Origin: Maribacter polysaccharolyticus | GTDB taxonomy: Bacteria > Bacteroidota > Bacteroidia > Flavobacteriales > Flavobacteriaceae | NCBI RefSeq assembly: GCF_028882255.1 | Contig: NZ_JARBUY010000001.1 | Coordinates: forward strand, 619,975-683,974 | Length of the DNA stretch: 64,000 bases | Reading direction: 5' to 3' | In this document: positions 1-64,000 of the stretch, piece by piece | How the letters are laid out: each line of letters starts with the position of its first letter | How positions within the stretch are numbered: the stretch's first letter is position 1 | Notes under the pieces: generated by a model | The model's input: the letters and a program-made list of their open reading frames with translations, nothing else | Database searches by the model: none | What the model was told of the DNA's origin: nothing | Program-made: the position numbers and the translations under genes

Positions 1-1
1 C

Positions 2-664
2 TCTGCCCTACAACTAGTCGAGCGGGCCAACGTATTTACGACAAATGCGTTTAAAGATGGATTGTTCGAGGTACAGGATGCCTCTTCCCAGCTGGTATCC
101 GAGTTTTTAGAGGTAAAACCAGGACAACGTGTTATCGATACCTGTGCTGGTGCAGGGGGCAAAACCTTACACCTTGCGGCCTTAATGGAAAACAAAGGGC
201 AATTGATCGCCTTGGATATCTACGGCAATAAACTCAAGGAGTTAAAACGAAGAGCACGTAGAAATGGCGCCCATAATATAGAGCCGAGAACGATAGATTC
301 GACCAAGGTCATCAAAAAATTATACAACAGTGCGGATCGCGTGCTTATTGATGCCCCTTGTACTGGGCTAGGTGTCCTAAAAAGAAATCCGGATGCCAAA
401 TGGAAATTACAGCCCGATTTCTTGGACAAGATCACCAAAACCCAACAAGAAATCCTGAGAAGCTACAGTAAAATGGTGAAATCAGGCGGAAAAATGGTTT
501 ATGCCACCTGCTCTATTCTCCCCCAGGAAAATTCCGAACAGGTAATGGCCTTCCTAGCGTCTGAAGAAGGACAGGAATTTAAGCTGGCCAAGGAAAATAA
601 GGTCTATGCCTCGAAAACGGGGTTTGACGGCTTTTATATGGCACTGCTCGAAAAAAAGTCCTAA
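2..664 (+). CDS. RsmB/NOP-family RNA cytosine-C5 methyltransferase (C-terminal part)
   Basis: S-adenosylmethionine-dependent methyltransferase expected to make 5-methylcytosine in rRNA. The reading frame is open from base 2, so the N-terminus lies outside the window; an apparent TTG start at 62 is only an internal leucine codon. Visible are the SAM-binding segment (VIDTCAGAGGKTLHLA), the DAPCTGLGVLKRNPDAKW motif and the YATCSILPQENSEQV motif. The two cysteines in PCTG and TCS are the general-acid/nucleophile pair of the family. About 220 residues remain of a protein that is usually around 400 or more. The exact rRNA target cannot be told from this fragment. It faces the next gene tail to tail, and no clear terminator was seen between them. 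Confidence 0.9.
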   Translation, partial: SALQLVERANVFTTNAFKDGLFEVQDASSQLVSEFLEVKPGQRVIDTCAGAGGKTLHLAALMENKGQLIALDIYGNKLKELKRRARRNGAHNIEPRTIDSTKVIKKLYNSADRVLIDAPCTGLGVLKRNPDAKWKLQPDFLDKITKTQQEILRSYSKMVKSGGKMVYATCSILPQENSEQVMAFLASEEGQEFKLAKENKVYASKTGFDGFYMALLEKKS

Positions 665-768
665 AACTCTTATTTTCACCAATAAAACACGTGTAATACA
701 AGTCAAAGGAAGTACTATTGGCAACGACCCTAACTACGGGATATAAATAAACATAAACCCGTAAAACC

Positions 769-2361
769 TTATTGCTTCAAGGTAGGGTATGAAATGCCCA
801 ACTGTTCCAAATATGTATCGTATTTGGTTTCATCATAGTAAAATGACTCCAACTGGGCCCTAAACTTTTCTTGTTTATCCGTATTTAAATAGATAGGCGG
901 CATATCGTCCTCAGAAATCATCGGTTCATATTTGGTCTCTTTTGATTGTACATTGTCAAAATAGTCCCAAGCACCCTCCAACAACCCGGGTTTTACCAAA
1001 AAATCGAGTATGGTCATGGCCTCCACTTTGGCACCTGCGACCACGCCTTTATGGGCAATGGGTGTTGCCATGGCAATGGCATTGCTCCAATGGTGGCCCT
1101 GCAAGCCCGGAATATTGGATGGAAAACGCATGGTAACGGTCGGCACCTTCCATGAAATATCCCCAATATCGTCCGACCCTCCACTGATTGGTTCCTCTAC
1201 GGGCAATCCCAAGGGGGCCAATTCGGTGGGCAATCCTTCGATTTTTTTGGATTCAACCTCTTTTTGGACGGCCATGGCCAAGGTTTGATCGGCCTCGGAC
1301 CATGTTGGCAGGCCTACCGCTTTTATGTTTTCGTACATGGTTTCGGCGATGACCTTATTGTAGTGCCTGGGCCAAGCCGTACCCAACACTTTGGAGGTCA
1401 TTGTCGTTCCTGTCATCAAGGCAGCACCTTTGGCCATATCGTTTGCCATTGCATACATTTCCATAATCCCCTCATACTCCACATCCCTAAAATAAAACCA
1501 AATAGCAGCTTTTGAGGGCACCACGTTGGGTTGATCCCCGGAATCGGTAAATATGGAATGGGAACGTTTCAACGGATGTAAATGCTCTCGCTTGTAGTTC
1601 CAGCCGATATTCATCAACTCAGCCGCATCCAAAGCGCTTCTTCCGCGCCAGGGGGAACCCGCAGAGTGTGCCGCTTCCCCTTCAAAAGCGTATTCTACCG
1701 ATATTAAACCCGTACCTCGGGTGGGTCCGTACGACACACTAAGATTATTACCTACATGGGTAAAGATACACATGTCTATATGATCGAAAAGTCCATCCCT
1801 TACATACCACGCCTTTGCGGCCACCAATTCTTCCGCTATACCGGGCCATATGACCAATGTACCCCCAATATGTTCTTTTTCCATAATCTGCTTTACAGCC
1901 AAGGCCGATAAAATATTAAGTGGTATGCCTGAATTGTGGCCTTCCCCGTGTCCAGGGGCACCTTCCACAATAGGCTTATGGTACGCCACTCCAGGATATT
2001 GTGATGCCTTGGGAATGCAATCCACATCACTTCCGAGAGCGATTACCGGTCCGTCGCCATTGCTCCATTTAGCGATCCATGCTGTTGGTATACCAGAAAT
2101 CGAATGCTCAATTTCAAATCCGTTCTGCTCCAAAATCCCCGTGAGGTATTTAGACGATTCCACCTCTTGAAAACCAAGCTCGGAAAAACTAAAAACCTTA
2201 TCCACCATCACCTGGGCCTGTTTTTCATTATTTTCAATGATAGAGGTCAACGTTGTTTTAATTTTGGCAATCTGCTTTTTAGAATATTTTTTTTGGGCAT
2301 TTAGTAGGAACATTCCATTTAAACATAACACGATTACGGGAAGAAGGTACTTTTTGGTCAT
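769..2361 (-). CDS. Exported M20-family amidohydrolase (AbgB-like)
   Basis: Secreted metal-dependent amidohydrolase or carboxypeptidase of peptidase family M20, closest in pattern to p-aminobenzoyl-glutamate hydrolase subunit B. The 530-residue product starts with a Sec signal (hydrophobic run to LLNAQ), so it acts outside the cytoplasm, unlike the classical AbgB. Metal and catalytic motifs are present: GSDVDCIP, GHGEGHNSG (metal-binding His), the GIAEEL glutamate pair, and a late GGSDDIGDISW segment. Length fits the family. It is a single gene, divergent from purL. The true substrate (an N-acyl amino acid, dipeptide or folate catabolite) cannot be read from the sequence. Confidence 0.85.
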   Translation of the reverse strand: MTKKYLLPVIVLCLNGMFLLNAQKKYSKKQIAKIKTTLTSIIENNEKQAQVMVDKVFSFSELGFQEVESSKYLTGILEQNGFEIEHSISGIPTAWIAKWSNGDGPVIALGSDVDCIPKASQYPGVAYHKPIVEGAPGHGEGHNSGIPLNILSALAVKQIMEKEHIGGTLVIWPGIAEELVAAKAWYVRDGLFDHIDMCIFTHVGNNLSVSYGPTRGTGLISVEYAFEGEAAHSAGSPWRGRSALDAAELMNIGWNYKREHLHPLKRSHSIFTDSGDQPNVVPSKAAIWFYFRDVEYEGIMEMYAMANDMAKGAALMTGTTMTSKVLGTAWPRHYNKVIAETMYENIKAVGLPTWSEADQTLAMAVQKEVESKKIEGLPTELAPLGLPVEEPISGGSDDIGDISWKVPTVTMRFPSNIPGLQGHHWSNAIAMATPIAHKGVVAGAKVEAMTILDFLVKPGLLEGAWDYFDNVQSKETKYEPMISEDDMPPIYLNTDKQEKFRAQLESFYYDETKYDTYLEQLGISYPTLKQ

Positions 2362-2581
2362 TTAGGTACAAGGGTTTGATTAGTGCTTAAAAAGGTACAT
2401 AATTACACCATTAAAAGGGGTGCGGCCATATATTTTTACCAATTTGGGAAAATGGGGCCCCGGAATTAATAAAAACAAATTTTTTTTCGTCATGCTCCGT
2501 ATTATCATCAATCGGCCCGTACTTCCTTAACCAAATGGAAACTATCAACAATATTCGTTGAAAAGTGTTAGGGCACAACGG

Positions 2582-2610
2582 TTGATTTCATACTTAAAAT
2601 CGTAAATTTG
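2582..2610 (+). promoter_or_regulatory. Bacteroidota-type promoter of purL
   Basis: TTG at 2582-2584 and TAAATTTG at 2603-2610, separated by 18 bases, match the Bacteroidota -33 / -7 pattern (TTG, 17-23 bases, TAnnTTTG). Transcription would start near 2616, giving a leader of about 27 bases to the purL ATG. Confidence 0.7.
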
Positions 2611-2642
2611 CATTTTTCCATTTTGTAAAGAACAACACCGAT

Positions 2643-5600
2643 ATGATCCATTTCTTTGGGGACATGGCAAGAAAGGTTTTTGCCGTCCAAACAACTCAGG
2701 AAATTACCAACACAGACGAATCGAAGTTATCGTGGCTGTTTGGTAACCAACCCAAGATAAACATGGCGTCACTTGACGCCTTTTTTGTTGGCCCCAGGGC
2801 CGCCATGATCACACCTTGGAGTACCAATGCGACCGAGATCACCCAGAATATGGGTATAAAAGGGATTGTCCGTATTGAGGAATTCCAGGTTGTTGATGCG
2901 GACTTCACGGATTACGACCCCATGCTTTCGCAAAAATTCAATACATTATCCCAAGACATCTTTAAAATCGATGTGGTACCGGAACCCATTTTGGAAATCG
3001 ATGATATCGCCGCCTATAATGTACAGGAAGGTTTATCTTTGAGTGAAGAAGAGGTGGCCTATTTAAACGAACTCTCTAAAAAAATAGGGCGCAAATTGAC
3101 CGATTCCGAAGTCTTTGGTTTCAGTCAGGTGAATTCAGAACATTGCCGCCACAAAATATTCAACGGAACCTTTGTGATCGATGGAGAGGAAAAACCAACT
3201 TCCCTGTTCAAACTCATTAAAAAAACTTCCCAAGAACACCCGAACGATATCGTTTCGGCCTACAAAGACAATGTAGCTTTCGTAAAGGGCCCAAAGGTGG
3301 TACAATTCGCCCCCAAAAGTGCCGATAAACCCGATTATTATGAAGAAAAGGAGTTTGAATCGGTTATTTCCCTAAAAGCTGAAACCCACAATTTCCCGAC
3401 CACTGTGGAACCTTTCAATGGTGCGGCAACCGGTTCTGGTGGGGAGATCCGCGATCGTTTGGCCGGTGGTAAAGGTTCATTGCCTTTGGCCGGTACAGCG
3501 GTTTATATGACCTCTTACTCCCGTTTGGAAGAAAATCGCCCTTGGGAAAACGCCATGCCAGAACGGGAATGGTTGTACCAGACCCCAATGGATATCTTGA
3601 TAAAGGCATCGAACGGTGCATCCGATTTCGGAAATAAATTCGGCCAGCCCCTGATCGTAGGGTCTGTACTTACATTCGAACATACAGAGGATGCCCGTAG
3701 ATTGGGCTTTGATAAAGTGATAATGCAAGCTGGGGGTATCGGTTACGGCAAAGCCGATCAAGCCCTAAAAGACAGTCCGAATACCGGGGACAAGATCATA
3801 ATCCTGGGTGGCGACAACTACCGAATTGGTATGGGGGGCGCAGCCGTCTCAAGTGCCGATACCGGAGCGTTCAGTTCCGCCATCGAATTAAATGCCGTTC
3901 AGCGTTCGAACCCGGAGATGCAGAAAAGAGCGGCCAATGCTATACGTGGTATGGTGGAAAGTGATGAAAATCCCATTGTCTCCATCCATGACCATGGCGC
4001 AGGCGGACATCTCAATTGTTTATCCGAACTGGTGGAAGATACGGGAGGTAAGATAGATTTGGATGCCTTGCCGATCGGGGATCCTACCCTATCGGCAAAA
4101 GAGATTATAGGAAATGAATCCCAAGAACGTATGGGACTTGTCATCGGTGAAAAAGACGTAGACCTATTACATCGTATTGCAGACCGGGAACGCTCACCCA
4201 TGTACGAGGTGGGGGATGTGACCGGGGACCATAAATTCACCTTCGAATCGGCCAAAACAGGTGCCAAACCCATGGATTTGGATTTGGAGGACATGTTCGG
4301 CAGCTCTCCCAAAACGATCATGAGCGATGTTTCCGTCGAAAGGAAATATGGCAATCCGGAATACTCCTTGGAGCATTTCCATGAGTATTTGGAAGAAGTG
4401 CTACAACTGGAGGCCGTAGCCTGTAAAGACTGGTTAACGAATAAGGTGGATCGCTGTGTAGGTGGCCGCGTTGCCAAACAACAATGTGCGGGCCCCTTAC
4501 AACTTCCTTTGAACAATTGTGGGGTAATGGCCCTCGATTTTAAAGGCAAGGAGGGCATTGCGACTTCAATAGGCCACTCCCCTATTTCCGGATTGATCGA
4601 TCCCGTTGCCGGGAGCAGGAACAGTATTGCGGAAGCTTTGACCAATATAGTTTGGGCCCCCTTGAAAGAGGGTCTAAAATCGGTATCCCTTTCGGCCAAT
4701 TGGATGTGGCCCTGTAAGAATGAAGGTGAAGATGCCCGTTTGTATGAAGCCGTACAGGCCGTATCGGAATTTGCCATCGATTTGGGCATCAACGTACCTA
4801 CCGGAAAGGATTCCCTTTCCATGAAACAGAAGTACAAAGATGGGGATGTCATCTCGCCAGGTACCGTGATTATTTCCGCAGCAGGGAATTGTGATGACAT
4901 CACCAAAGTCGTTGAGCCTGTTTTCAGGAAAAGCGGTGGCGCAATTTATTATATCAACCTTTCTAAAGACACCTATAAACTCGGTGGTTCTTCATTTGCA
5001 CAAATCCGGAATAAAATCGGGAATGAAACACCCACGATCAAAGAGGCCGGTTATGTGAAAACCGTTTTCAATACCCTTCAAAAAGCCATTCGTAACGGAC
5101 AGATCCTGGCAGGTCATGATGTTGCCTCGGGCGGTTTGATAACCACTTTGCTGGAAATGTGTTTCGCCAACACCAATCTGGGAGCGGATTTGGATGTATC
5201 AAACCTGAAGGAAGACGACACCATAAAACTTTTGTTCTCTGAAAATGCAGGTCTGGTGTTTCAAGCCAAGGACGATGCCATCGTTGACCTCTTTAAAGAA
5301 GCACAAATCGAGATCCACAAAATTGGTGAAGTCACCAAAAAACCAAGATTCAACATAAAACACAATACGGTTGAAATAGGCCTGAACGTACACTCATTAA
5401 GGGATACGTGGTACAAAACATCCTATTTACTGGATCAAAAGCAAACTGCCGATAATCTTGCCAAGGAACGGTTTGATAATTTCAAGAACCAAAAATTAAG
5501 CTATACCTTTCCTAAGGGTTTTGAAGGGAAACTACCCAAAGCACCCCAGTCAAGACCAAAAGCGGCCATACTTCGCGAAAAAGGAAGTAATTCGGAACGG

Positions 5601-6302
5601 GAAATGGCCCATGCCATGTATTTGGCCGGTTTTGATGTAAAGGATGTCCATATGACCGATTTGATTTCGGGCCGGGAGACCCTTGAGGACATACGGTTTA
5701 TAGGTGCTGTCGGAGGCTTTTCGAATTCCGATGTTCTTGGTAGTGCCAAAGGATGGGCAGGAGCCTTTAAATACAATGAAAAGGCGAATACGGCGTTACG
5801 GAATTTCTTTGCCCGACCCGATACCCTATCGGTAGGTATTTGTAATGGTTGTCAATTGTTCATGGAATTGGATCTAATCAATCCAGACCATGCGGAACAC
5901 GGCAGGATGTTGCATAACGATTCCCATAAACACGAAAGCAGTTTCACTTCGGTAAAGATCCAAAAAAACAACTCGGTAATGCTCTCCGAATTGGAAGGTA
6001 CCACCTTAGGTGTTTGGATATCCCATGGTGAAGGAAAATTCCATCTCCCCCAAGCAGAGGAAAACTATGGAATCGTTGCCAAATATGGCTACGAAGGCTA
6101 TCCTGCGAACCCCAATGGGAGCAAATACAATACCGCTATGTTATGCGATGGTACGGGAAGGCATTTGGTCACCATGCCACACATTGAGCGATCAATATTC
6201 CCTTGGAACTGGGCCCATTACCCAAAAAATAAGGCGCATGAGGTTTCCCCATGGATCAAAGCTTTTGTCAATGCACGTAAATGGATCGAGAAACATCATT
6301 AA
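2643..6302 (+). CDS. purL: Phosphoribosylformylglycinamidine synthase (single-chain PurL)
   Basis: Cytoplasmic ATP- and glutamine-dependent enzyme of step 4 of de novo purine synthesis, converting FGAR to FGAM. The 1219-residue chain is the large one-piece form: N-terminal domain, linker, two repeated AIRS-like ATP-binding halves (for example VKGPKVV, SLKAETHNFPTTVEPF, VSIHDHGAGGHLNCLSE, GHDVASGGL), and a C-terminal class I glutamine amidotransferase domain. The amidotransferase nucleophile is the first Cys of GICNGCQ at residue 1067, with the His and Glu partners expected in the following SHGEGKF and downstream region. The start MIHFFG is the usual N-terminus in this group and sits just after a good promoter. 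No neighbouring pur genes are present. Confidence 0.97.
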   Translation: MIHFFGDMARKVFAVQTTQEITNTDESKLSWLFGNQPKINMASLDAFFVGPRAAMITPWSTNATEITQNMGIKGIVRIEEFQVVDADFTDYDPMLSQKFNTLSQDIFKIDVVPEPILEIDDIAAYNVQEGLSLSEEEVAYLNELSKKIGRKLTDSEVFGFSQVNSEHCRHKIFNGTFVIDGEEKPTSLFKLIKKTSQEHPNDIVSAYKDNVAFVKGPKVVQFAPKSADKPDYYEEKEFESVISLKAETHNFPTTVEPFNGAATGSGGEIRDRLAGGKGSLPLAGTAVYMTSYSRLEENRPWENAMPEREWLYQTPMDILIKASNGASDFGNKFGQPLIVGSVLTFEHTEDARRLGFDKVIMQAGGIGYGKADQALKDSPNTGDKIIILGGDNYRIGMGGAAVSSADTGAFSSAIELNAVQRSNPEMQKRAANAIRGMVESDENPIVSIHDHGAGGHLNCLSELVEDTGGKIDLDALPIGDPTLSAKEIIGNESQERMGLVIGEKDVDLLHRIADRERSPMYEVGDVTGDHKFTFESAKTGAKPMDLDLEDMFGSSPKTIMSDVSVERKYGNPEYSLEHFHEYLEEVLQLEAVACKDWLTNKVDRCVGGRVAKQQCAGPLQLPLNNCGVMALDFKGKEGIATSIGHSPISGLIDPVAGSRNSIAEALTNIVWAPLKEGLKSVSLSANWMWPCKNEGEDARLYEAVQAVSEFAIDLGINVPTGKDSLSMKQKYKDGDVISPGTVIISAAGNCDDITKVVEPVFRKSGGAIYYINLSKDTYKLGGSSFAQIRNKIGNETPTIKEAGYVKTVFNTLQKAIRNGQILAGHDVASGGLITTLLEMCFANTNLGADLDVSNLKEDDTIKLLFSENAGLVFQAKDDAIVDLFKEAQIEIHKIGEVTKKPRFNIKHNTVEIGLNVHSLRDTWYKTSYLLDQKQTADNLAKERFDNFKNQKLSYTFPKGFEGKLPKAPQSRPKAAILREKGSNSEREMAHAMYLAGFDVKDVHMTDLISGRETLEDIRFIGAVGGFSNSDVLGSAKGWAGAFKYNEKANTALRNFFARPDTLSVGICNGCQLFMELDLINPDHAEHGRMLHNDSHKHESSFTSVKIQKNNSVMLSELEGTTLGVWISHGEGKFHLPQAEENYGIVAKYGYEGYPANPNGSKYNTAMLCDGTGRHLVTMPHIERSIFPWNWAHYPKNKAHEVSPWIKAFVNARKWIEKHH

Positions 6303-6329
6303 TGGTGATTTTGAAATATGTCAAGCATT

Positions 6330-6362
6330 AAAAAAGGAGCCTCTAAATGGGCTCCTTTTTTT
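6330..6362. terminator. Rho-independent terminator between purL and the facing lipoprotein gene
   Basis: A 12-base arm (AAAAAAGGAGCC, 6330-6341) pairs perfectly with GGCTCCTTTTTT (6350-6361) around an 8-base loop. The A-run on the left and T-run on the right let it act in both directions for the convergent genes. Confidence 0.9.
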
Positions 6363-6402
6363 CAACTCAAGTCAACTCTACTTAACTCAAACAACGTATC
6401 TT

Positions 6403-7518
6403 CTATTTTTTATCCGAATAATCGGTATAAATGGCTTTTTCAAAGGCCTCCCAATGTTCTGGTGTCATTCTTCCCGGGGTAAACAAACAAATTCCGCTCG
6501 CCCCATTTTCCATAGAACCCCGTATTGCCGTTCCTATCTCGGAAGGCAATAAACCATGATTTTCAGGGTCTTTTTCATTCGATTTGTTTTTGGGCTTTGG
6601 GCAAATAAAAAGACCACTATAGATAGGCTTTTTCCCATTTACCGCAGCAACTTCCTCCTTGGTCATTGTGGCCACCCACGCTGGCCCCTCTAAATAGAAA
6701 TCATTGTAATTCATGGGGTAAATGGCATCCAGGTCCCATTGGTCCCACTCCTGCCGCACTAATTTTTTTGCAATTGATGGGCCAGGGAATACCGCAGCAT
6801 TAATGACTTTTCCCTTATCGTGGACCACCTTGGATAATCTATTGACCAAGTTGGTAATCAAATCGTATCTAAACTGCTTCCATTCCTGGACTTGTGATGG
6901 GTCTTCGACCTCTTTTATAGCTATCCCCGTCTGCTCCTTAAAGTCCGAGGTGCATTTATCACAATAACAATAATCATACTCCGGATATTCACGATCCATG
7001 ACCAATCCGTATTTATCCCATAGCCCCCTAGCCAATATAACATCGGGGAAACGGATAAAATCGAGATGGATTCCGTCTACTTCCTTTACGTCGGCCACAC
7101 TACCATACAAATCAGCTAAAAACGTATAGGTACCTTCTTTATTGGGACAAAGGAATTTATAATGGTCTACATAAGCAGGTTTATCCAATGCCGACTCCCC
7201 TTGGCCATTGATCGCATATAGACTTTGATCTATTTTTGGGTTTTCCCCTTGTACCATTGTAGGTATCCAGGTGTGGAATTCCATACCTGCCTCCTTCACC
7301 AAAGCCCCAACCCTTTTATAGGTCTCGGGGTCATGACCACCGCTGTACATTAAACCGTCGACGCCTTTATCTTTTAAATCATTGAATTTAGCCAACAACT
7401 CCTGGTCCGAAGCATCACCAGGACCACCTGTCCATGCATAAACGGGCACCTTCGGTCCTTTTTGGTTACACGAAACCAAGGTTAAAACCATCAAACAGAA
7501 CGTTAATAATCTACTCAT
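6403..7518 (-). CDS. Lipoprotein with GHL10-like (glycosidase-like) TIM-barrel domain
   Basis: Predicted outer-surface or periplasmic lipoprotein: MSRLLTFCLMVLTLVSC ends in a lipobox cysteine. The rest (371 residues in all) resembles the hypothetical glycosyl hydrolase 10-like / DUF187 group: a beta-alpha barrel pattern with FNDLKDKGVDGLMYSGG near the start, EVDGIHLDFIRFPD in the middle (an acidic strand-end motif typical of the group), and DAIYPMNYNDFY near the C-terminus. A CYCDKC pair of cysteines lies in the centre. Catalytic activity on a polysaccharide is plausible but not shown by the sequence. It is convergent with purL and divergent from fadD. Confidence 0.65.
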   Translation of the reverse strand: MSRLLTFCLMVLTLVSCNQKGPKVPVYAWTGGPGDASDQELLAKFNDLKDKGVDGLMYSGGHDPETYKRVGALVKEAGMEFHTWIPTMVQGENPKIDQSLYAINGQGESALDKPAYVDHYKFLCPNKEGTYTFLADLYGSVADVKEVDGIHLDFIRFPDVILARGLWDKYGLVMDREYPEYDYCYCDKCTSDFKEQTGIAIKEVEDPSQVQEWKQFRYDLITNLVNRLSKVVHDKGKVINAAVFPGPSIAKKLVRQEWDQWDLDAIYPMNYNDFYLEGPAWVATMTKEEVAAVNGKKPIYSGLFICPKPKNKSNEKDPENHGLLPSEIGTAIRGSMENGASGICLFTPGRMTPEHWEAFEKAIYTDYSDKK

Positions 7519-7713
7519 CGACCTTTTTTTTTATTGAATTCGTGATGAAATTATCCAAATTTAATTTTCACTGATAAAAACTTAGCCGAATAACATCTTT
7601 GAAGATCTAAACAACAATAAATTAAGGAGTTCGACCTTTTGTAACTTCTGAAAAAGAATGCTAAATCGACAAATCACAAAGATTTATTTGGGCAAATAAT
7701 GAAGTATTCGCAT

Positions 7714-7729
7714 ATTATGCATGCAAATT
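7714..7729. promoter_or_regulatory. Putative MarR operator upstream of fadD
   Basis: ATTATGCATGCAAATT contains the perfect palindrome TGCATGCA (7718-7725) and matches the palindrome upstream of marR (9641-9660) over the core. It lies about 67 bases before the fadD ATG. The right arm is less symmetric than in the other two copies. Confidence 0.55.
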
Positions 7730-7795
7730 TTATTAATCTTATTTTAAAATACCAACTGCTTTTCCTAATTTGCAATATTGTTTTAGAATTTAAAT

Positions 7796-9565
7796 ATGCA
7801 AGAGATTACTAGGTTATTTGATTTTCCATATTACCAACTTGAAAAATTCAACTTAGAAAAAGCCTTGGTCACCAAGTATGATGGTGATTGGGTAGCCACT
7901 TCCACCCAAGAATACGTCGATAAGGCGAATGCCATAAGTAGGGCCTTGTTGCGAATGGGTGTCAAGCCCAACGATAAGATCGCCATAATATCGATGACCA
8001 ATAGAACGGAATGGAACATCATGGATATCGGCGTCTTACAGATCGGGGCACAGAACGTTCCCATTTACCCAACAATCTCCGAAGAGGATTATCAATACAT
8101 ACTTAATCATTCCGAAGCTAAATATTGCTTTGTTTCCTGCAACGAAGTCCATAAAAAAATCATAGCGGTACAATCCGAATTGGAAACCGTAAAAGAAATC
8201 TATTCCTTTGACCAACTCACCAATTGTAAAAATTGGAATGAAGTCTTGGAGAAAGGGGCTGACACCAGCAATATGGATGACGTTGAAAAATTGAAGGATG
8301 CCGTTAAGCCGAATGATTTGGCAACCTTGATTTATACCTCGGGAACGACCGGAAAACCAAAAGGGGTAATGCTCTCCCACCACAATATAGTTAGTAACAC
8401 CTTCCAAAGTTCAGAACGAGTCCCCCTTAATGATGGGGTTTCGGTGGCCATGAGTTTTCTTCCGGTATGCCATATCTATGAACGAATGCTCATGTACCTT
8501 TACCAATATAAAGGGGTCAGTATTTATTTCGCTCCTATTGATAAGATCAGTGAATACCTTAAAGAGGTGAAACCGGAAATCATGACGGCCGTTCCGAGAC
8601 TTTTGGAAAAGGTGTATGACAAGATAATCGCCAGAGGAGCGGACTTGACCGGAATTAAAAGGGCAATATTTTTCTGGGCCGTGAATGTCGGATTGCAATA
8701 TGAGCCCTATGGCCAGAATGGCTGGTTGTATGAACGCAAATTGGCATTGGCCCGTAAGCTTATATTCAGCAAATGGAAAGAGGCTTTGGGAGGCAATCTT
8801 AAATTAATAGCTTCAGGGAGCGCTGCCTTACAACCAAGATTGGCCCGAATATTCAATGCGGCGGAAATGGGGGTCATGGAAGGGTACGGACTTACCGAAA
8901 CCTCCCCCGTTGTTTCGGTGAACGATATGCGCAACCATGGTTTTAGAATAGGCTCCGTGGGGAAACCCCTTAAGGATACCGAAGTCAAAATAGCCGAAGA
9001 TGGCGAAATATGCATTAAAGGCCCACAGGTAATGATGGGCTACTATAAAGATCCGGAGCGTACTGCCCAAGTTTTAATAGAAGGATACTTCCATACAGGG
9101 GATATCGGGGAATTGGATAACGATGGGTTTCTAAAAATCACCGATAGGAAAAAGGAAATGTTCAAAACCTCGGGAGGTAAATATGTAGCCCCACAACTTT
9201 TAGAGAACAGATTCAAGCAATCGCTCTTTATCGAACAGATCATGGTCGTAGGTGAAGGCGAAAAAATGCCGGCTGCCATTATCCAGCCGAATTTTGAATT
9301 CTTGCACGATTGGGCCTCACGTCATTATAGAAAATTCACCGATAACCAGGATTTGGTAAAAGACCGCAAGGTCATTGCCCGTTTTCAAGAAGAAATAGAC
9401 AAAGCGAACGAAGACTTCGCAAAATGGGAAAAAGTAAAACAATTCAGGATGACCCCGGATGTATGGAGCGTTGAAGAGGGCCATTTGACACCCACCCTAA
9501 AGCTTCGCCGTAAAATAATAAAGAGTAAATACCTAGATCTCTACAACGATATTTATGGTCATTGA
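7796..9565 (+). CDS. fadD: Long-chain fatty acid-CoA ligase
   Basis: AMP-forming ligase (589 residues) that activates free fatty acids to acyl-CoA, the entry step of beta-oxidation. The P-loop-like motif LIYTSGTTGKPKGVMLSH is near residue 180, MEGYGLTETSP near 360 and the YFHTGDIGELD / ITDRKKEMFKTSGGKYV hinge region near 430-465, in the normal order for the ANL superfamily. The insert and C-terminus resemble the FadD15-like long-chain group. No signal peptide. It is first in the fatty acid island and followed by marR; a MarR-type palindrome upstream suggests induction by fatty acids or acyl-CoA. The chain-length preference is not visible. Confidence 0.92.
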   Translation: MQEITRLFDFPYYQLEKFNLEKALVTKYDGDWVATSTQEYVDKANAISRALLRMGVKPNDKIAIISMTNRTEWNIMDIGVLQIGAQNVPIYPTISEEDYQYILNHSEAKYCFVSCNEVHKKIIAVQSELETVKEIYSFDQLTNCKNWNEVLEKGADTSNMDDVEKLKDAVKPNDLATLIYTSGTTGKPKGVMLSHHNIVSNTFQSSERVPLNDGVSVAMSFLPVCHIYERMLMYLYQYKGVSIYFAPIDKISEYLKEVKPEIMTAVPRLLEKVYDKIIARGADLTGIKRAIFFWAVNVGLQYEPYGQNGWLYERKLALARKLIFSKWKEALGGNLKLIASGSAALQPRLARIFNAAEMGVMEGYGLTETSPVVSVNDMRNHGFRIGSVGKPLKDTEVKIAEDGEICIKGPQVMMGYYKDPERTAQVLIEGYFHTGDIGELDNDGFLKITDRKKEMFKTSGGKYVAPQLLENRFKQSLFIEQIMVVGEGEKMPAAIIQPNFEFLHDWASRHYRKFTDNQDLVKDRKVIARFQEEIDKANEDFAKWEKVKQFRMTPDVWSVEEGHLTPTLKLRRKIIKSKYLDLYNDIYGH

Positions 9566-9640
9566 GACTTTCTAAACCCAAGATCCAACCATCATAAACG
9601 AAAGAATAAAAATGTTAAGGATGCCCAGTTTTACAAAATT

Positions 9641-9660
9641 TTATTATGCATGCATAGTAT
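9641..9660. promoter_or_regulatory. Putative MarR operator covering the marR promoter
   Basis: TTATTATGCATGCATAGTAT carries a perfect 12-base palindrome TATGCATGCATA (9645-9656) with further symmetric A/T bases outside it. It occupies the expected -33 region of the promoter whose -7 box is at 9668-9675, which fits autorepression by blocking polymerase. Confidence 0.65.
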
Positions 9661-9667
9661 TTTTTTA

Positions 9668-9675
9668 TATATTTG
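9668..9675 (+). promoter_or_regulatory. -7 box of the marR-fad operon promoter
   Basis: TATATTTG matches TAnnTTTG exactly. A transcript from here would begin near 9681, 13 bases before the ATG at 9694. An in-frame TTG at 9673 lies inside this box and so cannot be the translation start. Confidence 0.65.
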
Positions 9676-9693
9676 ATAGCCAATCAGTCCTTT

Positions 9694-10134
9694 ATGAGAG
9701 ATGCAACGATAGATTATGCTTTAAGAGCCACCTGGCAAGCTGTTGCTAGAATGTATAATGAACAGGCTAAAACTTTTGATTCGACCATGGCAGTTGGTTT
9801 TACTTTATTGAGTATCGACCCAAAGACGGGAACACCGTCTACTGCCTTGGGGCCTAAGATGGGGATGGAGGCCACTAGCCTTTCAAGAATTCTGAAAAGC
9901 ATGGAGGATAAAGGGTTGATCAAACGAAAACCCAACCCAAAAGACGGAAGAGGGGTTTTGATCCACCTGACTGATTTCGGCCTCGAAAAAAGAAAGGATT
10001 CCAAAGATGTGGTACTGCGTTTTAATGAAGTGGTACGCAACCATGTCTCCGAAGAAAAACTGGATGCCTTTTTTGAGGTAATGGAAATGATCAACAAACT
10101 TATCGCCGAGAAAAATATTTACAACATAGATTAA
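9694..10134 (+). CDS. MarR-family transcriptional regulator of the fatty acid island
   Basis: Winged-helix DNA-binding protein of 146 residues, full length for MarR. The recognition helix and wing are visible in MEATSLSRILKSMEDKGLIKR and KPNPKDGRGVLIHLTDFG, with dimerisation helices at both ends. The ATG at 9694 is chosen over an upstream TTG because that TTG is part of the -7 promoter box. The gene is followed after 26 bases by the HAD/ECH gene, so it probably heads the operon it controls. Palindromes of the kind MarR dimers bind lie over its own promoter, before fadD and before the S8 protease. The ligand is probably a fatty acid or acyl-CoA by context; that is inference. Confidence 0.9.
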   Translation: MRDATIDYALRATWQAVARMYNEQAKTFDSTMAVGFTLLSIDPKTGTPSTALGPKMGMEATSLSRILKSMEDKGLIKRKPNPKDGRGVLIHLTDFGLEKRKDSKDVVLRFNEVVRNHVSEEKLDAFFEVMEMINKLIAEKNIYNID

Positions 10135-10160
10135 ATTAAAATTAATTCACCTTAAACTAC

Positions 10161-12566
10161 ATGAACAAGCATATTCAAAAAGTAGCGGTAATAGGTTCTG
10201 GTATAATGGGAAGTGGCATTGCGTGCCATTTTGCCAATATCGGCGTAGAGGTCTTACTGTTAGACATCGTCCCTAGGGAACTTGATGACAAAGAAAAGGT
10301 AAAAGGACTTACCTTGAAAGACAAGGTGGTTCGTAACCGATTGGTGAACAATTCACTCACGGCTGCCTTAAAATCGAAACCCTCCCCTATCTACCATCAA
10401 AAATTCGCTTCTAGGATCACCACGGGCAATCTTGAGGATGATATCGCCAAGGTAGCCGAAGTTGATTGGATCATTGAGGTTGTTGTAGAACGATTGGACA
10501 TTAAGCAAAAAGTATTTGAAAACCTTGAAAAGTATAGGAAACCGGGCACATTGATCACCTCAAACACCTCTGGGATCCCCATCAAGTTCATGTCCGAAGG
10601 GCGTAGCGACGATTTTCAAAAACATTTTTGTGGCACCCACTTTTTCAATCCGGCCCGCTATTTAAAATTGTTCGAGATCATCCCAGGTCCTAAAACGGCA
10701 CCTGAAGTATTGGAATTCCTGGACGGTTATGGTGGGAAATTCTTGGGAAAAACCTCCGTTTTGGCCAAGGACACGCCTGCTTTCATTGGCAATCGCATCG
10801 GTATCTTCAGTATCCAAAGCCTTTTCCATATGGTAAAGGAAATGGGTATGACCGTTGAGGAGGTCGACAAATTGACCGGTCCCGTCATCGGCAGGCCAAA
10901 ATCGGCCACTTTCCGTACGGTGGATGTTGTTGGTTTGGATACCTTGGTCCATGTGGCCAACGGTCTTTATGAAAATTGTCCCAAGGACGAAAAGCATGGG
11001 CTTTTTAAATTACCCGATTTCATCAAAACCATGATGGAAAACAAATGGTTGGGCAGTAAAACCGGCCAAGGGTTTTATAAAAAAGTTAAAGGAAAGGAGG
11101 GTAAAAGTGAAATTTTGACCTTGGATTTGGACACCATGGACTACCGATCCAAGAAAAGTGCAAAATTCGCCACCCTCGAATTGACAAAAACCATTGACAC
11201 GGTCGTAGACCGCTTTAAGGTACTCGTAGCAGGTAAAGACAAAGCCGGTGAGTTTTATAGAAAAAGCTTTGCCGCCCTTTTCGCGTATGTATCCCATAGG
11301 ATTCCTGAAATTTCCGATGACCTATATAAAATAGATGACGCCATGAAAGCCGGTTTCGGTTGGGAACACGGACCTTTCCAGATTTGGGATGCCATTGGGT
11401 TGAAAAAAGGCTTGGAAATAATGAAAGCGGAAGGTGAAGAACCTGCCACATGGGTGTCCGAGATGGTAGCCGCGGGTACGGACTCCTTCTATACCGTAAA
11501 GGAAGGAGCCACCTATTTCTATCACATCCCTTCAAAATCGATGGAGAAAGTTCCCGGTCAGGATGCCTTTATCATTTTGGACAATATTCGGAAATCGAAG
11601 GAAGTTTTCAAAAATAGCGGAGTCGTGGTCGAAGATCTGGGCGACGGTATATTGAACGTAGAGTTCCAATCGAAAATGAATACCATAGGAGGTGATGTTT
11701 TGGCCGGTTTGAACAAAGCAATCGATTTGGCCGAAAAAGATTTCCAAGGCTTGGTAGTCGGTAACCAAGGTGCGAACTTCTCAGTAGGCGCCAATATCGG
11801 AATGATCTTCATGATGGCCGTGGAGCAAGAATACGATGAGCTCAATATGGCCATTAAAATGTTCCAAGATACCATGATGCGCATGCGTTATTCATCAATA
11901 CCGACCATATCGGCCCCCCATGGCATGACCTTGGGCGGGGGGTGTGAACTATCCATGCATGCTGACAAGGTAGTCGCTGCAGCCGAAACCTATATCGGCT
12001 TGGTGGAATTCGGCGTTGGTGTGATTCCCGGAGGTGGTGGATCTAAGGAATTTGCCCTACGGGCCTCAGATACCTTCAAGAAAAATGATGTAGAGCTTAA
12101 TGTGCTTCAAGAATATTTCTTGACCATAGGAATGGCAAAAGTTTCAACTTCGGCCTACGAAGCATATGACCTTGGCATCCTTCAAAAAGGAAAGGATATC
12201 GTGGTCGTGAACAAAGACCGTCAGATAGCCACCGCTAAAGCCTATGCAAAATTAATGGCAGAAACAGGGTATACCAAACCCATTAAACGTAAAGACATAA
12301 AAGTACTGGGCAAACAGGCATTGGGAATGTTCCTTGTAGGAACAGATGCCATGGAAGCCAGTCATTATATCAGTGAACACGATCAAAAAATCGCCAACAA
12401 ATTGGCCTATGTAATGGCAGGTGGGGATCTGTCCGAGCCCACCTTGGTCAATGAGCAATACTTATTGGATCTTGAGCGGGAAGCCTTCCTGAGTTTATGT
12501 ACGGAACGCAAGACCTTGGAACGTATACAACATATGTTAAAAACGGGTAAACCACTTCGCAACTAA
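10161..12566 (+). CDS. fadN: Bifunctional 3-hydroxyacyl-CoA dehydrogenase / enoyl-CoA hydratase (FadN type)
   Basis: Two-step beta-oxidation enzyme of 801 residues, cytoplasmic. The NAD-binding dehydrogenase comes first (VAVIGSGIMGSGIACHFA at residues 8-25, then THFFNPARYLKLFEIIPG and the HAD C-terminal domain), and the hydratase/crotonase domain is at the C-terminus (about 480-700; oxyanion segments ANFSVGANIGMIFMM and PHGMTLGGGCELSMHAD). This order is that of Bacillus FadN and is reversed relative to enterobacterial FadB. It is followed by thiolase and acyl-CoA dehydrogenase genes, giving the same fadN-fadA-fadE order as Bacillus subtilis. Co-transcription with marR is likely. Confidence 0.93.
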   Translation: MNKHIQKVAVIGSGIMGSGIACHFANIGVEVLLLDIVPRELDDKEKVKGLTLKDKVVRNRLVNNSLTAALKSKPSPIYHQKFASRITTGNLEDDIAKVAEVDWIIEVVVERLDIKQKVFENLEKYRKPGTLITSNTSGIPIKFMSEGRSDDFQKHFCGTHFFNPARYLKLFEIIPGPKTAPEVLEFLDGYGGKFLGKTSVLAKDTPAFIGNRIGIFSIQSLFHMVKEMGMTVEEVDKLTGPVIGRPKSATFRTVDVVGLDTLVHVANGLYENCPKDEKHGLFKLPDFIKTMMENKWLGSKTGQGFYKKVKGKEGKSEILTLDLDTMDYRSKKSAKFATLELTKTIDTVVDRFKVLVAGKDKAGEFYRKSFAALFAYVSHRIPEISDDLYKIDDAMKAGFGWEHGPFQIWDAIGLKKGLEIMKAEGEEPATWVSEMVAAGTDSFYTVKEGATYFYHIPSKSMEKVPGQDAFIILDNIRKSKEVFKNSGVVVEDLGDGILNVEFQSKMNTIGGDVLAGLNKAIDLAEKDFQGLVVGNQGANFSVGANIGMIFMMAVEQEYDELNMAIKMFQDTMMRMRYSSIPTISAPHGMTLGGGCELSMHADKVVAAAETYIGLVEFGVGVIPGGGGSKEFALRASDTFKKNDVELNVLQEYFLTIGMAKVSTSAYEAYDLGILQKGKDIVVVNKDRQIATAKAYAKLMAETGYTKPIKRKDIKVLGKQALGMFLVGTDAMEASHYISEHDQKIANKLAYVMAGGDLSEPTLVNEQYLLDLEREAFLSLCTERKTLERIQHMLKTGKPLRN

Positions 12567-12660
12567 ACGCAAAGTTTAAGCCTTTAACCATTAGCTATTG
12601 ACACTTTTAATCAAAACGTAAATGCTAGGAGCCGAAAGCGAATAGCCAAAAGCATGAACA

Positions 12661-13851
12661 ATGAAAACAGCATATATAGTAAAAGCATATAGAACGGCAG
12701 TCGGAAAGGCTCCTAAAGGGGTATTTCGCTTTAAACGGACCGATGAGTTGGCCGCGGAAACGATAGAATATATGATGAAGGAATTGCCTGATTTCGATAA
12801 GAAACGGATAGACGACGTCATTGTCGGAAATGCCATGCCGGAAGGTTCACAAGGCCTTAATATGGCCCGCCTCATTTCATTGATGGGCTTGGACATCGTG
12901 GATGTTCCCGGGGTTACCGTAAACCGTTTCTGTTCATCGGGCATTGAGACCATTGGTATAGCTACAGCAAAAATACAGGCCGGTATGGCCGATTGCATTA
13001 TCGCGGGTGGGGCCGAAAGCATGAGTGCTGTACCGATGACCGGGTATAAAACCGAATTGAACTACGATTTAGTGAATTCAGGGCATGAAGACTATTATTG
13101 GGGTATGGGCAATACGGCCGAGGCGGTTGCCAATGAATTCAACGTATCCCGGAAAGACCAGGATGAATTTGCCTACAACTCCCATATGAAGGCTTTAAAG
13201 GCCCAAGCTGAAAATCGCTTTCAGGATCAAATCGTTCCCATTGAAGTTGAACAGACCTATTTGGATGAAAACGGAAAAAAAGCCATAAAAAAATATACGG
13301 TAACCAAGGATGAAGGCCCAAGGGCCGGTACGAATATGGAAGCATTATCAAATCTTCGCCCGGTATTCGCCGCAGGTGGAAGCGTCACAGCGGGTAATTC
13401 TTCCCAAATGAGTGATGGTGCTGCCTTTGTTCTGGTCATGAGCGAGGAAATGGTCAAAGAATTGAACCTGGAGCCCATTGCCCGATTGGTAAATTATGCC
13501 GCCGCCGGGGTTGAACCAAGGATCATGGGTATCGGTCCGGTCAAAGCCATTCCAAAAGCATTGAAACAAGCGGGATTGAAACAAAACGATGTCGAATTGA
13601 TAGAACTGAACGAAGCATTTGCTTCCCAATCCTTGGCGGTAATCCGGGAACTTGACCTTAACCAAGACATCGTGAATGTGAATGGTGGGGCCATTGCCTT
13701 GGGACACCCTTTAGGTTGTACGGGGGCCAAACTATCCGTGCAATTGTTCGATGAAATGCGGAAAAGGAACATGCAAGGTAAATACGGCATGGTAACCATG
13801 TGCGTAGGTACCGGACAAGGTGCCGCTGGCATTTATGAATTTTTATCTTAA
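12661..13851 (+). CDS. fadA: Acetyl-CoA C-acyltransferase (thiolase)
   Basis: Thiolytic cleavage enzyme that ends each beta-oxidation round, 396 residues, cytoplasmic. Catalytic cysteine in [12 protein letters not shown] near residue 91, His in [16 protein letters not shown], and the second cysteine in [11 protein letters not shown] near the C-terminus; ELNEAFASQ is also conserved. Length is normal for the family. The 94-base gap after fadN has no terminator, and the acyl-CoA dehydrogenase gene starts 22 bases after the stop, so it belongs to the same operon. Confidence 0.95.
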
Positions 13852-13873
13852 CGGACTTAAAAATCAAAAAACT

Positions 13874-15685
13874 ATGAGCACGAATACACCTGAAACAGCT
13901 ATTTTACGGGGAGGTCAATTCCTTGTAAAGGAAACCCAATGTGAGGACATTTTTACATTGGAAGACTTAACGGAAGAGCAACGCATGATGCGTGATAGCA
14001 CCAAAGAATTCGTTGATCGTGAACTTTGGGCCCATTGGGAACGTTTTGAAAAGAAAGACTACGCCTATACCGAAGAATGTATGCGTAAGGCCGGGGAACT
14101 GGGGCTTTTGTCCGTAGCCGTGCCCGAAGCTTATGGCGGAATGGGGATGGGATTCGTTTCCACCATGTTGGTCTGTGATTATATATCGGGGGCAACCGGA
14201 TCGTTCAGTACGGCATTCGGTGCCCATACGGGAATCGGGACCCTACCGATAACCTTATACGGAACCGAGGAACAAAAACAGAAATACGTACCCAAATTGG
14301 CCACAGGGGAATGGTTCGGGGCATACGCCTTGACCGAACCCGGCGCTGGATCGGATGCAAACTCCGGGAAAACCAAAGCCGTACTATCCGAAGACGGCAA
14401 ATACTATTCCATTTCAGGACAAAAGATGTGGATTTCCAATGCAGGTTTCTGTAATTTATTCATTGTTTTTGCCCGAATCGAAAATGACAAATACATCACC
14501 GGATTCATCGTGGAGAATGACCCTGAAAATGGCATCTCCTTAGGCGATGAGGAAAAGAAATTAGGCATCCATTCTTCCTCTACCCGCCAAGTTTTCTTTA
14601 ACGAGACGAAGGTACCTATTGAAAATATGCTGTCTGAACGGGGCAATGGTTTTAAAATTGCCATGAACGCCTTGAATGTAGGTCGTATCAAATTAGCGGC
14701 AGCATGTTTGGAAGCACAAAGGCGGGTCATAGGGGAATCGGTCAAGTATGCCAATGAACGCAAGCAATTTAATACCGCGATCATAAATTTTGGGGCCATA
14801 AAGGGTAAAATCGCCGAAATGGTAACCAATACCTATGCCAGTGAATCGGCATGCTACCGTGCCGCCAAGAATATCGAGGACAGGATCGCAATGCGGGAAG
14901 CCGATGGAAACACACATCAAGAGGCCGAATTAAAAGCCGTTGAGGAATACGCTATCGAATGTTCCATATTAAAAGTCGCGGTTTCAGAACACGTTCAAAG
15001 TACGACCGATGAAGGTATCCAGATTTTCGGCGGAATGGGATTCAGTGCCGATGCGCCCATGGAAAAAGCTTGGAGGGATGCCCGTATAGCACGTATTTAT
15101 GAAGGCACCAACGAAATAAACCGAATGTTGACCGTAGGCATGTTGGTCAAAAAAGCCATGAAAGGCCATGTAGACCTGCTTGGTCCGGCAACGAAAGTCG
15201 GGGAAGAACTAATGGCAATACCATCATTTGATGTGCCAGACTACTCCCCTCTTTTTGCGGAAGAAAAAGAGATGATCGCTAAAATGAAAAAGCTATTTCT
15301 TATGATCGCCGGCAGCGCCGTACAAAAATACGGGCCCGAACTCGAAAACCATCAACAATTGATGATGTCCGCCGCCGATATCCTAATCCAGATCTATATG
15401 GCCGAATCAACGATCCTTAGAACCGAAAAGAATGCCAAACGTTTTGGGGAAGATGCCCAGTCGACCCAAATAGCAATGTCAAAACTTTATCTGTACAACG
15501 CCGTTGAAAAATCCATATCCAAAGGCAAGGAAGCCGTTATTTCCTTTGCCGAAGGCGACGAGCAGCGTATGATGCTCATGGGACTTAAACGTTTCACAAA
15601 ATATACCAATAACCCGAATGTAGTGGCCTTAAGAACCCAAATTGCGGACAAGGTCGCTGCTGATAACGGTTACACCTTTGACTAA
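13874..15685 (+). CDS. fadE: Acyl-CoA dehydrogenase with C-terminal extension (FadE type)
   Basis: FAD enzyme for the first oxidation of acyl-CoA, 603 residues. Family motifs: AYALTEPGAGSDANS (flavin/substrate loop), ISNAGFCNLFIVFARI, the QIFGGMGFS segment, and the catalytic base Glu in RIYEGTNEINRML. The extra C-terminal domain of roughly 200 residues is typical of the long ~600-residue FadE group of Bacillus and Bacteroidota and of very-long-chain enzymes. The start is ATG 13874 (MSTNTPET), because a longer frame from 13820 would overlap the thiolase gene and begins with unconserved sequence. A strong terminator follows. Confidence 0.93.
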   Translation: MSTNTPETAILRGGQFLVKETQCEDIFTLEDLTEEQRMMRDSTKEFVDRELWAHWERFEKKDYAYTEECMRKAGELGLLSVAVPEAYGGMGMGFVSTMLVCDYISGATGSFSTAFGAHTGIGTLPITLYGTEEQKQKYVPKLATGEWFGAYALTEPGAGSDANSGKTKAVLSEDGKYYSISGQKMWISNAGFCNLFIVFARIENDKYITGFIVENDPENGISLGDEEKKLGIHSSSTRQVFFNETKVPIENMLSERGNGFKIAMNALNVGRIKLAAACLEAQRRVIGESVKYANERKQFNTAIINFGAIKGKIAEMVTNTYASESACYRAAKNIEDRIAMREADGNTHQEAELKAVEEYAIECSILKVAVSEHVQSTTDEGIQIFGGMGFSADAPMEKAWRDARIARIYEGTNEINRMLTVGMLVKKAMKGHVDLLGPATKVGEELMAIPSFDVPDYSPLFAEEKEMIAKMKKLFLMIAGSAVQKYGPELENHQQLMMSAADILIQIYMAESTILRTEKNAKRFGEDAQSTQIAMSKLYLYNAVEKSISKGKEAVISFAEGDEQRMMLMGLKRFTKYTNNPNVVALRTQIADKVAADNGYTFD

Positions 15686-15712
15686 TTCAGATTTCATTTC
15701 CACGCTGTAATG

Positions 15713-15748
15713 AAAACCGCCAAGATGACCTCATCATGGCGGTTTTTT
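15713..15748 (+). terminator. Rho-independent terminator ending the fad operon
   Basis: AAAACCGCCA (15713-15722) pairs with TGGCGGTTTT (15737-15746); inside, GATGA (15724-15728) pairs with TCATC (15731-15735). A T-run follows. Lies 27 bases after the fadE stop. Confidence 0.9.
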
Positions 15749-15811
15749 CTTTTATCGCTATGGACTTCCTTTATAAACCGAATATCGGTACCCTGATGGA
15801 CTTTTATTTTC

Positions 15812-15833
15812 TTTATTATACATGCATAATAAA
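15812..15833. promoter_or_regulatory. Putative MarR operator upstream of the S8 protease
   Basis: A 22-base palindrome with a single mismatched pair: TTTATTAT on the left mirrors ATAATAAA on the right around ACATGC. It matches the fadD and marR sites (consensus TTATTATGCATGCATAATAA). It lies beyond the fad terminator and about 60 bases before the protease start, so it most likely serves that gene. Confidence 0.6.
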
Positions 15834-15893
15834 TTGGTTTTTTGTTAATTTTTTTAATACTTTCAGTATCATTAACTTAAACCAAATATCAAA

Positions 15894-17294
15894 ATGAAAA
15901 AAAGTCTTAAAGATTTAAAGAAAATCTATTTTCCAGTTTGTATGGCCTTATTGTTCTTCAGTTCCTGTTCTACGGAAAATGAGGTTATAAATGACACCGA
16001 ACTCAATGCGGTGTACGCAAAAACATCTTCCAAATCGGATTATATGGTTATTTTAAATGGCGAAAGCATCCCGGATGGCTTCGAAGCTGAACTGGAAAGC
16101 CTAGGTGCCACCGTAAAATCCGTTATTCCAGAAATCGGTATTGCCATTATTTCCTCCACCGAAACAATCAGTAATTCCGTTGGGTCCAATGCAAAAGTAA
16201 GATCCGTAGTTCCCGACTATGACGTTCAATGGATCGATCCGGATCTTTATCCTGAAGCCTCCCCTTTAAGTATCGGTAGTGATGAGCCCTACTTTGGTTA
16301 TTTATGGGGAATGGATGCCATCGATGCACCGGAAGCTTGGAATACCGGTCAGACCGGCGCCGGGGTCCGAGTGGCCGTATTGGATTCGGGAATAGATGCC
16401 GAACATCCGGATCTATCCCCTAACGTAAACACGGATCTTTGTGCTTCATTTGTTGATGGTGAGGATTGGCAGGTACAACCCGGCTTCTACTTTAATCACG
16501 GGACCCATGTGGCCGGAACAATCGCAGCCGCCGACAATGGCCTTGGTGTAATCGGAGTGGCCCCAAATGCTGAAATTGTTGCCGTAAAGGTACTTTCGGA
16601 ATATACCGGATCGGGACCATTCAGTAGTATCAACGCCGGTATTGTGTATGCGGCACTGATCGGTGCCGATGTCATCAATATGAGTCTTGGTGCCACCTTC
16701 AATAAAAACGGCTTTATTACCCTTGATGACGGTTCGGTCGTTAAAGTTCCCGGAAAGTATATTTCTGAAATCAGACATGCCCAACAACGGGCCATTGATT
16801 TTGCCTATAAAAACGGATCTACAATTGTCGTTTCTGCCGGTAATGGAGGTTCTAATTTTGATGGGAACGGATCTACCACCAAGTTGCCGGCAAGTTTAAA
16901 TAACGTAATCTCCGTTTCGGCAACCGCACCCTACAGTTGGGTGGAAAACCCAACCACTGACTTGGATGTACCTGCCAGTTATACGGATTATGGAAAAAGC
17001 CATGTAACCGTGTCGGCTCCAGGAGGTGATTTTGATAGCCCTAGCGCTTATTGGTATTATGACATGGTCCTAAGTACAATTCCAGGAGGATACAGCTGGA
17101 GTGCCGGAACCAGCATGGCGTCCCCACACGTAACTGGAATAGCCGCATTGATCATTGGTAAAAATGGGGCCCCGATGTCTCCCCATGAGGTTACCAAGCA
17201 AATTACGGGAACCGCCGATAAAATTGATGGCAATGGTGTAAGTGCCTATCATGGTAAAGGAAGGGTAAATGCCTATAGGGCGGTTACAGAATAA
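15894..17294 (+). CDS. Subtilisin-family (S8) serine protease lipoprotein
   Basis: Exported serine endopeptidase of 466 residues. The N-terminus has a hydrophobic segment ending in LFFSSC, a lipobox, so it is probably membrane-anchored. An I9-type propeptide/inhibitor region (about 48-115, with YMVILNGESIPDGF) precedes the catalytic domain. The triad is complete: Asp164 in VAVLDSGID, His202 in HGTHVAGT, Ser407 in GTSMASPHVTG. There is no C-terminal sorting domain. The gene is monocistronic, with terminators on both sides. The MarR-like palindrome upstream suggests control with the fatty acid genes, which is unexpected for a protease. Confidence 0.92.
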   Translation: MKKSLKDLKKIYFPVCMALLFFSSCSTENEVINDTELNAVYAKTSSKSDYMVILNGESIPDGFEAELESLGATVKSVIPEIGIAIISSTETISNSVGSNAKVRSVVPDYDVQWIDPDLYPEASPLSIGSDEPYFGYLWGMDAIDAPEAWNTGQTGAGVRVAVLDSGIDAEHPDLSPNVNTDLCASFVDGEDWQVQPGFYFNHGTHVAGTIAAADNGLGVIGVAPNAEIVAVKVLSEYTGSGPFSSINAGIVYAALIGADVINMSLGATFNKNGFITLDDGSVVKVPGKYISEIRHAQQRAIDFAYKNGSTIVVSAGNGGSNFDGNGSTTKLPASLNNVISVSATAPYSWVENPTTDLDVPASYTDYGKSHVTVSAPGGDFDSPSAYWYYDMVLSTIPGGYSWSAGTSMASPHVTGIAALIIGKNGAPMSPHEVTKQITGTADKIDGNGVSAYHGKGRVNAYRAVTE

Positions 17295-17313
17295 AAATCA
17301 ACCTTATTGAAAT

Positions 17314-17352
17314 AAAAATCCGTCATGACCAAATGGTCATGACGGATTTTTT
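17314..17352. terminator. Bidirectional terminator between S8 protease and M49 peptidase
   Basis: A perfect 17-base stem: the arm at 17314-17330 (AAAAATCCGTCATGACC) pairs with 17335-17351 around an AAAT loop, flanked by A- and T-runs. Serves the two convergent genes. Confidence 0.95.
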
Positions 17353-17378
17353 ATTGCCTTATGGTTTACCCAAGGTAA

Positions 17379-19397
17379 CTAATCCAAAAAACTGTACTTT
17401 TCGGAATAATCCAACATCTGTTCCTCGAAAGTATCGGGTTGTACCACTTTTATATCGGTTATTTCCCCGGCTTCATTGGTCTGGGGAACCAATACGGGAT
17501 TAACGAATCCGCTATAAGGGGCCGATTTGAACTGCCGGTTACGATCTAAAACCTGTGCATGTAAGGCCTGATCCACCTTTACACCATACCCTTCAACCAA
17601 ATCTTGGGCCGCTTTAAAATCGCCCTCGGATTTTATACGTTGTGTTTCACGTAGCAGTTGCCCGAACAACCCACGAAGTTTTTCATAATCATTGATGTTA
17701 TAGTAGGTCTTACCGTCTTTTTCTATCCTTTCGATGACATTATCGGCTTTTCCTTTTTCATAGACCCAAGCAGAAACCCACTGCCTATTGACCATATGAT
17801 CTTCCTCGATATCGTTCCCTAATTCAATACGAACCAATTGGGTAATCAATCCATTTCGGATATAACCGTCATAGGCGGCTTTACCAACGGTTTCCCAATC
17901 GTCTACCAAACCTAATTCCTGTAATTTAGGGTCCATCAAATAATAGAGTCCGACCAAATCAGCCCTTCCCTCCTCCATGGTAGAAGCGTAATTTTTCAAT
18001 GTTTCCTTTGGTTGGCCGACCCCTGGGTTAATCAATCCGGATGCATGCCCAATAACCTCATGCAAAGCCGTATGCAATTTATCGGCCAACATTCCGTACT
18101 TTTCTTCCAAGGCTATTTCTTCCTCATCATAGGCAAATTCCTTTAATCGCCCGCTTCCTCCTGCATTATTATAGGCATCGATAATATTTCCTAAGGACAC
18201 CGATTTGCTGCCATGTTCCTGCCTGATCCAGTTGTTATTGGGTAAATTAACCCCGATGGGCGTACTCGGAGAAGCATCGCCTGCCTCCCCGGCAACATTG
18301 ATGGTTTTGTAGGATACCCCAACAACATCGCTTTTTTTATGGGCTTCCATTAATGGGGCGTTATCTTCGAACCATTGGGCATTCTCGGAAAGCACGGCCA
18401 TTTGCTTAGACATTTCAAAATCCTTTACCTGTATAATACTTTCATAAGAACCCCTATAACCCTTCGGATCATTGTACACCTCAATAAAACCGTTGATCCA
18501 ATCGATATTGCCATCGGTTGAAGTTGCCCATGAGATACAATACTCATCCCACGTATTCAAATCACCGGTCTTATAATAGTCGATTAGCAATCCCAAAGTT
18601 TTCGCCTGTTTTTCATTTTCGGCTACCCCTTTGGCTTTTTCCAACCATTTTATGACCTCATCGATCGCACTGCCATAAAGGCCGCCCGATTTCCATACCT
18701 TTTCAACCACCTTACCGTTTTCACGAACTAAGGTAGAGTTCAATCCGGCTTCAATAGGCCTGTCTTTAGGACCTTTGTATGCCGTTTTGTAAAAAGCATC
18801 CACATCGGCATCGGTTATGGTAGGTCCGTAAAAATTGATGGCCGAGGAAGCTACATTATCCACTCCCTTTTTCTTGTTGACCTTTTTTGCATCCTTATCA
18901 TTGAAGATTACCTCAAAGGCCTCACCTTCCAATTCCGTATCGGTCTCTTTCAGTAGATAGGTTAAAAAATCAGCCTTAAAGCCCGGCATTATCTTATCAT
19001 TGGAATAGTGATGGTGGATCCCATTGGAAAACCACACTCGTTTCAAATACTCTTCAAAAGCCAACCAGTCGCTTGTGGTCTTATCCCCTTCATAGGTTGT
19101 ATAAATATTTTCCAGGGCATCCCTGATTTCAAGATTATGCCGATAATTCTGGTCCCACATGATATCTCGACCGGCCAGACCGGCTTGCGTCATATAGTAC
19201 ACCAATTCTTTTTCCTTTAAGGTGAGTTCATCGAATCCCGGAATTTGGTAACGCAACACTTTGATATCCGCGAACTGATCGACGACGTATTCAAATTTTT
19301 CAGATACCTTTTCTACAGGTTTTTGGTCTATTTTTTCTTGGCAAGACCAAAGAAACCCAACGAAGAGAAGACCGATTAGGCTATTTTTTAATTTCAT
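17379..19397 (-). CDS. M49-family (dipeptidyl-peptidase III-like) lipoprotein
   Basis: Zinc peptidase of 672 residues related to dipeptidyl-peptidase III, which removes dipeptides from the N-terminus of oligopeptides. The zinc motif HEVIGH begins at residue 446, and the second motif EEGRADLVGLYYL lies about 40 residues later, matching HEXXGH and EE-x-R-A-(E/D) of M49. The start at 19397 gives a short lipoprotein signal (MKLKNSLIGLLFVGFLWSC); an upstream in-frame ATG at 19433 would only add a tail ahead of the signal. The lipobox implies a periplasmic or outer-membrane location, while classical DPP III is cytosolic. Some databases label such proteins dihydrofolate reductase by mistake. Confidence 0.85.
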   Translation of the reverse strand: MKLKNSLIGLLFVGFLWSCQEKIDQKPVEKVSEKFEYVVDQFADIKVLRYQIPGFDELTLKEKELVYYMTQAGLAGRDIMWDQNYRHNLEIRDALENIYTTYEGDKTTSDWLAFEEYLKRVWFSNGIHHHYSNDKIMPGFKADFLTYLLKETDTELEGEAFEVIFNDKDAKKVNKKKGVDNVASSAINFYGPTITDADVDAFYKTAYKGPKDRPIEAGLNSTLVRENGKVVEKVWKSGGLYGSAIDEVIKWLEKAKGVAENEKQAKTLGLLIDYYKTGDLNTWDEYCISWATSTDGNIDWINGFIEVYNDPKGYRGSYESIIQVKDFEMSKQMAVLSENAQWFEDNAPLMEAHKKSDVVGVSYKTINVAGEAGDASPSTPIGVNLPNNNWIRQEHGSKSVSLGNIIDAYNNAGGSGRLKEFAYDEEEIALEEKYGMLADKLHTALHEVIGHASGLINPGVGQPKETLKNYASTMEEGRADLVGLYYLMDPKLQELGLVDDWETVGKAAYDGYIRNGLITQLVRIELGNDIEEDHMVNRQWVSAWVYEKGKADNVIERIEKDGKTYYNINDYEKLRGLFGQLLRETQRIKSEGDFKAAQDLVEGYGVKVDQALHAQVLDRNRQFKSAPYSGFVNPVLVPQTNEAGEITDIKVVQPDTFEEQMLDYSEKYSFLD

Positions 19398-19421
19398 CTT
19401 TTTGATATTTAAAGTACGATG

Positions 19422-19429
19422 CAAATTTA
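19422..19429 (-). promoter_or_regulatory. -7 box of the M49 peptidase gene
   Basis: On the minus strand the sequence is TAAATTTG, an exact TAnnTTTG match, 25 bases before the start codon at 19397. It lies within the longer reading frame that begins at 19433, which supports the shorter start. A -33 element is not clear. Confidence 0.5.
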
Positions 19430-19599
19430 ACAAAACCTAAACCAATTGTTTCATTTATCAATATATAAATACCATTAAAAAGCGGTTCCGTAATGTAATC
19501 CCGGGAATCATGGATTAAAGAACAAAACCATTCCATAGTTTGCGATTAATACTTAAATTCACCGGTCGAACCTTATTATACACCCTATATTTCATACCA

Positions 19600-22176
19600 A
19601 TGAAAAACACGCTAATATTCGTTGTGTTACTTTTTACATTTCCCAGTTCCTTTTCCCAAAAAGGCCGGTATCCCTTCCAAGATGCCTCGTTAGACCCGGA
19701 CTTACGTGCACAGGATGTGGTGGACAGGTTGACTTTGGATGAGAAAATAGGCCAAATGCAAGATGTTGCGCCTGCTATAGAGCGATTGGGTATACCCGAA
19801 TATAATTGGTGGAACGAGTGTTTGCACGGTGTGGCCAGAGCCGGTACCGCGACATCGTTTCCACAGGCTATAGGAATGGCCGCTACTTGGAACCCCGAAT
19901 TGATCCATGAGGTTGCCGATGCCATAAGTGACGAGGCACGGGCAAAATTCAATCAAAGTGTGGCCCTTGGGCAACGCAATAGATACCAAGGACTTACCAT
20001 GTGGTCTCCAAATATCAATATTTTCAGAGACCCACGTTGGGGACGCGGACAGGAAACCTATGGGGAAGACCCTTATTTAACCTCCAGACTTGGGGTAGCC
20101 TTTATAAAAGGCCTTCAAGGTTCGGACCCAAACTACTTCAAGGTCATTGCGACCGCCAAACATTTTGCAGTGCATAGTGGACCGGAATACAACAGACATC
20201 GTTTCAATGCCTATTCCAATGCGAAAGACCTCTGGGAAACGTACTTACCAGCTTTCAAAGCGGCTGTGCAAGAAGGTCAATCATACTCCATCATGTCTGC
20301 ATACAATAGATACTTGGGCGAATCTGCAACGGCAAGCAAACTGCTTTTAAACGACATCTTACGCAATAAATGGGGATTCAATGGGTATGTGGTATCGGAT
20401 TGCGGGGCGGTAGAGGATATCTACCTACGCCATAAAATCGTGGAAACAGCCGAAGAAGCCTCGGCACTGGCCGTACAATCGGGTTGCGACCTTAATTGCG
20501 GTTCTACCTATGCCCATCTTAAAGAGGCGGTAAATGCCGGTCTAATAACCGAAAAGGAAATTGATATTTCGGTCAAAAGACTATTTCTTGCCAGAATAAA
20601 ATTAGGGCTATTGAATACTACGGACAACATGCCTTTTACCGATATCCCGGTGTCTACGATCGAATCGGAAGCCAACCGAAAATTGGCTCTGCAAACAGCA
20701 AGGGAATCGGTGGTTCTCTTAAAAAACGAAAATAAGACCCTTCCCATTTCCAAGGCTGTCAAAACCATTACGGTCATCGGGCCCAATGCGAACGACAAAC
20801 AGTTTTTATTAGGTAATTATTTTGGGACCCCTACAAACCGAAAAACCATACTGAAGGGCATTCAGGAGAAAGTTTCAAGACAAACTACCGTCCATTATTT
20901 TAAAGGTACCAACCTTGCGGATGAAAACCCGATAACGGACATTATCGGAGAGACCTATTTCAAGGGAAAAGTTAAAATAGAATATTATGACAATCCTAAT
21001 TTGGAAGGAAAAGCCGTTGCCAACGCATTCGACAACCAAATCGATTTTGATTGGGGAGGTGCCGCGCCGATCGGCCTATTGACTCCAGGTGAATATTCCA
21101 TTCGATATACGGGGGAGCTAAAACCCGATTTCAGTGGCAATGTTTCATTTGACATCAATGGAAGCGGTGGTTCATATCGCTTTTCCATCGCTGGAAAAGA
21201 AATGGTTTCCACCCCGGGCGAAAATGGGGAACCCCAAACAGCCATGGCCTTTGAAATTGAAAAAAACAAAAAATATCCCTTCGTACTTGAATACAAATGC
21301 ACCAATCCTTGGATTTCGACCCTGCAATTAATGTGGGACAAAGAGCATCTTCAAGGGAAGGACGAAATGCTATCGCGTGTAAAGGAAAGTGATATTGTCA
21401 TTTATGTGGGCGGTATTACCGCAAGATTGGAAGGAGAGGAAATGCCCGTGGATATCCAAGGTTTTTCCAAGGGCGATAGAACGAATCTACAAATGCCTTC
21501 TGCCCAGCAAAAGTTGATCAAGGAACTTTATGATTTAGGAAAACCCCTTGTTTTCGTACTTACAAGCGGCAGCGCCATGGCCATAAATTGGGAGCAGGAA
21601 CACCTCCCTGCGATTATCAATGCATGGTACCCCGGACAAGCTGGCGGAAGTGCGGTAGCCGATATACTTTTCGGGGATTACAACCCCTCGGGAAAATTAC
21701 CGATTACCTTCTACAGATCTATTAAAGACCTTCCTCCTTTCGAGGATTACCATATGAACGGACGTACATACCGCTATTTTGATGGTGAAGTACTTTATCC
21801 TTTTGGCTATGGGTTAAGTTATACCCATTTTGATTTTTCGAAACCGGTCTTGGAAAAATCGGCCATTGAAAAAAACGAAAAAAACCAAGTGAGCGTTACC
21901 GTTACCAATAATGGGGAACTCGATGGAAGTACCGTAATACAACTTTACGTCAGGGACAAGGAAGCCAGCGTAAGTACGCCCTTTAAATCTTTACGTAAAT
22001 TCAAAAAAGTATATGTAAGGAAAGGAGAATCCAAAACGATCGGATTTGTAATAACCCCTGAAGATCTTGCCCTGTTCGATACCAAAGGATCCACTTATGT
22101 GGAATCAGGGGAGTTCGATATTTTCGTTGGGGAAGATTCCGCAACACAGAACAAAACCACATTAACGGTTAAATGA
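19600..22176 (+). CDS. Exported GH3 glycosidase (beta-glucosidase / beta-xylosidase type) with PA14 insert
   Basis: Secreted exo-acting glycoside hydrolase of 858 residues. Signal peptide MKNTLIFVVLLFTFPSSFSQ; the ATG at 19600 is preferred over the in-frame start at 19540, which would place 20 unrelated residues before it. The GH3 N-terminal barrel holds the nucleophile Asp267 in GYVVSDCGAV, and the substrate-side motif ATAKHFAVHSGPE. A PA14-like insertion (about 400-560) sits in the C-terminal sandwich domain, followed by a fibronectin III-like tail (about 740-858). The early ERLGIPEYNWWNECLHGVAR pattern is common in xylosidase/arabinosidase-type GH3 enzymes. It stands alone, with no SusC/D pair next to it. 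Confidence 0.9.
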   Translation: MKNTLIFVVLLFTFPSSFSQKGRYPFQDASLDPDLRAQDVVDRLTLDEKIGQMQDVAPAIERLGIPEYNWWNECLHGVARAGTATSFPQAIGMAATWNPELIHEVADAISDEARAKFNQSVALGQRNRYQGLTMWSPNINIFRDPRWGRGQETYGEDPYLTSRLGVAFIKGLQGSDPNYFKVIATAKHFAVHSGPEYNRHRFNAYSNAKDLWETYLPAFKAAVQEGQSYSIMSAYNRYLGESATASKLLLNDILRNKWGFNGYVVSDCGAVEDIYLRHKIVETAEEASALAVQSGCDLNCGSTYAHLKEAVNAGLITEKEIDISVKRLFLARIKLGLLNTTDNMPFTDIPVSTIESEANRKLALQTARESVVLLKNENKTLPISKAVKTITVIGPNANDKQFLLGNYFGTPTNRKTILKGIQEKVSRQTTVHYFKGTNLADENPITDIIGETYFKGKVKIEYYDNPNLEGKAVANAFDNQIDFDWGGAAPIGLLTPGEYSIRYTGELKPDFSGNVSFDINGSGGSYRFSIAGKEMVSTPGENGEPQTAMAFEIEKNKKYPFVLEYKCTNPWISTLQLMWDKEHLQGKDEMLSRVKESDIVIYVGGITARLEGEEMPVDIQGFSKGDRTNLQMPSAQQKLIKELYDLGKPLVFVLTSGSAMAINWEQEHLPAIINAWYPGQAGGSAVADILFGDYNPSGKLPITFYRSIKDLPPFEDYHMNGRTYRYFDGEVLYPFGYGLSYTHFDFSKPVLEKSAIEKNEKNQVSVTVTNNGELDGSTVIQLYVRDKEASVSTPFKSLRKFKKVYVRKGESKTIGFVITPEDLALFDTKGSTYVESGEFDIFVGEDSATQNKTTLTVK

Positions 22177-22280
22177 CCCTCAGGAAGACCGGGATTACCA
22201 TTCGCCTTTTCACAAAGCCTTCGATAAACATTGAAAACCAATGGAAAACCATCGACCCTGAGCAATATCAAAAGAGTCCG

Positions 22281-22315
22281 GTTCCCCAAAATTACTTCGG
22301 GGAACTTTTCTTTTT
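22281..22315. terminator. Terminator between GH3 and GH15 genes
   Basis: GTTCCCC (22281-22287) pairs with GGGGAAC (22299-22305), followed by TTTTCTTTTT. Lies between convergent genes. Confidence 0.75.
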
Positions 22316-22331
22316 GGTAAGGACCTTGGGA

Positions 22332-24134
22332 TCAATCCCGCATAAATTCCAAAATACCCTCTTCTGCAGCCTTATTCGAAAAGTTGATTGCACACTCGAT
22401 CAACGCCAGGTGCGAATAGGCTTGTGGAAAATTACCCAATAACCTTTTCGTTTTAAAATCGATATCCTCACTAAACAATCCCAAATGGTTACTATAACTT
22501 AAAAGTCGATCAAAATATTCCTTGGACTTTTCAACTTCCCCAATTTTGAACAGACTATCGATAAACCAAAAAGTACAGATTGTAAATGATGAGGAGGGTA
22601 ATCCAAAATCATCCTCGTTCTTGTACCGATAAAGCAACCCTTCGTTACTAAGGTCCTTTTCTATGGCTTTTACCGTACTAACGAATTTAGGGTCCTTGGC
22701 TTCTATAAACCCATAGGGCTCCATCAGCAACACCGAGGCATCCAAATGGGAAGTCCCATAGGATTGGGTAAACGCCTGTACCTCTTCATTCCAGGCATTT
22801 TCATAAATATCAGCTTTGATTTCCTTTTCCAACTTGAGCCACTTCTCCACTTTTCGGGTCTTATTCAAGATTTTAGCAACTTTCACGGCGCGATCTATGG
22901 CGACCCAACACAAGACCTTTGAAAAGGTAAAATGCCTATCCTCGGTACGGAATTCCCAAATCCCTTTATCGGCCTCTTTCCAGTGACGGGAAACAATCCA
23001 AACGATGCCCTTGGTAATGCCCCATAATTCTTCCCCATTCTCGATGTCGATACTGAACTCAACCAGTTGTGCATGTATGACATTCATAAGAATGCCATAA
23101 ATATCATTTTGTTTCTGTTTATAGGCGGCATTCCCGATACGTACGGGCTTAGAACCTTTATAACCACTCAAGTGGTCCAAAGTCTCCTCGGTCAATTTCT
23201 TTTCCTTATTGATCCCGTACATGATCTGAAGCTTTTCATCCTTATCGGGCATCAAATCGATGATAAATTGCAAATATCTTTTTGCTACGTTCTTATGTTC
23301 GAGGCCACTCATTACCCTAATGACCATTGAGGCATCGCGGATCCAACAGAAACGATAGTCCCAGTTCCTGACCTCACCAATAGTTTCGGGCAAGGAGGTA
23401 GTTGCTGCCGCCAAAACAGCACCCGTTTTTTCATAACTCAATAGCTTAAGGGTAATCGCACTACGCGTTATTTCGTCATTGTACTTTTTGTAGGTGGGTG
23501 TTTTATTGGTCCAATTCAGCCAATAGACCTTAGTACGCTCTAGATCTAAATAGATTTTTTGGGTCGTTGGCTGTAGGATCTTCTCATTGTATCCCATGAG
23601 GAAATAACCGTCTTCGGTTACCGTTATTTCCTTACCTTCCAAAACGGAAACCTTATCAAAGGAGGTATAAAGGAAAACCGTATCGAATTTAACGGTTTTG
23701 GTCAAACTCACGATAAAATCGTCCTTAATATACGTTTCCGTTTCCCCTTGGGCATATTCCAATTTAGGATTGTACAATACCGTGAAAACCGGCTTTCCCT
23801 TTATGTGTTTCACATAACGCACCAATTCCGGAGGGGCGTTGTACTTCCCCTTTTGGTCATAGTAGCGGGGCATAAAGTCCCGGATTTCAAAAATGTTCCC
23901 ATTTTTGGAAAACCTGGTAACAAGAACGGCCGTATTCTTTTTATAATATTGTTCTATCTTATAATCTTCCGGGACTTTTATTTCAAAACTCCCCCCTATT
24001 TCCTCATCCAGTATTTTGGCAAATACCGATGACGAATCGAACTCCGGCAGGCAACACCATTCAATCGAACCTGTTTTCGATATCAAGGCCGCACTCCTAC
24101 AATTTCCGATAATTCCATAATCCAGATTGTCCAT
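22332..24134 (-). CDS. GH15 family glucoamylase/trehalase-like enzyme
   Basis: Cytoplasmic glycoside hydrolase of 600 residues: an N-terminal beta-sandwich domain (LDYGIIGNCRSAALISKTGSI at the start) and an alpha/alpha-barrel catalytic domain with NWDYRFCWIRDASMVIRVM, DGSSTSF-like loops and EEVQAFTQSYG. No signal peptide. Family GH15 includes glucoamylases and the cytoplasmic trehalases of actinobacteria and archaea. Its divergent position beside the trehalose-6-phosphate synthase/phosphatase gene (102 bases between start codons) favours trehalase, i.e. turnover of the sugar made by its neighbour. Substrate is inference from context. Confidence 0.8.
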   Translation of the reverse strand: MDNLDYGIIGNCRSAALISKTGSIEWCCLPEFDSSSVFAKILDEEIGGSFEIKVPEDYKIEQYYKKNTAVLVTRFSKNGNIFEIRDFMPRYYDQKGKYNAPPELVRYVKHIKGKPVFTVLYNPKLEYAQGETETYIKDDFIVSLTKTVKFDTVFLYTSFDKVSVLEGKEITVTEDGYFLMGYNEKILQPTTQKIYLDLERTKVYWLNWTNKTPTYKKYNDEITRSAITLKLLSYEKTGAVLAAATTSLPETIGEVRNWDYRFCWIRDASMVIRVMSGLEHKNVAKRYLQFIIDLMPDKDEKLQIMYGINKEKKLTEETLDHLSGYKGSKPVRIGNAAYKQKQNDIYGILMNVIHAQLVEFSIDIENGEELWGITKGIVWIVSRHWKEADKGIWEFRTEDRHFTFSKVLCWVAIDRAVKVAKILNKTRKVEKWLKLEKEIKADIYENAWNEEVQAFTQSYGTSHLDASVLLMEPYGFIEAKDPKFVSTVKAIEKDLSNEGLLYRYKNEDDFGLPSSSFTICTFWFIDSLFKIGEVEKSKEYFDRLLSYSNHLGLFSEDIDFKTKRLLGNFPQAYSHLALIECAINFSNKAAEEGILEFMRD

Positions 24135-24236
24135 ATTTCAATAATCCTCTAAAAGTCCGTTATTAATTGGTTTTGCCACGCAATTTCACGAAATTTATAG
24201 AAACTAAGGATAAATCACTTTAAAATAATCCACTTT

Positions 24237-26444
24237 ATGGGAAAAACTATCATAATCTCAAATAGACTACCTGTTCAATTACAAATTAGCAACGGAGCCA
24301 TCACTGCCATTCCAAGTGTCGGGGGACTTGCAACGGGTATGAAGTCCGTTCATTCCGGAAGCGATAGTGTTTGGATAGGCTGGAGCGGTCTCACCGAGGA
24401 AGATATTCCCAAACAGTTGGCCCCAAAAATAGATCAGGCCTTGGCCGAACATGGATCCTCGAAAGTCAATCTTACTTCCGAAGAGGTCGATGGCTTTTAT
24501 TATGGGTTCAGCAATAGGACCATTTGGCCTTTGTTTCATTATTTCCTGGAATATTCCGAATTTGAGCTCGACAGCTGGAATGTCTATAAGGCCGTAAACC
24601 AAAAATTCGCCGATGCCATCTTGGAAAAAGCCGAAGATGACGATATCGTTTGGGTTCATGACTATCAGTTGATGTTGGTGCCTCAGATGGTACGGGAAAA
24701 ACGCCCGAATATTTCCATTGGTTTCTTTTTACACATCCCATTCCCTTCTTTTGAGATTTTCAGGACCCTCCCTTGGCGTGAAGAAATACTACAAGGTCTT
24801 TTAGGTGCCGATCTCATTGGATTCCATACTTATGATTACGAACGCCATTTTTTGAGCTCTGTTCGACGATTATTGGGGCTGGAAGTAAGTTTCAATGATA
24901 TTTACCTTGACGATAGGATCATCAAGGTCGATTCTTTCCCCATGGGCATCGATTATAAAAAATTCAGTGAAGCGGCCAAAGAGCACGAAAAGAACACTAC
25001 GGCCCAGCAATCGGACCTGCAACGTCGCCTAAACAACCATAAACTTTCAACCCCTGATGCCAAGTTGATACTTTCCATTGACCGGCTGGATTATTCAAAG
25101 GGAATTGCCAAACGGCTGAATGCTTTTGAATATTTTTTGAATAAATACCCACAATACAAAGAAAAGGTAAGGCTGATCATCCTAGCGGTACCCTCCCGAT
25201 CCAACGTGCCCCAATATCAGTTGCTGAAAAAGGAAATCGATGAGTTGGTGGGCCGGATCAATGGGGATTTTTCGACCGTAAACTGGACGCCCATCTGGTA
25301 TTTTTACCGTTCGCTCCCTTTTGAGAACCTTATAGACCTATATACCTCCAGTGATATTGCATGGCTTACCCCGCTTCGGGATGGCATGAACCTCGTTGCA
25401 AAAGAGTATATCGCCACCAGGACAGATAAAACAGGGGTACTTATCTTGAGCGAAATGGCAGGTTCGGCCAATGAAATGAACGAATCGCTCTTGGTCAATC
25501 CCAACAATTTCGAACAAACTGCCGACGCTATCTTTGAGGCCATAAACATGCCCAAGGAAGAACAGATTTCACGTAACACGGCGTTACAGAATCGATTGGA
25601 GCGTTATAATGTGGAAAGATGGGCCCATGATTTTATGTCTTCCTTACAGGAACAAAAAGAGAAAGACGTGGCCTATGTATCGAAACGGTTGACCGAACAT
25701 CGATTAAACGCCATTTTGGAAGATTTTAAAAACGCAAAAAAACGATTGCTTTTCCTCGATTATGACGGAACACTTTCCGGATTTCATGTCGATCCACAGA
25801 AAGCAGGGCCCGATAAGGAACTCTATGACCTATTGGACGAATTAAATGCCTTGAAAGATACCGAAATCTATTTGGTAAGTGGTCGTGACAAACAAACATT
25901 CACCAAATGGTTCTTACCCAAAAAATACAATATGATCGTGGAACACGGGGTATGGATCTCTGAAAACGGGGAAGATTTCAGGATGCTCGAAAATGTTAAA
26001 AATGACTGGATGGAAAAAATCCGTCCCGTATTGGAATCCTTTGTAGACCGAACACCGGGTAGTTTTATCGAAGAGAAGAATTACTCCTTGGCATGGCATT
26101 ATCGTAAAACGGATCCCGATTTCGGTAATCTGCGGGCCAATGAATTGAATACCGTATTGACCAGTTTGATCGCCAACGATGATCTAAGTGTCCTGAACGG
26201 CAACAAAGTCATGGAAATAAAAAGTAGTAACGTGAACAAAGGGCGTGCCACAATGCGTGTTTTAGGAGATGGCGATTATGACTTTGTATGGGCTATCGGC
26301 GATGATTGGACGGATGAGTTCATGTTCCAGGAACTTCCTGAAAGCACCGTAACCGTTAAGGTCGGAAGGCAAAAAACCCATGCGAAGTTTTTTATCGATG
26401 ACATTAAATACGTCCGCAATGTCCTAAAACGGTTTACCGAATAA
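24237..26444 (+). CDS. otsAB: Bifunctional trehalose-6-phosphate synthase / phosphatase
   Basis: Fusion enzyme of 735 residues making trehalose from UDP-glucose and glucose-6-phosphate, then removing the phosphate. Residues 1 to about 465 are the GT20 synthase: IIISNRLPV, WIGWSGL, HDYQLMLVPQMVR, FFLHIPFPS, SIDRLDYSKGI and LRDGMNLVAKEY. Residues from about 495 are the HAD-type phosphatase: LLFLDYDGTLSG (nucleophile Asp of DxDGT), YLVSGRDKQTF, EHGVW and GDDWTDEFMF. Cytoplasmic. Trehalose serves in osmotic and desiccation stress, and the GH15 gene on the other strand offers the matching breakdown step. Confidence 0.95.
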   Translation: MGKTIIISNRLPVQLQISNGAITAIPSVGGLATGMKSVHSGSDSVWIGWSGLTEEDIPKQLAPKIDQALAEHGSSKVNLTSEEVDGFYYGFSNRTIWPLFHYFLEYSEFELDSWNVYKAVNQKFADAILEKAEDDDIVWVHDYQLMLVPQMVREKRPNISIGFFLHIPFPSFEIFRTLPWREEILQGLLGADLIGFHTYDYERHFLSSVRRLLGLEVSFNDIYLDDRIIKVDSFPMGIDYKKFSEAAKEHEKNTTAQQSDLQRRLNNHKLSTPDAKLILSIDRLDYSKGIAKRLNAFEYFLNKYPQYKEKVRLIILAVPSRSNVPQYQLLKKEIDELVGRINGDFSTVNWTPIWYFYRSLPFENLIDLYTSSDIAWLTPLRDGMNLVAKEYIATRTDKTGVLILSEMAGSANEMNESLLVNPNNFEQTADAIFEAINMPKEEQISRNTALQNRLERYNVERWAHDFMSSLQEQKEKDVAYVSKRLTEHRLNAILEDFKNAKKRLLFLDYDGTLSGFHVDPQKAGPDKELYDLLDELNALKDTEIYLVSGRDKQTFTKWFLPKKYNMIVEHGVWISENGEDFRMLENVKNDWMEKIRPVLESFVDRTPGSFIEEKNYSLAWHYRKTDPDFGNLRANELNTVLTSLIANDDLSVLNGNKVMEIKSSNVNKGRATMRVLGDGDYDFVWAIGDDWTDEFMFQELPESTVTVKVGRQKTHAKFFIDDIKYVRNVLKRFTE

Positions 26445-26548
26445 AAAGAATAAAGAAGAAACTTTAAGGGCTTGATCACATTACCTTAGGCATCCAATGC
26501 TTTCCCTTGCCCTTGTTTACCCTAAAAACAAATCAAATCAATAAATCT

Positions 26549-27880
26549 ATGAAAAAAACACTCTTAGGCTTACTATTTCTCTTTCCCATCCTAGTATGCG
26601 CCCAGACAGACGATCGTATTTACGATATTATCGATGCCATTTCCGCAGAACGCATACAAACCGATGTTACCAAACTTGTAAATTTCGGAACCCGACATAC
26701 CCTAAGCGATACCATTTCCCAAACAAGGGGAATAGGTGCCGCCCGCAGATGGATTAAAAGTGAATTTGAAAAAACATCAAAAGCTTGCGGGGATTGCCTA
26801 GAGGTATTTTACCAAAAAGACCTTGTAAAAAAAGGGGACAATAACCGTATTGTCAAGGATGTTATGGTCGTAAATGTGGTGGCCATCCAACGCGGCACCA
26901 AATACCCCAATCGCTTTATCATCATGAGTGGGGATATCGATTCAAGGGTAAGCGACCCCAACGATTATACCTCCGACTCCCCAGGGGCCAATGACAATGC
27001 CAGTGGTATGGCCGGCACGATGGAAGCCGCAAGGGTACTGTCTAAATACAAATTTGAGAACAGCATCATTTACGTAGGACTTTCAGGGGAAGAACAAGGA
27101 CTTTATGGGGGTAAAGGACTTACGGCCCATGCCAAGGCGAATGGTTGGGAAATCATCGGGGTTCTGAACAATGACATGATCGGTAACATTAAAGGAGTAG
27201 ATGGAATCATCGATAATCGGGAATTCCGGATTTTTTCCGAACCCGTACCTCCCACAGAAACCGAAAAAGAACGCAAAGCAAGACGTTTCTATGGCGGTGA
27301 GGTCGATGGCATATCCCGCCAATTGGTCCGCTATGTTTACCAAACCACCAAAACGTATATGCCGGAAATGAAACCGATGATGGTCTATCGTTTAGACCGC
27401 TTCGGTCGTGGGGGACACCATAGGCCTTTTAATGATGCCGGTTTTGCCGGTATTCGAATAATGGAGGCCCATGAGAATTATACGCAGCAACACCAAGACA
27501 TAAGAACGGAAGACGGTATTGCCTACGGAGACGTATTGGAACATGTGAATTTTGAATACGCCCGAAAGTTAACAGCGGTAAATGCCATTAATCTGGCATC
27601 CATTGCATGGGCACCCCCTAGCCCCAAAGAAGTGAAAATAGGCGGTATCGTAGAGCCATCGGCACGATTGGAATGGAGTAAAGTTGATGGTGCCGCCGGT
27701 TATAAAGTGTACTGGCGCGATACAACCGCCCCTCAATGGCAACATAGTAGATTTATTGAAAACGCTACCCAACTCACCTTAAAAGGCATCGTTATCGACA
27801 ACTCGTTCTTCGGGGTTTCCTCGGTAAGTGAAGATGGATTCGAAAGTCCGGTAGTATTCCCAAATGCAATTTTAAGATAA
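26549..27880 (+). CDS. Secreted M28-family aminopeptidase with C-terminal Fn3-like domain
   Basis: Exported zinc aminopeptidase of 443 residues. The start ATG at 26549 gives a clean signal peptide (MKKTLLGLLFLFPILVCAQ); an upstream in-frame ATG at 26507 would precede the signal by 14 residues. M28 metal motifs in order: MSGDIDSR, SPGANDNASGMAG, LSGEEQGLYG, NNDMIGN and GGHHRPFNDAGF. The last ~85 residues (PSARLEWSKVDGAAGYKVYW) look like a fibronectin III-like domain. The M1 peptidase gene starts 10 bases after its stop, so the two are probably co-transcribed and act together on extracellular peptides. Confidence 0.9.
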   Translation: MKKTLLGLLFLFPILVCAQTDDRIYDIIDAISAERIQTDVTKLVNFGTRHTLSDTISQTRGIGAARRWIKSEFEKTSKACGDCLEVFYQKDLVKKGDNNRIVKDVMVVNVVAIQRGTKYPNRFIIMSGDIDSRVSDPNDYTSDSPGANDNASGMAGTMEAARVLSKYKFENSIIYVGLSGEEQGLYGGKGLTAHAKANGWEIIGVLNNDMIGNIKGVDGIIDNREFRIFSEPVPPTETEKERKARRFYGGEVDGISRQLVRYVYQTTKTYMPEMKPMMVYRLDRFGRGGHHRPFNDAGFAGIRIMEAHENYTQQHQDIRTEDGIAYGDVLEHVNFEYARKLTAVNAINLASIAWAPPSPKEVKIGGIVEPSARLEWSKVDGAAGYKVYWRDTTAPQWQHSRFIENATQLTLKGIVIDNSFFGVSSVSEDGFESPVVFPNAILR

Positions 27881-27890
27881 CCTATTGACA

Positions 27891-29507
27891 ATGAAACAAA
27901 CATTGATTTTATTTATTTCAAGCTTATTTACCTTGAGTATTTCAGGCCAACAGTTTACCCATCAAGATACCATAAGGGGAAGTGTCACCCCGGAACGTGC
28001 ATGGTGGGATTTGAAATATTACCATTTGGATATTGAGGTAAAACCCGATGAAAAATACATTTCGGGAAGCAACCTTATCGGGTATGAGGTGTTAAACGGC
28101 CAAAAAACACTTCAAATAGATCTTCAACCCCCTTTAACAATAGACAAAGTAACCCAAAATGGAAAACCACTCAAAGTAACCTCCGATGGCAATGCCCATT
28201 ATATCACCCTCAAAAAAAAGCAAGAGAAGGGTGATTACAATGAAATCAAGGTGTATTATTCCGGTCACCCCAAAGAAGCCGTTAAAGCCCCTTGGGACGG
28301 AGGATTTTCTTGGAAAAAAGATGCCAATGGCAAGCATTTTGTGGCAACGAGCTGCCAAGGTCTGGGGGCCAGTGTATGGTGGCCCAACAAAGACCATATG
28401 TACGATGAGGTCGACAGTATGGCCATAAGTGTAAAAGTCCCCAAAGGATTAATGAACGTCTCGAACGGAAGATTGCGAAAAGTGGATAAAGCCACCAACA
28501 CCTATCATTGGTTCGTGGCCAACCCCATCAATAATTACGGGGTGAATGTCAATATTGGCGATTATGTACATTTTGGAGAGAAATACCTTGGAGAAAAGGG
28601 TATTTTGGATTGTGATTTTTACGTCTTGAGGGACAACCTTGAAAAGGCAAAAAAACAATTCAAACAAGCTTCCATGACCTTAAGGGCATTCGAACATTGG
28701 TTTGGCCCATACCCCTTTTACGAAGACAGTTATAAATTGGTCGAAGTACCTTACTTGGGTATGGAGCACCAAAGTTCGGTCACCTACGGCAACCAATACC
28801 AAAACGGGTATTTGGGTCGAGACATTTCGGGCTCGGGCTGGGGATTGGGATTTGACTACATCATCATTCATGAATCCGGACATGAATGGTTCGCAAATAA
28901 CGTTACCTATAAGGATATTGCGGATATGTGGATTCACGAGAGCTTCACTTGCTACTCGGAAAATCTCTTTTTGGACTATCATTACGGAACAATGGCGGCC
29001 GAGGATTATGTAGTTGGGCAACGAAAAAACATTCGGAACAAACAGCCTATTATAGGCCCGTACGGGGTTAACCGGCAAGGATCGGGAGACATGTATAACA
29101 AGGGGGCCAATATTTTACACACGCTACGTCAGCTGGTGAAGGATGATGAAAAATGGCGTCAGGTGTTAAGGGGCCTCAATAGGGATTTCTACCACCAAAC
29201 GGTTACCACCGACCAGGTGGAAAAATACCTTATCGACCATACGGGAATAGATCTCACTACCTTTTTTGACCAATACCTACGTACCACCATGATCCCGACC
29301 TTGGAATACACCATTGCCGACAACACCCTTAAATACCGTTATAGCCAAGTGGTAGACGGCTTTAATATGCCGATACGGATCGAAATCGACGGAAAAGGAC
29401 ATTGGATCACCCCCAAGAAAGAATGGCAGCGACAAGCCTTCGATGGAGATCTTTCTACGTTTAAAGTAGACAGGAATTTTTTCGTCGAGAACACGCTGAT
29501 CGATTAG
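27891..29507 (+). CDS. Secreted M1-family metallopeptidase
   Basis: Exported aminopeptidase of 538 residues with signal peptide (MKQTLILFISSLFTLSISGQ). The start is ATG 27891; a TTG six bases upstream is less likely. The zinc site is complete: HESGH with His327, Glu328 and His331, and Glu350 eighteen residues after the second His. The exopeptidase motif appears as YLGMEHQSSVTYG in place of the standard GAMEN. The N-terminal saddle domain is present, and the C-terminal helical domain is short, as in the small M1 enzymes of Bacteroidota. Second gene of the pair with the M28 peptidase. Confidence 0.92.
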   Translation: MKQTLILFISSLFTLSISGQQFTHQDTIRGSVTPERAWWDLKYYHLDIEVKPDEKYISGSNLIGYEVLNGQKTLQIDLQPPLTIDKVTQNGKPLKVTSDGNAHYITLKKKQEKGDYNEIKVYYSGHPKEAVKAPWDGGFSWKKDANGKHFVATSCQGLGASVWWPNKDHMYDEVDSMAISVKVPKGLMNVSNGRLRKVDKATNTYHWFVANPINNYGVNVNIGDYVHFGEKYLGEKGILDCDFYVLRDNLEKAKKQFKQASMTLRAFEHWFGPYPFYEDSYKLVEVPYLGMEHQSSVTYGNQYQNGYLGRDISGSGWGLGFDYIIIHESGHEWFANNVTYKDIADMWIHESFTCYSENLFLDYHYGTMAAEDYVVGQRKNIRNKQPIIGPYGVNRQGSGDMYNKGANILHTLRQLVKDDEKWRQVLRGLNRDFYHQTVTTDQVEKYLIDHTGIDLTTFFDQYLRTTMIPTLEYTIADNTLKYRYSQVVDGFNMPIRIEIDGKGHWITPKKEWQRQAFDGDLSTFKVDRNFFVENTLID

Positions 29508-29658
29508 CGGAGTTTCGGATATCAATACCTATCACACGAATATGTATTGAACCAATATTTCGGTGTCGCCTTTTAAGGTCATTGCAAAGGGGAACTATAT
29601 TTGGATCACGGTATGGGCGGGAATTTTATCGACCGGGATATATAACCAAACTTTTCAA

Positions 29659-30129
29659 TTATAGTACCGTAATGTTTTTATCCTTGAATTTCTGCAAGGC
29701 CATATCCGCTGGGTCAAGTTCCGTAATCATGATATCCACTTGCTCTATATTACAGATCTTATAGCGTTGAACGGAATTGATTTTTTCGGAAATTACCGGT
29801 GCCACTATTTTTTTCGATGCCCTGATCATGGCTTTTTTAACCTCAACGATTTCCCAATCGAACTCGGTCAGCCCATGTTCCAAATCGATGGAATTTGTCC
29901 CCAAAAAACAAATATCGGCCCTTATATCGGCCAACATGTTTATCGCCGTACCCCCTACGGCAATCTGTGAATCCTTTGACAATTTCCCGCCGATCAAAAT
30001 CACATCAACGTTGTGTTTGGATAGTAATTGATTGGCTATAGGTATGCTGGGGGTAAAACATGTTAAATGAAGGGAAGGGGGCAATTCATTGGCCAATTCC
30101 AAATTTGTGGTTCCACCGCTGAGTAATAA
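29659..30129 (-). pseudogene. DeoR-family regulator, 5' part missing
   Basis: Only the C-terminal sugar-phosphate-sensing domain of a DeoR/GlpR-type repressor remains: from LLLSGGTTNLELANELP (where the full family has a longer strand plus the whole N-terminal winged helix before it) through VILIGGKLSKDSQIAVGG, ADICFLGTNSIDLEHGLTEF, MIRASKKIVAPV and the end. Upstream of about 30129 the translation turns into sequence with no DeoR resemblance (HYRLL, LRWHLQ) because the opposite strand there encodes SusD. No DNA-binding domain, so it cannot work as a repressor. Breakpoint about 30121-30140. Confidence 0.85.
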
Positions 30130-30674
30130 CCGGTAGTGCTCTTGGAGATGCCACCGGAGATGATTTCTCGGTGGGTAACGGTGGATTCTATACCAGTCCC
30201 ACTTCACCAACCTATATGATCACCTACAGTGAAGTTAAATTCATATCGGCAGAAGCTAAGTTTAGAAAAGGAGATCTTACAGGTGCCTATACCGATTTTA
30301 AGGAAGGGGTTAAGGCAGATTTGGAAAAGGTTACCGTATCTACGGAGGAAATCAACGAATATCTTGCGAAATTGGATGAGGAAATTGGCAGTACGGGCAT
30401 CAGCCTTTCCCATATATTCGTTCAAAAATACATTGCCAATTTGCTTAACCCTGAAACTTGGGTAGATATGAGAAGGGCCGACTACAGCTCTGACATCTAT
30501 CCTGGGTTGGAAAGACCCGAAAATGTCAACCTGGATATTTTCCCCAACGATGATGATTGGATCCAAGCGATGATGTACGAATATAATGAAGAGGACCGTA
30601 ACTATAAGAATATGCCGGATAACAACCCTTATGTACGATTGACCACTCCAGTTTGGTGGAATACGGAAGAATAA
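30130..30674 (+). pseudogene. SusD/RagB-family protein, 5' part missing
   Basis: C-terminal ~180 residues of a SusD-like outer-membrane glycan-binding lipoprotein, normally around 480-600 residues. Recognisable: GNGGFYTSPTSPTYMITY, then SEVKFISAEAKFRKGDLTGA (the TPR-like SusD helix), ISLSHIFVQKYIANL, PETWVDMRRADYS and the end PYVRLTTPVWWNTEE. The frame is open upstream only to a stop at 30120-30122, right at the break with the deoR remnant; no signal peptide and no SusC gene are present. A GTG at 30171 should not be taken as a real start. A terminator follows, as expected for the end of a former susCD operon. Confidence 0.85.
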
Positions 30675-30692
30675 GGGCAAGATGACTTAACC

Positions 30693-30722
30693 AAAAGAAG
30701 GGGCGCTAATCGCCCCTTTTTT
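30693..30722 (+). terminator. Terminator after the susD remnant
   Basis: GGGGCG (30700-30705) pairs with CGCCCC (30711-30716), flanked by A-rich sequence on the left and six T on the right. Confidence 0.85.
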
Positions 30723-30870
30723 ATGGCCTTATATTTAAGCTTACAATAGGCATGGACCATAGAACACCCATGGCAAACCATATAAAATCCACTAAGAACC
30801 CAGACTTGGGATTTATAGCGCAATCGATTCGCTATGCTTCCGGCCACAAAAGACATTGCGGATTTCCGTA

Positions 30871-31050
30871 CTACCCCCCTTGCAACTTATCCGCACCATC
30901 CAATAAACCGACCAAATCCTGTGGATTATGGATCAATACAGGAAGATGTTGTGGACAAATGTAAAATTCACTGTCTTTATGATAAAATTTTGTCACTGGG
31001 GTTTCGTTTGAGGATTTTTTACAAACGATACACGTTCTGCTCGTATTCAT
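30871..31050 (-). CDS. Small Cys/His (zinc-ribbon-like) protein, 59 residues
   Basis: A complete frame from ATG (31050) to TAG (30871) encoding 59 residues, with a TCIVCKKS start, a central FYHKDSEFYICPQH and a C-terminal LIHNPQDLVGLLDGADKLQ. The CxxC and CxxH pairs are 29 residues apart and could bind one zinc ion. I recall similar short hypothetical proteins in other Flavobacteriaceae, but cannot search here. No membrane segment or signal. A candidate -7 box (TAGCTTTG on the minus strand, 31070-31077) lies 20 bases upstream. Function unknown. Confidence 0.7.
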   Translation of the reverse strand: MNTSRTCIVCKKSSNETPVTKFYHKDSEFYICPQHLPVLIHNPQDLVGLLDGADKLQGG

Positions 31051-31394
31051 ACTTTGATTTTTTATAGGGCAAAGCTATCCTTTCCTACGGGCATAAAAGC
31101 TAACAATTATCATGCTTTTTAAAATTTCCCAATCGATTCATGATTTCTTTTCATCCCCTATATCCTTGAATACTTTTTCAAATGGTGTTACTGGTCAAAA
31201 ATATTGAACCCTATTATTTTTTCATTTACTTCCATTATTTTGTCAACTTAAACGCTTGATATACTTTGTTTTGCATTTTTTCTGTAATTTAAGGTTCCTC
31301 TATCAAACAATAGCATAACCATTAGTCAGTACATAGGATGGGCATTTGACGCCCATAGCCCTTAAAACCAAGGGACTATCAAATAAAGCACGTC
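31051..31394. other. AT-rich intergenic region with two hairpins before the STAS-like gene
   Basis: No coding sequence recognised. A possible promoter for the rightward gene is TTTG (31239-31242) plus TATACTTTG (31260-31268), an imperfect -7 match. Just before the ATG are two consecutive hairpins: ATGGGC/GCCCAT (31338-31343 with 31351-31356) and CCCTT/AAGGG (31359-31363 with 31370-31374). They would lie in the leader of the mRNA. No T-run follows the second. Confidence 0.4.
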
Positions 31395-31772
31395 ATGGGT
31401 TGGACATCCGTTCATATTGCCACCGAAAAGAGAATGGAACTGACATTGGAAGGAAACTTGGAATACAAATCGCTCTTGGAAGCAGCCTATACCAATTTGG
31501 AAAATGCCAGAAAGGTCGGGGCCAACCTACATTTGGTCGATTGCACTTTACTGCGTTCAAAAATCAACAGATCGGAGTTATTTGAATTATCAAATAAGTA
31601 TTATACGGAATGGGGGCTGCCACCGGGGACTAAAATAGCCCTATTGGAACCCAAGGACAATACATTGAAAATGAAAGCGGAATTCTTTGTTTATGCCATG
31701 GAAAAACTGGGTTGGGAATCCGCCCTTTTCTCCAATCGTACAAAAGCATTGGCTTGGTTGCAAGAAAATTGA
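31395..31772 (+). CDS. Hypothetical protein, possibly SpoIIAA/STAS-like
   Basis: A 125-residue cytoplasmic protein without signal or membrane segment. The pattern of LTLEGNLEYKSLLEAAYTNL, ANLHLVDCTLLRSKI, TKIALLEP and a C-terminal GWESALFSNRTKALAWLQ resembles the STAS/SEC14 (SpoIIAA-like) fold, in particular the closing helix with A-x-x-WL. I cannot assign a function. Single gene, facing the next one tail to tail with 29 bases between them. Confidence 0.6.
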   Translation: MGWTSVHIATEKRMELTLEGNLEYKSLLEAAYTNLENARKVGANLHLVDCTLLRSKINRSELFELSNKYYTEWGLPPGTKIALLEPKDNTLKMKAEFFVYAMEKLGWESALFSNRTKALAWLQEN

Positions 31773-31801
31773 CCCTGAACAATGGGCCTACGATACAACG
31801 A

Positions 31802-34800
31802 TCATGGGGCCATATCATCCTTTTGCGTCAAAGTAACCGTACAGGTGCCTGTCAAAGGAATACCGTTACCTTCCCCTTCATCGGTATAACTGGCAGTAAT
31901 GACCATAACATCATCTGCCTCCGAAGGTTTGGGGAGTATCTTCCCTGACGGTGGTAAGGTTTTCGTTTCAGCTTCATCTTTTACCAAGGACTGGATGTAT
32001 TGGATGATCTGTCGAGTCTCATTATTGGTAATACTTGAATGGGCGGGCATTACAATATCACCCCAAACTCCAGACCCCCCGGCAGCGATCTTATTCTGCA
32101 GATACGACATGGCGTTGGGGTCTTCTTTATATTTTTGTGCCACATTCCGATAGGATGGCCCTATGGATTCCCCTATTTCCTTGTGGCACGATTTACAGTC
32201 CATCGATTGTGCAAGGGCCTTCCCCACCAACACAGAGGAAACTTGTTGATGCCCATAGGACATACCAACCTTATCCATCCCACTCACATAATCGACCGAA
32301 ACATAAATTTTCGAAGGATCTATGGTCTTTCCATCGGCATCGGTTACCGAAATTTTATAGGCTACCGGTATCCCTTCGATAAAAGAGGACGTATTTTCCC
32401 CAATGATCATGATTTTTACCTCTGGTTTTGAATTGCCTGCAATAATGGGTACTTTTTCACTGGTCGTAGTCTCATTTTTATCATCGGTCACCCCAACCGA
32501 CATCATGTACCCCCCACCCTTTACATAGGTATAGGTGAGTTGTGGTTCCTTGGTCTTTATGGTCTCTCCGTTCCCCAAATCCCATGAATAACTGACCGGG
32601 TCATTCTCAAGATCTTTCGCTTCAACCGTTGCGGTAATGGTCAACGGTAATTTACCCGAAGTTTTATCCAAAGCCATGGCTTCGATAACCGGCGGCCTGT
32701 TCCCTCCGTTATATTCGATATATCCCAAACCCGAATCATCATTTTCCTGAAACCATCCGGTACCGTATTCCAACAGATAAACCCGGCCATTAGGCCCCAT
32801 TTCCATATCGATAAGATTGTTCAGTGGTATGTCTCCCGCAAAAGGCTCCATTTTATTGAATGACCCATCTTCAAAAAGGCTTACGGCCTTCATCCAACCG
32901 CGCATCCAATCATAAACGAGCACTTTGCCGTCATAATAAGATGGTAAGCTTCCGCCATTGGGATATAGGTCGGAATAATACACCGGTCCGGCCATCGCAT
33001 TTCTTCCGCCTGAACCCACCTGAGGAAACTCCGACGATCTGTCATAAGGATAAAACACAAAAGCACCTTGTGCCGAGGGTAATTCCCTTAGGCCCGTATT
33101 GTTTTTCGAATCATTTATGGGTTTCAGGGGATCAAAAGCCTCCCCTACGGTACCGTCGTTATAATCATAGTCCCGATAAGGTTTATTGTCGCCTACAAAA
33201 TACGGCCATCCAAAATTGCCCGCCTTGCGTGCTTGGTTCAACTCATCATACCCCTTAGGTCCCCGGTGGCCAAAATCATCTTTACGGGCATCAGGACCAA
33301 CATCGCCCCAATATAAGTATCCATTTTTGGGATCGACGGAAATACGATACGGATTGCGATGCCCCATGGTATAGATCTCCGGTCGGGTATTCCCCTTGCC
33401 TTCCGGAAAAAGGTTGCCTTCAGGTATATCATAGGAACCATCTTCGTTCACCTTGATCCTCAAAATCTTACCTCTGAGGTCATTGGTGTTCCCGGAAGAA
33501 CGACGGGCATCATACTGTCCTTTTCCGGGCATATCGTTCAATGGCGCATACCCTTTGGAAACATAGGCCGCCCCTTTTTCATTGAAAGGCGTCGTATTGT
33601 CCCCCAATGACAAATACAACAGCTTATCCGGCCCAAAGGCAATTGACCCTCCGGTATGGCAGCAAATTTCACGCTGACTGTCAATTTCCAGGATTACCTG
33701 TTCAGAATCAAGATCAAAATCCGCATCCCTGAATTTGAATCGGGACAAACGGTTTACCCATTTATCGCCTGTTGGGCTATAGTAAACGTAGATCCAGTGG
33801 TTGACGGAATAATCGGGATCCTTTTGCAACCCCATAAGACCTTCCTCTACATTTATCCCTGGGGTATTCAAGGCCTTATGGTAAACATTGAGTTTAGCGA
33901 CCTGATCCAAGGCTTGACTATCCTCATCATAGAGCAGGATTTCTCCCCTGCGCTGGGCAATCAAGACGTCGTTATTCGGTAAAACGGTCATTTCGGTCGG
34001 CTCAAAAAACGCTCCGGTGCTTAAGGTAATCTTTGAAAATCGGTCTGTTTCCGGCGGAATTTGCGTTTTCGCCTTACTATAGTCCAATTTAAGGTTTTCC
34101 CCGATGGCATATTGTATACCCCCTAGAATATGCTTCCTGAATTTTTCCTCATCAAAACTACTATCGGCATGTCCGGCAGCCGTATAAAATGCCCTTCCCC
34201 CATCATATTCATGATACCAACTCATAGGGTGGTCCTTACCGTTCAATCCGCCTTTATAGGTAGATTCATCAACAGTGATCAATACATTCACCTTAGGGTT
34301 CAGATTCTTGAAATTATAGAGTTCTTCATCCCTATTCCAAATAGAATCGGTAAAATGTTTCGTGGCAATAAACGAATTGTCCTTGATGATAAAATCCGAA
34401 TTGGGCGTGCCCGATGGATGGCTCAAAAACTGCCCCCCGACAAGTCTTGTATACCATCCCCAATCGTATTCCGTATCGGTAGCGGCATGGATCCCAACAA
34501 ATCCCCCTCCAGATTGAATGTAACGTTCGAAGGCCGCTTCTTGATAGTGATCAAGGATATCCCCTGTGGTGCTCAGGAAAACGACCGCTGAATATTTTTT
34601 TAGGTGATCATCGGTAAAAAAGGTGGCACTTTTGGTCGTATCCACGGTAAATCCGTTTTCACGACCTAATTCCCGGATCGTCTCGGCACCCTTGGCAATT
34701 GAAGCATGCTCGTAGCCCATGGTTTTTGAAAAAACCAAAACCCTAGGCTTCCCCTCCCTTTTGGATCCACAACTCCCCAATGTAAAAAGAGCCCCAATCA

Positions 34801-34825
34801 ACATTAAAAACAGTATCCTTTTCAT
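31802..34825 (-). CDS. Four-domain lipoprotein: ThuA, PQQ-type sugar dehydrogenase, PKD, cytochrome c
   Basis: Exported lipoprotein of 1007 residues (lipobox LFTLGSC). Domains in order: ThuA-like/trehalose-utilisation class I amidotransferase-like domain (about 27-245; VLVFSKTMGYEHASIAKG, FVGIHAATDTEYDWGWY); glucose/sorbosone-dehydrogenase-type beta-propeller (about 265-690; PEGLMGLQKDP-like and YTMGHRNPYRISVDP); a PKD domain (about 710-800; VSYSWDLGNGE); and a cytochrome c domain with haem motif CKSCH at residues 877-881 and a distal Met in DIVMPAHS. A short beta-rich tail follows. Expected role: periplasmic oxidation of sugars or ketosugars with electrons passed to the attached haem. Such fusions recur in Bacteroidota and Planctomycetes; the real substrate is unknown. 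Confidence 0.88.
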   Translation of the reverse strand: MKRILFLMLIGALFTLGSCGSKREGKPRVLVFSKTMGYEHASIAKGAETIRELGRENGFTVDTTKSATFFTDDHLKKYSAVVFLSTTGDILDHYQEAAFERYIQSGGGFVGIHAATDTEYDWGWYTRLVGGQFLSHPSGTPNSDFIIKDNSFIATKHFTDSIWNRDEELYNFKNLNPKVNVLITVDESTYKGGLNGKDHPMSWYHEYDGGRAFYTAAGHADSSFDEEKFRKHILGGIQYAIGENLKLDYSKAKTQIPPETDRFSKITLSTGAFFEPTEMTVLPNNDVLIAQRRGEILLYDEDSQALDQVAKLNVYHKALNTPGINVEEGLMGLQKDPDYSVNHWIYVYYSPTGDKWVNRLSRFKFRDADFDLDSEQVILEIDSQREICCHTGGSIAFGPDKLLYLSLGDNTTPFNEKGAAYVSKGYAPLNDMPGKGQYDARRSSGNTNDLRGKILRIKVNEDGSYDIPEGNLFPEGKGNTRPEIYTMGHRNPYRISVDPKNGYLYWGDVGPDARKDDFGHRGPKGYDELNQARKAGNFGWPYFVGDNKPYRDYDYNDGTVGEAFDPLKPINDSKNNTGLRELPSAQGAFVFYPYDRSSEFPQVGSGGRNAMAGPVYYSDLYPNGGSLPSYYDGKVLVYDWMRGWMKAVSLFEDGSFNKMEPFAGDIPLNNLIDMEMGPNGRVYLLEYGTGWFQENDDSGLGYIEYNGGNRPPVIEAMALDKTSGKLPLTITATVEAKDLENDPVSYSWDLGNGETIKTKEPQLTYTYVKGGGYMMSVGVTDDKNETTTSEKVPIIAGNSKPEVKIMIIGENTSSFIEGIPVAYKISVTDADGKTIDPSKIYVSVDYVSGMDKVGMSYGHQQVSSVLVGKALAQSMDCKSCHKEIGESIGPSYRNVAQKYKEDPNAMSYLQNKIAAGGSGVWGDIVMPAHSSITNNETRQIIQYIQSLVKDEAETKTLPPSGKILPKPSEADDVMVITASYTDEGEGNGIPLTGTCTVTLTQKDDMAP

Positions 34826-35070
34826 TATTTAACCTTATCTTTAAATTATCCCTAACGTCGATAAATATAGGCATAGATATAGTTGTTGGCCAAAAGCTTT
34901 TTTCAATAAGACAAAAAAAGCAACTAACTGCATTTCCATTTGCCCATTCAGGTAAGGATTGCCAATACACAAGCCCAACCTGACCCGAAGAACGATCGTA
35001 TGATTAAAGGAATATGACAGGTCGAAAATGAACCTGTAATACCCAATAGCCAAACCGTAAAATATTCTAT

Positions 35071-35838
35071 ATGTCGAAATTGCCCCAAGCATACCGATTT
35101 TTTGATATATCCGATTACGGTCGTCCTATGGCCAGGTTTATTGCGAACCGTTTAAAACACACCTGGGTAACCCCTATCCATGTCACCATAGGTTTCATAA
35201 TCTCCGGATTATTGGCGATAGGGTTCATACTAAATCATCACTATTGGGCAGCGACTTTCTTTTTGATCTTAAAATCGATACTCGATGCGGCCGATGGGGA
35301 ATTGGCCCGGATGAAAAAGACCCCATCCTATACGGGTCGATATTTTGATTCGATATCCGATATCCTAATCAACCTACTACTAATCCTTACGATCCGGTAT
35401 GTAACCCATGCCTCATTACTTTATGCTTTGCTGGCATTCATCGGACTACAGTTACAGGGTACCTTGTATAACTATTATTATGTTATCCTTCGCAATATGC
35501 ATAACGGGGATACCACCAGCCGTGTCTTTGAGAACAAACCCCCTATCGCGATGAAAGGGGAAAAACAGAGTCGGGTAAATTTTCTTTTCAAACTATATTC
35601 CTTGTTTTACGGTTTTTTTGATAAAACCATCCATTGGTTGGATAAGAACGCGGTAAAGGACACGTATTGGCCAAATTGGTTTATGACGCTGGTTTCTTCT
35701 TTTGGGCTGGGCTTTCAGTTGTTGCTTATCGGTCTGTTCATGATCCTCGGACAAATACACCTCATTATTCCCTTTTTTATCTGTTGTACGATTTTTATTT
35801 TCATCTTCATTTCCATCAGAAGGTCGATCAATGGATAA
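35071..35838 (+). CDS. CDP-alcohol phosphatidyltransferase family membrane protein
   Basis: Integral membrane enzyme of 255 residues that would transfer a phosphatidyl or similar group from a CDP-activated donor to an alcohol. The family signature is intact: DAADGELARMKKTPSYTGRY followed by FDSISD, i.e. DxxDGxxAR-x8-GxxxDxxxD. Several hydrophobic segments lie on each side. The acceptor alcohol (glycerol phosphate, inositol, serine or another) cannot be told. It is a single gene, divergent from the ThuA/dehydrogenase gene. Confidence 0.85.
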   Translation: MSKLPQAYRFFDISDYGRPMARFIANRLKHTWVTPIHVTIGFIISGLLAIGFILNHHYWAATFFLILKSILDAADGELARMKKTPSYTGRYFDSISDILINLLLILTIRYVTHASLLYALLAFIGLQLQGTLYNYYYVILRNMHNGDTTSRVFENKPPIAMKGEKQSRVNFLFKLYSLFYGFFDKTIHWLDKNAVKDTYWPNWFMTLVSSFGLGFQLLLIGLFMILGQIHLIIPFFICCTIFIFIFISIRRSING

Positions 35839-35936
35839 TCCTTACTTACGGCTGGTTTGGGTGCCGGTTCCTTTTTATGGACCTTATGCCCCCCTAACCC
35901 TTTCCAAATTCCATAAACAATCCTAAATTTATGGTC

Positions 35937-37643
35937 ATGAAAAAATATGCCATCTTCGTATTCGCTTTCTTACTATTGGCCTGTACCGATACACCTGAAA
36001 AAGGGACCATTGTCATTGACGTGAACGTTTTGGACGTAACCTCAGGGCAACTTTGGGAACATCGGGATGTGGTCATCGATTCGGGAATCATCAAAAGTAT
36101 TGCCGAACACCGGAAAAACCTGAACGCCTATGAAACCATGGTCGATGGGAAAGGAAAGTATTTGATGCCGGGGCTTTCCGAAATGCACGCCCACATCCCC
36201 CATCCTTCCAAAAACAACGACCAAATAGAGGATGTACTCTTCCTATATCTTGCCAATGGCATTACAACGGTTCGCGGAATGTTGGGGCACCCAACCCACC
36301 TGCTATTGCGAGACCGGGCCGAATCGGGTGAACTGTTAAGTCCACGTATTTTTACATCGAGTCCGTCACTGAACGGCAAATCGGTCACCTCGGTTGAAGA
36401 AGCCATTGCCACGGTAACCACCTATAAAAAAGATGGGTATGACTTTCTTAAAATCCACCCGGGCATAAAAAGGAACGTATTTGACCAGATCGTTAAAACA
36501 GCCAATGAATTGGGTATTGCCATTGCGGGACATGTTCCGGTCGATGTCGGTATTCGCCATGCCTTAAAAAGCAAATATGCCTCCATTGATCATATTGATG
36601 GATTTTTAGAGGGATTGGTTCCCGAATCGGCAAATGCAAACCCTGGGGAGAATGGTTTTTTCGGATATGCATTCACCCCTTTGGCCGATCCTTCACGAAT
36701 CGACACACTAGTGGCCCTGGCCAAAGAAAACAAAGTATGGGTAGTGCCCACCCAAAGCCTTTTTGAACGTTGGTTCGCCCCTATCACCACCGATAGTTTA
36801 CTTCAGGAACCAGAGATGAAATACATGCCAACAAAGACCTTGAGGGCATGGAAAGAACGTAAAAATGCCACCATAGGCCCTGAAACGGGATTCCATCCTA
36901 CCCAATGGAAACATTTTGATGCCCTTCGTAAGCAACTGATCCGAAAACTTGGTGAAGACGGGCATGGTTTACTTTTAGGTTCGGATGCACCCCAGGTTTT
37001 CAATGTACCGGGATTCTCCATACATCGGGAAATAGACGGCTTATTGGAAGCAGGACTCACCCCATTGGAAATCATTCAATCGGGCACTGTAAATCCCGCA
37101 AAATTCTTTAATAAAGAAGCGGTCTTTGGTCAAGTAAAAGAAGGGTTTGTGGCCGACTTGATGTTACTCAACGCCAATCCCTTGGATAATATGGATCATC
37201 TAAAAGACCTGTCCGGGGTTTTTCGGCAAGGCCATTTTATCCCCAAAATCGACATAAACAAACGTCTGACCGCCATCGCCAATAAAAATGGACATACTTC
37301 GGACACCGTTAATCCGGCCGATATAAGTGGCATCTGGAAATACTACAGTCAAAAGGGTAAAAAACCCGCCCCTTCTGCCACTTTTGAGTTGATAAAGTCC
37401 TTCGACAACGGCTATTGGTCAATGACCGAAACGAATATCCTTACCAATAAATTGGATTCCTATCAAGGGGGCAGCTATAGGCTTGATGGTTCTACCTATT
37501 CGGAAACCACCACTTTCGCAAATAGCAATAGCTTGTATTTGTTGGGGGAAACCCAAGCTTTTGAATTGGAAGTGAAAGGCGACACCCTTATTGAAACAGG
37601 TATCGATACAAATAAAAATGAAGTTTGGATTCGAATGGAATAA
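35937..37643 (+). CDS. Amidohydrolase-family lipoprotein
   Basis: Exported metal-dependent hydrolase of 568 residues. Lipoprotein signal MKKYAIFVFAFLLLAC; the ATG at 35937 is preferred to an ATG two codons earlier. Metal ligands of the amidohydrolase barrel: SEMHAHIPHP (HxH), AGHVPVDVG, and LLLGSDAPQVF (late Asp). The closing VKEGFVADLMLLNANPLDN is the usual second half of the flanking beta-sandwich. An extra C-terminal domain of about 120 residues (from NPADISGIWKYYSQ) resembles a lipocalin-like beta-barrel. Related proteins include imidazolonepropionase-like and prolidase-type enzymes; the substrate is unknown. Confidence 0.85.
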   Translation: MKKYAIFVFAFLLLACTDTPEKGTIVIDVNVLDVTSGQLWEHRDVVIDSGIIKSIAEHRKNLNAYETMVDGKGKYLMPGLSEMHAHIPHPSKNNDQIEDVLFLYLANGITTVRGMLGHPTHLLLRDRAESGELLSPRIFTSSPSLNGKSVTSVEEAIATVTTYKKDGYDFLKIHPGIKRNVFDQIVKTANELGIAIAGHVPVDVGIRHALKSKYASIDHIDGFLEGLVPESANANPGENGFFGYAFTPLADPSRIDTLVALAKENKVWVVPTQSLFERWFAPITTDSLLQEPEMKYMPTKTLRAWKERKNATIGPETGFHPTQWKHFDALRKQLIRKLGEDGHGLLLGSDAPQVFNVPGFSIHREIDGLLEAGLTPLEIIQSGTVNPAKFFNKEAVFGQVKEGFVADLMLLNANPLDNMDHLKDLSGVFRQGHFIPKIDINKRLTAIANKNGHTSDTVNPADISGIWKYYSQKGKKPAPSATFELIKSFDNGYWSMTETNILTNKLDSYQGGSYRLDGSTYSETTTFANSNSLYLLGETQAFELEVKGDTLIETGIDTNKNEVWIRME

Positions 37644-37759
37644 CGGTGGTACCTTACCATTTTTAGCGGTGCTACTTTCATCTTTTCATTAACAGGCTTT
37701 TAAGAAATACCCATAAAGAATTATTTATATTTATGCCACGAATAAACCCACCAAAACCA

Positions 37760-40700
37760 ATGAAAAAACTACTTTCCCTTGTGATGCTACTTGCATCGAT
37801 TTCGCTATTTTCCCAAGATTTCAAAATGGACCTTGTCCAAGACCTTAAACCCCGGAACATCGGTCCTGCCGGTATGAGTGGGCGTGTTACCGCCATAGAT
37901 GTGGTCCAAGACGCCCCTGAAACCATGTATGTGGGTACAGCTTCCGGCGGGTTATGGAAATCGACTTCCGGAGGCATCAAATGGGATCCCATATTCGACA
38001 AGGAAGTAACGGCCTCGATCGGAGCGGTCGCCATTCAACAATCCAATCCATCCGTAATATGGGTGGGCACCGGTGAAGGTAATCCGAGAAACAGCCTTAA
38101 TGGGGGCTATGGCATCTACAAATCCTTGGATGGAGGCAAAACCTGGAAATCCATGGGCTTGGAAAAAACCCGACACATACATCGCATAAAAATAGACCCC
38201 ATGAACCCCAATACGGTGTATGTTGGCGCCATTGGTTCCCCTTGGGGCGAACATCCCGAAAGAGGGGTTTTTAAATCCACCGATGGCGGGGAAACCTGGG
38301 AAAAGATCCTCTTCGTGAACAATAAAACAGGCGTGGCCGACTTGATCATGGATCCTTCCAACCCCAATAAGTTGATCGCAGCCCTGTGGGAACACAAGAG
38401 AGACCCATGGTTCTTTAAATCGGGAGGTGAAGGAAGTGGCCTGTATATGACCCATGATGGTGGAAAAAACTGGAAGAAACTTACAGAGGAAGACGGACTC
38501 CCAAAAGGGGAATTGGGTCGGATCGGAGTGGCCATAGCCGCCAACAAACCCAATATCGTATATGCTTTGATCGAAGCCAAAAAGAATGCCCTGTACAAAT
38601 CGGCAGATGGAGGATTTACCTGGAAGAAGGTCAACGATAAGAGTGATATCGGTAATCGTCCTTTTTATTATTCGGAAATCTATGTTGACCCCCAAAATGA
38701 AAATCGGGTTTACTCGGTATTCACCTATGTGAACGTTTCGGAAGATGGAGGTAAGAACTTTTCAGAACTCATGCCTGCTTACGGCGTTTCGAACGGGGTA
38801 CACCCAGACCATCATGCCTTTTGGATCCACCCCGATAACGGCCAGTTTATGTTAAACGGAAATGATGGTGGACTTAACATTTCAAAAGACGGTGGTCGAT
38901 CATGGCGATTTATCGGTAACCTTCCAGTGGCCCAATTCTACCATATAAGCACCGATAATGAATACCCCTATAATGTTTATGGAGGAATGCAGGACAATGG
39001 CTCTTGGAGGGGTCCGGCTTATGTTTGGAAAACACAGGGAATACGGAATAGTTATTGGCAAGAAATTGCTTTTGGGGATGGTTTTGATGTAGTCCCTGAC
39101 AAAGATGACTCAAGGTACGGTTACGCCATGAGTCAACAAGGTAATGTTCAAAGATACGATTGGCAAACCGGTAATAATTATATCGTTCGCCCTACCCCAC
39201 CGGATGCCGAAACCAAACTCCGTTTTAATTGGAATTCCGGAATTGGACAAGACCCCTTTGACAACAGTACGGTGTATTTCGGCAGCCAGTTCGTACATAA
39301 GAGTACCGACAAAGGACTTACTTGGGAAGTGATTTCGCCAGACCTGACCACCAACGACCCCGAAAAACAAAAACAATCGGAAAGTGGCGGATTGACCATG
39401 GATGCGACCGGAGCGGAAAACCATTGCACCGTTTTGGTCATAGAACCCTCGCCTGTTGAAAAAAACATGTTATGGGTCGGTACCGATGACGGTAGGGTAC
39501 ATTACACCCTAAACGGAGGTGCTACTTGGACCGACGTTTCCCAGAACATAAAAGGCTTGCCCAAAGGCAGTTGGATACCCCAGATCAAAGCATCGAACAA
39601 AAATAAAGGAGAAGCACTTTTAATCGCCAATGATTACCGCAGATTCAATTACACCCCTTATGCCTACCGTACCAAAAACTACGGGAAGACCTGGGAGCGT
39701 ATCGTAGATGGATCCGATGTGGAAAGCTATACCCTTTCGATCCTAGAGGATATTGAAAACCCGAACCTAATGTTCCTTGGCACCGATGATGGACTTTACA
39801 TTTCTTTCAATGCCGGTGAAAATTGGCAAAAATGGACAGAAGGTTTCCCGACGGTATCTACCAAGGATCTAGCCATTCATCCCAGGGAGCACGATTTGAT
39901 CATAGGCACCTTTGGACGTGCCGCATGGGTTTTAGACGACATTCGCCCCCTAAGGGCCGTGGCCTCGGATAAATCGATCCTACAAAAAGACTTTAAGCTA
40001 TTTACCCCTCCTACCGCCTATCTAGCCGCCTACCAACAGCCCACCGGAAGTCGCTTTGGGGCAGACGCCATGTTTAATGCCGAGAACAGGAAGGAAGGGG
40101 CCATGATCACTTATTTTTTAAAGGAAGGAAAGAAAAAACCAACCGGAAAAGACAAAGACAATAACGAGGCTGAGGAAGACAAGGACAAGGCCGAGGATAC
40201 CACAAAAGATAAAACCACCAAAGAAAAACTGACCGGAGTACAGAAGAAAGATTCGATCATGTTCCAATTTTATGATGGGGATAGATTGATTCGCACGATT
40301 AAAATGAAAACCCCCGAAAAAGCCGGTTTTCATCGTATGTACTGGGGTATGGATGAAAAAGGGGCCGATAGGCCATCGCGAAAAATCACGGAAAACAAAA
40401 GGGAACGTGGTGGCACCGATGTAAAACCTGGAACCTATACCATCAAAATGACCTTTGGGGAAACCACGGACGAAACGACAATCGAGGTAAAATCGGACCC
40501 CAGGTTGAACGTTTCCCCCACTTCCATCAATGAGGTTTATGAGGCTTCCAAAAAATTGGAATCCTTCTCTCAGACCGCTGCCGATGCCGTAAAACAATTG
40601 GTCGAAAGCAAGGACATTGCCACAAAATACCAAAAAGAACTAAAAGACCTGGATGAAGAGAAATACAAAGACCTGATAAAAGCCTCAAAAGATATTGCAA

Positions 40701-41002
40701 AAGCCATAGATTCCATCATAGCTGTTTATCTAGGCAAGGTAGACAAAAGGCAAGGTATAACCAGAAATCCCGAGATAACGGTAATGCAGCGTATACGGGA
40801 AGCCAGTCGTTATGTAGGTTCCCGTAAGTCAGGAATCACGGCTACCGAAAAACAATTGATACGATTTGCCGAGGAAGAACTCAAGAGCGCCTTACAAACG
40901 ACCAATGTGTTCTTCAATGAAAAATGGAAACCCTATAGGGAGGAGATTGAAAAGCAAAGTGTCAATCCTTTTAAGACAACAAAGACCTTCAGTCTGGAAT
41001 AA
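37760..41002 (+). CDS. Exported VPS10/BNR-repeat beta-propeller protein
   Basis: Secreted 1080-residue protein with signal peptide MKKLLSLVMLLASISLFSQ; the start at 37760 is chosen since a TATATTTA box at 37726-37733 overlaps the longer start at 37733. The N-terminal ~720 residues hold many BNR/Asp-box-like repeats (for example SLDGGKTWKSM, STDGGETWEKI, THDGGKNWKKL, SADGGFTWKKV, NISKDGGRSW), giving the sortilin (VPS10)-like double propeller seen in many Bacteroidota secreted proteins. A Lys/Glu/Asp-rich linker lies at about 790-830, followed by a beta-sandwich and a C-terminal helical region. Often annotated as glycosyl hydrolase, but no catalytic residues can be pointed out. Confidence 0.8.
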   Translation: MKKLLSLVMLLASISLFSQDFKMDLVQDLKPRNIGPAGMSGRVTAIDVVQDAPETMYVGTASGGLWKSTSGGIKWDPIFDKEVTASIGAVAIQQSNPSVIWVGTGEGNPRNSLNGGYGIYKSLDGGKTWKSMGLEKTRHIHRIKIDPMNPNTVYVGAIGSPWGEHPERGVFKSTDGGETWEKILFVNNKTGVADLIMDPSNPNKLIAALWEHKRDPWFFKSGGEGSGLYMTHDGGKNWKKLTEEDGLPKGELGRIGVAIAANKPNIVYALIEAKKNALYKSADGGFTWKKVNDKSDIGNRPFYYSEIYVDPQNENRVYSVFTYVNVSEDGGKNFSELMPAYGVSNGVHPDHHAFWIHPDNGQFMLNGNDGGLNISKDGGRSWRFIGNLPVAQFYHISTDNEYPYNVYGGMQDNGSWRGPAYVWKTQGIRNSYWQEIAFGDGFDVVPDKDDSRYGYAMSQQGNVQRYDWQTGNNYIVRPTPPDAETKLRFNWNSGIGQDPFDNSTVYFGSQFVHKSTDKGLTWEVISPDLTTNDPEKQKQSESGGLTMDATGAENHCTVLVIEPSPVEKNMLWVGTDDGRVHYTLNGGATWTDVSQNIKGLPKGSWIPQIKASNKNKGEALLIANDYRRFNYTPYAYRTKNYGKTWERIVDGSDVESYTLSILEDIENPNLMFLGTDDGLYISFNAGENWQKWTEGFPTVSTKDLAIHPREHDLIIGTFGRAAWVLDDIRPLRAVASDKSILQKDFKLFTPPTAYLAAYQQPTGSRFGADAMFNAENRKEGAMITYFLKEGKKKPTGKDKDNNEAEEDKDKAEDTTKDKTTKEKLTGVQKKDSIMFQFYDGDRLIRTIKMKTPEKAGFHRMYWGMDEKGADRPSRKITENKRERGGTDVKPGTYTIKMTFGETTDETTIEVKSDPRLNVSPTSINEVYEASKKLESFSQTAADAVKQLVESKDIATKYQKELKDLDEEKYKDLIKASKDIAKAIDSIIAVYLGKVDKRQGITRNPEITVMQRIREASRYVGSRKSGITATEKQLIRFAEEELKSALQTTNVFFNEKWKPYREEIEKQSVNPFKTTKTFSLE

Positions 41003-41027
41003 TTCCTGAAAATCGATTGGACCACAT

Positions 41028-41057
41028 AATCCCTTTTTACACAAAAGGGATTTTTTT
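41028..41057 (+). terminator. Terminator after the beta-propeller gene
   Basis: AATCCCTTTT (41028-41037) pairs with AAAAGGGATT (41043-41052), followed by a T-run. Confidence 0.85.
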
Positions 41058-41154
41058 ATGCCCAGAAAACAGCACTTCCAAATCCCCTATTATCGATAGG
41101 AGGGCAACCTTAAAAAAATTGTGGAAAATTTATGGGAACTTGACTTTTATCAGG

Positions 41155-41183
41155 TTTTCCCTTAACGCACGAAAGTACCTTTG
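41155..41183 (+). promoter_or_regulatory. Promoter of the DUF2490 gene
   Basis: TACCTTTG at 41176-41183 is an exact TAnnTTTG match; a TTTT at 41155-41158 is a weak -33 element. The leader would be about 75 bases. Confidence 0.5.
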
Positions 41184-41263
41184 CAGCTTCCTTGACGATG
41201 TAGGATGCGCACCTTTCCAAATCGACGGGAAGTCCTAATCTTTTGTAACATAAATCCATTGCC

Positions 41264-41944
41264 ATGAAAAAGGGCCTATCGCTATTTTTCCTTCTATTTT
41301 CCTTTATTTTGAAATCACAAAGTACCAGTGAAAATGAGTGGGGCTCATGGATCATGTTTTACGGGGACAACCATATCTCCGAACATCTTGATATTGTAAC
41401 TGAATTCCGGCTGCACCAATATGAGATCTACAATGCCTTGGATAACCGGTTTTACAAAATTGGACTGGGATACCAAATAACCCCAGGGGTTACGGTGGGA
41501 GCCGGTTATGTTCATCACTATTCAGAAACAACAACGGATATCAATACCTCGGAAAACAGGCCTTATGAAGAAATATGCATCAAAAGCAAAATCAGAAAGC
41601 TGGGCATTTCACACCGTTACCGCATGGAACATCGCTGGATAAACAAAGACGGGGATACCGATTTTGTCAATCGAATGCGCTATCGGCTACAGCTGGCCCA
41701 CCCTATTTGCGGAAAGTTATATGTCAAGGTCTTCGATGAAATTTTCCTTGATCTCGACGAGGATGTGTTTAACCAAAATAGGTTACATACCGGTATTGGA
41801 TACCATATTGACGCCAACTTCAAGTTTGAAGTGGGATATGTCAAGAACCACCTGTCGAGCCGTGCGGACGATATTTTTCGGGTAGGTATTTTATTCAACA
41901 CCGATTTACGAAGAAAACAAGACCCAACAGAATCTTCAGATTAA
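41264..41944 (+). CDS. DUF2490 protein, predicted outer-membrane beta-barrel
   Basis: A 226-residue exported protein (signal peptide to about residue 19, ending FILKSQS) with alternating aromatic/polar strands throughout (KIGLGYQITPGVTVGAGYVHHY, RLQLAHPICGKLYVKVFDEIF, FEVGYVKNHLSSR). This fits DUF2490, a Bacteroidota outer-membrane barrel family of unknown function. The last strand is near the C-terminus (VGILFNTDLRR). It lies 50 bases before the hydrolase-OsmC gene and could share a transcript with it. Confidence 0.8.
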   Translation: MKKGLSLFFLLFSFILKSQSTSENEWGSWIMFYGDNHISEHLDIVTEFRLHQYEIYNALDNRFYKIGLGYQITPGVTVGAGYVHHYSETTTDINTSENRPYEEICIKSKIRKLGISHRYRMEHRWINKDGDTDFVNRMRYRLQLAHPICGKLYVKVFDEIFLDLDEDVFNQNRLHTGIGYHIDANFKFEVGYVKNHLSSRADDIFRVGILFNTDLRRKQDPTESSD

Positions 41945-41994
41945 GTATTCAACACCTTTATCGACCAAGATAGGGTATCTTTAATCTGGGACTT

Positions 41995-43212
41995 ATGAAT
42001 CTGCAAAAAATATCCTTTAAGAACAAGGAAGGGGAAACCTTGGTCGGACGGCTTGAACTTCCAGTGAGCCAACGTGCCCACAACTTCGCCATTTTCGCAC
42101 ATTGCTTTACATGTAGCAAGAATCTAACGGCCATTCGGAATATCAGCAAGGCCCTAACCTCTAATGGCTTTGGGGTCCTACGGTTCGACTTTACCGGATT
42201 GGGGGAAAGTGAAGGCGATTTTGCGGACTCCAATTTTTCAGGGAATGTCCAGGATCTGATCGCGGCATCCGATCATTTAACGGCCAACCATCAAGCCCCC
42301 ACCCTATTGATCGGACATTCCTTAGGAGGAACTGCAGCCATTTTTGCCGCCGCCCAAATCGATTCCGTTTTAGCTGTAGCCACCATAGGGGCGCCTTCAG
42401 ACCCTGAACATGTTAAGCACCTCATACAAAATGGTATCGCTGAAATTGAGCAATATGGCAAGGCTTTGGTCAATATTGGGGGAAGGGATTTCACCGTTAA
42501 AAAACAATTTTTGGAGGACCTGGAACAAAATACCCTTTCGACTACCGTTAAAAATTTGCGCAAACCCCTTCTCATTCTACATTCACCGCAAGATCTGACC
42601 GTTGGCATAAGAAACGCCGAAGAAATTTATAAAGCGGCCCACCATCCAAAAAGTTTTATTTCGTTAAGCGGTGCGGACCATTTGTTAATGAATAAGAAAG
42701 ATTCCCTCTACGTAGGGAACAGTATTGCCGGTTGGGCAAAAAGATACCTAACGCTTGAAGATGAAGAACATCAAATTGAAAGTGATCACCAAGTAGTGGC
42801 AAGTTTGGACTTCGAGGACACCTTTACCACCCGAATGAAAGTTGGCAACCACTACCTGATTGCCGATGAACCCGCAAACTATGGAGGCAATGATTACGGA
42901 CCTTCCCCTTACGAATTGGTTTCGGCCGCCCTATCGGCCTGTACTGCCATAACACTTCAAATGTATGCGAAGCGCAAAAATTGGCGCATTGAAAATATCG
43001 AAGTCCATACATCATACAGCAAAACCCATGCGAAGGATTGTGGGGATTGTGAAGCTGCGAACGCAAAGATCGACACCTTTCATCGAGAAATTAAAATAAC
43101 AGGGGACTTTGATGAAAAAAAACGCGAAAGATTACTTCAAATTGCCAACAAATGTCCCGTACACAAAACACTTCATAGTGAAGTACTGATATTGACCAAA
43201 CTTAAACCCTAA
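41995..43212 (+). CDS. Alpha/beta hydrolase - OsmC fusion protein
   Basis: Cytoplasmic two-domain protein of 405 residues. Residues 1 to about 250 are an alpha/beta hydrolase with nucleophile elbow LLIGHSLGGTAA (Ser near 104), HSPQDLTVGI (Asp) and SGADHLLM (His). Residues about 265-405 are an OsmC-like thiol peroxidase domain with both redox cysteines: ALSACTAITLQMY and NKCPVHKTLHS. OsmC proteins reduce organic hydroperoxides; the fused hydrolase may release the peroxide from an ester, but that is inference. The fusion is known in many bacteria. Superoxide dismutase is the next gene, so an oxidative-stress neighbourhood is plausible. Confidence 0.92.
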   Translation: MNLQKISFKNKEGETLVGRLELPVSQRAHNFAIFAHCFTCSKNLTAIRNISKALTSNGFGVLRFDFTGLGESEGDFADSNFSGNVQDLIAASDHLTANHQAPTLLIGHSLGGTAAIFAAAQIDSVLAVATIGAPSDPEHVKHLIQNGIAEIEQYGKALVNIGGRDFTVKKQFLEDLEQNTLSTTVKNLRKPLLILHSPQDLTVGIRNAEEIYKAAHHPKSFISLSGADHLLMNKKDSLYVGNSIAGWAKRYLTLEDEEHQIESDHQVVASLDFEDTFTTRMKVGNHYLIADEPANYGGNDYGPSPYELVSAALSACTAITLQMYAKRKNWRIENIEVHTSYSKTHAKDCGDCEAANAKIDTFHREIKITGDFDEKKRERLLQIANKCPVHKTLHSEVLILTKLKP

Positions 43213-43272
43213 AACCCCAATGGGCAACCGACGGTAAATTAAAGCCATTCAAAAAAGCCCTGTAACTACCCA

Positions 43273-43280
43273 TATATTTG
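43273..43280 (+). promoter_or_regulatory. -7 box upstream of superoxide dismutase
   Basis: TATATTTG matches TAnnTTTG, giving a leader of about 45 bases. No clear TTG at -33. Confidence 0.45.
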
Positions 43281-43332
43281 CCAAACATAAAATATTACTT
43301 AACTTTAAGTCACAACGAAAAAACAAATTCAA

Positions 43333-43911
43333 ATGAAAAAATCCATTCTATTTGCCTTTGCCTTTGTCATTTTGTTAGGATACAACTGCAAAGAGGCAAA
43401 AAAAGAAACACATGAAGTAAAAGAAGAGGCTAAGGAGACCATCATTGAAAAGAACAAAGTGGAAGTCATCACGTTTTCAATGGAACCTAAAAGTGACAGC
43501 GCGGTACAAGGAGAGGCCAGCTTTTCCCAAACGGGTGATGAAGTAACGATGATGGCCAATTTCTCGGGGCTTACCCCTGGTGAACATGCCATTCACTTAC
43601 ATGAAAAAGCCGATTGCTCATCGGCAGACGGAAAATCCACCGGTGGACATTGGAACCCAACACACGAACCGCATGGCCAATGGGGCGATGAAAAAGGGTA
43701 CCACAAAGGCGATATCGGTAATTTCGTTGCGGATGAAGCAGGGAATGCCACACTGGAATTTTCAACGGACGAATGGTGTATTGGGTGCGATGACGAAAAC
43801 AAGGATATTGTAGGCAAAGCCGTCATTGTGCACCAAGGTGTCGATGATTTTGTTTCACAGCCCAGTGGTGCCGCAGGAGCACGCATCAGTTGCACGGGTA
43901 TTATCAAATAA
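43333..43911 (+). CDS. sodC: Cu/Zn superoxide dismutase lipoprotein
   Basis: Periplasmic or surface superoxide dismutase of 192 residues, anchored through a lipobox (FVILLGYNC). Metal ligands appear in the family order: GEHAIHLHEKADCSS, GGHWNPTHEPHGQWGDE, GDIGNFVADEAG and AVIVHQGVDDF. The structural disulphide pair is the Cys of KADCSS and the Cys of GARISCTGII near the C-terminus. The DEWCIGCDDEN loop with two extra cysteines is not part of the usual active site. Single gene with its own promoter and terminator. Confidence 0.95.
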   Translation: MKKSILFAFAFVILLGYNCKEAKKETHEVKEEAKETIIEKNKVEVITFSMEPKSDSAVQGEASFSQTGDEVTMMANFSGLTPGEHAIHLHEKADCSSADGKSTGGHWNPTHEPHGQWGDEKGYHKGDIGNFVADEAGNATLEFSTDEWCIGCDDENKDIVGKAVIVHQGVDDFVSQPSGAAGARISCTGIIK

Positions 43912-43930
43912 GGGATCATATACCATCATG

Positions 43931-43954
43931 AAGCTGCTTTAGGGCAGCTTTTTT
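43931..43954 (+). terminator. Terminator after sodC
   Basis: AAGCTGC (43931-43937) pairs with GCAGCTT (43944-43950), followed by a T-run. The rest of the gap to 44217 shows only an imperfect -7-like TATCTTTA at 44144-44151. Confidence 0.8.
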
Positions 43955-44217
43955 ACTTTTATGCCATAGGCAAAGATTGCCCAATATTCGAAAATCGAGG
44001 GCCAAAGGGTACAAAACCCTTAGTTTTTTATCATGCCAAAACCTATGTCATCCCCTATGCCCAATACCTATCACTTGGGATATTTCAAATCCAAACGATT
44101 GACCGAATAATTATTCCCCACAAAGGCGGTGTGTTTTTCCATTTATCTTTAATATTGCATCAAAACCTGTACTAGACAAAGTATCTAATTATTCATACTA
44201 ATTAAAAATCCATAATC

Positions 44218-44859
44218 ATGAAAAGAATCCATTTATTTACCCTAGGCCTCCTTTTGATCTTAGGTTCGAGTTGCAAACAAACAAAGAAGGAAAATAGCGA
44301 GCAGCAGGAAGCATCAAAAGAAGTCGTAGGGGATTCATTCGTCATTATCCCCGATTCTACCAAAGTGAACTTTACCGCATATAAAACCACTGATAAAGTA
44401 CCTGTAGGGGGACAGTTTAAAAAAATAAGCATTTCGAATGCCAAAACAGGAAGCACCCCCTTGGAAGCTTTGGACGGTATCGAATTCAGCATACCGGTAA
44501 GCAGCCTGTTCACCAATGACCCTACCGGAATCAGGGACCCCAAATTATTGGAATTCTTTTTTGGTGTTATGAAAGACACCGAACTCATTTCAGGTACTTT
44601 TAAATCCACGGCTGACAAGAAATGTTCGATCGACGTTACTTTAAACGGGGAAACCTCAAATATCCCCTTGGAGTATACCATGGATACCGAAAACAACATC
44701 ACCTTTAACGGGGTAATGGAATTGGAAAATTGGAAGGCCTTGGATGCCGTAGCCTCCATCCATGAGGCCTGTAAGATTCTGCATACCGGTCCTGATGGGG
44801 TAAGCAAGACATGGAGTGAGGTTGCCGTAAAGGCCCAAGTTCAATTCAAGAAAAATTAG
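44218..44859 (+). CDS. YceI-family lipoprotein
   Basis: Exported lipocalin-like protein of 213 residues with lipobox (LLLILGSSC). The YceI domain (about 40-210) has VNFTAYKTTDKVPVGGQFKK, a LFFGVMKDTELISGTFKS segment and a closing strand KTWSEVAVKAQVQFKK. YceI proteins bind isoprenoid-type lipids in a hydrophobic barrel; the role in this cell is unknown. Single gene followed by a strong terminator. Confidence 0.9.
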   Translation: MKRIHLFTLGLLLILGSSCKQTKKENSEQQEASKEVVGDSFVIIPDSTKVNFTAYKTTDKVPVGGQFKKISISNAKTGSTPLEALDGIEFSIPVSSLFTNDPTGIRDPKLLEFFFGVMKDTELISGTFKSTADKKCSIDVTLNGETSNIPLEYTMDTENNITFNGVMELENWKALDAVASIHEACKILHTGPDGVSKTWSEVAVKAQVQFKKN

Positions 44860-44926
44860 TACCGAACCATTACCGTTCCCTTCGAGGAACAAAATCCCGT
44901 AAATCGGGATGTTCAGAACGGATTTT

Positions 44927-44956
44927 AAAAATAGCTGCCCTTTGGCAGCTATTTTT
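44927..44956 (+). terminator. Terminator after the YceI gene
   Basis: AAAAATAGCTGCC (44927-44939) pairs perfectly with GGCAGCTATTTTT (44944-44956) around a CTTT loop. A smaller hairpin, ATCCCG/CGGGAT, lies just upstream at about 44894-44910. Confidence 0.93.
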
Positions 44957-45112
44957 ATACGCTTATGTTATGCATCCCAATCGATAAAATAATTTATAGA
45001 ATACAATTTTGGGGATCGGTTCTTATCAAAACCTCAAAACATGAGGCAAAAGCCAAGATAAAACATGTAATGTCCTTTAATTTGTTTTAATTTGGACCAA
45101 AATGATCGTACC

Positions 45113-46306
45113 ATGAACCCTTCGTCCTCAGGATGGATTGATAAATTCGGATATCTGGTAAAAGACCAGGTTGAAAGCTATAAGGATTATATCGATCTTT
45201 ACGAAGCCTTGAAAAATACCGGTTTTGTATATGGACTTAATGTCAAGTTTCCAAGGTTCATTCAGCCCGAACATAAACTCTCAGAGGATGAAAAGGCCAA
45301 GATAAACCTTTTGGCCGCCCTATATTTTACCTTTAGGTTCGAAAAAAAGAGTACCGATTTCGACACCTTTTTACAGGTGGTTTTCCAGTTCTATCAAGAT
45401 ATGGGACTCAACCGGATCTCGTTTTTGAACAAGTTGTTCGTAGGGAACAAGACTTCCGATCAGTTGGAAAAATTAATCGATACAAGGGTGTATCTCGAAG
45501 ACAATGTCATAAGCAAGACCTTCAATAGCATTATCACGAATTCATTGCTCTACATTGACGTATTGACATTTAAAAGGTATTTGAACGAACCAAACGATAT
45601 CGCAACGTTCGCCGAGAATTATGAAAAAACGGTAATGAACGTCATTTACCATACCTTGAATTCAAAGGAGAAAAACAACAAAGACCATAAACTGGGCCAC
45701 TTATTCGAAGCCTCTTTGACCTTTGTCGATAGTGAGACCCATACTTTTGATGCCAATTATCTTGATCGTTTGCAGAAAGATCTTTCGCCACTAGAAAAGC
45801 TTTATCTATTAGATCTTGCAGCATTGACGATATGGGAAGATCACTCGATGGATTATCTGGAATCCGAATTCATCTACGGAATCGGAAAAAACCTTGGTTT
45901 TGAAAAAAATGAAATAGCGCAGATCCTCGATGGCATTGCCCTGTTTTTTGATGAGAATTTCAAGATCATACCCCATTTAAAAAACCACAATCTAGCCTCC
46001 AAGTTTTACGACAGTATGGCCAAAGTGGTGAATAAATTGATTTTAAGGAACAGTAAAAGACTACAAAAAGAACTATCGGAAAGCAAGGAATTGGTAGCAC
46101 TGATTTCAAAATCGACCATCAGGGATTTAAGTCCCGAAGAAAAGAAAAAAGTCCAACGCCAGCTATTGGATATTTTTAAAAGCATACCTTCCCTTGCTAT
46201 TTTCATGTTGCCCGGTGGTGCTGTTCTACTACCAATTTTCATTAAATTGATCCCAAAATTACTACCCTCTTCATTCGACGACAACTGGATAGACAAAACC
46301 GACTGA
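45113..46306 (+). CDS. LETM1-related protein
   Basis: A 397-residue protein, mostly helical. The C-terminal ~90 residues (LSPEEKKKVQRQLLDIFKSI, then PSLAIFMLPGGAVLLPIFIK) match the LETM1-like motif: a charged helix, then a hydrophobic segment with PGG. The Bacteroidota group is called LETM1-related biofilm-associated protein; mitochondrial LETM1 is a cation/proton antiport factor. The start is ATG 45113 (MNPSSSGWIDKFG); a TTG at 45092 is in frame but less likely. One membrane-like stretch near residues 360-385. Function in bacteria is not established. Confidence 0.75.
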   Translation: MNPSSSGWIDKFGYLVKDQVESYKDYIDLYEALKNTGFVYGLNVKFPRFIQPEHKLSEDEKAKINLLAALYFTFRFEKKSTDFDTFLQVVFQFYQDMGLNRISFLNKLFVGNKTSDQLEKLIDTRVYLEDNVISKTFNSIITNSLLYIDVLTFKRYLNEPNDIATFAENYEKTVMNVIYHTLNSKEKNNKDHKLGHLFEASLTFVDSETHTFDANYLDRLQKDLSPLEKLYLLDLAALTIWEDHSMDYLESEFIYGIGKNLGFEKNEIAQILDGIALFFDENFKIIPHLKNHNLASKFYDSMAKVVNKLILRNSKRLQKELSESKELVALISKSTIRDLSPEEKKKVQRQLLDIFKSIPSLAIFMLPGGAVLLPIFIKLIPKLLPSSFDDNWIDKTD

Positions 46307-46382
46307 AAACAGCGTTTTTCAACACTATAAGAAAAATCTATACTAACATTTAATCACCTGTATTTCAGACGTATAAACGTTC

Positions 46383-47138
46383 TTACTCCAACCACAACTT
46401 AAAGTCTTTTACCCGTTCCCTACTTACGATGATCTCTTGATCAATATAGCGATTTAATTTGATTTTCAAACGTGAATTGGTGTATGCGACAATGTCATTG
46501 ATATGGTTGATATTCACATAGTGTTTCCTACTTACCCTGAAGAAAATTTTGGGCTCCAATTCTACCTCAAGATTTTCCAATGTGGTATCCAATAAATAAT
46601 TCCTACCATCTGAAGTTGCTGCATAGGTACCTTTGTTCTCACTATAAAAACACTCCACCTCATCGGCATTGATGATCTTAAGGTGTTGCCCTACCTTGGC
46701 CGTAAACCTTTTTTTGTATTCCCGCTCCAAAGGGTTGACCAATAATTTTTTAATATCCTCAAAATCCAAGGTCATTTTTTGGGCATCGGGTTTAACGGCC
46801 TTGTATTTTTTTACGGCATTCTCCAACTCATCATCGTCAATGGGTTTTAGCAAATAATCGATACTATTCAATTTAAATGCCTGAAGTGCGTACTCGTCAT
46901 AGGCCGTTGTGAAAATTATCGCACTCTGCACATCGACGGCATCGAAGATCTCAAACGATAGTCCGTCCGAGAGTTGGATATCCAAAAAAATTAGGTCGGG
47001 ATGCGCATTGTTTTGAAACCAGGCTATCGCCTCTTCAACGGAATGGAGCATGGTGGATGCCTCCACATCCAATTGCGCCAATTGCCTACTCAGTCTTCTT
47101 GCGCTGGGTTTTTCGTCTTCTATGATGATTACGTTCAT
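46383..47138 (-). CDS. LytTR-type response regulator
   Basis: Response regulator of 251 residues: receiver domain (1-120) with acidic pocket IIIEDEKPSARRL, phospho-acceptor Asp53 in LIFLDIQLSDG and the FTTAYDEYALQAF switch segment; a linker; and a LytTR DNA-binding domain (about 150-251; FRVSRKHYVNINHINDIVAY, REIIVSRERVKDFKLWL-like end). It closes a run of minus-strand genes that also holds two 2TM proteins and the LytS kinase with a fused 2TM domain, so LytS is the likely partner. Confidence 0.93.
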   Translation of the reverse strand: MNVIIIEDEKPSARRLSRQLAQLDVEASTMLHSVEEAIAWFQNNAHPDLIFLDIQLSDGLSFEIFDAVDVQSAIIFTTAYDEYALQAFKLNSIDYLLKPIDDDELENAVKKYKAVKPDAQKMTLDFEDIKKLLVNPLEREYKKRFTAKVGQHLKIINADEVECFYSENKGTYAATSDGRNYLLDTTLENLEVELEPKIFFRVSRKHYVNINHINDIVAYTNSRLKIKLNRYIDQEIIVSRERVKDFKLWLE

Positions 47139-47202
47139 TCTATCGAGGTTGGGTTTTGAATATCAATTGTGGTTTTGGCTTGCAAAGAAGTTTATTTCGA
47201 TG

Positions 47203-47544
47203 CTACCTCCTATACTTTTCGGCTTCTTTCCTATCCTTTTCCATATACTTCTGGATCTGCTTTTTCTCCCACTCCTTCCCGAAAAAAGGATTGTATGAAA
47301 AAACCTTGGCTCCGTGGAAAAATAAACCAATGCCCCAGAAAATCCAAACCGCGAACGTCCCAAAGTCCCAAAATGCCTCGCCGAAGCTTTCCCCGTCCCC
47401 TAAATTCCGTACGATCTTCATGGTTGAAATAAACGTATTCACCAAAATATAAACCGTAAGGTGAATGTAAAACCCTTTAAGTTCTACTACGCGCTTTTTT
47501 GCCCGTCCGAATTTATCATTATCCATAGTATCCATTACTTCCAT
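47203..47544 (-). CDS. 2TM-domain protein (second of the pair)
   Basis: Small membrane protein of 113 residues with two hydrophobic helices (YIHLTVYILVNTFISTMKIV and FGTFAVWIFWGIGLFFHGAKVF) and the charged signature KVFSYNPFFGKEWEKKQIQKY. This is the 2TM family (a helix pair with a short linker), of unknown function. The start at 47544 overlaps the stop of the preceding 2TM gene by 10 bases, so the two are translationally linked. Its C-terminal tail is homologous to that of the neighbouring 2TM protein and of the LytS protein. Confidence 0.88.
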   Translation of the reverse strand: MEVMDTMDNDKFGRAKKRVVELKGFYIHLTVYILVNTFISTMKIVRNLGDGESFGEAFWDFGTFAVWIFWGIGLFFHGAKVFSYNPFFGKEWEKKQIQKYMEKDRKEAEKYRR

Positions 47545-47840
47545 CTTTTTTGTTGTTTTTCATCTTCTTGCATAAATTCCTTGATCTTACGCTCTTCCCA
47601 ATTACGCCCGAAAAGCGGATTTAAATCAAAAACCTTAAAGGCTTGGAACACCAATCCTATTCCCCATCCGAAGGCTGCCCAAAGAAACCATGGGTAACGC
47701 CACTGGTCGGTCCAATAATTGATAGCTGCTAAAAAGCATATGAAAAAAATATAGGATATTAGACTGGTATAGAACTTTTTAATCCCTTCTACCTTATCCT
47801 TTGCTCTAAAATATTTATTGTCTTTTTCCGTTGTTTCCAT
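47535..47840 (-). CDS. 2TM-domain protein (first of the pair)
   Basis: Membrane protein of 101 residues with the same layout as its neighbour: N-terminal charged helix (RAKDKVEGIKKFYTSLISYI), two membrane helices, then KVFDLNPLFGRNWEERKIKEF. The N-terminal amphipathic stretch matches that of the LytS-fused domain (YKKAKEHVEQLKGFYGNLLAY). First gene of a probable 2TM-2TM-lytTR operon, with its own promoter just upstream. Confidence 0.88.
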   Translation of the reverse strand: METTEKDNKYFRAKDKVEGIKKFYTSLISYIFFICFLAAINYWTDQWRYPWFLWAAFGWGIGLVFQAFKVFDLNPLFGRNWEERKIKEFMQEDEKQQKRWK

Positions 47841-47882
47841 AATGTTTTAAATTTGATTTGAATTGTCGTTTTATCTATGGTC

Positions 47883-47918
47883 CAAAAGTAAAATAGCTTT
47901 ATGCCCTTATAAAACAAA
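47883..47918 (-). promoter_or_regulatory. Promoter of the 2TM-2TM-LytTR operon
   Basis: On the minus strand: TTTG (complement of 47915-47918) and TACTTTTG (complement of 47883-47890), an exact TAnnTTTG match; spacing is 24 bases, one more than the usual range. It lies 43 bases before the start of the first 2TM gene. Confidence 0.5.
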
Positions 47919-47956
47919 CATCACCCAATTGTTGATTTTGTGGAATGGATCGTAGC

Positions 47957-49279
47957 TTAAAAGTCTTCGTCCTCCATGAACTCCCTCATTTTTCGTTCCT
48001 CCCAGGATTTTCCCCATAACGGATTATACCCAAAGACCTCCATCCCATGGACGGCCACTCCAAAACCCCAGCCAATGGCAGGGAATATGACCCACGGAAA
48101 AGCCGTTGTATTATAGTTAAGTATAGCCAAAAAGGGTATTACGATACAATAGGCGAGCAGATTGCCGTAAAACCCCTTGAGTTGTTCTACATGTTCCTTG
48201 GCCTTTTTATAGCGTTTATCATCAATATACGTTTGTTGTGTTTCCATTACTGTTACTTGTTTAGTCAACATGGGCAGCAATACCTTGAATTCGCTGGACG
48301 ATTTGGTAATTTCCACCTTTCTGTCTGTTAATATTCCGTAGCGTTGTTGAATATTGTACAACCCAACCCCGCTACGCTTCTTCACCACCTGCTTTTCCTG
48401 CAGGTTATTTTCCACCACGAGCATACCCGCTTTCTCATACACTTTGATATGCAATGGTTTTAAGGAGGTCACCACATTATGCTTTACCGCATTCTCAAGT
48501 AAAAGCTGAAGGGACAACGGTATGATTTTAGCCTCTGGGTTATTGCTGTGATTCGGGATTTCGAAATGAATGCTATCTTCAAAGCGCATCTTCAACAATT
48601 TTACATAGGTCTTGGCAAATTGGTACTCCTCATCCACAGAAACCAAATCCTTGTTCTTCTGTTCCAATACATAGCGATACACCTTGGAAAGGGATGTCGT
48701 GAATTTCTGGGCCTGTTTAGGGTCTTCCTCGATCAAACTGGTCAGAACGTTCAAACTATTGAAGAGGAAATGCGGGTCTAATTGGTTTTTGAGGGCATCG
48801 AACTTGGCCGAGGCCGTACCAGCAATGATTTTTTGCTCTTTGACCTTGTTCTCCTGCAGGGCCCTATAAAAATAAAAAGCATGGAAAAACAGGGAGATTA
48901 TCAATGCTATGCCCAAGGCCACGATATAATAGACCGCCTTCTCACCTTCGAAAAATTCGCCCAATGTTTTGCCGTAAAATACCACGGACAAGAGCAAACG
49001 CAAAAGGCCAAAAGCCAAAACCGTTAGGAATATCGATCCCAAGGCCCCGAACCATAGCCTTTTTTGGGCCTGTGCTTCCCAACTGAATTTTTTCGAGATA
49101 TAAGTGCTGAAATAGGCGTTGACCAACGTTAAGGTAAATGCGAATAAAAAATTGATCGCTCCATATTCCAACTGCTCGTTCCAGTCAAAGGGAACATTCC
49201 ATTTGATTATTCGGGTAACCACAACAATTGCCACCGTTATCAGGATGCTGATCTTCAATAATTTTAAAAACTCCTTCAT
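47957..49279 (-). CDS. LytS-type sensor histidine kinase with C-terminal 2TM domain
   Basis: Membrane histidine kinase of 440 residues. Four hydrophobic segments in the first ~145 residues form the membrane sensor; a coupling helix leads to the His_kinase domain (LDPHFLFNSLNVLTSLIEED, with the phospho-acceptor His in DPHFLFN) and the ATPase domain (PLSLQLLLENAVKHNV and GVGLYNIQQRYGIL). From about residue 355 a complete 2TM domain is fused (YKKAKEHVEQLKGFYGNLLA to VFGYNPLWGKSWEERKMREF), homologous to the two separate 2TM proteins downstream. The kinase sits upstream of the 2TM-2TM-LytTR operon on the same strand. Confidence 0.92.
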   Translation of the reverse strand: MKEFLKLLKISILITVAIVVVTRIIKWNVPFDWNEQLEYGAINFLFAFTLTLVNAYFSTYISKKFSWEAQAQKRLWFGALGSIFLTVLAFGLLRLLLSVVFYGKTLGEFFEGEKAVYYIVALGIALIISLFFHAFYFYRALQENKVKEQKIIAGTASAKFDALKNQLDPHFLFNSLNVLTSLIEEDPKQAQKFTTSLSKVYRYVLEQKNKDLVSVDEEYQFAKTYVKLLKMRFEDSIHFEIPNHSNNPEAKIIPLSLQLLLENAVKHNVVTSLKPLHIKVYEKAGMLVVENNLQEKQVVKKRSGVGLYNIQQRYGILTDRKVEITKSSSEFKVLLPMLTKQVTVMETQQTYIDDKRYKKAKEHVEQLKGFYGNLLAYCIVIPFLAILNYNTTAFPWVIFPAIGWGFGVAVHGMEVFGYNPLWGKSWEERKMREFMEDEDF

Positions 49280-49392
49280 GTTATGATTTACGGTTCTTGA
49301 ATATTTTCTAAGCCTTGAATTTCCCCCAATTTGGGATAAAATATCGACCCAGGCTTAAAATTAACAAAAAGTTACATGGCACGTTCCATATA

Positions 49393-49496
49393 CTTGCGCA
49401 GGGGCCGGTTTCCTGACTTTGATAACGGTCTTCCCAATACGCCCCTCGGTCAGGGCAGACCATTCCGTTCCTTCGGCAATCCCGCCCCTGCACAGG
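49393..49496 (-). ncRNA. GC-rich structured RNA-like element, possible degenerate cobalamin-riboswitch-like leader
   Basis: The arms GCAGGGGC (49398-49405) and GCCCCTGC (49484-49491) pair perfectly over 8 bases and extend outwards by several more pairs with one mismatch. Inside are further short complementarities (GGTC/GACC and GCCCT/AGGGGC). Read on the minus strand, the 3' part contains GGGAAGACC followed by AGTCAGGAAACCGGCC, close to the 3' conserved core of cobalamin riboswitches (GGGAAG...AGYCAGRAGACC-GCC). The 5' core (CACTG box, and the CCGGTG/CTGCCCCCGCAAC block) is not recognisable and the total is too short for a full aptamer. It would lie in the lytS leader. The strand and class are uncertain. 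Confidence 0.35.
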
Positions 49497-49871
49497 CCGG
49501 TATATCGACTTACAAAAAGACAAAGGAGGATGTTTGTTCATGATGAATGGTATTTTGGATAATTCTTTCCCAAAAATGACAACACTTTGGACCTAAATCC
49601 AAAATGAGTTACCCAACTGTTCAATTATCTGGATAGACTGTCACAAAATAGCCGAAACGTCCTTAAAATCATTCAAGATTACGGGCAAACAGGCACCAAA
49701 CCTACCTCCTATTCCAAAAAAGCCGTTTTGAATTTTATTCAATCACGTTTCGAAATCGGGTAGAATCAAGAAAAAATACATTAGACGGTTTACCCATCCA
49801 TCCTATACTACCTGAACAGAACCTGCCGTAAAGCCCCATGTTTTATGGTTATTTAGGCTCATTTTAAGGAA

Positions 49872-49905
49872 TTGGAACATTATCCCAACTATTCGACTAT
49901 CTTTG
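49872..49905 (+). promoter_or_regulatory. Promoter of the DEAD-box helicase gene
   Basis: TTG at 49872-49874 and TATCTTTG at 49898-49905, 23 bases apart, form a full Bacteroidota promoter. Transcription would start near 49912, 14 bases before the ATG at 49926. This shows that the in-frame TTG at 49872 is a promoter element and not a start codon. Confidence 0.7.
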
Positions 49906-49925
49906 CCCCTTATTCTTCACGATAC

Positions 49926-51209
49926 ATGACATTCAAAGATTTAGGAATTATTGAACCCATCCTTAAGGCCCTTGAGCTAGAAGGTTATACGAAACCCACT
50001 CCCATTCAGCAACAGTCAATCCCCATTTTATTGGGCGGCAAGGACCTTTTGGGTGTAGCCCAGACCGGTACTGGAAAAACGGCTGCTTTTGCAGTGCCGA
50101 TCATTCAACAGATAGCGCTTGACCACCCACCATCTGGGCGAAATCGAAAAATTAAGGCCTTGGTCGTCACCCCTACCCGTGAACTGGCGATACAAATTGG
50201 GGATAGTTTTACGGCCTATGGCAAATTCACCGATATCAAGAACACGGTTATTTTCGGTGGAGTCAAACAAGGTAAACAGGTACAGGCTTTAAAAAACGGA
50301 ATTGACGTATTGATTGCGACCCCCGGGCGATTACTAGACCTTATGAACCAGGGTTTCATATCGCTAAGGGACATTGAATATGTGGTTTTGGATGAAGCCG
50401 ACCATATGCTCGATATGGGCTTTATACATGACATCAAAAAGGTCATCTCCAAACTTCCCCCTAAAAGACAGTCCCTGTTTTTTTCCGCAACGATGCCCAA
50501 GGATATTGTTGAACTTTCCCGTAAGATACTTGGTGATTTTGAAAGAGTCACCGTAAAACCGGAACAAGCTACGGCCGAGAAAGTAAAACAAGAGGTGTAT
50601 TTCGTAAGCAAAGGCAACAAGGTAAATCTGTTGGTCCATTTGTTACAGGAGCAGCCGGAAAGTTCGGTCTTGGTTTTTTCACGTACTAAGCATGGGGCCA
50701 ATAAAATAGTGAAAAAGTTGGCACAAGCCGCTATCCCTTCAGCGGCCATACATGGGAACAAATCCCAAACAGCAAGGCAAAATGCCTTAAATGATTTTAA
50801 GGATGGAAAATTAGAGGTTTTGATAGCCACGGACATTGCCGCAAGGGGTATCGATGTTGACGGCCTTTCCTTGGTCATCAACTACGATTTGCCGAACGTG
50901 CCCGAAACCTATGTGCACCGTATCGGAAGAACCGGACGGGCGAATGCCAGTGGTATAGCGGTTTCCTTTTGCGATAAGGATGAACGCCCCTATTTAAGGG
51001 ATATCGAGAAATTGATCAAACAGGATGTGCCACGCATTGGCGACCATCCCTTTATGGACGAAAATCAGGAAGCACCTTCAGAAACCCAACAAAAACAAGG
51101 TGGTCCAAACAACCAAAACAGGTCAAAACCCCAATCCCAAAAAAGCGGGAATCCTAGGAGGGGTAATAAAAACCAACGTAGAAAGAATACCCGAAACAAC
51201 CCTCGGTAA
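49926..51209 (+). CDS. DEAD-box ATP-dependent RNA helicase (RhlE-like)
   Basis: RNA helicase of 427 residues. Motifs in order: Q motif (PTPIQQQSIP), Walker A AQTGTGKTAAF, PTRELAIQ, TPGRLLDL, VLDEADHMLDMGF, SATMP, VLVFSRTKHGANK, LIATDIAARGIDV and HRIGRTGRANASG. The C-terminal tail (about 370-427) is rich in Gln, Asn, Lys and Arg (NRSKPQSQKSGNPRRGN), typical of RhlE-like proteins that contact RNA or ribosome precursors; cold-shock and ribosome assembly roles are usual. Start chosen at ATG 49926 from the promoter position. Monocistronic. Confidence 0.93.
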   Translation: MTFKDLGIIEPILKALELEGYTKPTPIQQQSIPILLGGKDLLGVAQTGTGKTAAFAVPIIQQIALDHPPSGRNRKIKALVVTPTRELAIQIGDSFTAYGKFTDIKNTVIFGGVKQGKQVQALKNGIDVLIATPGRLLDLMNQGFISLRDIEYVVLDEADHMLDMGFIHDIKKVISKLPPKRQSLFFSATMPKDIVELSRKILGDFERVTVKPEQATAEKVKQEVYFVSKGNKVNLLVHLLQEQPESSVLVFSRTKHGANKIVKKLAQAAIPSAAIHGNKSQTARQNALNDFKDGKLEVLIATDIAARGIDVDGLSLVINYDLPNVPETYVHRIGRTGRANASGIAVSFCDKDERPYLRDIEKLIKQDVPRIGDHPFMDENQEAPSETQQKQGGPNNQNRSKPQSQKSGNPRRGNKNQRRKNTRNNPR

Positions 51210-51250
51210 TCCGCATGAATATGATGTACATACTATTTAGTTGATGGGCA

Positions 51251-51305
51251 GAATTCATTTGGGCTATGGACATGGACAACAAACCCATAGCCCAAATTCG
51301 AATTC
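51251..51305. repeat. Long inverted repeat between convergent genes
   Basis: ATTTGGGCTATGG (51257-51269) pairs perfectly with CCATAGCCCAAAT (51285-51297); GAATTC outside it (51251-51256) pairs with GAATTC at 51300-51305 after a two-base bulge. No T-run follows, so it is not a standard terminator, though it sits where one is expected between the helicase and LytTR genes. Confidence 0.7.
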
Positions 51306-51441
51306 CGTTTCATGGCTCCCCCAAACCATTATGGGTTAAAAGTAAGGGTTGTTCCGTATCAAAACTTTGAAAACAGGACGAAACCACGTTATAAGTGTCC
51401 TAAACGATACTTTAAATTACCCAAAGAAATGGATAACACCT

Positions 51442-52182
51442 TCAAATCTTCTGTATACGGTTCAGCAACGGCTCTCTATGCGATTTCCCCATAGGAATTA
51501 CCTTGCGGTTGATCTCTAAATGTCCTTCGGCCACCACATCGAGTTTCGCAATATTGACCATATAGGAACGATGGACCCTTAAAAATAAACTTGCAGGCAG
51601 CTTTTCTTCCATGGTTTTCAAAGTGGTGGTCAACAAATAGTGCTGGGACCCTGTGATGATCTTACAATAATTCCTATCGGCTTCAATGTAATGGATATCT
51701 GCCAATAGCAACTTGATCATTTTACCCATATGGCGTATAAAGATGCGATCATCCAAAACTTTCAACGTGGGATTATCCGCAGTTTGACCGCCCGATTTCA
51801 ATTTGATCTGTTGAACGGCCAATTCAAATGTACGTTGTAACTGTATAATATTCAGTGGTTTGGATATAAATGCAAAAGGGTGCGTTTCCTTGGCCCTATT
51901 GAACGTGGCCTCATCGGTATTGGCAGTTAGGTAAATTATGGGGATATGCATAATGGTATGTATCTGTTTGGCCGTTTCGATACCATCGAGCTTCCCTTTT
52001 AAATTAATGTCCATAAGGATTATATCCGGACGATTTTCCCGAGCATGAACAAGGGCCTCCTCTCCCCTTGTCTCAATTCCCGTAACCTCATAATCAAGAT
52101 TGGTCAATTGTAAACTTATGTTGGCCGCAATGATCATATCATCCTCAACGACCAAAACCTTTGTTTTATCTACCATGTTCAT
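51442..52182 (-). CDS. LytTR-type response regulator paired with TPR kinase
   Basis: Response regulator of 246 residues: receiver (VLVVEDDMIIAANISLQL; phospho-acceptor Asp58 in IILMDINLKGKLDGIE; IPIIYLTANTDEATFNRA; late Lys in FISKPLNI) and LytTR DNA-binding domain (about 145-246; HYIEADRNYCKIITGSQHYL, FLRVHRSYMVNIAKLDVV). Its start codon overlaps the stop of the upstream kinase gene in an ATGA, the usual sign of translational coupling, which also fixes the start. Target genes are unknown; the divergent operon beginning at 54353 is the nearest candidate. Confidence 0.93.
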   Translation of the reverse strand: MNMVDKTKVLVVEDDMIIAANISLQLTNLDYEVTGIETRGEEALVHARENRPDIILMDINLKGKLDGIETAKQIHTIMHIPIIYLTANTDEATFNRAKETHPFAFISKPLNIIQLQRTFELAVQQIKLKSGGQTADNPTLKVLDDRIFIRHMGKMIKLLLADIHYIEADRNYCKIITGSQHYLLTTTLKTMEEKLPASLFLRVHRSYMVNIAKLDVVAEGHLEINRKVIPMGKSHREPLLNRIQKI

Positions 52183-54158
52183 GCCGCTTTGTTATATTCA
52201 AACTCAAAAGAAACCATTGTCCCTTTTTCAACCTTCAATTGCATTTTACCGTCTAACTGCCTCGTCAGGAGTTTGACCAATTTGGTCCCAAACCCTGTTC
52301 CCTCAATCGCACCCCTTTTACAAAACCCTATACCGTTGTCCCCAACCATTAAGGACAATACGGGGCCTGATTTTTTCAATCTGATGGTAATCGTTCCCTT
52401 TGCCCCATTGGGGAACGCATATTTCATCGAATTGGTCAATAGTTCATTGACGATAAGACCGATAGGTATGGCGGTATCCAAATCAAGCTCGATTTCCTCC
52501 ATGTCCAAAAATATCCCGATCCTCTTTTGGGAATCGAATACATTGATGATATAATTCGATAAATTCGAGAAATAGGATTTCATTTCAATGCATGACAAAC
52601 TTTTTTCCTGATACAATTTTTGATGTACCATACTCATACTTTGGATTCTATGTCGGCAATTTTGCATGGCCTCCACAATTTTTTCATCATTGATTTCCGC
52701 CGACTGCAGGGCCAATAGGCTTGAAACGATTTCGAGATTGTTCTTTACCCTATGATGTATCTCCTTCAATAAAAATTCTTTCTCCTCATTTTGCTTTTGG
52801 AGCATGCTGTTCTTTTTATTGTTGTTCTTTAAAGACTTATATAACAGTATTAAATAAAGTACCAATAAAATGACAATGGTGATGATCAAGCTCTGCAGTA
52901 TCTGTTGTTTCGTGATACGGGTTTGCTGTAATTGAATGGTGTTCTCTTTTTGGGCCACGTCGTATTCCGTCCTTAGCTGTGATATTCGATGGTCGGCCTC
53001 AGCCGTAAATATCTTGTCCTTTAGATTATCATATACCGCAAAGGCCTGATAGGCCTCTTGGTAATTAAAGTTGCCTGCATAAGCCTTACCTAAAGCTTCG
53101 TAGGCCTGACTCAAATAATATTCGTCGCCAAAATCATCGGAAGCAATGGCTATACATTTTTTCAGACTTTCTATGGCGGAAGTATATTTTCCTTGAATAT
53201 TCTGCAATTTCCCTATAGACAACCACGATCGCATCAACATAAAGTCATTATCCAATAATTCGGCATATTTCACGGCATTTTCACCCGCTTCAACAGCCTT
53301 TTCGAAATTATTCAAGTAAGTGTAAAGATCCACCTTGGAAATATATACGTCGCTAAGGTTATTGTAAAACCCATACCGCTCCCCTATGGCTATGGCGCGG
53401 TTAAAATAATTCAGGGCCAGCTTATAGGCTTTCAAACTCATATAATTGTTTCCCACAAGGTAAAGGGTAAAGTCGTAATCCAAGTCATTGATCCCCCTTT
53501 CCTCAAATAGGGCAACGGATTTAAGACTGTATTCCAAACCCGATTTAAATTTGGACTGCTTCCAAAATAAATTACTTAAATCGCTATAGGCCATAGCTAT
53601 GGCCTTTTTGTCGTTAAGTTCTTCCCCGATTTCCAAAGCTATCAAGGCAAAATCGGCAGCCCGGTCCAATTCCCCCTTTCTTTCGTATACATATCCCATT
53701 TGCGTATATAACATGGGCAGGTCGCTCTTAATTACGTTTTCCTTGGCTTGCGATAAGACGGTCAACGCACTGTCCAATTCCTCCATTCTCAACAAAACGG
53801 CTCCTTGGGTAATTCGAAATCTTCCTTCCCACAAGCTGTTCTGCGCTTCAGAGGTCAGTCGCAATCCCTCTAGGGTAAATTGCATGGAGCGCTTTAAATT
53901 TCGCGTATGCCAATAATAGGCCAGGTCATTGAGCATGGAAAACTTAAGGGTGTCGGGTTGGGCCAAGGGATATGACCCTTCCAACACATCCAAATAAGAA
54001 GCCCCAAAATTATCCGTTGCCACAAATACCTTTGTATACGGATCTTCACGTTCAAAATCGATAATTTGGGATATACCGAAATACCCCATAAATAGAAAAA
54101 TGGTAAGGGGCAAAACAGTAAGGGGTAAGTCTGTTCTCATTTCTCTATAATTTTTCAT
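52179..54158 (-). CDS. TPR-containing sensor histidine kinase (HisKA_2 type)
   Basis: Sensor kinase of 659 residues. A first hydrophobic segment (LPLTVLPLTIFLFMGYFGIS) exports the sensor part, which consists of TPR repeats over about residues 70-400 (e.g. LYTQMGYVYERKGELDRAAD, ALNYFNRAIAIGERYG, YYLSQAYEALGKAYAG). A second membrane helix (LQSLIITIVILLVLYLILLY, near 420) leads to a HisKA_2 dimerisation box with HHRVKNN at about 468 and a C-terminal ATPase domain (IPIGLIVNELLTNSMKYAF, VGDNGIGF, GTGFGTKLVKLLTRQL). TPR sensors of this kind are common in Bacteroidota. Coupled to the LytTR regulator. Confidence 0.92.
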   Translation of the reverse strand: MKNYREMRTDLPLTVLPLTIFLFMGYFGISQIIDFEREDPYTKVFVATDNFGASYLDVLEGSYPLAQPDTLKFSMLNDLAYYWHTRNLKRSMQFTLEGLRLTSEAQNSLWEGRFRITQGAVLLRMEELDSALTVLSQAKENVIKSDLPMLYTQMGYVYERKGELDRAADFALIALEIGEELNDKKAIAMAYSDLSNLFWKQSKFKSGLEYSLKSVALFEERGINDLDYDFTLYLVGNNYMSLKAYKLALNYFNRAIAIGERYGFYNNLSDVYISKVDLYTYLNNFEKAVEAGENAVKYAELLDNDFMLMRSWLSIGKLQNIQGKYTSAIESLKKCIAIASDDFGDEYYLSQAYEALGKAYAGNFNYQEAYQAFAVYDNLKDKIFTAEADHRISQLRTEYDVAQKENTIQLQQTRITKQQILQSLIITIVILLVLYLILLYKSLKNNNKKNSMLQKQNEEKEFLLKEIHHRVKNNLEIVSSLLALQSAEINDEKIVEAMQNCRHRIQSMSMVHQKLYQEKSLSCIEMKSYFSNLSNYIINVFDSQKRIGIFLDMEEIELDLDTAIPIGLIVNELLTNSMKYAFPNGAKGTITIRLKKSGPVLSLMVGDNGIGFCKRGAIEGTGFGTKLVKLLTRQLDGKMQLKVEKGTMVSFEFEYNKAA

Positions 54159-54352
54159 CGGGGGAAATGAGTATTTCTAAATATACAAAATTTTGGATAG
54201 GAATTGTTCGATAACAAAAAATGGACCTTCGGACAATAATTGCTTCCATTCATCCCCAATGATTTTTTAAGTAAGATCATTATCACTTCTTTTAGTACTC
54301 ACAATGCAACATTTGTGGTGCCAATTGGCCAACCCCACTAAAATCGAGGATC

Positions 54353-54871
54353 ATGGGAAGAAAGGGAATAGTTTGGATCATTATCGTTTTCTTATCCCTC
54401 AACTGTAAAAAGAATTTGAAAAGTGACGGGTCAAATGATCTTGAACAAACCCTTGCAAAGAATTTCAATACTTATATCACCCACGCATGGAACCAAAAAA
54501 ACATGGATAGCCTAAGAACAATATCGGTTCAAAACTGCAGTCGCCAGCTCAATGGGATAAAGATCGCGGAAAATCTTAATGAACTGGAGGCCAATTTGAA
54601 TATCTATTTTATCGGTTTTCCCGATTTGAAAATCTCCATAGACCATAGCGCGATCAAAAACAACCAATTGTTTGCCCTGTGGACATTTGAAGGGACCAAT
54701 ACAGGCACCTTTGCGGAATCCGACGCTACTGGCAAACACATCACCGTTAGCGGGTATACCGAAATAACCTTCGACCAAATGGGCAAAATTGCCATCGAAA
54801 GAACCTTTTACAATGAACTGGCCTTATTACAACAGTTGGGCTATGCGTTGGTACCTCCCGTCGTTGAGTAA
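54353..54871 (+). CDS. SnoaL-like (NTF2-fold) lipoprotein
   Basis: Exported protein of 172 residues with a short signal ending in VFLSLNC. The SnoaL/ester-cyclase-like domain spans about 40-165: NAWN-type start (YITHAWNQKNMDSLRTIS), the FIGFPDLKISIDHSAIKNNQ strand pair, WTFEGTNTGTFAES and ALLQQLGYAL at the end. SnoaL-family proteins include polyketide cyclases, but many members are non-enzymatic or uncharacterised. The closing half is homologous to the second domain of the lipoprotein at 56574. First gene of a co-directional run, divergent from the sensor kinase. Confidence 0.8.
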   Translation: MGRKGIVWIIIVFLSLNCKKNLKSDGSNDLEQTLAKNFNTYITHAWNQKNMDSLRTISVQNCSRQLNGIKIAENLNELEANLNIYFIGFPDLKISIDHSAIKNNQLFALWTFEGTNTGTFAESDATGKHITVSGYTEITFDQMGKIAIERTFYNELALLQQLGYALVPPVVE

Positions 54872-54948
54872 ACCAACCCTTAGCTAAACCTGAAAGATAA
54901 TTTAAATACATCAGTAACACCAAAAGTATTAATCTAAATAGGCATAAA

Positions 54949-55713
54949 ATGAAAACACAAACTTCAATATTTCCAAATTTATTGGTCATGTTCTTATTCA
55001 TGGGCTTCCTTAACGCCCAAAACGAAAGTTCCCAAGCATTTTGGGTGCATGAGGACGTTGTAAAACCTTCCATGATAGGCCAATACGAAGCTACCTGTAA
55101 AGAGCTTACCGACAATATGAAAAAATACAATATCCAAGATTTCAATGTTATCGTAAGCAATACGATCGACAATAGGTACCAATGGTTAAGTCCTATAGAC
55201 AATATGGCGGATATCGATAAACCGATATTCAAAACATTGGCCGAAAAGATGGGAGAGGATACAATGGGCGCTCTTTTCGATAGGATGGATAAATGCTATG
55301 ATATTGAACAAAATTTTGTCTTACATCTCGACAAGGAGCTCTCCTATATGCCCGGGGGCATCACCCAAACAATTGAAGGACAAAATTATAGGAAACTACA
55401 TTACTTTCATTACACCCCCGGGAATAGGGCGGCGGTAAAAAAGAAAGTCCAAGCCATCAAGAACCTTTTTGAAAGTAAAGGTTCAAAGCTACACTACCGG
55501 GTCTACCGCAGTGGTTTTGGGACTAGGGGCGAATTTTATCTGGTGGCCATTGCCGCTGAAAGTGCCGGGGATTATGCGCACAAGATCACGGAGAATAATA
55601 AAATGATGGGGGAAGAATGGGTTAGTACCTATAACGACTTTATATCGAGTTTGGAGAAGTATGAAGCCATTGAAGCTCGAATGCGACCCGATATGGGTTA
55701 TTCCCCACAGTAA
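54949..55713 (+). CDS. Exported protein of unknown function, paralogue A (dimeric-barrel-like)
   Basis: A 254-residue protein with signal peptide (ends near FLNAQNES). Two halves each start with an aromatic/His strand (FWVHEDVVKPSMIGQYEATC and LHYFHYTPGNRAAVKKKVQA) and end in a strand with a helix (for example FYLVAIAAESAGDYAHKI), which suggests two ferredoxin-like (ABM/NIPSNAP-type) repeats. Conserved with the next gene: HEDxVKPSMI, YMPxGI, EGQNYRK, KGSK, GFGTxG. No catalytic residues can be named. Function unknown. Confidence 0.8.
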   Translation: MKTQTSIFPNLLVMFLFMGFLNAQNESSQAFWVHEDVVKPSMIGQYEATCKELTDNMKKYNIQDFNVIVSNTIDNRYQWLSPIDNMADIDKPIFKTLAEKMGEDTMGALFDRMDKCYDIEQNFVLHLDKELSYMPGGITQTIEGQNYRKLHYFHYTPGNRAAVKKKVQAIKNLFESKGSKLHYRVYRSGFGTRGEFYLVAIAAESAGDYAHKITENNKMMGEEWVSTYNDFISSLEKYEAIEARMRPDMGYSPQ

Positions 55714-55753
55714 TACCATGCCATCATACAATAACCTCAATACATAGAAAATC

Positions 55754-56518
55754 ATGAGAACACTTAAATTAACGATTTTGAGCATTGCGATGCTCACATT
55801 GATTCCGTATACAAGCTTTGCCCAAGAAAATGAAAACCAGCTCTTTTATGTTCATGAAGACCGAGTGAAACCTTCGATGATCGAAAAATATGAGCAAATT
55901 TCCAAAGAATTCAAGGAAGCATGTATTGAACATAACCTTCAAGGGCTTAGTTGGCAGGTAGCCGCTACAGCAACAGGACGGTATATGATTATTTCCCCTA
56001 TGGAGAATATGGCCGAACTTGACAAGAACGTCATGGCGCCTTTAGCTGAAAAAATGGGAGATGAGGCATTTAATAAAATGTTTATGCGCTTTAATGAATG
56101 TTACGATAAACATGGGGACTATACGGTGTACCTCAACAAGGAACTAACCTATATGCCAGAGGGCATTAGCACTATTACCGAAGGTCAAAACTATAGAAAA
56201 TGGCATTTTTTACATGTAACACCTGAAAATATCCAAAACCTTAAGACAAAACTCAAAGAGCTAAAAGCCTTATTTGAACGGAAAGGATCCAAGGAATACT
56301 ACCGTATCTACCACAATGGATTTGGAACTATGGGCGATTACTATATTGCCGTTTTATCGGCCATTGACGAAGAGGACTATGCTAAAAAATCAAAAGCGAA
56401 CCAAGTCTTGTTAGGGGAAGAAGGGAAAAAGCTTTTTGACGAAGTCTTCCAGTATGTCTATAAATATGAAGTTGAATCGGGGGGCATGCACCCAGATTTA
56501 AGCTATACCCCCAATTGA
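55754..56518 (+). CDS. Exported protein of unknown function, paralogue B (dimeric-barrel-like)
   Basis: Also exactly 254 residues and clearly a tandem duplicate of the preceding gene, with which it shares HEDRVKPSMI, YMPEGI, EGQNYRKWHF, FERKGSKEYYRIYHNGFGTM and the final DLSYTP. Signal peptide MRTLKLTILSIAMLTLIPYTSFAQ. The start 40 bases after the first gene's stop implies one transcript. The copies differ throughout, so this is an old duplication. Function unknown. Confidence 0.8.
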   Translation: MRTLKLTILSIAMLTLIPYTSFAQENENQLFYVHEDRVKPSMIEKYEQISKEFKEACIEHNLQGLSWQVAATATGRYMIISPMENMAELDKNVMAPLAEKMGDEAFNKMFMRFNECYDKHGDYTVYLNKELTYMPEGISTITEGQNYRKWHFLHVTPENIQNLKTKLKELKALFERKGSKEYYRIYHNGFGTMGDYYIAVLSAIDEEDYAKKSKANQVLLGEEGKKLFDEVFQYVYKYEVESGGMHPDLSYTPN

Positions 56519-56573
56519 TATCTGCCTTACAAAATTTTAAAGGAATTCTAATATCTTTTAAATCAATGCAATC

Positions 56574-57488
56574 ATGAAAAAATCAAGTATACTAATATTC
56601 ACGGCAATTCTGTTGATGGGTTGCCAGCAAAAAGCTGCTGAGCGATATACCCAGCAATCACCGCAAATCGACACGGTCAAGAAATTACTGGCCAATTACA
56701 CCGGTAAAACCTACGATACCAGCATGTATGCAGATACGGCCAAGACCTATTACAATTCCATAGGGAACCCCATGTCCCCTGCCGAGACCATCGCATATCA
56801 CCAACAAAATGATGCCAATTATTCGTCTAGGGGTTTTCTTGAAGAAGACCAGGAATATGAAATGGCAATCACCGATGATGGGAAAACCTGGGTAAACGCT
56901 TGGTTGCATTGGAAAGGCACCTTGGCCGGAAACGGTCAGGTAGTGGATATCCCGATCCACCTGACCTATCAATTCATAGATGGGAAAATCGTTCGGGAGT
57001 ATGGCTATTGGGACCCCACCGAAGTAGTGCTTGCCCTTCAAAAAATGGAAGCTGAAAAAAGCATGTCGGTCGAAGAAAAGACCGTTCAATCGACCGTGGA
57101 CAATATAACAAAGGCTTGGAATGCAAATGACAAGGCCTTGATGGCCTCTCATATGACTTCCGATTTCATCAGGACCGAAAATGGCAATATCATAGCCAAA
57201 AATCCGCAGGAATATGCTGGGTTCATGGACATCTATTTTGAAGCATTTCCCGACTTTACCGTAAAAATCGATAAAAGTTCGGTGCAGGGCAACAAGGCCT
57301 ATATATATTGGACCTGTACTGGTACCAATACCGGTAAATTCATGGATAACGACCCTACCGATAAAAAAATAATGACCCATGGTTTCAGCGTTTGGACACT
57401 CGACCGGGACGGCAAATGTGAAAGGGAAGATGCTTTTTACGACAAGATGGTCCTTCTCGAACAATTGGGCATGGCACCTTCGATTTAA
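56574..57488 (+). CDS. Double SnoaL-like lipoprotein
   Basis: Exported lipoprotein of 304 residues (ILLMGCQQK lipobox) with two NTF2/SnoaL-fold domains: about 35-160 (YYNSIGNPMSPAETIAYHQQ, WVNAWLHWKGTLAGNG, VREYGYWDPTEVV) and about 172-300 (DNITKAWNANDKALMASHMT, EAFPDFTVKIDKSSVQGNKA, CTGTNTGKFM, DAFYDKMVLLEQLG). The second domain is a close relative of the protein at 54353. Two fused NTF2 domains may form an internal pseudo-dimer. Ligand unknown. Confidence 0.8.
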   Translation: MKKSSILIFTAILLMGCQQKAAERYTQQSPQIDTVKKLLANYTGKTYDTSMYADTAKTYYNSIGNPMSPAETIAYHQQNDANYSSRGFLEEDQEYEMAITDDGKTWVNAWLHWKGTLAGNGQVVDIPIHLTYQFIDGKIVREYGYWDPTEVVLALQKMEAEKSMSVEEKTVQSTVDNITKAWNANDKALMASHMTSDFIRTENGNIIAKNPQEYAGFMDIYFEAFPDFTVKIDKSSVQGNKAYIYWTCTGTNTGKFMDNDPTDKKIMTHGFSVWTLDRDGKCEREDAFYDKMVLLEQLGMAPSI

Positions 57489-57514
57489 ACCCATCCCCAA
57501 TCAACATATTCACT

Positions 57515-58399
57515 ATGAAAAAAATTCTTATTACCGGTTGCAGTTCGGGATTTGGCTATAATTCCGCCAAATATTTAGCCGAAAAAGGGCATCATGTATT
57601 TGCCTCAATGCGAAATACAGCCCATAAAAACAAAAAGGCCGCCTCCGAATTACGTGATTTTGCGACTTCCAAAGATTTAAAGATAGAGGTACTTGATATG
57701 GACGTTACCTCCGATGATAGCGTAGCTAAGGCAGTTTCCAAAGTCCCTCGAGTAGATGTTCTGATCAACAATGCCGGGCGCGGTTTTGGAGGGCCCTTAG
57801 AGGCCTTCTCCTCACAGGAGTGTATGGCGCAACTTGACCTGAACATCCTGGGCCCCTTTAGGGTAGCCAAAGCGGTACTTCCGAAAATGCGTGCCCAAAA
57901 ATCGGGATTGATCATTCAGGTCAGTTCCATTGCCGGCCGGTGTGCGGTGCCGGGTTTCGGTATTTACCATGCCAGCAAATGGGGCCTGGAAGGCCTGAGT
58001 GAATCCTTGCGCTATGAACTGGCCCCATTGGGCATCGATGTGGTCGTGGTAGAACCGGGGCCGTTTGCCACCAACTTTTTCCCTGCCCTAGTCCCTGCCG
58101 AAAACATAGCGGTCGCTTCGGCCTATAAACATGTGTCGGAATTCAGTGATAATTTCGGTAGTCAGACCCATGCCGCTTTTGAGGATGAAAATGCACCTAC
58201 CGATCCCATGGTGGTGGTAAAGATCTTTGAAAAACTCATCGATACCCCAATGGGCAATCGCCCACTTCGTACCCTGGCGGGGATGGACTTTGGAATCCAA
58301 GACCTTAACAATGCCGTTGAACCGATCAGAAAACGGATTCTTGAATCGTTTGATCTGGCCGATTGTGACGGGCCAAAGGCAAAAATCAAAGCAATATAA
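57515..58399 (+). CDS. Short-chain dehydrogenase/reductase
   Basis: Cytoplasmic NAD(P)-dependent oxidoreductase of 294 residues. Motifs: ILITGCSSGFGYNSAKYL (TGxxxGxG), LINNAGRGFGGP, IQVSSIAGRC (Ser) and YHASK (Tyr and Lys of the catalytic triad), followed by VVVEPGPFATNF. The Rossmann start with Cys/Ser after TG and no acidic residue at the end of beta-2 hints at NADPH, but this is not firm. The substrate is unknown. Embedded in the operon between the double SnoaL lipoprotein and the cupin (12 bases to the next gene). Confidence 0.92.
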   Translation: MKKILITGCSSGFGYNSAKYLAEKGHHVFASMRNTAHKNKKAASELRDFATSKDLKIEVLDMDVTSDDSVAKAVSKVPRVDVLINNAGRGFGGPLEAFSSQECMAQLDLNILGPFRVAKAVLPKMRAQKSGLIIQVSSIAGRCAVPGFGIYHASKWGLEGLSESLRYELAPLGIDVVVVEPGPFATNFFPALVPAENIAVASAYKHVSEFSDNFGSQTHAAFEDENAPTDPMVVVKIFEKLIDTPMGNRPLRTLAGMDFGIQDLNNAVEPIRKRILESFDLADCDGPKAKIKAI

Positions 58400-58411
58400 A
58401 AAACCCATCTT

Positions 58412-58867
58412 ATGAAAAGCCTCCAAGCATACTTCTTATTGGGATCGTTGCTTTTTATAGGTCTGGGCGGACTTTTTGGTCAAGACAACCCCAAAGGACC
58501 ACCCATTTTATATAAAAGTGGTGACCCTGCCGATTGGCCATTGGACCAAGACGCCGTGATATCCGCACCGAACAATCATAAAATCCTTTTGGAAAATGAC
58601 ATGGTTCGGGTTTTGGAGGTGACCTTATCACCTAATGAACTGGAGCCCCTACACCACCACCAGTGGCCCAGTGTGCTCTATATTATGGAAGCCGGGGATT
58701 TTATAGATCGTGATGGGAATGGAAATATCATTTTGGACACCCGACAATTGCCATCGCCTTTGACATTTCCCTTGACCATGTGGAAAGATCCCGAGGCCCC
58801 CCATTCCGTTCAAAATTTAAGCCAAACAAAACCGATCCGACTCATACGGGTCGAGATGAAACCATAA
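58412..58867 (+). CDS. Exported cupin-domain protein
   Basis: A 151-residue single-cupin protein with a signal peptide (MKSLQAYFLLGSLLFIGLGG, cleaved near LFGQD). The cupin motif 1 appears as LSPNELEPLHHHQWPSVLYI, with a HHH run that can supply metal ligands; motif 2 (PEAPHSVQNLSQTKPIRLI) gives the last His. Cupins range from dioxygenases to binding proteins. Export is unusual for a small stand-alone cupin and matches the other exported proteins of this operon. Confidence 0.85.
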   Translation: MKSLQAYFLLGSLLFIGLGGLFGQDNPKGPPILYKSGDPADWPLDQDAVISAPNNHKILLENDMVRVLEVTLSPNELEPLHHHQWPSVLYIMEAGDFIDRDGNGNIILDTRQLPSPLTFPLTMWKDPEAPHSVQNLSQTKPIRLIRVEMKP

Positions 58868-58878
58868 AAACCAAATAA

Positions 58879-59388
58879 ATGACAACAACAAAGTACATCC
58901 TTACGGGAATTGCCTTAAGCGCTTCAATTGCTTTCTCTAGCTGTAAAGAACAGACCCAAGTGGAAACAACCGAACAAACCGAAACCGTAGTTGAAAACGA
59001 AACACCCGAATATTTCCTGCTACGTCCTGAAGTGGAGAAGGCCTATGGCTATTCGCACGCCGTAAAAATCGGTAACGAAATAAAAATTTCCGGCGCCGTA
59101 AGTATGGACGATGAAGGAAATGCCACCGCAATAGGGGATATTGAACAGCAAATGATAAACTGCTACTCCGATTTGGAGAAAGTCCTCAACCACTACGGAT
59201 GCACCTTCGATGATGTTGTGGTAGAAAATGTCTTCACCACCGATATGGCAAAATTCCTTGAAGTCGCCGCCTACCGGGGTGAAATTTACAAAAATCAATT
59301 TCCCACAGGGTCTTGGCTTGGCGTCAAGGAACTGGCACTACCCGAATTTTTAATCGAGATAGAATTGGAAGTTTATTCATCTAAATAA
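58879..59388 (+). CDS. Exported RidA-family protein lacking the catalytic arginine
   Basis: A 169-residue RidA/YjgF/YER057c-family protein behind a lipoprotein-like signal (IALSASIAFSSC) and a Thr/Glu-rich linker. The RidA fold is clear from HAVKIGNEIKISGAVSMDDE, NHYGCTFDDVVVENVF and the C-terminal FLIEIELEVY. In enamine/imine deaminases the segment before the last strands reads P-A-R-S; here it is FPTGSWLGVKEL, so the Arg that binds the substrate carboxylate is replaced by Gly. It is probably not a classical deaminase. Eleven bases after the cupin gene. Confidence 0.85.
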   Translation: MTTTKYILTGIALSASIAFSSCKEQTQVETTEQTETVVENETPEYFLLRPEVEKAYGYSHAVKIGNEIKISGAVSMDDEGNATAIGDIEQQMINCYSDLEKVLNHYGCTFDDVVVENVFTTDMAKFLEVAAYRGEIYKNQFPTGSWLGVKELALPEFLIEIELEVYSSK

Positions 59389-59398
59389 AACAAACATC

Positions 59399-59704
59399 AT
59401 GATCAAGCTAACAGTACTTTATGGACATCCCACCGACATTCAGGCATTTGAAAAGTATTATTCGGACACCCATTTGCCCAAGGCGGCCAAAATGAAAGGC
59501 CATACCAAGCTTGAACTCACAAAATTACTGAGTTCACCCGATGGCAGTAAACCTGAGTTCTACCGCATGGCCGAATTTTGGTTTTCCAGTCCCGAAGCGA
59601 TGCAGACCACCATGGAATCGCCCGAAGGGCAGGCAACCGCTGCCGACCTTGCCAATTTTGCCACCGGCGGGGCCAAGGTAATGGTAGGGGCCATTGAAAA
59701 GTAA
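59399..59704 (+). CDS. EthD-family protein
   Basis: Cytoplasmic 101-residue dimeric alpha/beta-barrel protein. MIKLTVLYGHPTDIQAFEKY at the start and YRMAEFWFSSPEAMQTTMES with a C-terminal FATGGAKVMVGAIE match EthD, first seen in ether degradation and also in polyketide cyclases and stress proteins. No signal peptide. Starts 10 bases after the RidA gene, so it is in the same transcript. Confidence 0.88.
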   Translation: MIKLTVLYGHPTDIQAFEKYYSDTHLPKAAKMKGHTKLELTKLLSSPDGSKPEFYRMAEFWFSSPEAMQTTMESPEGQATAADLANFATGGAKVMVGAIEK

Positions 59705-59873
59705 TTCAACCTGGACAACGGTCCATGCAACTTACGAAAAAGCAAACAGCCATGAAAATATGACCTTGCTGTTATTGATAATAGCAACACCTATTACGGT
59801 CCCCATGGCTGTAGAAGTCCAGGCTTTTAACATTCATACCATAAACATCCGGAATCTTAAATACAATTTCACT

Positions 59874-60209
59874 ATGAAAACTACAAAAAAACATTGGAAG
59901 AAAACTGAACTACAGATCTATGTGCTGTTGCTCTGTGCAAATGCAGATTCAATGGAAACCGATGAAGAAATAAATTTAATAAAATCAAAAACCGATCCTG
60001 ACACCTTCAATAAAATGTACAAGGAGTTCATTAGCGATACGTTGGATGAAAGCCTGGAAAAAATCCAACAGAATATATACAAGCACTATTACTCCCACAT
60101 GGAGCTTATCGAGTTTCGAAAAGAGGTCAATGCGGTTTTCCTTTCAGATAAAAAAATCCATCAGATGGAGCGTAACCTTGATCGGATATTGGATAATATT
60201 ATCTATTAA
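59874..60209 (+). CDS. Hypothetical helical protein, TerB-like
   Basis: A 111-residue acidic and helical protein: TELQIYVLLLCANADSMETD and EEINLIKSKTDPDTFNKMYK resemble the calcium/acid-rich TerB-like fold. The ATG at 59874 fits the usual start of this group; a longer frame from 59694 overlaps the EthD stop and contains a hydrophobic stretch with no relative I know. It lies 169 bases downstream of the EthD gene, so its membership in the operon is uncertain. Function unknown. Confidence 0.65.
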   Translation: MKTTKKHWKKTELQIYVLLLCANADSMETDEEINLIKSKTDPDTFNKMYKEFISDTLDESLEKIQQNIYKHYYSHMELIEFRKEVNAVFLSDKKIHQMERNLDRILDNIIY

Positions 60210-60336
60210 GGCGATTCCATAACGCGTTTATGGCAGATTCCTCTACCCAACGATATCAAGGGGAAAACCTTATAGCACCCCATAAACAACCGAGAAATAA
60301 AGTTGTATAAATAACTGATATACAGGAAGATGTGTT

Positions 60337-60711
60337 TTAGTCGTCCCTATAAAAAGTCAACCCATTATGATCAGGGTCATAAAAACCGAATTCCTTGGTA
60401 CCCCAAGCGGTTTGCCGTAACAAGGTATGGGCATTGAAAACGTCTTTTTCAAAATATTCATCATAGAGTGCTTCAATATTCTGGGTAACTATGCGCAACA
60501 TAGGCCTGTCATGCATGGCTTCCCTCTCCTTGGGATCACGCCATTGCAAATGGATTTCTATACCATCACGGATTATTCCGGCATAAGTAGGGTTTTTGCT
60601 ATCATCGGCGAAAGCAATTTTAAAACCTAAACGATTTACATAAAATTTCAACGCTGCGACCACATCTTTTACAGGCAGTACCGGATGTATCTGATGTAAA
60701 TACCCTTTCAT
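60337..60711 (-). CDS. VOC-family (glyoxalase/bleomycin-resistance-type) protein
   Basis: A 124-residue vicinal-oxygen-chelate protein. HPVLPVKDVVAALKFYVNRL at the start, GIEIHLQWRDPKER in the middle and KEFGFYDPDHNGLTFYRD at the end are the paired beta-alpha-beta modules. Members include glyoxalase I, dioxygenases and antibiotic-binding proteins; the position of the His and Glu residues here does not decide which. Single gene, divergent from the next one. Confidence 0.85.
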   Translation of the reverse strand: MKGYLHQIHPVLPVKDVVAALKFYVNRLGFKIAFADDSKNPTYAGIIRDGIEIHLQWRDPKEREAMHDRPMLRIVTQNIEALYDEYFEKDVFNAHTLLRQTAWGTKEFGFYDPDHNGLTFYRDD

Positions 60712-60773
60712 TGTTATCGTTTACTCATATATAATTATCTTGAGTCATAATTTACAAAAAAATAATAGCACCT

Positions 60774-61610
60774 ATGTTCAAATCAAACTTGGGTATACCC
60801 ATCCTATTTTTTTTATTGGTCCAAGGCCTACAAAGTCAAGAAATTAAGGTAATGACGTATAACATTAAATATGACCATACGATCGACACCCTTAACAACT
60901 GGAATGACCGAAAGGAAAGTATGGTGAAATTGATCCGGTACTACAATCCGGTCATTGTGGGGATGCAAGAGGTCCTTCACCGCCAAATTTCCTATTTGGA
61001 CAGCTCCTTAACGGATTATTCCTATGTAGGGGTAGGCCGTGATGATGGACAACAAAAAGGGGAATACTCCCCTATTTTTTACAACCACAGGAAGTTAAAG
61101 GTCTTGGAAAGCCATACGTTCTGGCTTTCCCCAACGCCCGATCGAATATCAAAAGGTTGGGATGCCGCTTTGGAACGCATTTGTACGTATGCGCTTTTTG
61201 AAAATAGGGAAGACCACCATAAATTCTATGTTTTCAATACGCATTTTGACCATCGGGGGGCTAAGGCAAGGAAAAATTCCGTGGCACTTATCCTTGAGAA
61301 AATCAAGGAAATAAATGACGGTGTTCACCCGTTGGTATTAACGGGCGATTTCAACCTTGGACCGGAAGAAGCCCCCATCCAACACTTAAAAAAATACTTG
61401 GATGAGGGTATGGACCATACCCAAAAGCCGTTTTATGGCCCAAGGGGTACTTTCACTGGTTTTGACCCCAATAAAATGGTAAACCATAAAATCGATTATA
61501 TCTTCGTTAAAGGCTATAAGGTTCAATCTTACACCCATATTGATGACCGTATGGAAAACAACAAGTATATTTCCGATCATTTACCTGTTTTGGCCACCTT
61601 GGAAAACTAA
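60774..61610 (+). CDS. Exported endonuclease/exonuclease/phosphatase-fold hydrolase
   Basis: Metal-dependent phosphodiesterase or phosphatase of 278 residues with signal peptide (PILFFLLVQGLQSQ). Motifs of the DNase I/synaptojanin-like fold are complete: VMTYNIKYD, VGMQEVLHRQ, NTHFDHRG, LTGDFNLGPEE, KIDYIFVKG and SDHLPVLATLE. Its extracellular substrate may be a nucleic acid or a phosphoester such as a sphingolipid or inositol phosphate. The next gene begins 5 bases after its stop. Confidence 0.92.
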   Translation: MFKSNLGIPILFFLLVQGLQSQEIKVMTYNIKYDHTIDTLNNWNDRKESMVKLIRYYNPVIVGMQEVLHRQISYLDSSLTDYSYVGVGRDDGQQKGEYSPIFYNHRKLKVLESHTFWLSPTPDRISKGWDAALERICTYALFENREDHHKFYVFNTHFDHRGAKARKNSVALILEKIKEINDGVHPLVLTGDFNLGPEEAPIQHLKKYLDEGMDHTQKPFYGPRGTFTGFDPNKMVNHKIDYIFVKGYKVQSYTHIDDRMENNKYISDHLPVLATLEN

Positions 61611-61615
61611 AAATC

Positions 61616-62218
61616 ATGTATATCCCACATCACTATAAGAACGAAAATATCACTGAGGTTAAAGATTTCCTCCGTAAAAACAGTTTCGGTATTTTGGTAA
61701 ACCAAGTAGCGGGTAAGCCTTGGGCGACCCACATCCCCTTGGAATTGGAGACCACCGATGACGGTCAAGATGTCTTGGTCAGCCATATTTCCAAAGCCAA
61801 TCCCCAATGGCGGCATTTTGCGGAAAACGATAAGGTATTATGTATTTTCAACGGACCCCATAGCTATATCTCGTCGTCATGGTACAAGGAGGAAGAAGTA
61901 CCTACATGGAATTATATCGCGGTACATGTTTATGGAAGAATAAAAATATTGCCCGAAGCCGCTGTCTTGGCCTCGATGCATAGGCTGGTCGACAAATATG
62001 AGCAAAATTCCGAAAACCCCATTTCCTTGGACCAACTTTCCGAAAAGACCCTTCGACAAGTCAAAGGTGTAGTCGGTTTCCAGATCACTATAAACAGCAT
62101 ACAGGCCGCTTATAAACTCTCCCAAGGCAGGAAAGCTGACCATCCCAAGATCATTGCTGAATTGGAAAAGACCGAAAATCCCCTTTCCCGGGATATTGCC
62201 AATCGAATGAAGGAATGA
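61616..62218 (+). CDS. FMN-binding PaiB-family protein
   Basis: Cytoplasmic 200-residue protein of the PaiB family (negative regulator of sporulation and protease genes in Bacillus). Split-barrel flavin-binding features: SFGILVNQVAGKPWATHIPL, LVSHISKANPQWRHF, FNGPHSYISSSWYKEEEVPT and WNYIAVHVYGRIKI. The C-terminal helix region (VKGVVGFQITINSIQAAYKL) is typical. Only 5 bases from the previous gene. Role in Bacteroidota is unknown. Confidence 0.9.
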   Translation: MYIPHHYKNENITEVKDFLRKNSFGILVNQVAGKPWATHIPLELETTDDGQDVLVSHISKANPQWRHFAENDKVLCIFNGPHSYISSSWYKEEEVPTWNYIAVHVYGRIKILPEAAVLASMHRLVDKYEQNSENPISLDQLSEKTLRQVKGVVGFQITINSIQAAYKLSQGRKADHPKIIAELEKTENPLSRDIANRMKE

Positions 62219-62220
62219 CC

Positions 62221-63210
62221 CTATGCATCCGTACTTTTATAGAGCTTCAGGATATGTTCGATCTTTTGATTCGTTTCCGGATTGACAAATTTCCTTTCCG
62301 GATTCCCATCCAACCACTTCAATGTCCTTTTAATACCTGTAGCAAAGGGAATCGTAGCTTTAAAACCAGGCACGAAGGTCTTGATTTTGGAATTATCGAA
62401 AATAACGCTTTCCGCCTTATCGGCCAGGAGGGTGCCAGTAAACGAAGGTTCTGCTTTACAGATAAAGTCCGAGGCGATATGTACGACCTTGGCCTCTTTA
62501 CCAAGACTATCGGCCAGAATGGAGTAAATCATGTTCCAACTCAAAATTTCATCCGAGGTAATGTGGAAAGCATGCCCAATGGCCTGTGTAAGTCCCAACA
62601 AACCAACGAACCCCTTGGCAAAATCATCGGAATGGGTCACCGTCCACAACGAGGTACCATCCCCATGTATTATGATTTCCTTGCCTTTTTGGATCCTATC
62701 TGCGGTAGTATACTCCTTAAATCCGCCTATGGCAATGGGTATTACGGTATCGTAGGTCAATGATGGGCGTACAATGGTCATCGGAAAACCTTCTTCACGA
62801 TAGGCCTGTTGCAAGCGGTCTTCACATTTGATTTTATTTGCGGAATAATCCCATAAGTTGTTGTAAAGTGGGGTCGATTCGGTAATTACGGGATAGCTCA
62901 AAGGCGTTTGATAACAAGATGCCGAGCTGATGAAAATGTATTGCTTAGTCCTGCCTTTAAAAAAGTGGATATCCCTTTCTATATCCTCTGGGGTAAACGC
63001 GATCCAGTTGACCACGACATCCCAATGGTGCTTGGTCAATTCCGATACCCCTCTAGTATCATGGATATCCCCGACTATCTTCCTTACCCCCTTAATTTGG
63101 AGGGTTGAGTTTCCCCGGTTCAAATGGTAAAGGTCGATACCTTTAAGAATTGCCAAACGACTCGAGGCCGCACTGATATTTCCCGTCCCCCCTATGAATA
63201 ATACCTTCAT
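62221..63210 (-). CDS. NAD-dependent epimerase/dehydratase family protein
   Basis: Atypical short-chain dehydrogenase of 329 residues. VLFIGGTGNISAASSRLA is the N-terminal nucleotide-binding motif (GGTGNIS); FISSASCYQTP and the catalytic-type YSANKIKCED (YxxxK) follow; IVRPSLTYD, GDGTSLWTVTHSDDFAKGFV and WNMIYSILADSLG are in the C-terminal half. Cytoplasmic. The family acts on nucleotide sugars or similar; in some plants and bacteria such proteins bind RNA. Ends 2 bases from the facing paiB stop. Confidence 0.88.
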   Translation of the reverse strand: MKVLFIGGTGNISAASSRLAILKGIDLYHLNRGNSTLQIKGVRKIVGDIHDTRGVSELTKHHWDVVVNWIAFTPEDIERDIHFFKGRTKQYIFISSASCYQTPLSYPVITESTPLYNNLWDYSANKIKCEDRLQQAYREEGFPMTIVRPSLTYDTVIPIAIGGFKEYTTADRIQKGKEIIIHGDGTSLWTVTHSDDFAKGFVGLLGLTQAIGHAFHITSDEILSWNMIYSILADSLGKEAKVVHIASDFICKAEPSFTGTLLADKAESVIFDNSKIKTFVPGFKATIPFATGIKRTLKWLDGNPERKFVNPETNQKIEHILKLYKSTDA

Positions 63211-63560
63211 GTCCTATCCTTTTTTCAAATAGGGTATGAAGTTAAAAATAAAAGACCAGAAAGACCCTCCGATTCAATTGGATATTGTCATCCCAAATAT
63301 CAGCTTAGTGTATGGATGGAGGAATTTTTCCCTTTAAGCCACAAAAAGGAGAATGACGATAATCCAATATAAAAAGCAGTGGAATATATCCCATGACTCG
63401 AATGAAAAAAAGGTGGAAAGCCTTCCGAAATCGGCACCCTACGCGATTTCTGAAAAACATGCGAAAACCGGTCATAAAAATGGCATTGGGGTACCTTCGC
63501 AAAGGATAAAAAACCCTATTTTTATAATCGTTTAAAATTTACCACCTAAATAACTACCAC
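63211..63560. other. Intergenic region between divergent epimerase and transporter genes
   Basis: 350 bases with no gene I can support. Short frames here (for example minus strand 63305-63502) show no recognisable features. The only promoter-like word is TACCTTCG at 63492-63499, one base off TAnnTTTG, without a well-placed TTG. Confidence 0.5.
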
Positions 63561-64000
63561 ATGGCTCAAGTCTCTATCAGTTCTAAAAAACCCAAGTTAT
63601 CATTTTGGCAAATCTGGAATATGAGCTTCGGTTTTTTGGGGATTCAATTCGGTTTTGCGTTACAAAATGCAAATGTGAGTCGAATTTTCGAAACCTTGGG
63701 TGCCTCAAAGGATGAACTCCCCATTCTCTGGCTCGCTGCACCTGTAACTGGACTTTTGGTACAACCCATCATTGGATATTACAGCGACCGTACTTGGCAT
63801 AAAAAATGGGGTCGCCGTAGGCCTTTTTTTGCTATCGGGGCTATTTTGGCCACGATCGCCTTATTTGCCATGCCCAATTCAACAGCCTTGTGGATGGCAG
63901 TGATCATGCTATGGTTAATGGATGCATCAATAAACATAAGTATGGAACCTTTTCGTGCTTTTGTGGGCGACATGTTGCCCAACGAACAACGTACGAGCGG
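63561..64000 (+). CDS. MFS sugar transporter (N-terminal part; SLC45/maltose-type)
   Basis: Start of a major facilitator transporter; the window ends after 146 residues. Four hydrophobic helices and the loop between helices 2 and 3, GYYSDRTWHKKWGRRRPFF, match the SLC45-like sugar/proton symporters (in Bacteroidota often next to maltodextrin-use genes). The second-half DASINISMEPFRAFVGDMLP is typical of the same group. ATG at 63561 (MAQVSIS). Substrate probably a disaccharide such as maltose; the missing downstream genes would decide. Confidence 0.85.
   Translation, partial: MAQVSISSKKPKLSFWQIWNMSFGFLGIQFGFALQNANVSRIFETLGASKDELPILWLAAPVTGLLVQPIIGYYSDRTWHKKWGRRRPFFAIGAILATIALFAMPNSTALWMAVIMLWLMDASINISMEPFRAFVGDMLPNEQRTS

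Follow-up and report, generated by a model that had tools for sequence, protein, structure and literature searches.

The locus described here raises two questions: whether a sensor/regulator pair controls the genes that diverge from it, and what the mostly exported products of those genes could be doing at the cell envelope. It lies in a 64,000-nucleotide stretch of the Maribacter polysaccharolyticus genome, referred to below as the window. On the minus strand, a REC-LytTR response regulator (51442..52182; Pfam Response_reg 1.8e-20, LytTR 2e-17) overlaps by 4 bp a sensor histidine kinase composed of TPR, HisKA_2 and HATPase parts (52179..54158; HisKA_2 6.6e-25 in Pfam), the TPR part of which is flanked by N-terminal and central hydrophobic segments (topology read by eye). 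With REC and LytTR domains encoded beside a histidine kinase, the pair is a LytTR two-component system. A second LytTR pair is located at 46383-49279.

Facing away from the pair, eight co-directional genes follow on the plus strand, encoding a SnoaL-like lipoprotein (54353..54871), two exported 254-residue proteins, B1 (54949..55713) and B2 (55754..56518), a double SnoaL-like lipoprotein (56574..57488), a short-chain dehydrogenase (SDR, 57515..58399), an exported cupin-like protein (58412..58867), a Rid-family lipoprotein (58879..59388) and an EthD-family protein (59399..59704). The layout given in a preliminary description, including the divergent orientation and the intergenic gaps of 77, 40, 55, 26, 12, 11 and 10 bp, was found to be exact, as were the export signals in six of the eight products, which by eye are lipoboxes in the two SnoaL-like and the Rid proteins and signal peptides in both 254-residue proteins and the cupin; the SDR and EthD proteins show none. 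B1 and B2 are paralogues, as had been proposed, with 40% mutual identity. Family matches bear out the SnoaL, double SnoaL, SDR, Rid (Ribonuc_L-PSP) and EthD assignments, with SnoaL-like (PF07366) scores of 60.7 and 77.2 bits vs a cut-off of 28.4 and an EthD (TIGR02118) score of 96.1 bits vs 30.5, the latter being the sole informative NCBIfam name among the locus proteins. The cupin was right as to export and has a marginal Pfam match below the cut-off (E 0.12). For the last open reading frame (59694-60209 with a TTG start), the likelier start is the ATG at 59874, which lies 169 bp after the EthD gene and yields a 111-residue protein (59874..60209, plus strand) without an assigned family; 3 of the 109 loci also have it close to the module, and its membership is doubtful.

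The regulatory link is carried first by the DNA between kinase and operon. Scanning for generic sigma-70 promoters and for terminators yielded numbers close to chance (34 vs 32.4; 21 vs 16.2) and was set aside. The interval contains a direct-repeat box, TTCGGACA-N13-TTCGTCC, with a 21-bp period and a third half-site upstream, so that in the window the half-sites are TTCGATAA from 54207, TTCGGACA at 54228-54235 and TTCATCC at 54249-54255 (54207..54255, plus strand). Promoter-like elements follow at 54264..54294 on the same strand, at a distance conserved over 53 loci, where TT recurs at +36/+37 (91%, 92%) and at +63/+64 (98%, 100%); in the window the TTG position, 54264-54266, reads TTT, and a TTnnTTaG-like element starts at 54287. 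Published LytTR sites consist of 9-bp repeats whose spacing is in most cases 12 bp (11-13) and which as a rule lie 10 bp before the -35 element (PMC6193735), and the AlgR consensus CCGTTCGTC is similar to the half-site TTCGTCC (PMC4064291). Judged from the sequence, the arrangement of repeats and putative promoter is that of a LytTR system.

Next, the box follows the regulator from locus to locus. Boxes near module genes were counted at equal thresholds in 109 nonredundant loci, with the reversed pattern as control. At up to three mismatches a box is present in 59/59 loci with the regulator beside the 254-residue gene (control 1/59; 55/59 at up to two mismatches) and in 5/50 loci without it (control 1/50), figures that come from related genomes, and thus non-independent samples, and from the loci from which the box itself was derived. 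The regulator of one of these five loci (L128) is cut at the contig end, and the other four are of a Christiangramia type, whose diverged regulator (phmmer 148-175) was tabulated as absent; in 11 loci of this type the best boxes have 3-6 mismatches, individually at or near chance level. Across all 120 loci, 58 matches with at most one mismatch and 79 with at most two were found, vs 0 and 7 for the reversed pattern. The recurrent divergent arrangement, the LytTR-type direct repeats and the promoter-like elements pointing at the operon support the view that regulator and operon belong together, and on these sequence grounds regulation is well supported.

The gene set around the box is partly fixed and partly variable. 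A SnoaL-like gene lies within two genes of the 254-residue gene on the same strand in 96/109 nonredundant loci, a neighbourhood that is more than chance. Uniqueness of the gene order to this strain applies to the exact eight-gene order, found in no other of the 109 loci, and not to the core of kinase, regulator, SnoaL-like, 254-residue and further SnoaL-like genes, which recurs across Flavobacteriaceae. The tail is variable, SDR, cupin, Rid and EthD genes standing in 8, 7, 19 and 2 of the 109 loci in the gene tables, with one additional EthD-like reading frame in L105. A loss is visible on the other side of the regulator, where in relatives the box also precedes another exported family of ~260 residues. 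The window has a matching LytTR-type box there (TTAGGACA-N13-TTCGTCC, one mismatch; pattern match at 51376..51403, minus strand) and keeps the leader after it, the ~260-residue gene being absent; homology to a congener's locus (L173) reaches position 17075 of the latter and restarts at 19043, by which comparison the second box has been orphaned through a deletion of ~2 kb.

Further copies of the box lie away from the core locus, 36 distal matches being found in 20 regulator-bearing genomes. As 17 of them are in two genomes (G253 and G258), the distal excess is carried by few genomes, and with these two set aside 19 real matches stand vs 11 in the control. Boxes inside reading frames or without a close downstream gene were counted as chance (L206, L211, L234, L235, L250 and, in the genome of M. 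polysaccharolyticus itself, C16:82174), and one (L239) is ambiguous. In some genomes the box precedes scattered genes for SnoaL-like, exported ~254-residue and ~260-residue proteins, an SDR, an O-methyltransferase and an FAD-linked (BBE) oxidoreductase; one genome (G025) has an exact box ahead of an SDR 64% identical to that of the window, and an EthD gene follows a boxed SnoaL gene at a distal site. A sulfotransferase is likewise encoded behind a box, and distal boxes also stand before lectin-like/TPR pairs, genes for proteins of 1888-2005 residues, and peptidase/esterase and lipoprotein genes. The lectin-like/TPR, 1888-2005-residue, peptidase/esterase and lipoprotein genes imply either a regulon wider than small-molecule chemistry or a motif common to several LytTR paralogues.

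As for the products, neither 254-residue protein has a Pfam or NCBIfam match above cut-off, and the Pfam ABM family (PF03992) is matched by 1 of 25 B members at E 0.035, short of the gathering score. The AF2 model of B2 (pLDDT 91.9; Foldseek E 5.5e-11, VIA Z 14.9) has as structural matches the anthrone-oxidase-like 5f9p (Z 14.9), PenE (14.4) and sulfur oxygenase reductase (14.9), and the protein, which belongs to no Pfam family, is confidently predicted to be a tandem dimeric alpha/beta barrel. The model of the ~260-residue family (pLDDT 57.9) has weak matches to chlorite dismutase/coproheme decarboxylase folds. Apparent homology of B to a second ~254-residue family (probability 93.5), a 145-residue family (85.9) and the ~260-residue family (60.0) was lost when the signal peptides were masked: with the first 28 residues masked, the best profile-comparison probability between exported families is 13.4 and none is significant, and they are therefore not claimed as one sequence family. 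Overall, the evidence supports mainly envelope-directed products with folds of small-molecule enzymes. Of the envelope pathway proposed in the preliminary description, the regulator-operon linkage, the envelope-directed products and the enzyme folds thus find support, and its reactive small molecule is presumed.

The reading that we prefer, at a probability of roughly 60%, takes the locus as the core of a LytTR two-component regulon whose products bind and convert a small molecule. Regulator binding, activation, catalysis and substrate are inferred within the following model. The TPR sensor region of the kinase, probably outside the cytoplasmic membrane, would perceive an envelope signal, and the kinase would phosphorylate the REC-LytTR regulator, which would bind the three tandem half-sites and activate the promoter directly downstream. 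From the operon the periplasm or outer membrane would receive tandem barrel proteins and SnoaL-like lipoproteins of the NTF2 fold, alongside strain-variable accessory enzymes (SDR, EthD, cupin and Rid-like, elsewhere an O-methyltransferase), and in some related genomes distal boxes would switch on further proteins of these types. The likeliest purpose is the binding and chemical conversion, by oxidation, cyclisation, reduction or methylation, of a small molecule encountered at the cell surface, which may be aromatic or quinone-like; as the accessory enzymes vary, no single pathway is readable from the gene list. More tentatively, Flavobacteriaceae may own a dedicated regulon for extracytoplasmic small-molecule chemistry, in which a LytTR system, acting through one three-half-site box common to the core and scattered sites, switches on secreted tandem-barrel enzymes of no described family, SnoaL-like lipoproteins and cytosolic finishing enzymes that trap and convert reactive, perhaps algal aromatic, compounds outside the cell.

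The exported proteins could instead be non-catalytic ligand binders, supplying the TPR kinase or buffering a signal, so that the system would serve surveillance and not a pathway. SnoaL and barrel folds can serve as mere binders, the fold alone being no proof of function, and TPR domains usually bind proteins. The Rid lipoprotein has Gly (FPTGSWLGV) opposite the Arg of 3k0t in the P-x-R loop, a conserved functional position of RidA imine deaminases, and so do 17 of 19 relatives read; the lectin-like and TPR proteins behind distal boxes point the same way. The SDR, O-methyltransferase, BBE oxidoreductase and sulfotransferase among the boxed genes are, however, clear enzymes, and the polar B residues H34, D36, Y117, Y133, R148, R184 and Y186 are each conserved in no fewer than 96.9% of the 128 members aligned, which leaves surveillance a minority prospect, about one in five. 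Equally improbable is that several LytTR paralogues read one motif and the boxed genes form separate regulons for different signals, as the second LytTR pair of the window and the boxed lectin-like/TPR pairs, including a pair accompanied by a TPR-cyclase in the M. polysaccharolyticus genome, might suggest; against this, 19 genomes with B and without the regulator beside it show no box excess (10 real, 18 control).

It is rather unlikely that the proteins are a dispersed tailoring set finishing a secreted specialised metabolite whose synthesis takes place at another site in the cell. Tailoring families with matches here include SnoaL, ABM-type barrels, EthD, O-methyltransferase, BBE and SDR, and PenE and WhiE-ORFI are among the folds related to B2; yet no polyketide cluster, and no polyketide or peptide synthase, was found among the 20 proteins typed at 44-63 kb around the SnoaL-like genes, an exported location is odd for tailoring, and gene content that changes between loci does not point to one product. 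Finally, the near-constant distance between box and kinase start, 69 bp in the window and 76-90 bp in the majority of loci tested, would suit a box that serves only autoregulation of the pair with the operon as a bystander, which is very improbable given promoter-like elements that face the operon, boxes that precede ~260-residue, SnoaL, SDR and further genes at a distance from the kinase, and Salegentibacter loci in which the box lies between B and a regulator transcribed towards it.

Under the preferred reading of a regulon for small-molecule binding and conversion, the conserved box and the exported enzyme-like folds suggest an undescribed coordinated response at the envelope of marine Flavobacteriaceae; among the open-licence literature matches listed, no paper deals with this module or its proteins. 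Genes annotated as hypothetical, present in 92 of 299 sampled Flavobacteriaceae genomes (about a third), and as SnoaL-like are joined into a regulon open to testing, for which regulator and DNA site are named and a fold is predicted. With the box, more members could be found and a reporter built to screen for the signal, and so lead to the class of substrate. Should the exported barrels prove to be enzymes, common marine degraders would carry out oxygenase-type chemistry outside their cytoplasm.

Among known systems, 5f9p, PenE, SnoaB and other ABM-type barrels resemble B2 in its predicted two ferredoxin-like domains in one chain, whereas B2 is 9-14% identical to 5f9p and PenE, is exported and is without a Pfam family. 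With sulfur oxygenase reductase and chlorite dismutase/coproheme decarboxylase (7-13% identity) it shares the predicted tandem barrel fold alone. The SnoaL-like proteins are akin to the SnoaL/SnoL polyketide cyclases and hydroxylases by PF07366 and by PDB sequence matches, including SnoL 8r2b (E 4.7e-6), but differ in being lipoproteins with single and double domains. Lastly, the regulator has the LytTR DNA-binding domain of the AlgR, AgrA and HdrRM systems, and its putative site likewise consists of tandem direct repeats that recur every ~21 bp and end a few bp ahead of a promoter; unlike in those systems, the regulator is partnered by a HisKA_2 TPR kinase, the box has a third half-site, and the likely targets are exported barrel and SnoaL-like proteins.

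ORF calls on the window bear out the positions, strands and gaps of the preliminary description. The genes of a REC-LytTR response regulator (51442-52182, minus strand) and a TPR sensor histidine kinase (52179-54158, minus strand), overlapping by 4 bp, diverge from a plus-strand operon (54353-59704) encoding SnoaL, B1, B2, double SnoaL, SDR, cupin, Rid and EthD proteins. Gene calls are mechanical, and the final ORF, likewise present, probably starts at 59874 rather than at 59694 as first proposed. Most of the proposed family names hold in Pfam and NCBIfam, the cupin being marginal (E 0.12), and the 254-residue B1 (54949-55713) and B2 (55754-56518) have no family above the cut-off in either. 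Export signals, judged by reading N-termini, were correctly counted as six among the eight products: lipoboxes in both SnoaL-like proteins and the Rid-like protein, plain signal peptides in B1, B2 and the cupin, and none in the SDR and EthD proteins.

With B2 as query, a sample of 299 Flavobacteriaceae genomes yielded 92 that carry the B family. Neighbourhoods were taken from 38 of these (40 stretches, covering the top scores and some lower ones) and, as named loci, from the best 80 of 174 relatives in a public genome collection, which are mostly Flavobacteriaceae (Maribacter, Arenibacter, Kriegella, Salegentibacter, Christiangramia/Gramella, Muriicola, Eudoraea, Algibacter and others); the resulting 120 loci reduce to 109 once identical B proteins are removed, and the relatedness of the genomes inflates counts. 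The exact eight-gene order was found in none of the other loci compared; in 96 of 109, B has a co-directional SnoaL-like gene no more than two genes away. A congener (L065) has SnoaL, B1, double SnoaL, cupin, Rid and EthD, followed by SDR. The regulator (phmmer, at least 200 bits to that of the window) stands within four genes of B at 59 loci, 54 of them with a related TPR kinase nearby. Variable neighbours among the 109 are SDR (8), cupin (7), Rid (19), EthD (2), an O-methyltransferase cluster (19), an epimerase/3-beta-HSD-like cluster (29) and exported families of a second ~254-aa type (22), ~260 aa (23) and 145 aa (12). One contig labelled Deltaproteobacteria (L127) carries a flavobacterial-type locus and is possibly misbinned.

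Control of the SnoaL-B operon by the adjoining regulator, taken by itself, is very likely. Between kinase and operon lies a direct repeat of LytTR type, TTCGGACA-N13-TTCGTCC, with a 21-bp period; the window copy (54228-54255) has one mismatch, and a third half-site, TTCGATAA, starts at 54207. Among 42 kinase-operon intergenic regions, some redundant, two were too short, and 37 of the 40 scored reach 11-15 of 15 with a spacing of always exactly 13. Each of the 37 outscores all 30 shuffled versions of its own region; shuffles across all regions reach 12, so that the five scores of 11-12 are weak singly. The three low scores (L049, L065, L074) are due to over-long ORF starts, and a whole-locus scan finds the box there at 0-2 mismatches. 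Across the 120 loci, matches number 58 against none for the reversed pattern at up to one mismatch, and 79 against 7 at up to two.

Under one rule applied to all 109 loci, the box accompanies the regulator in 55 of 59 cases at up to two mismatches and 59 of 59 at up to three (reversed pattern, 0 and 1), compared with 1 and 5 of the 50 loci without it (reversed pattern, 0 and 1). Of these five boxed loci, L128 has its regulator cut by a contig end, and L111, L112, L116 and L120 have a diverged one. Christiangramia-type regulators (L096, L106, L116) keep the LytTR domain, but their receiver domain is degenerate and the box has diverged. In Algibacter, Flaviramulus and relatives (several of L126-L151), a regulator-free SnoaL-B pair is flanked by RsmD-like methylase and DNA polymerase III gamma/tau-like genes, both named by eye; no box at up to two mismatches was found at such loci. 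Another LytTR regulator and a histidine kinase with a 2TM domain lie elsewhere in the window (46383-49279), upstream of the helicase gene; small ORFs between the two resemble the 2TM part of the kinase.

A second box, on the minus strand at 51376-51403, is not followed by a gene. The alignment to a congener (L173:16884-19141) spans box and leader, ends at 17075, where a ~260-aa gene starts, and picks up again inside the helicase gene at 19043, ~2 kb being absent from the window. Since the ~260-aa exported gene stands at the same place in several relatives, its loss from this strain by a ~2-kb deletion is the simpler reading. In the window the leader of that gene still carries an inverted repeat, TTTGGGCTATGG...CCATAGCCCAAA (51265-51300), which L173 has as well. 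At 14 nonredundant loci (L049, L065, L075-L085, L140) the same box precedes the ~260-aa family, beyond the regulator as seen from the operon.

Whole-genome sums at up to one mismatch, made by hand and leaving out genomes picked for their box counts, give 55 matches against 12 for the control in 20 genomes with the regulator (19 with it beside B, and the window's own). Nineteen are module boxes, so that the distal ones number 36 against 12. Of the 36, 17 fall in two genomes (G253, G258), and without both the figures are 19 against 11. Nineteen genomes with B and without the regulator have 10 against 18. A putative wide regulon thus stands out in some genomes but is faint or missing elsewhere; in the genome of the window a single distal site is plausible.

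Distal matches were read singly in six genomes: that of the window, two congeners (G032, G258) and three chosen for many matches (G025, G253, G037). Here 32 of 36 lie within ~200 bp before a same-strand ORF. The first genes encode six SnoaL/NTF2-like proteins (Pfam types three, and a profile alone the other three, one of them weakly), four reductases of SDR or NmrA-like type (two assigned by Pfam and two by eye), one O-methyltransferase, one FAD-linked BBE oxidoreductase, one second ~254-aa family protein, one weak relative of the ~260-aa family, two exported proteins of 234 aa, a few singletons, and five lectin-like proteins, each before a TPR protein. Lipoproteins also occur, one of them typed NHL/SGL and one matching allene oxide cyclase below threshold. 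One lectin-like/TPR pair was typed, as RicinB followed by TPR with class III cyclase; another of the lectin-like proteins has no Pfam match. At the own-genome site (L172:3493-6259, C11) the box is followed by genes for a ricin-B lectin and for a TPR protein that has a class III cyclase domain. Boxed lectin-like/TPR pairs of this sort occur in other genomes too, and several of the lectin-like proteins end in a DPKIKV-like motif. An EthD gene follows a boxed SnoaL gene at L214 (typed) and L220 (by similarity). A G025 SDR behind an exact box is 64% identical to that of the window; coming from a different genome and a different site, this supports the tail genes of the window as candidate regulon members. 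Nineteen further boxes were picked by hand in other genomes: 11 stand before genes of the SnoaL-like, second ~254-aa or ~260-aa families (two of these at a module-like locus, L244), and two fall within ORFs.

The B2 model (mean pLDDT 91.9), a predicted tandem dimeric alpha/beta barrel, has the ferredoxin-like strand/helix order twice. Its nearest solved folds are the anthrone-oxidase-like 5f9p, PenE and sulfur oxygenase reductases, with chlorite dismutase/coproheme decarboxylase matching less well, all at 7-14% identity; a PDB search by sequence alone gave marginal matches only (4dpo, E 0.013). Across 128 family members, conservation is 96.9% or higher for seven polar or aromatic residues (H34, D36, Y117, Y133, R148, R184, Y186). 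Because H34/D36 and R184/Y186 lie two apart on strands, the two residues of a pair should point the same way, plausibly into the interior of the modelled barrel. In the Rid-like lipoprotein (58879-59388) Gly replaces the loop Arg, as it does in 17 of 19 relatives (one has Arg, and in one the loop did not show), which makes imine deaminase activity improbable. Judged by sequence, the protein set is regulated and envelope-directed, and the SnoaL, ABM-type barrel, EthD, SDR, O-methyltransferase and BBE folds suggest small aromatic or polyketide-like molecules. To regulon and small-molecule chemistry jointly we assign a probability of 0.6.

Bacteroidetes-type promoters have the consensus TTG / TAnnTTTG. 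When 53 operon-side loci are aligned on the box, TT(G) appears at +36 to +38 (91, 92 and 58%) and T-t-n-n-TT-a-G at +59 to +66 (T 92%, TT 98 and 100%, G 62%), elements that resemble such a promoter and begin ~8 bp after the repeat. The box possibly also controls the kinase gene. The ~8-bp gap and 21-bp period fit published LytTR sites (PMC6193735), and the half-site resembles that of AlgR, with the consensus CCGTTCGTC (PMC4064291); given this likeness and the promoter geometry, the box would most likely activate transcription towards SnoaL-B.
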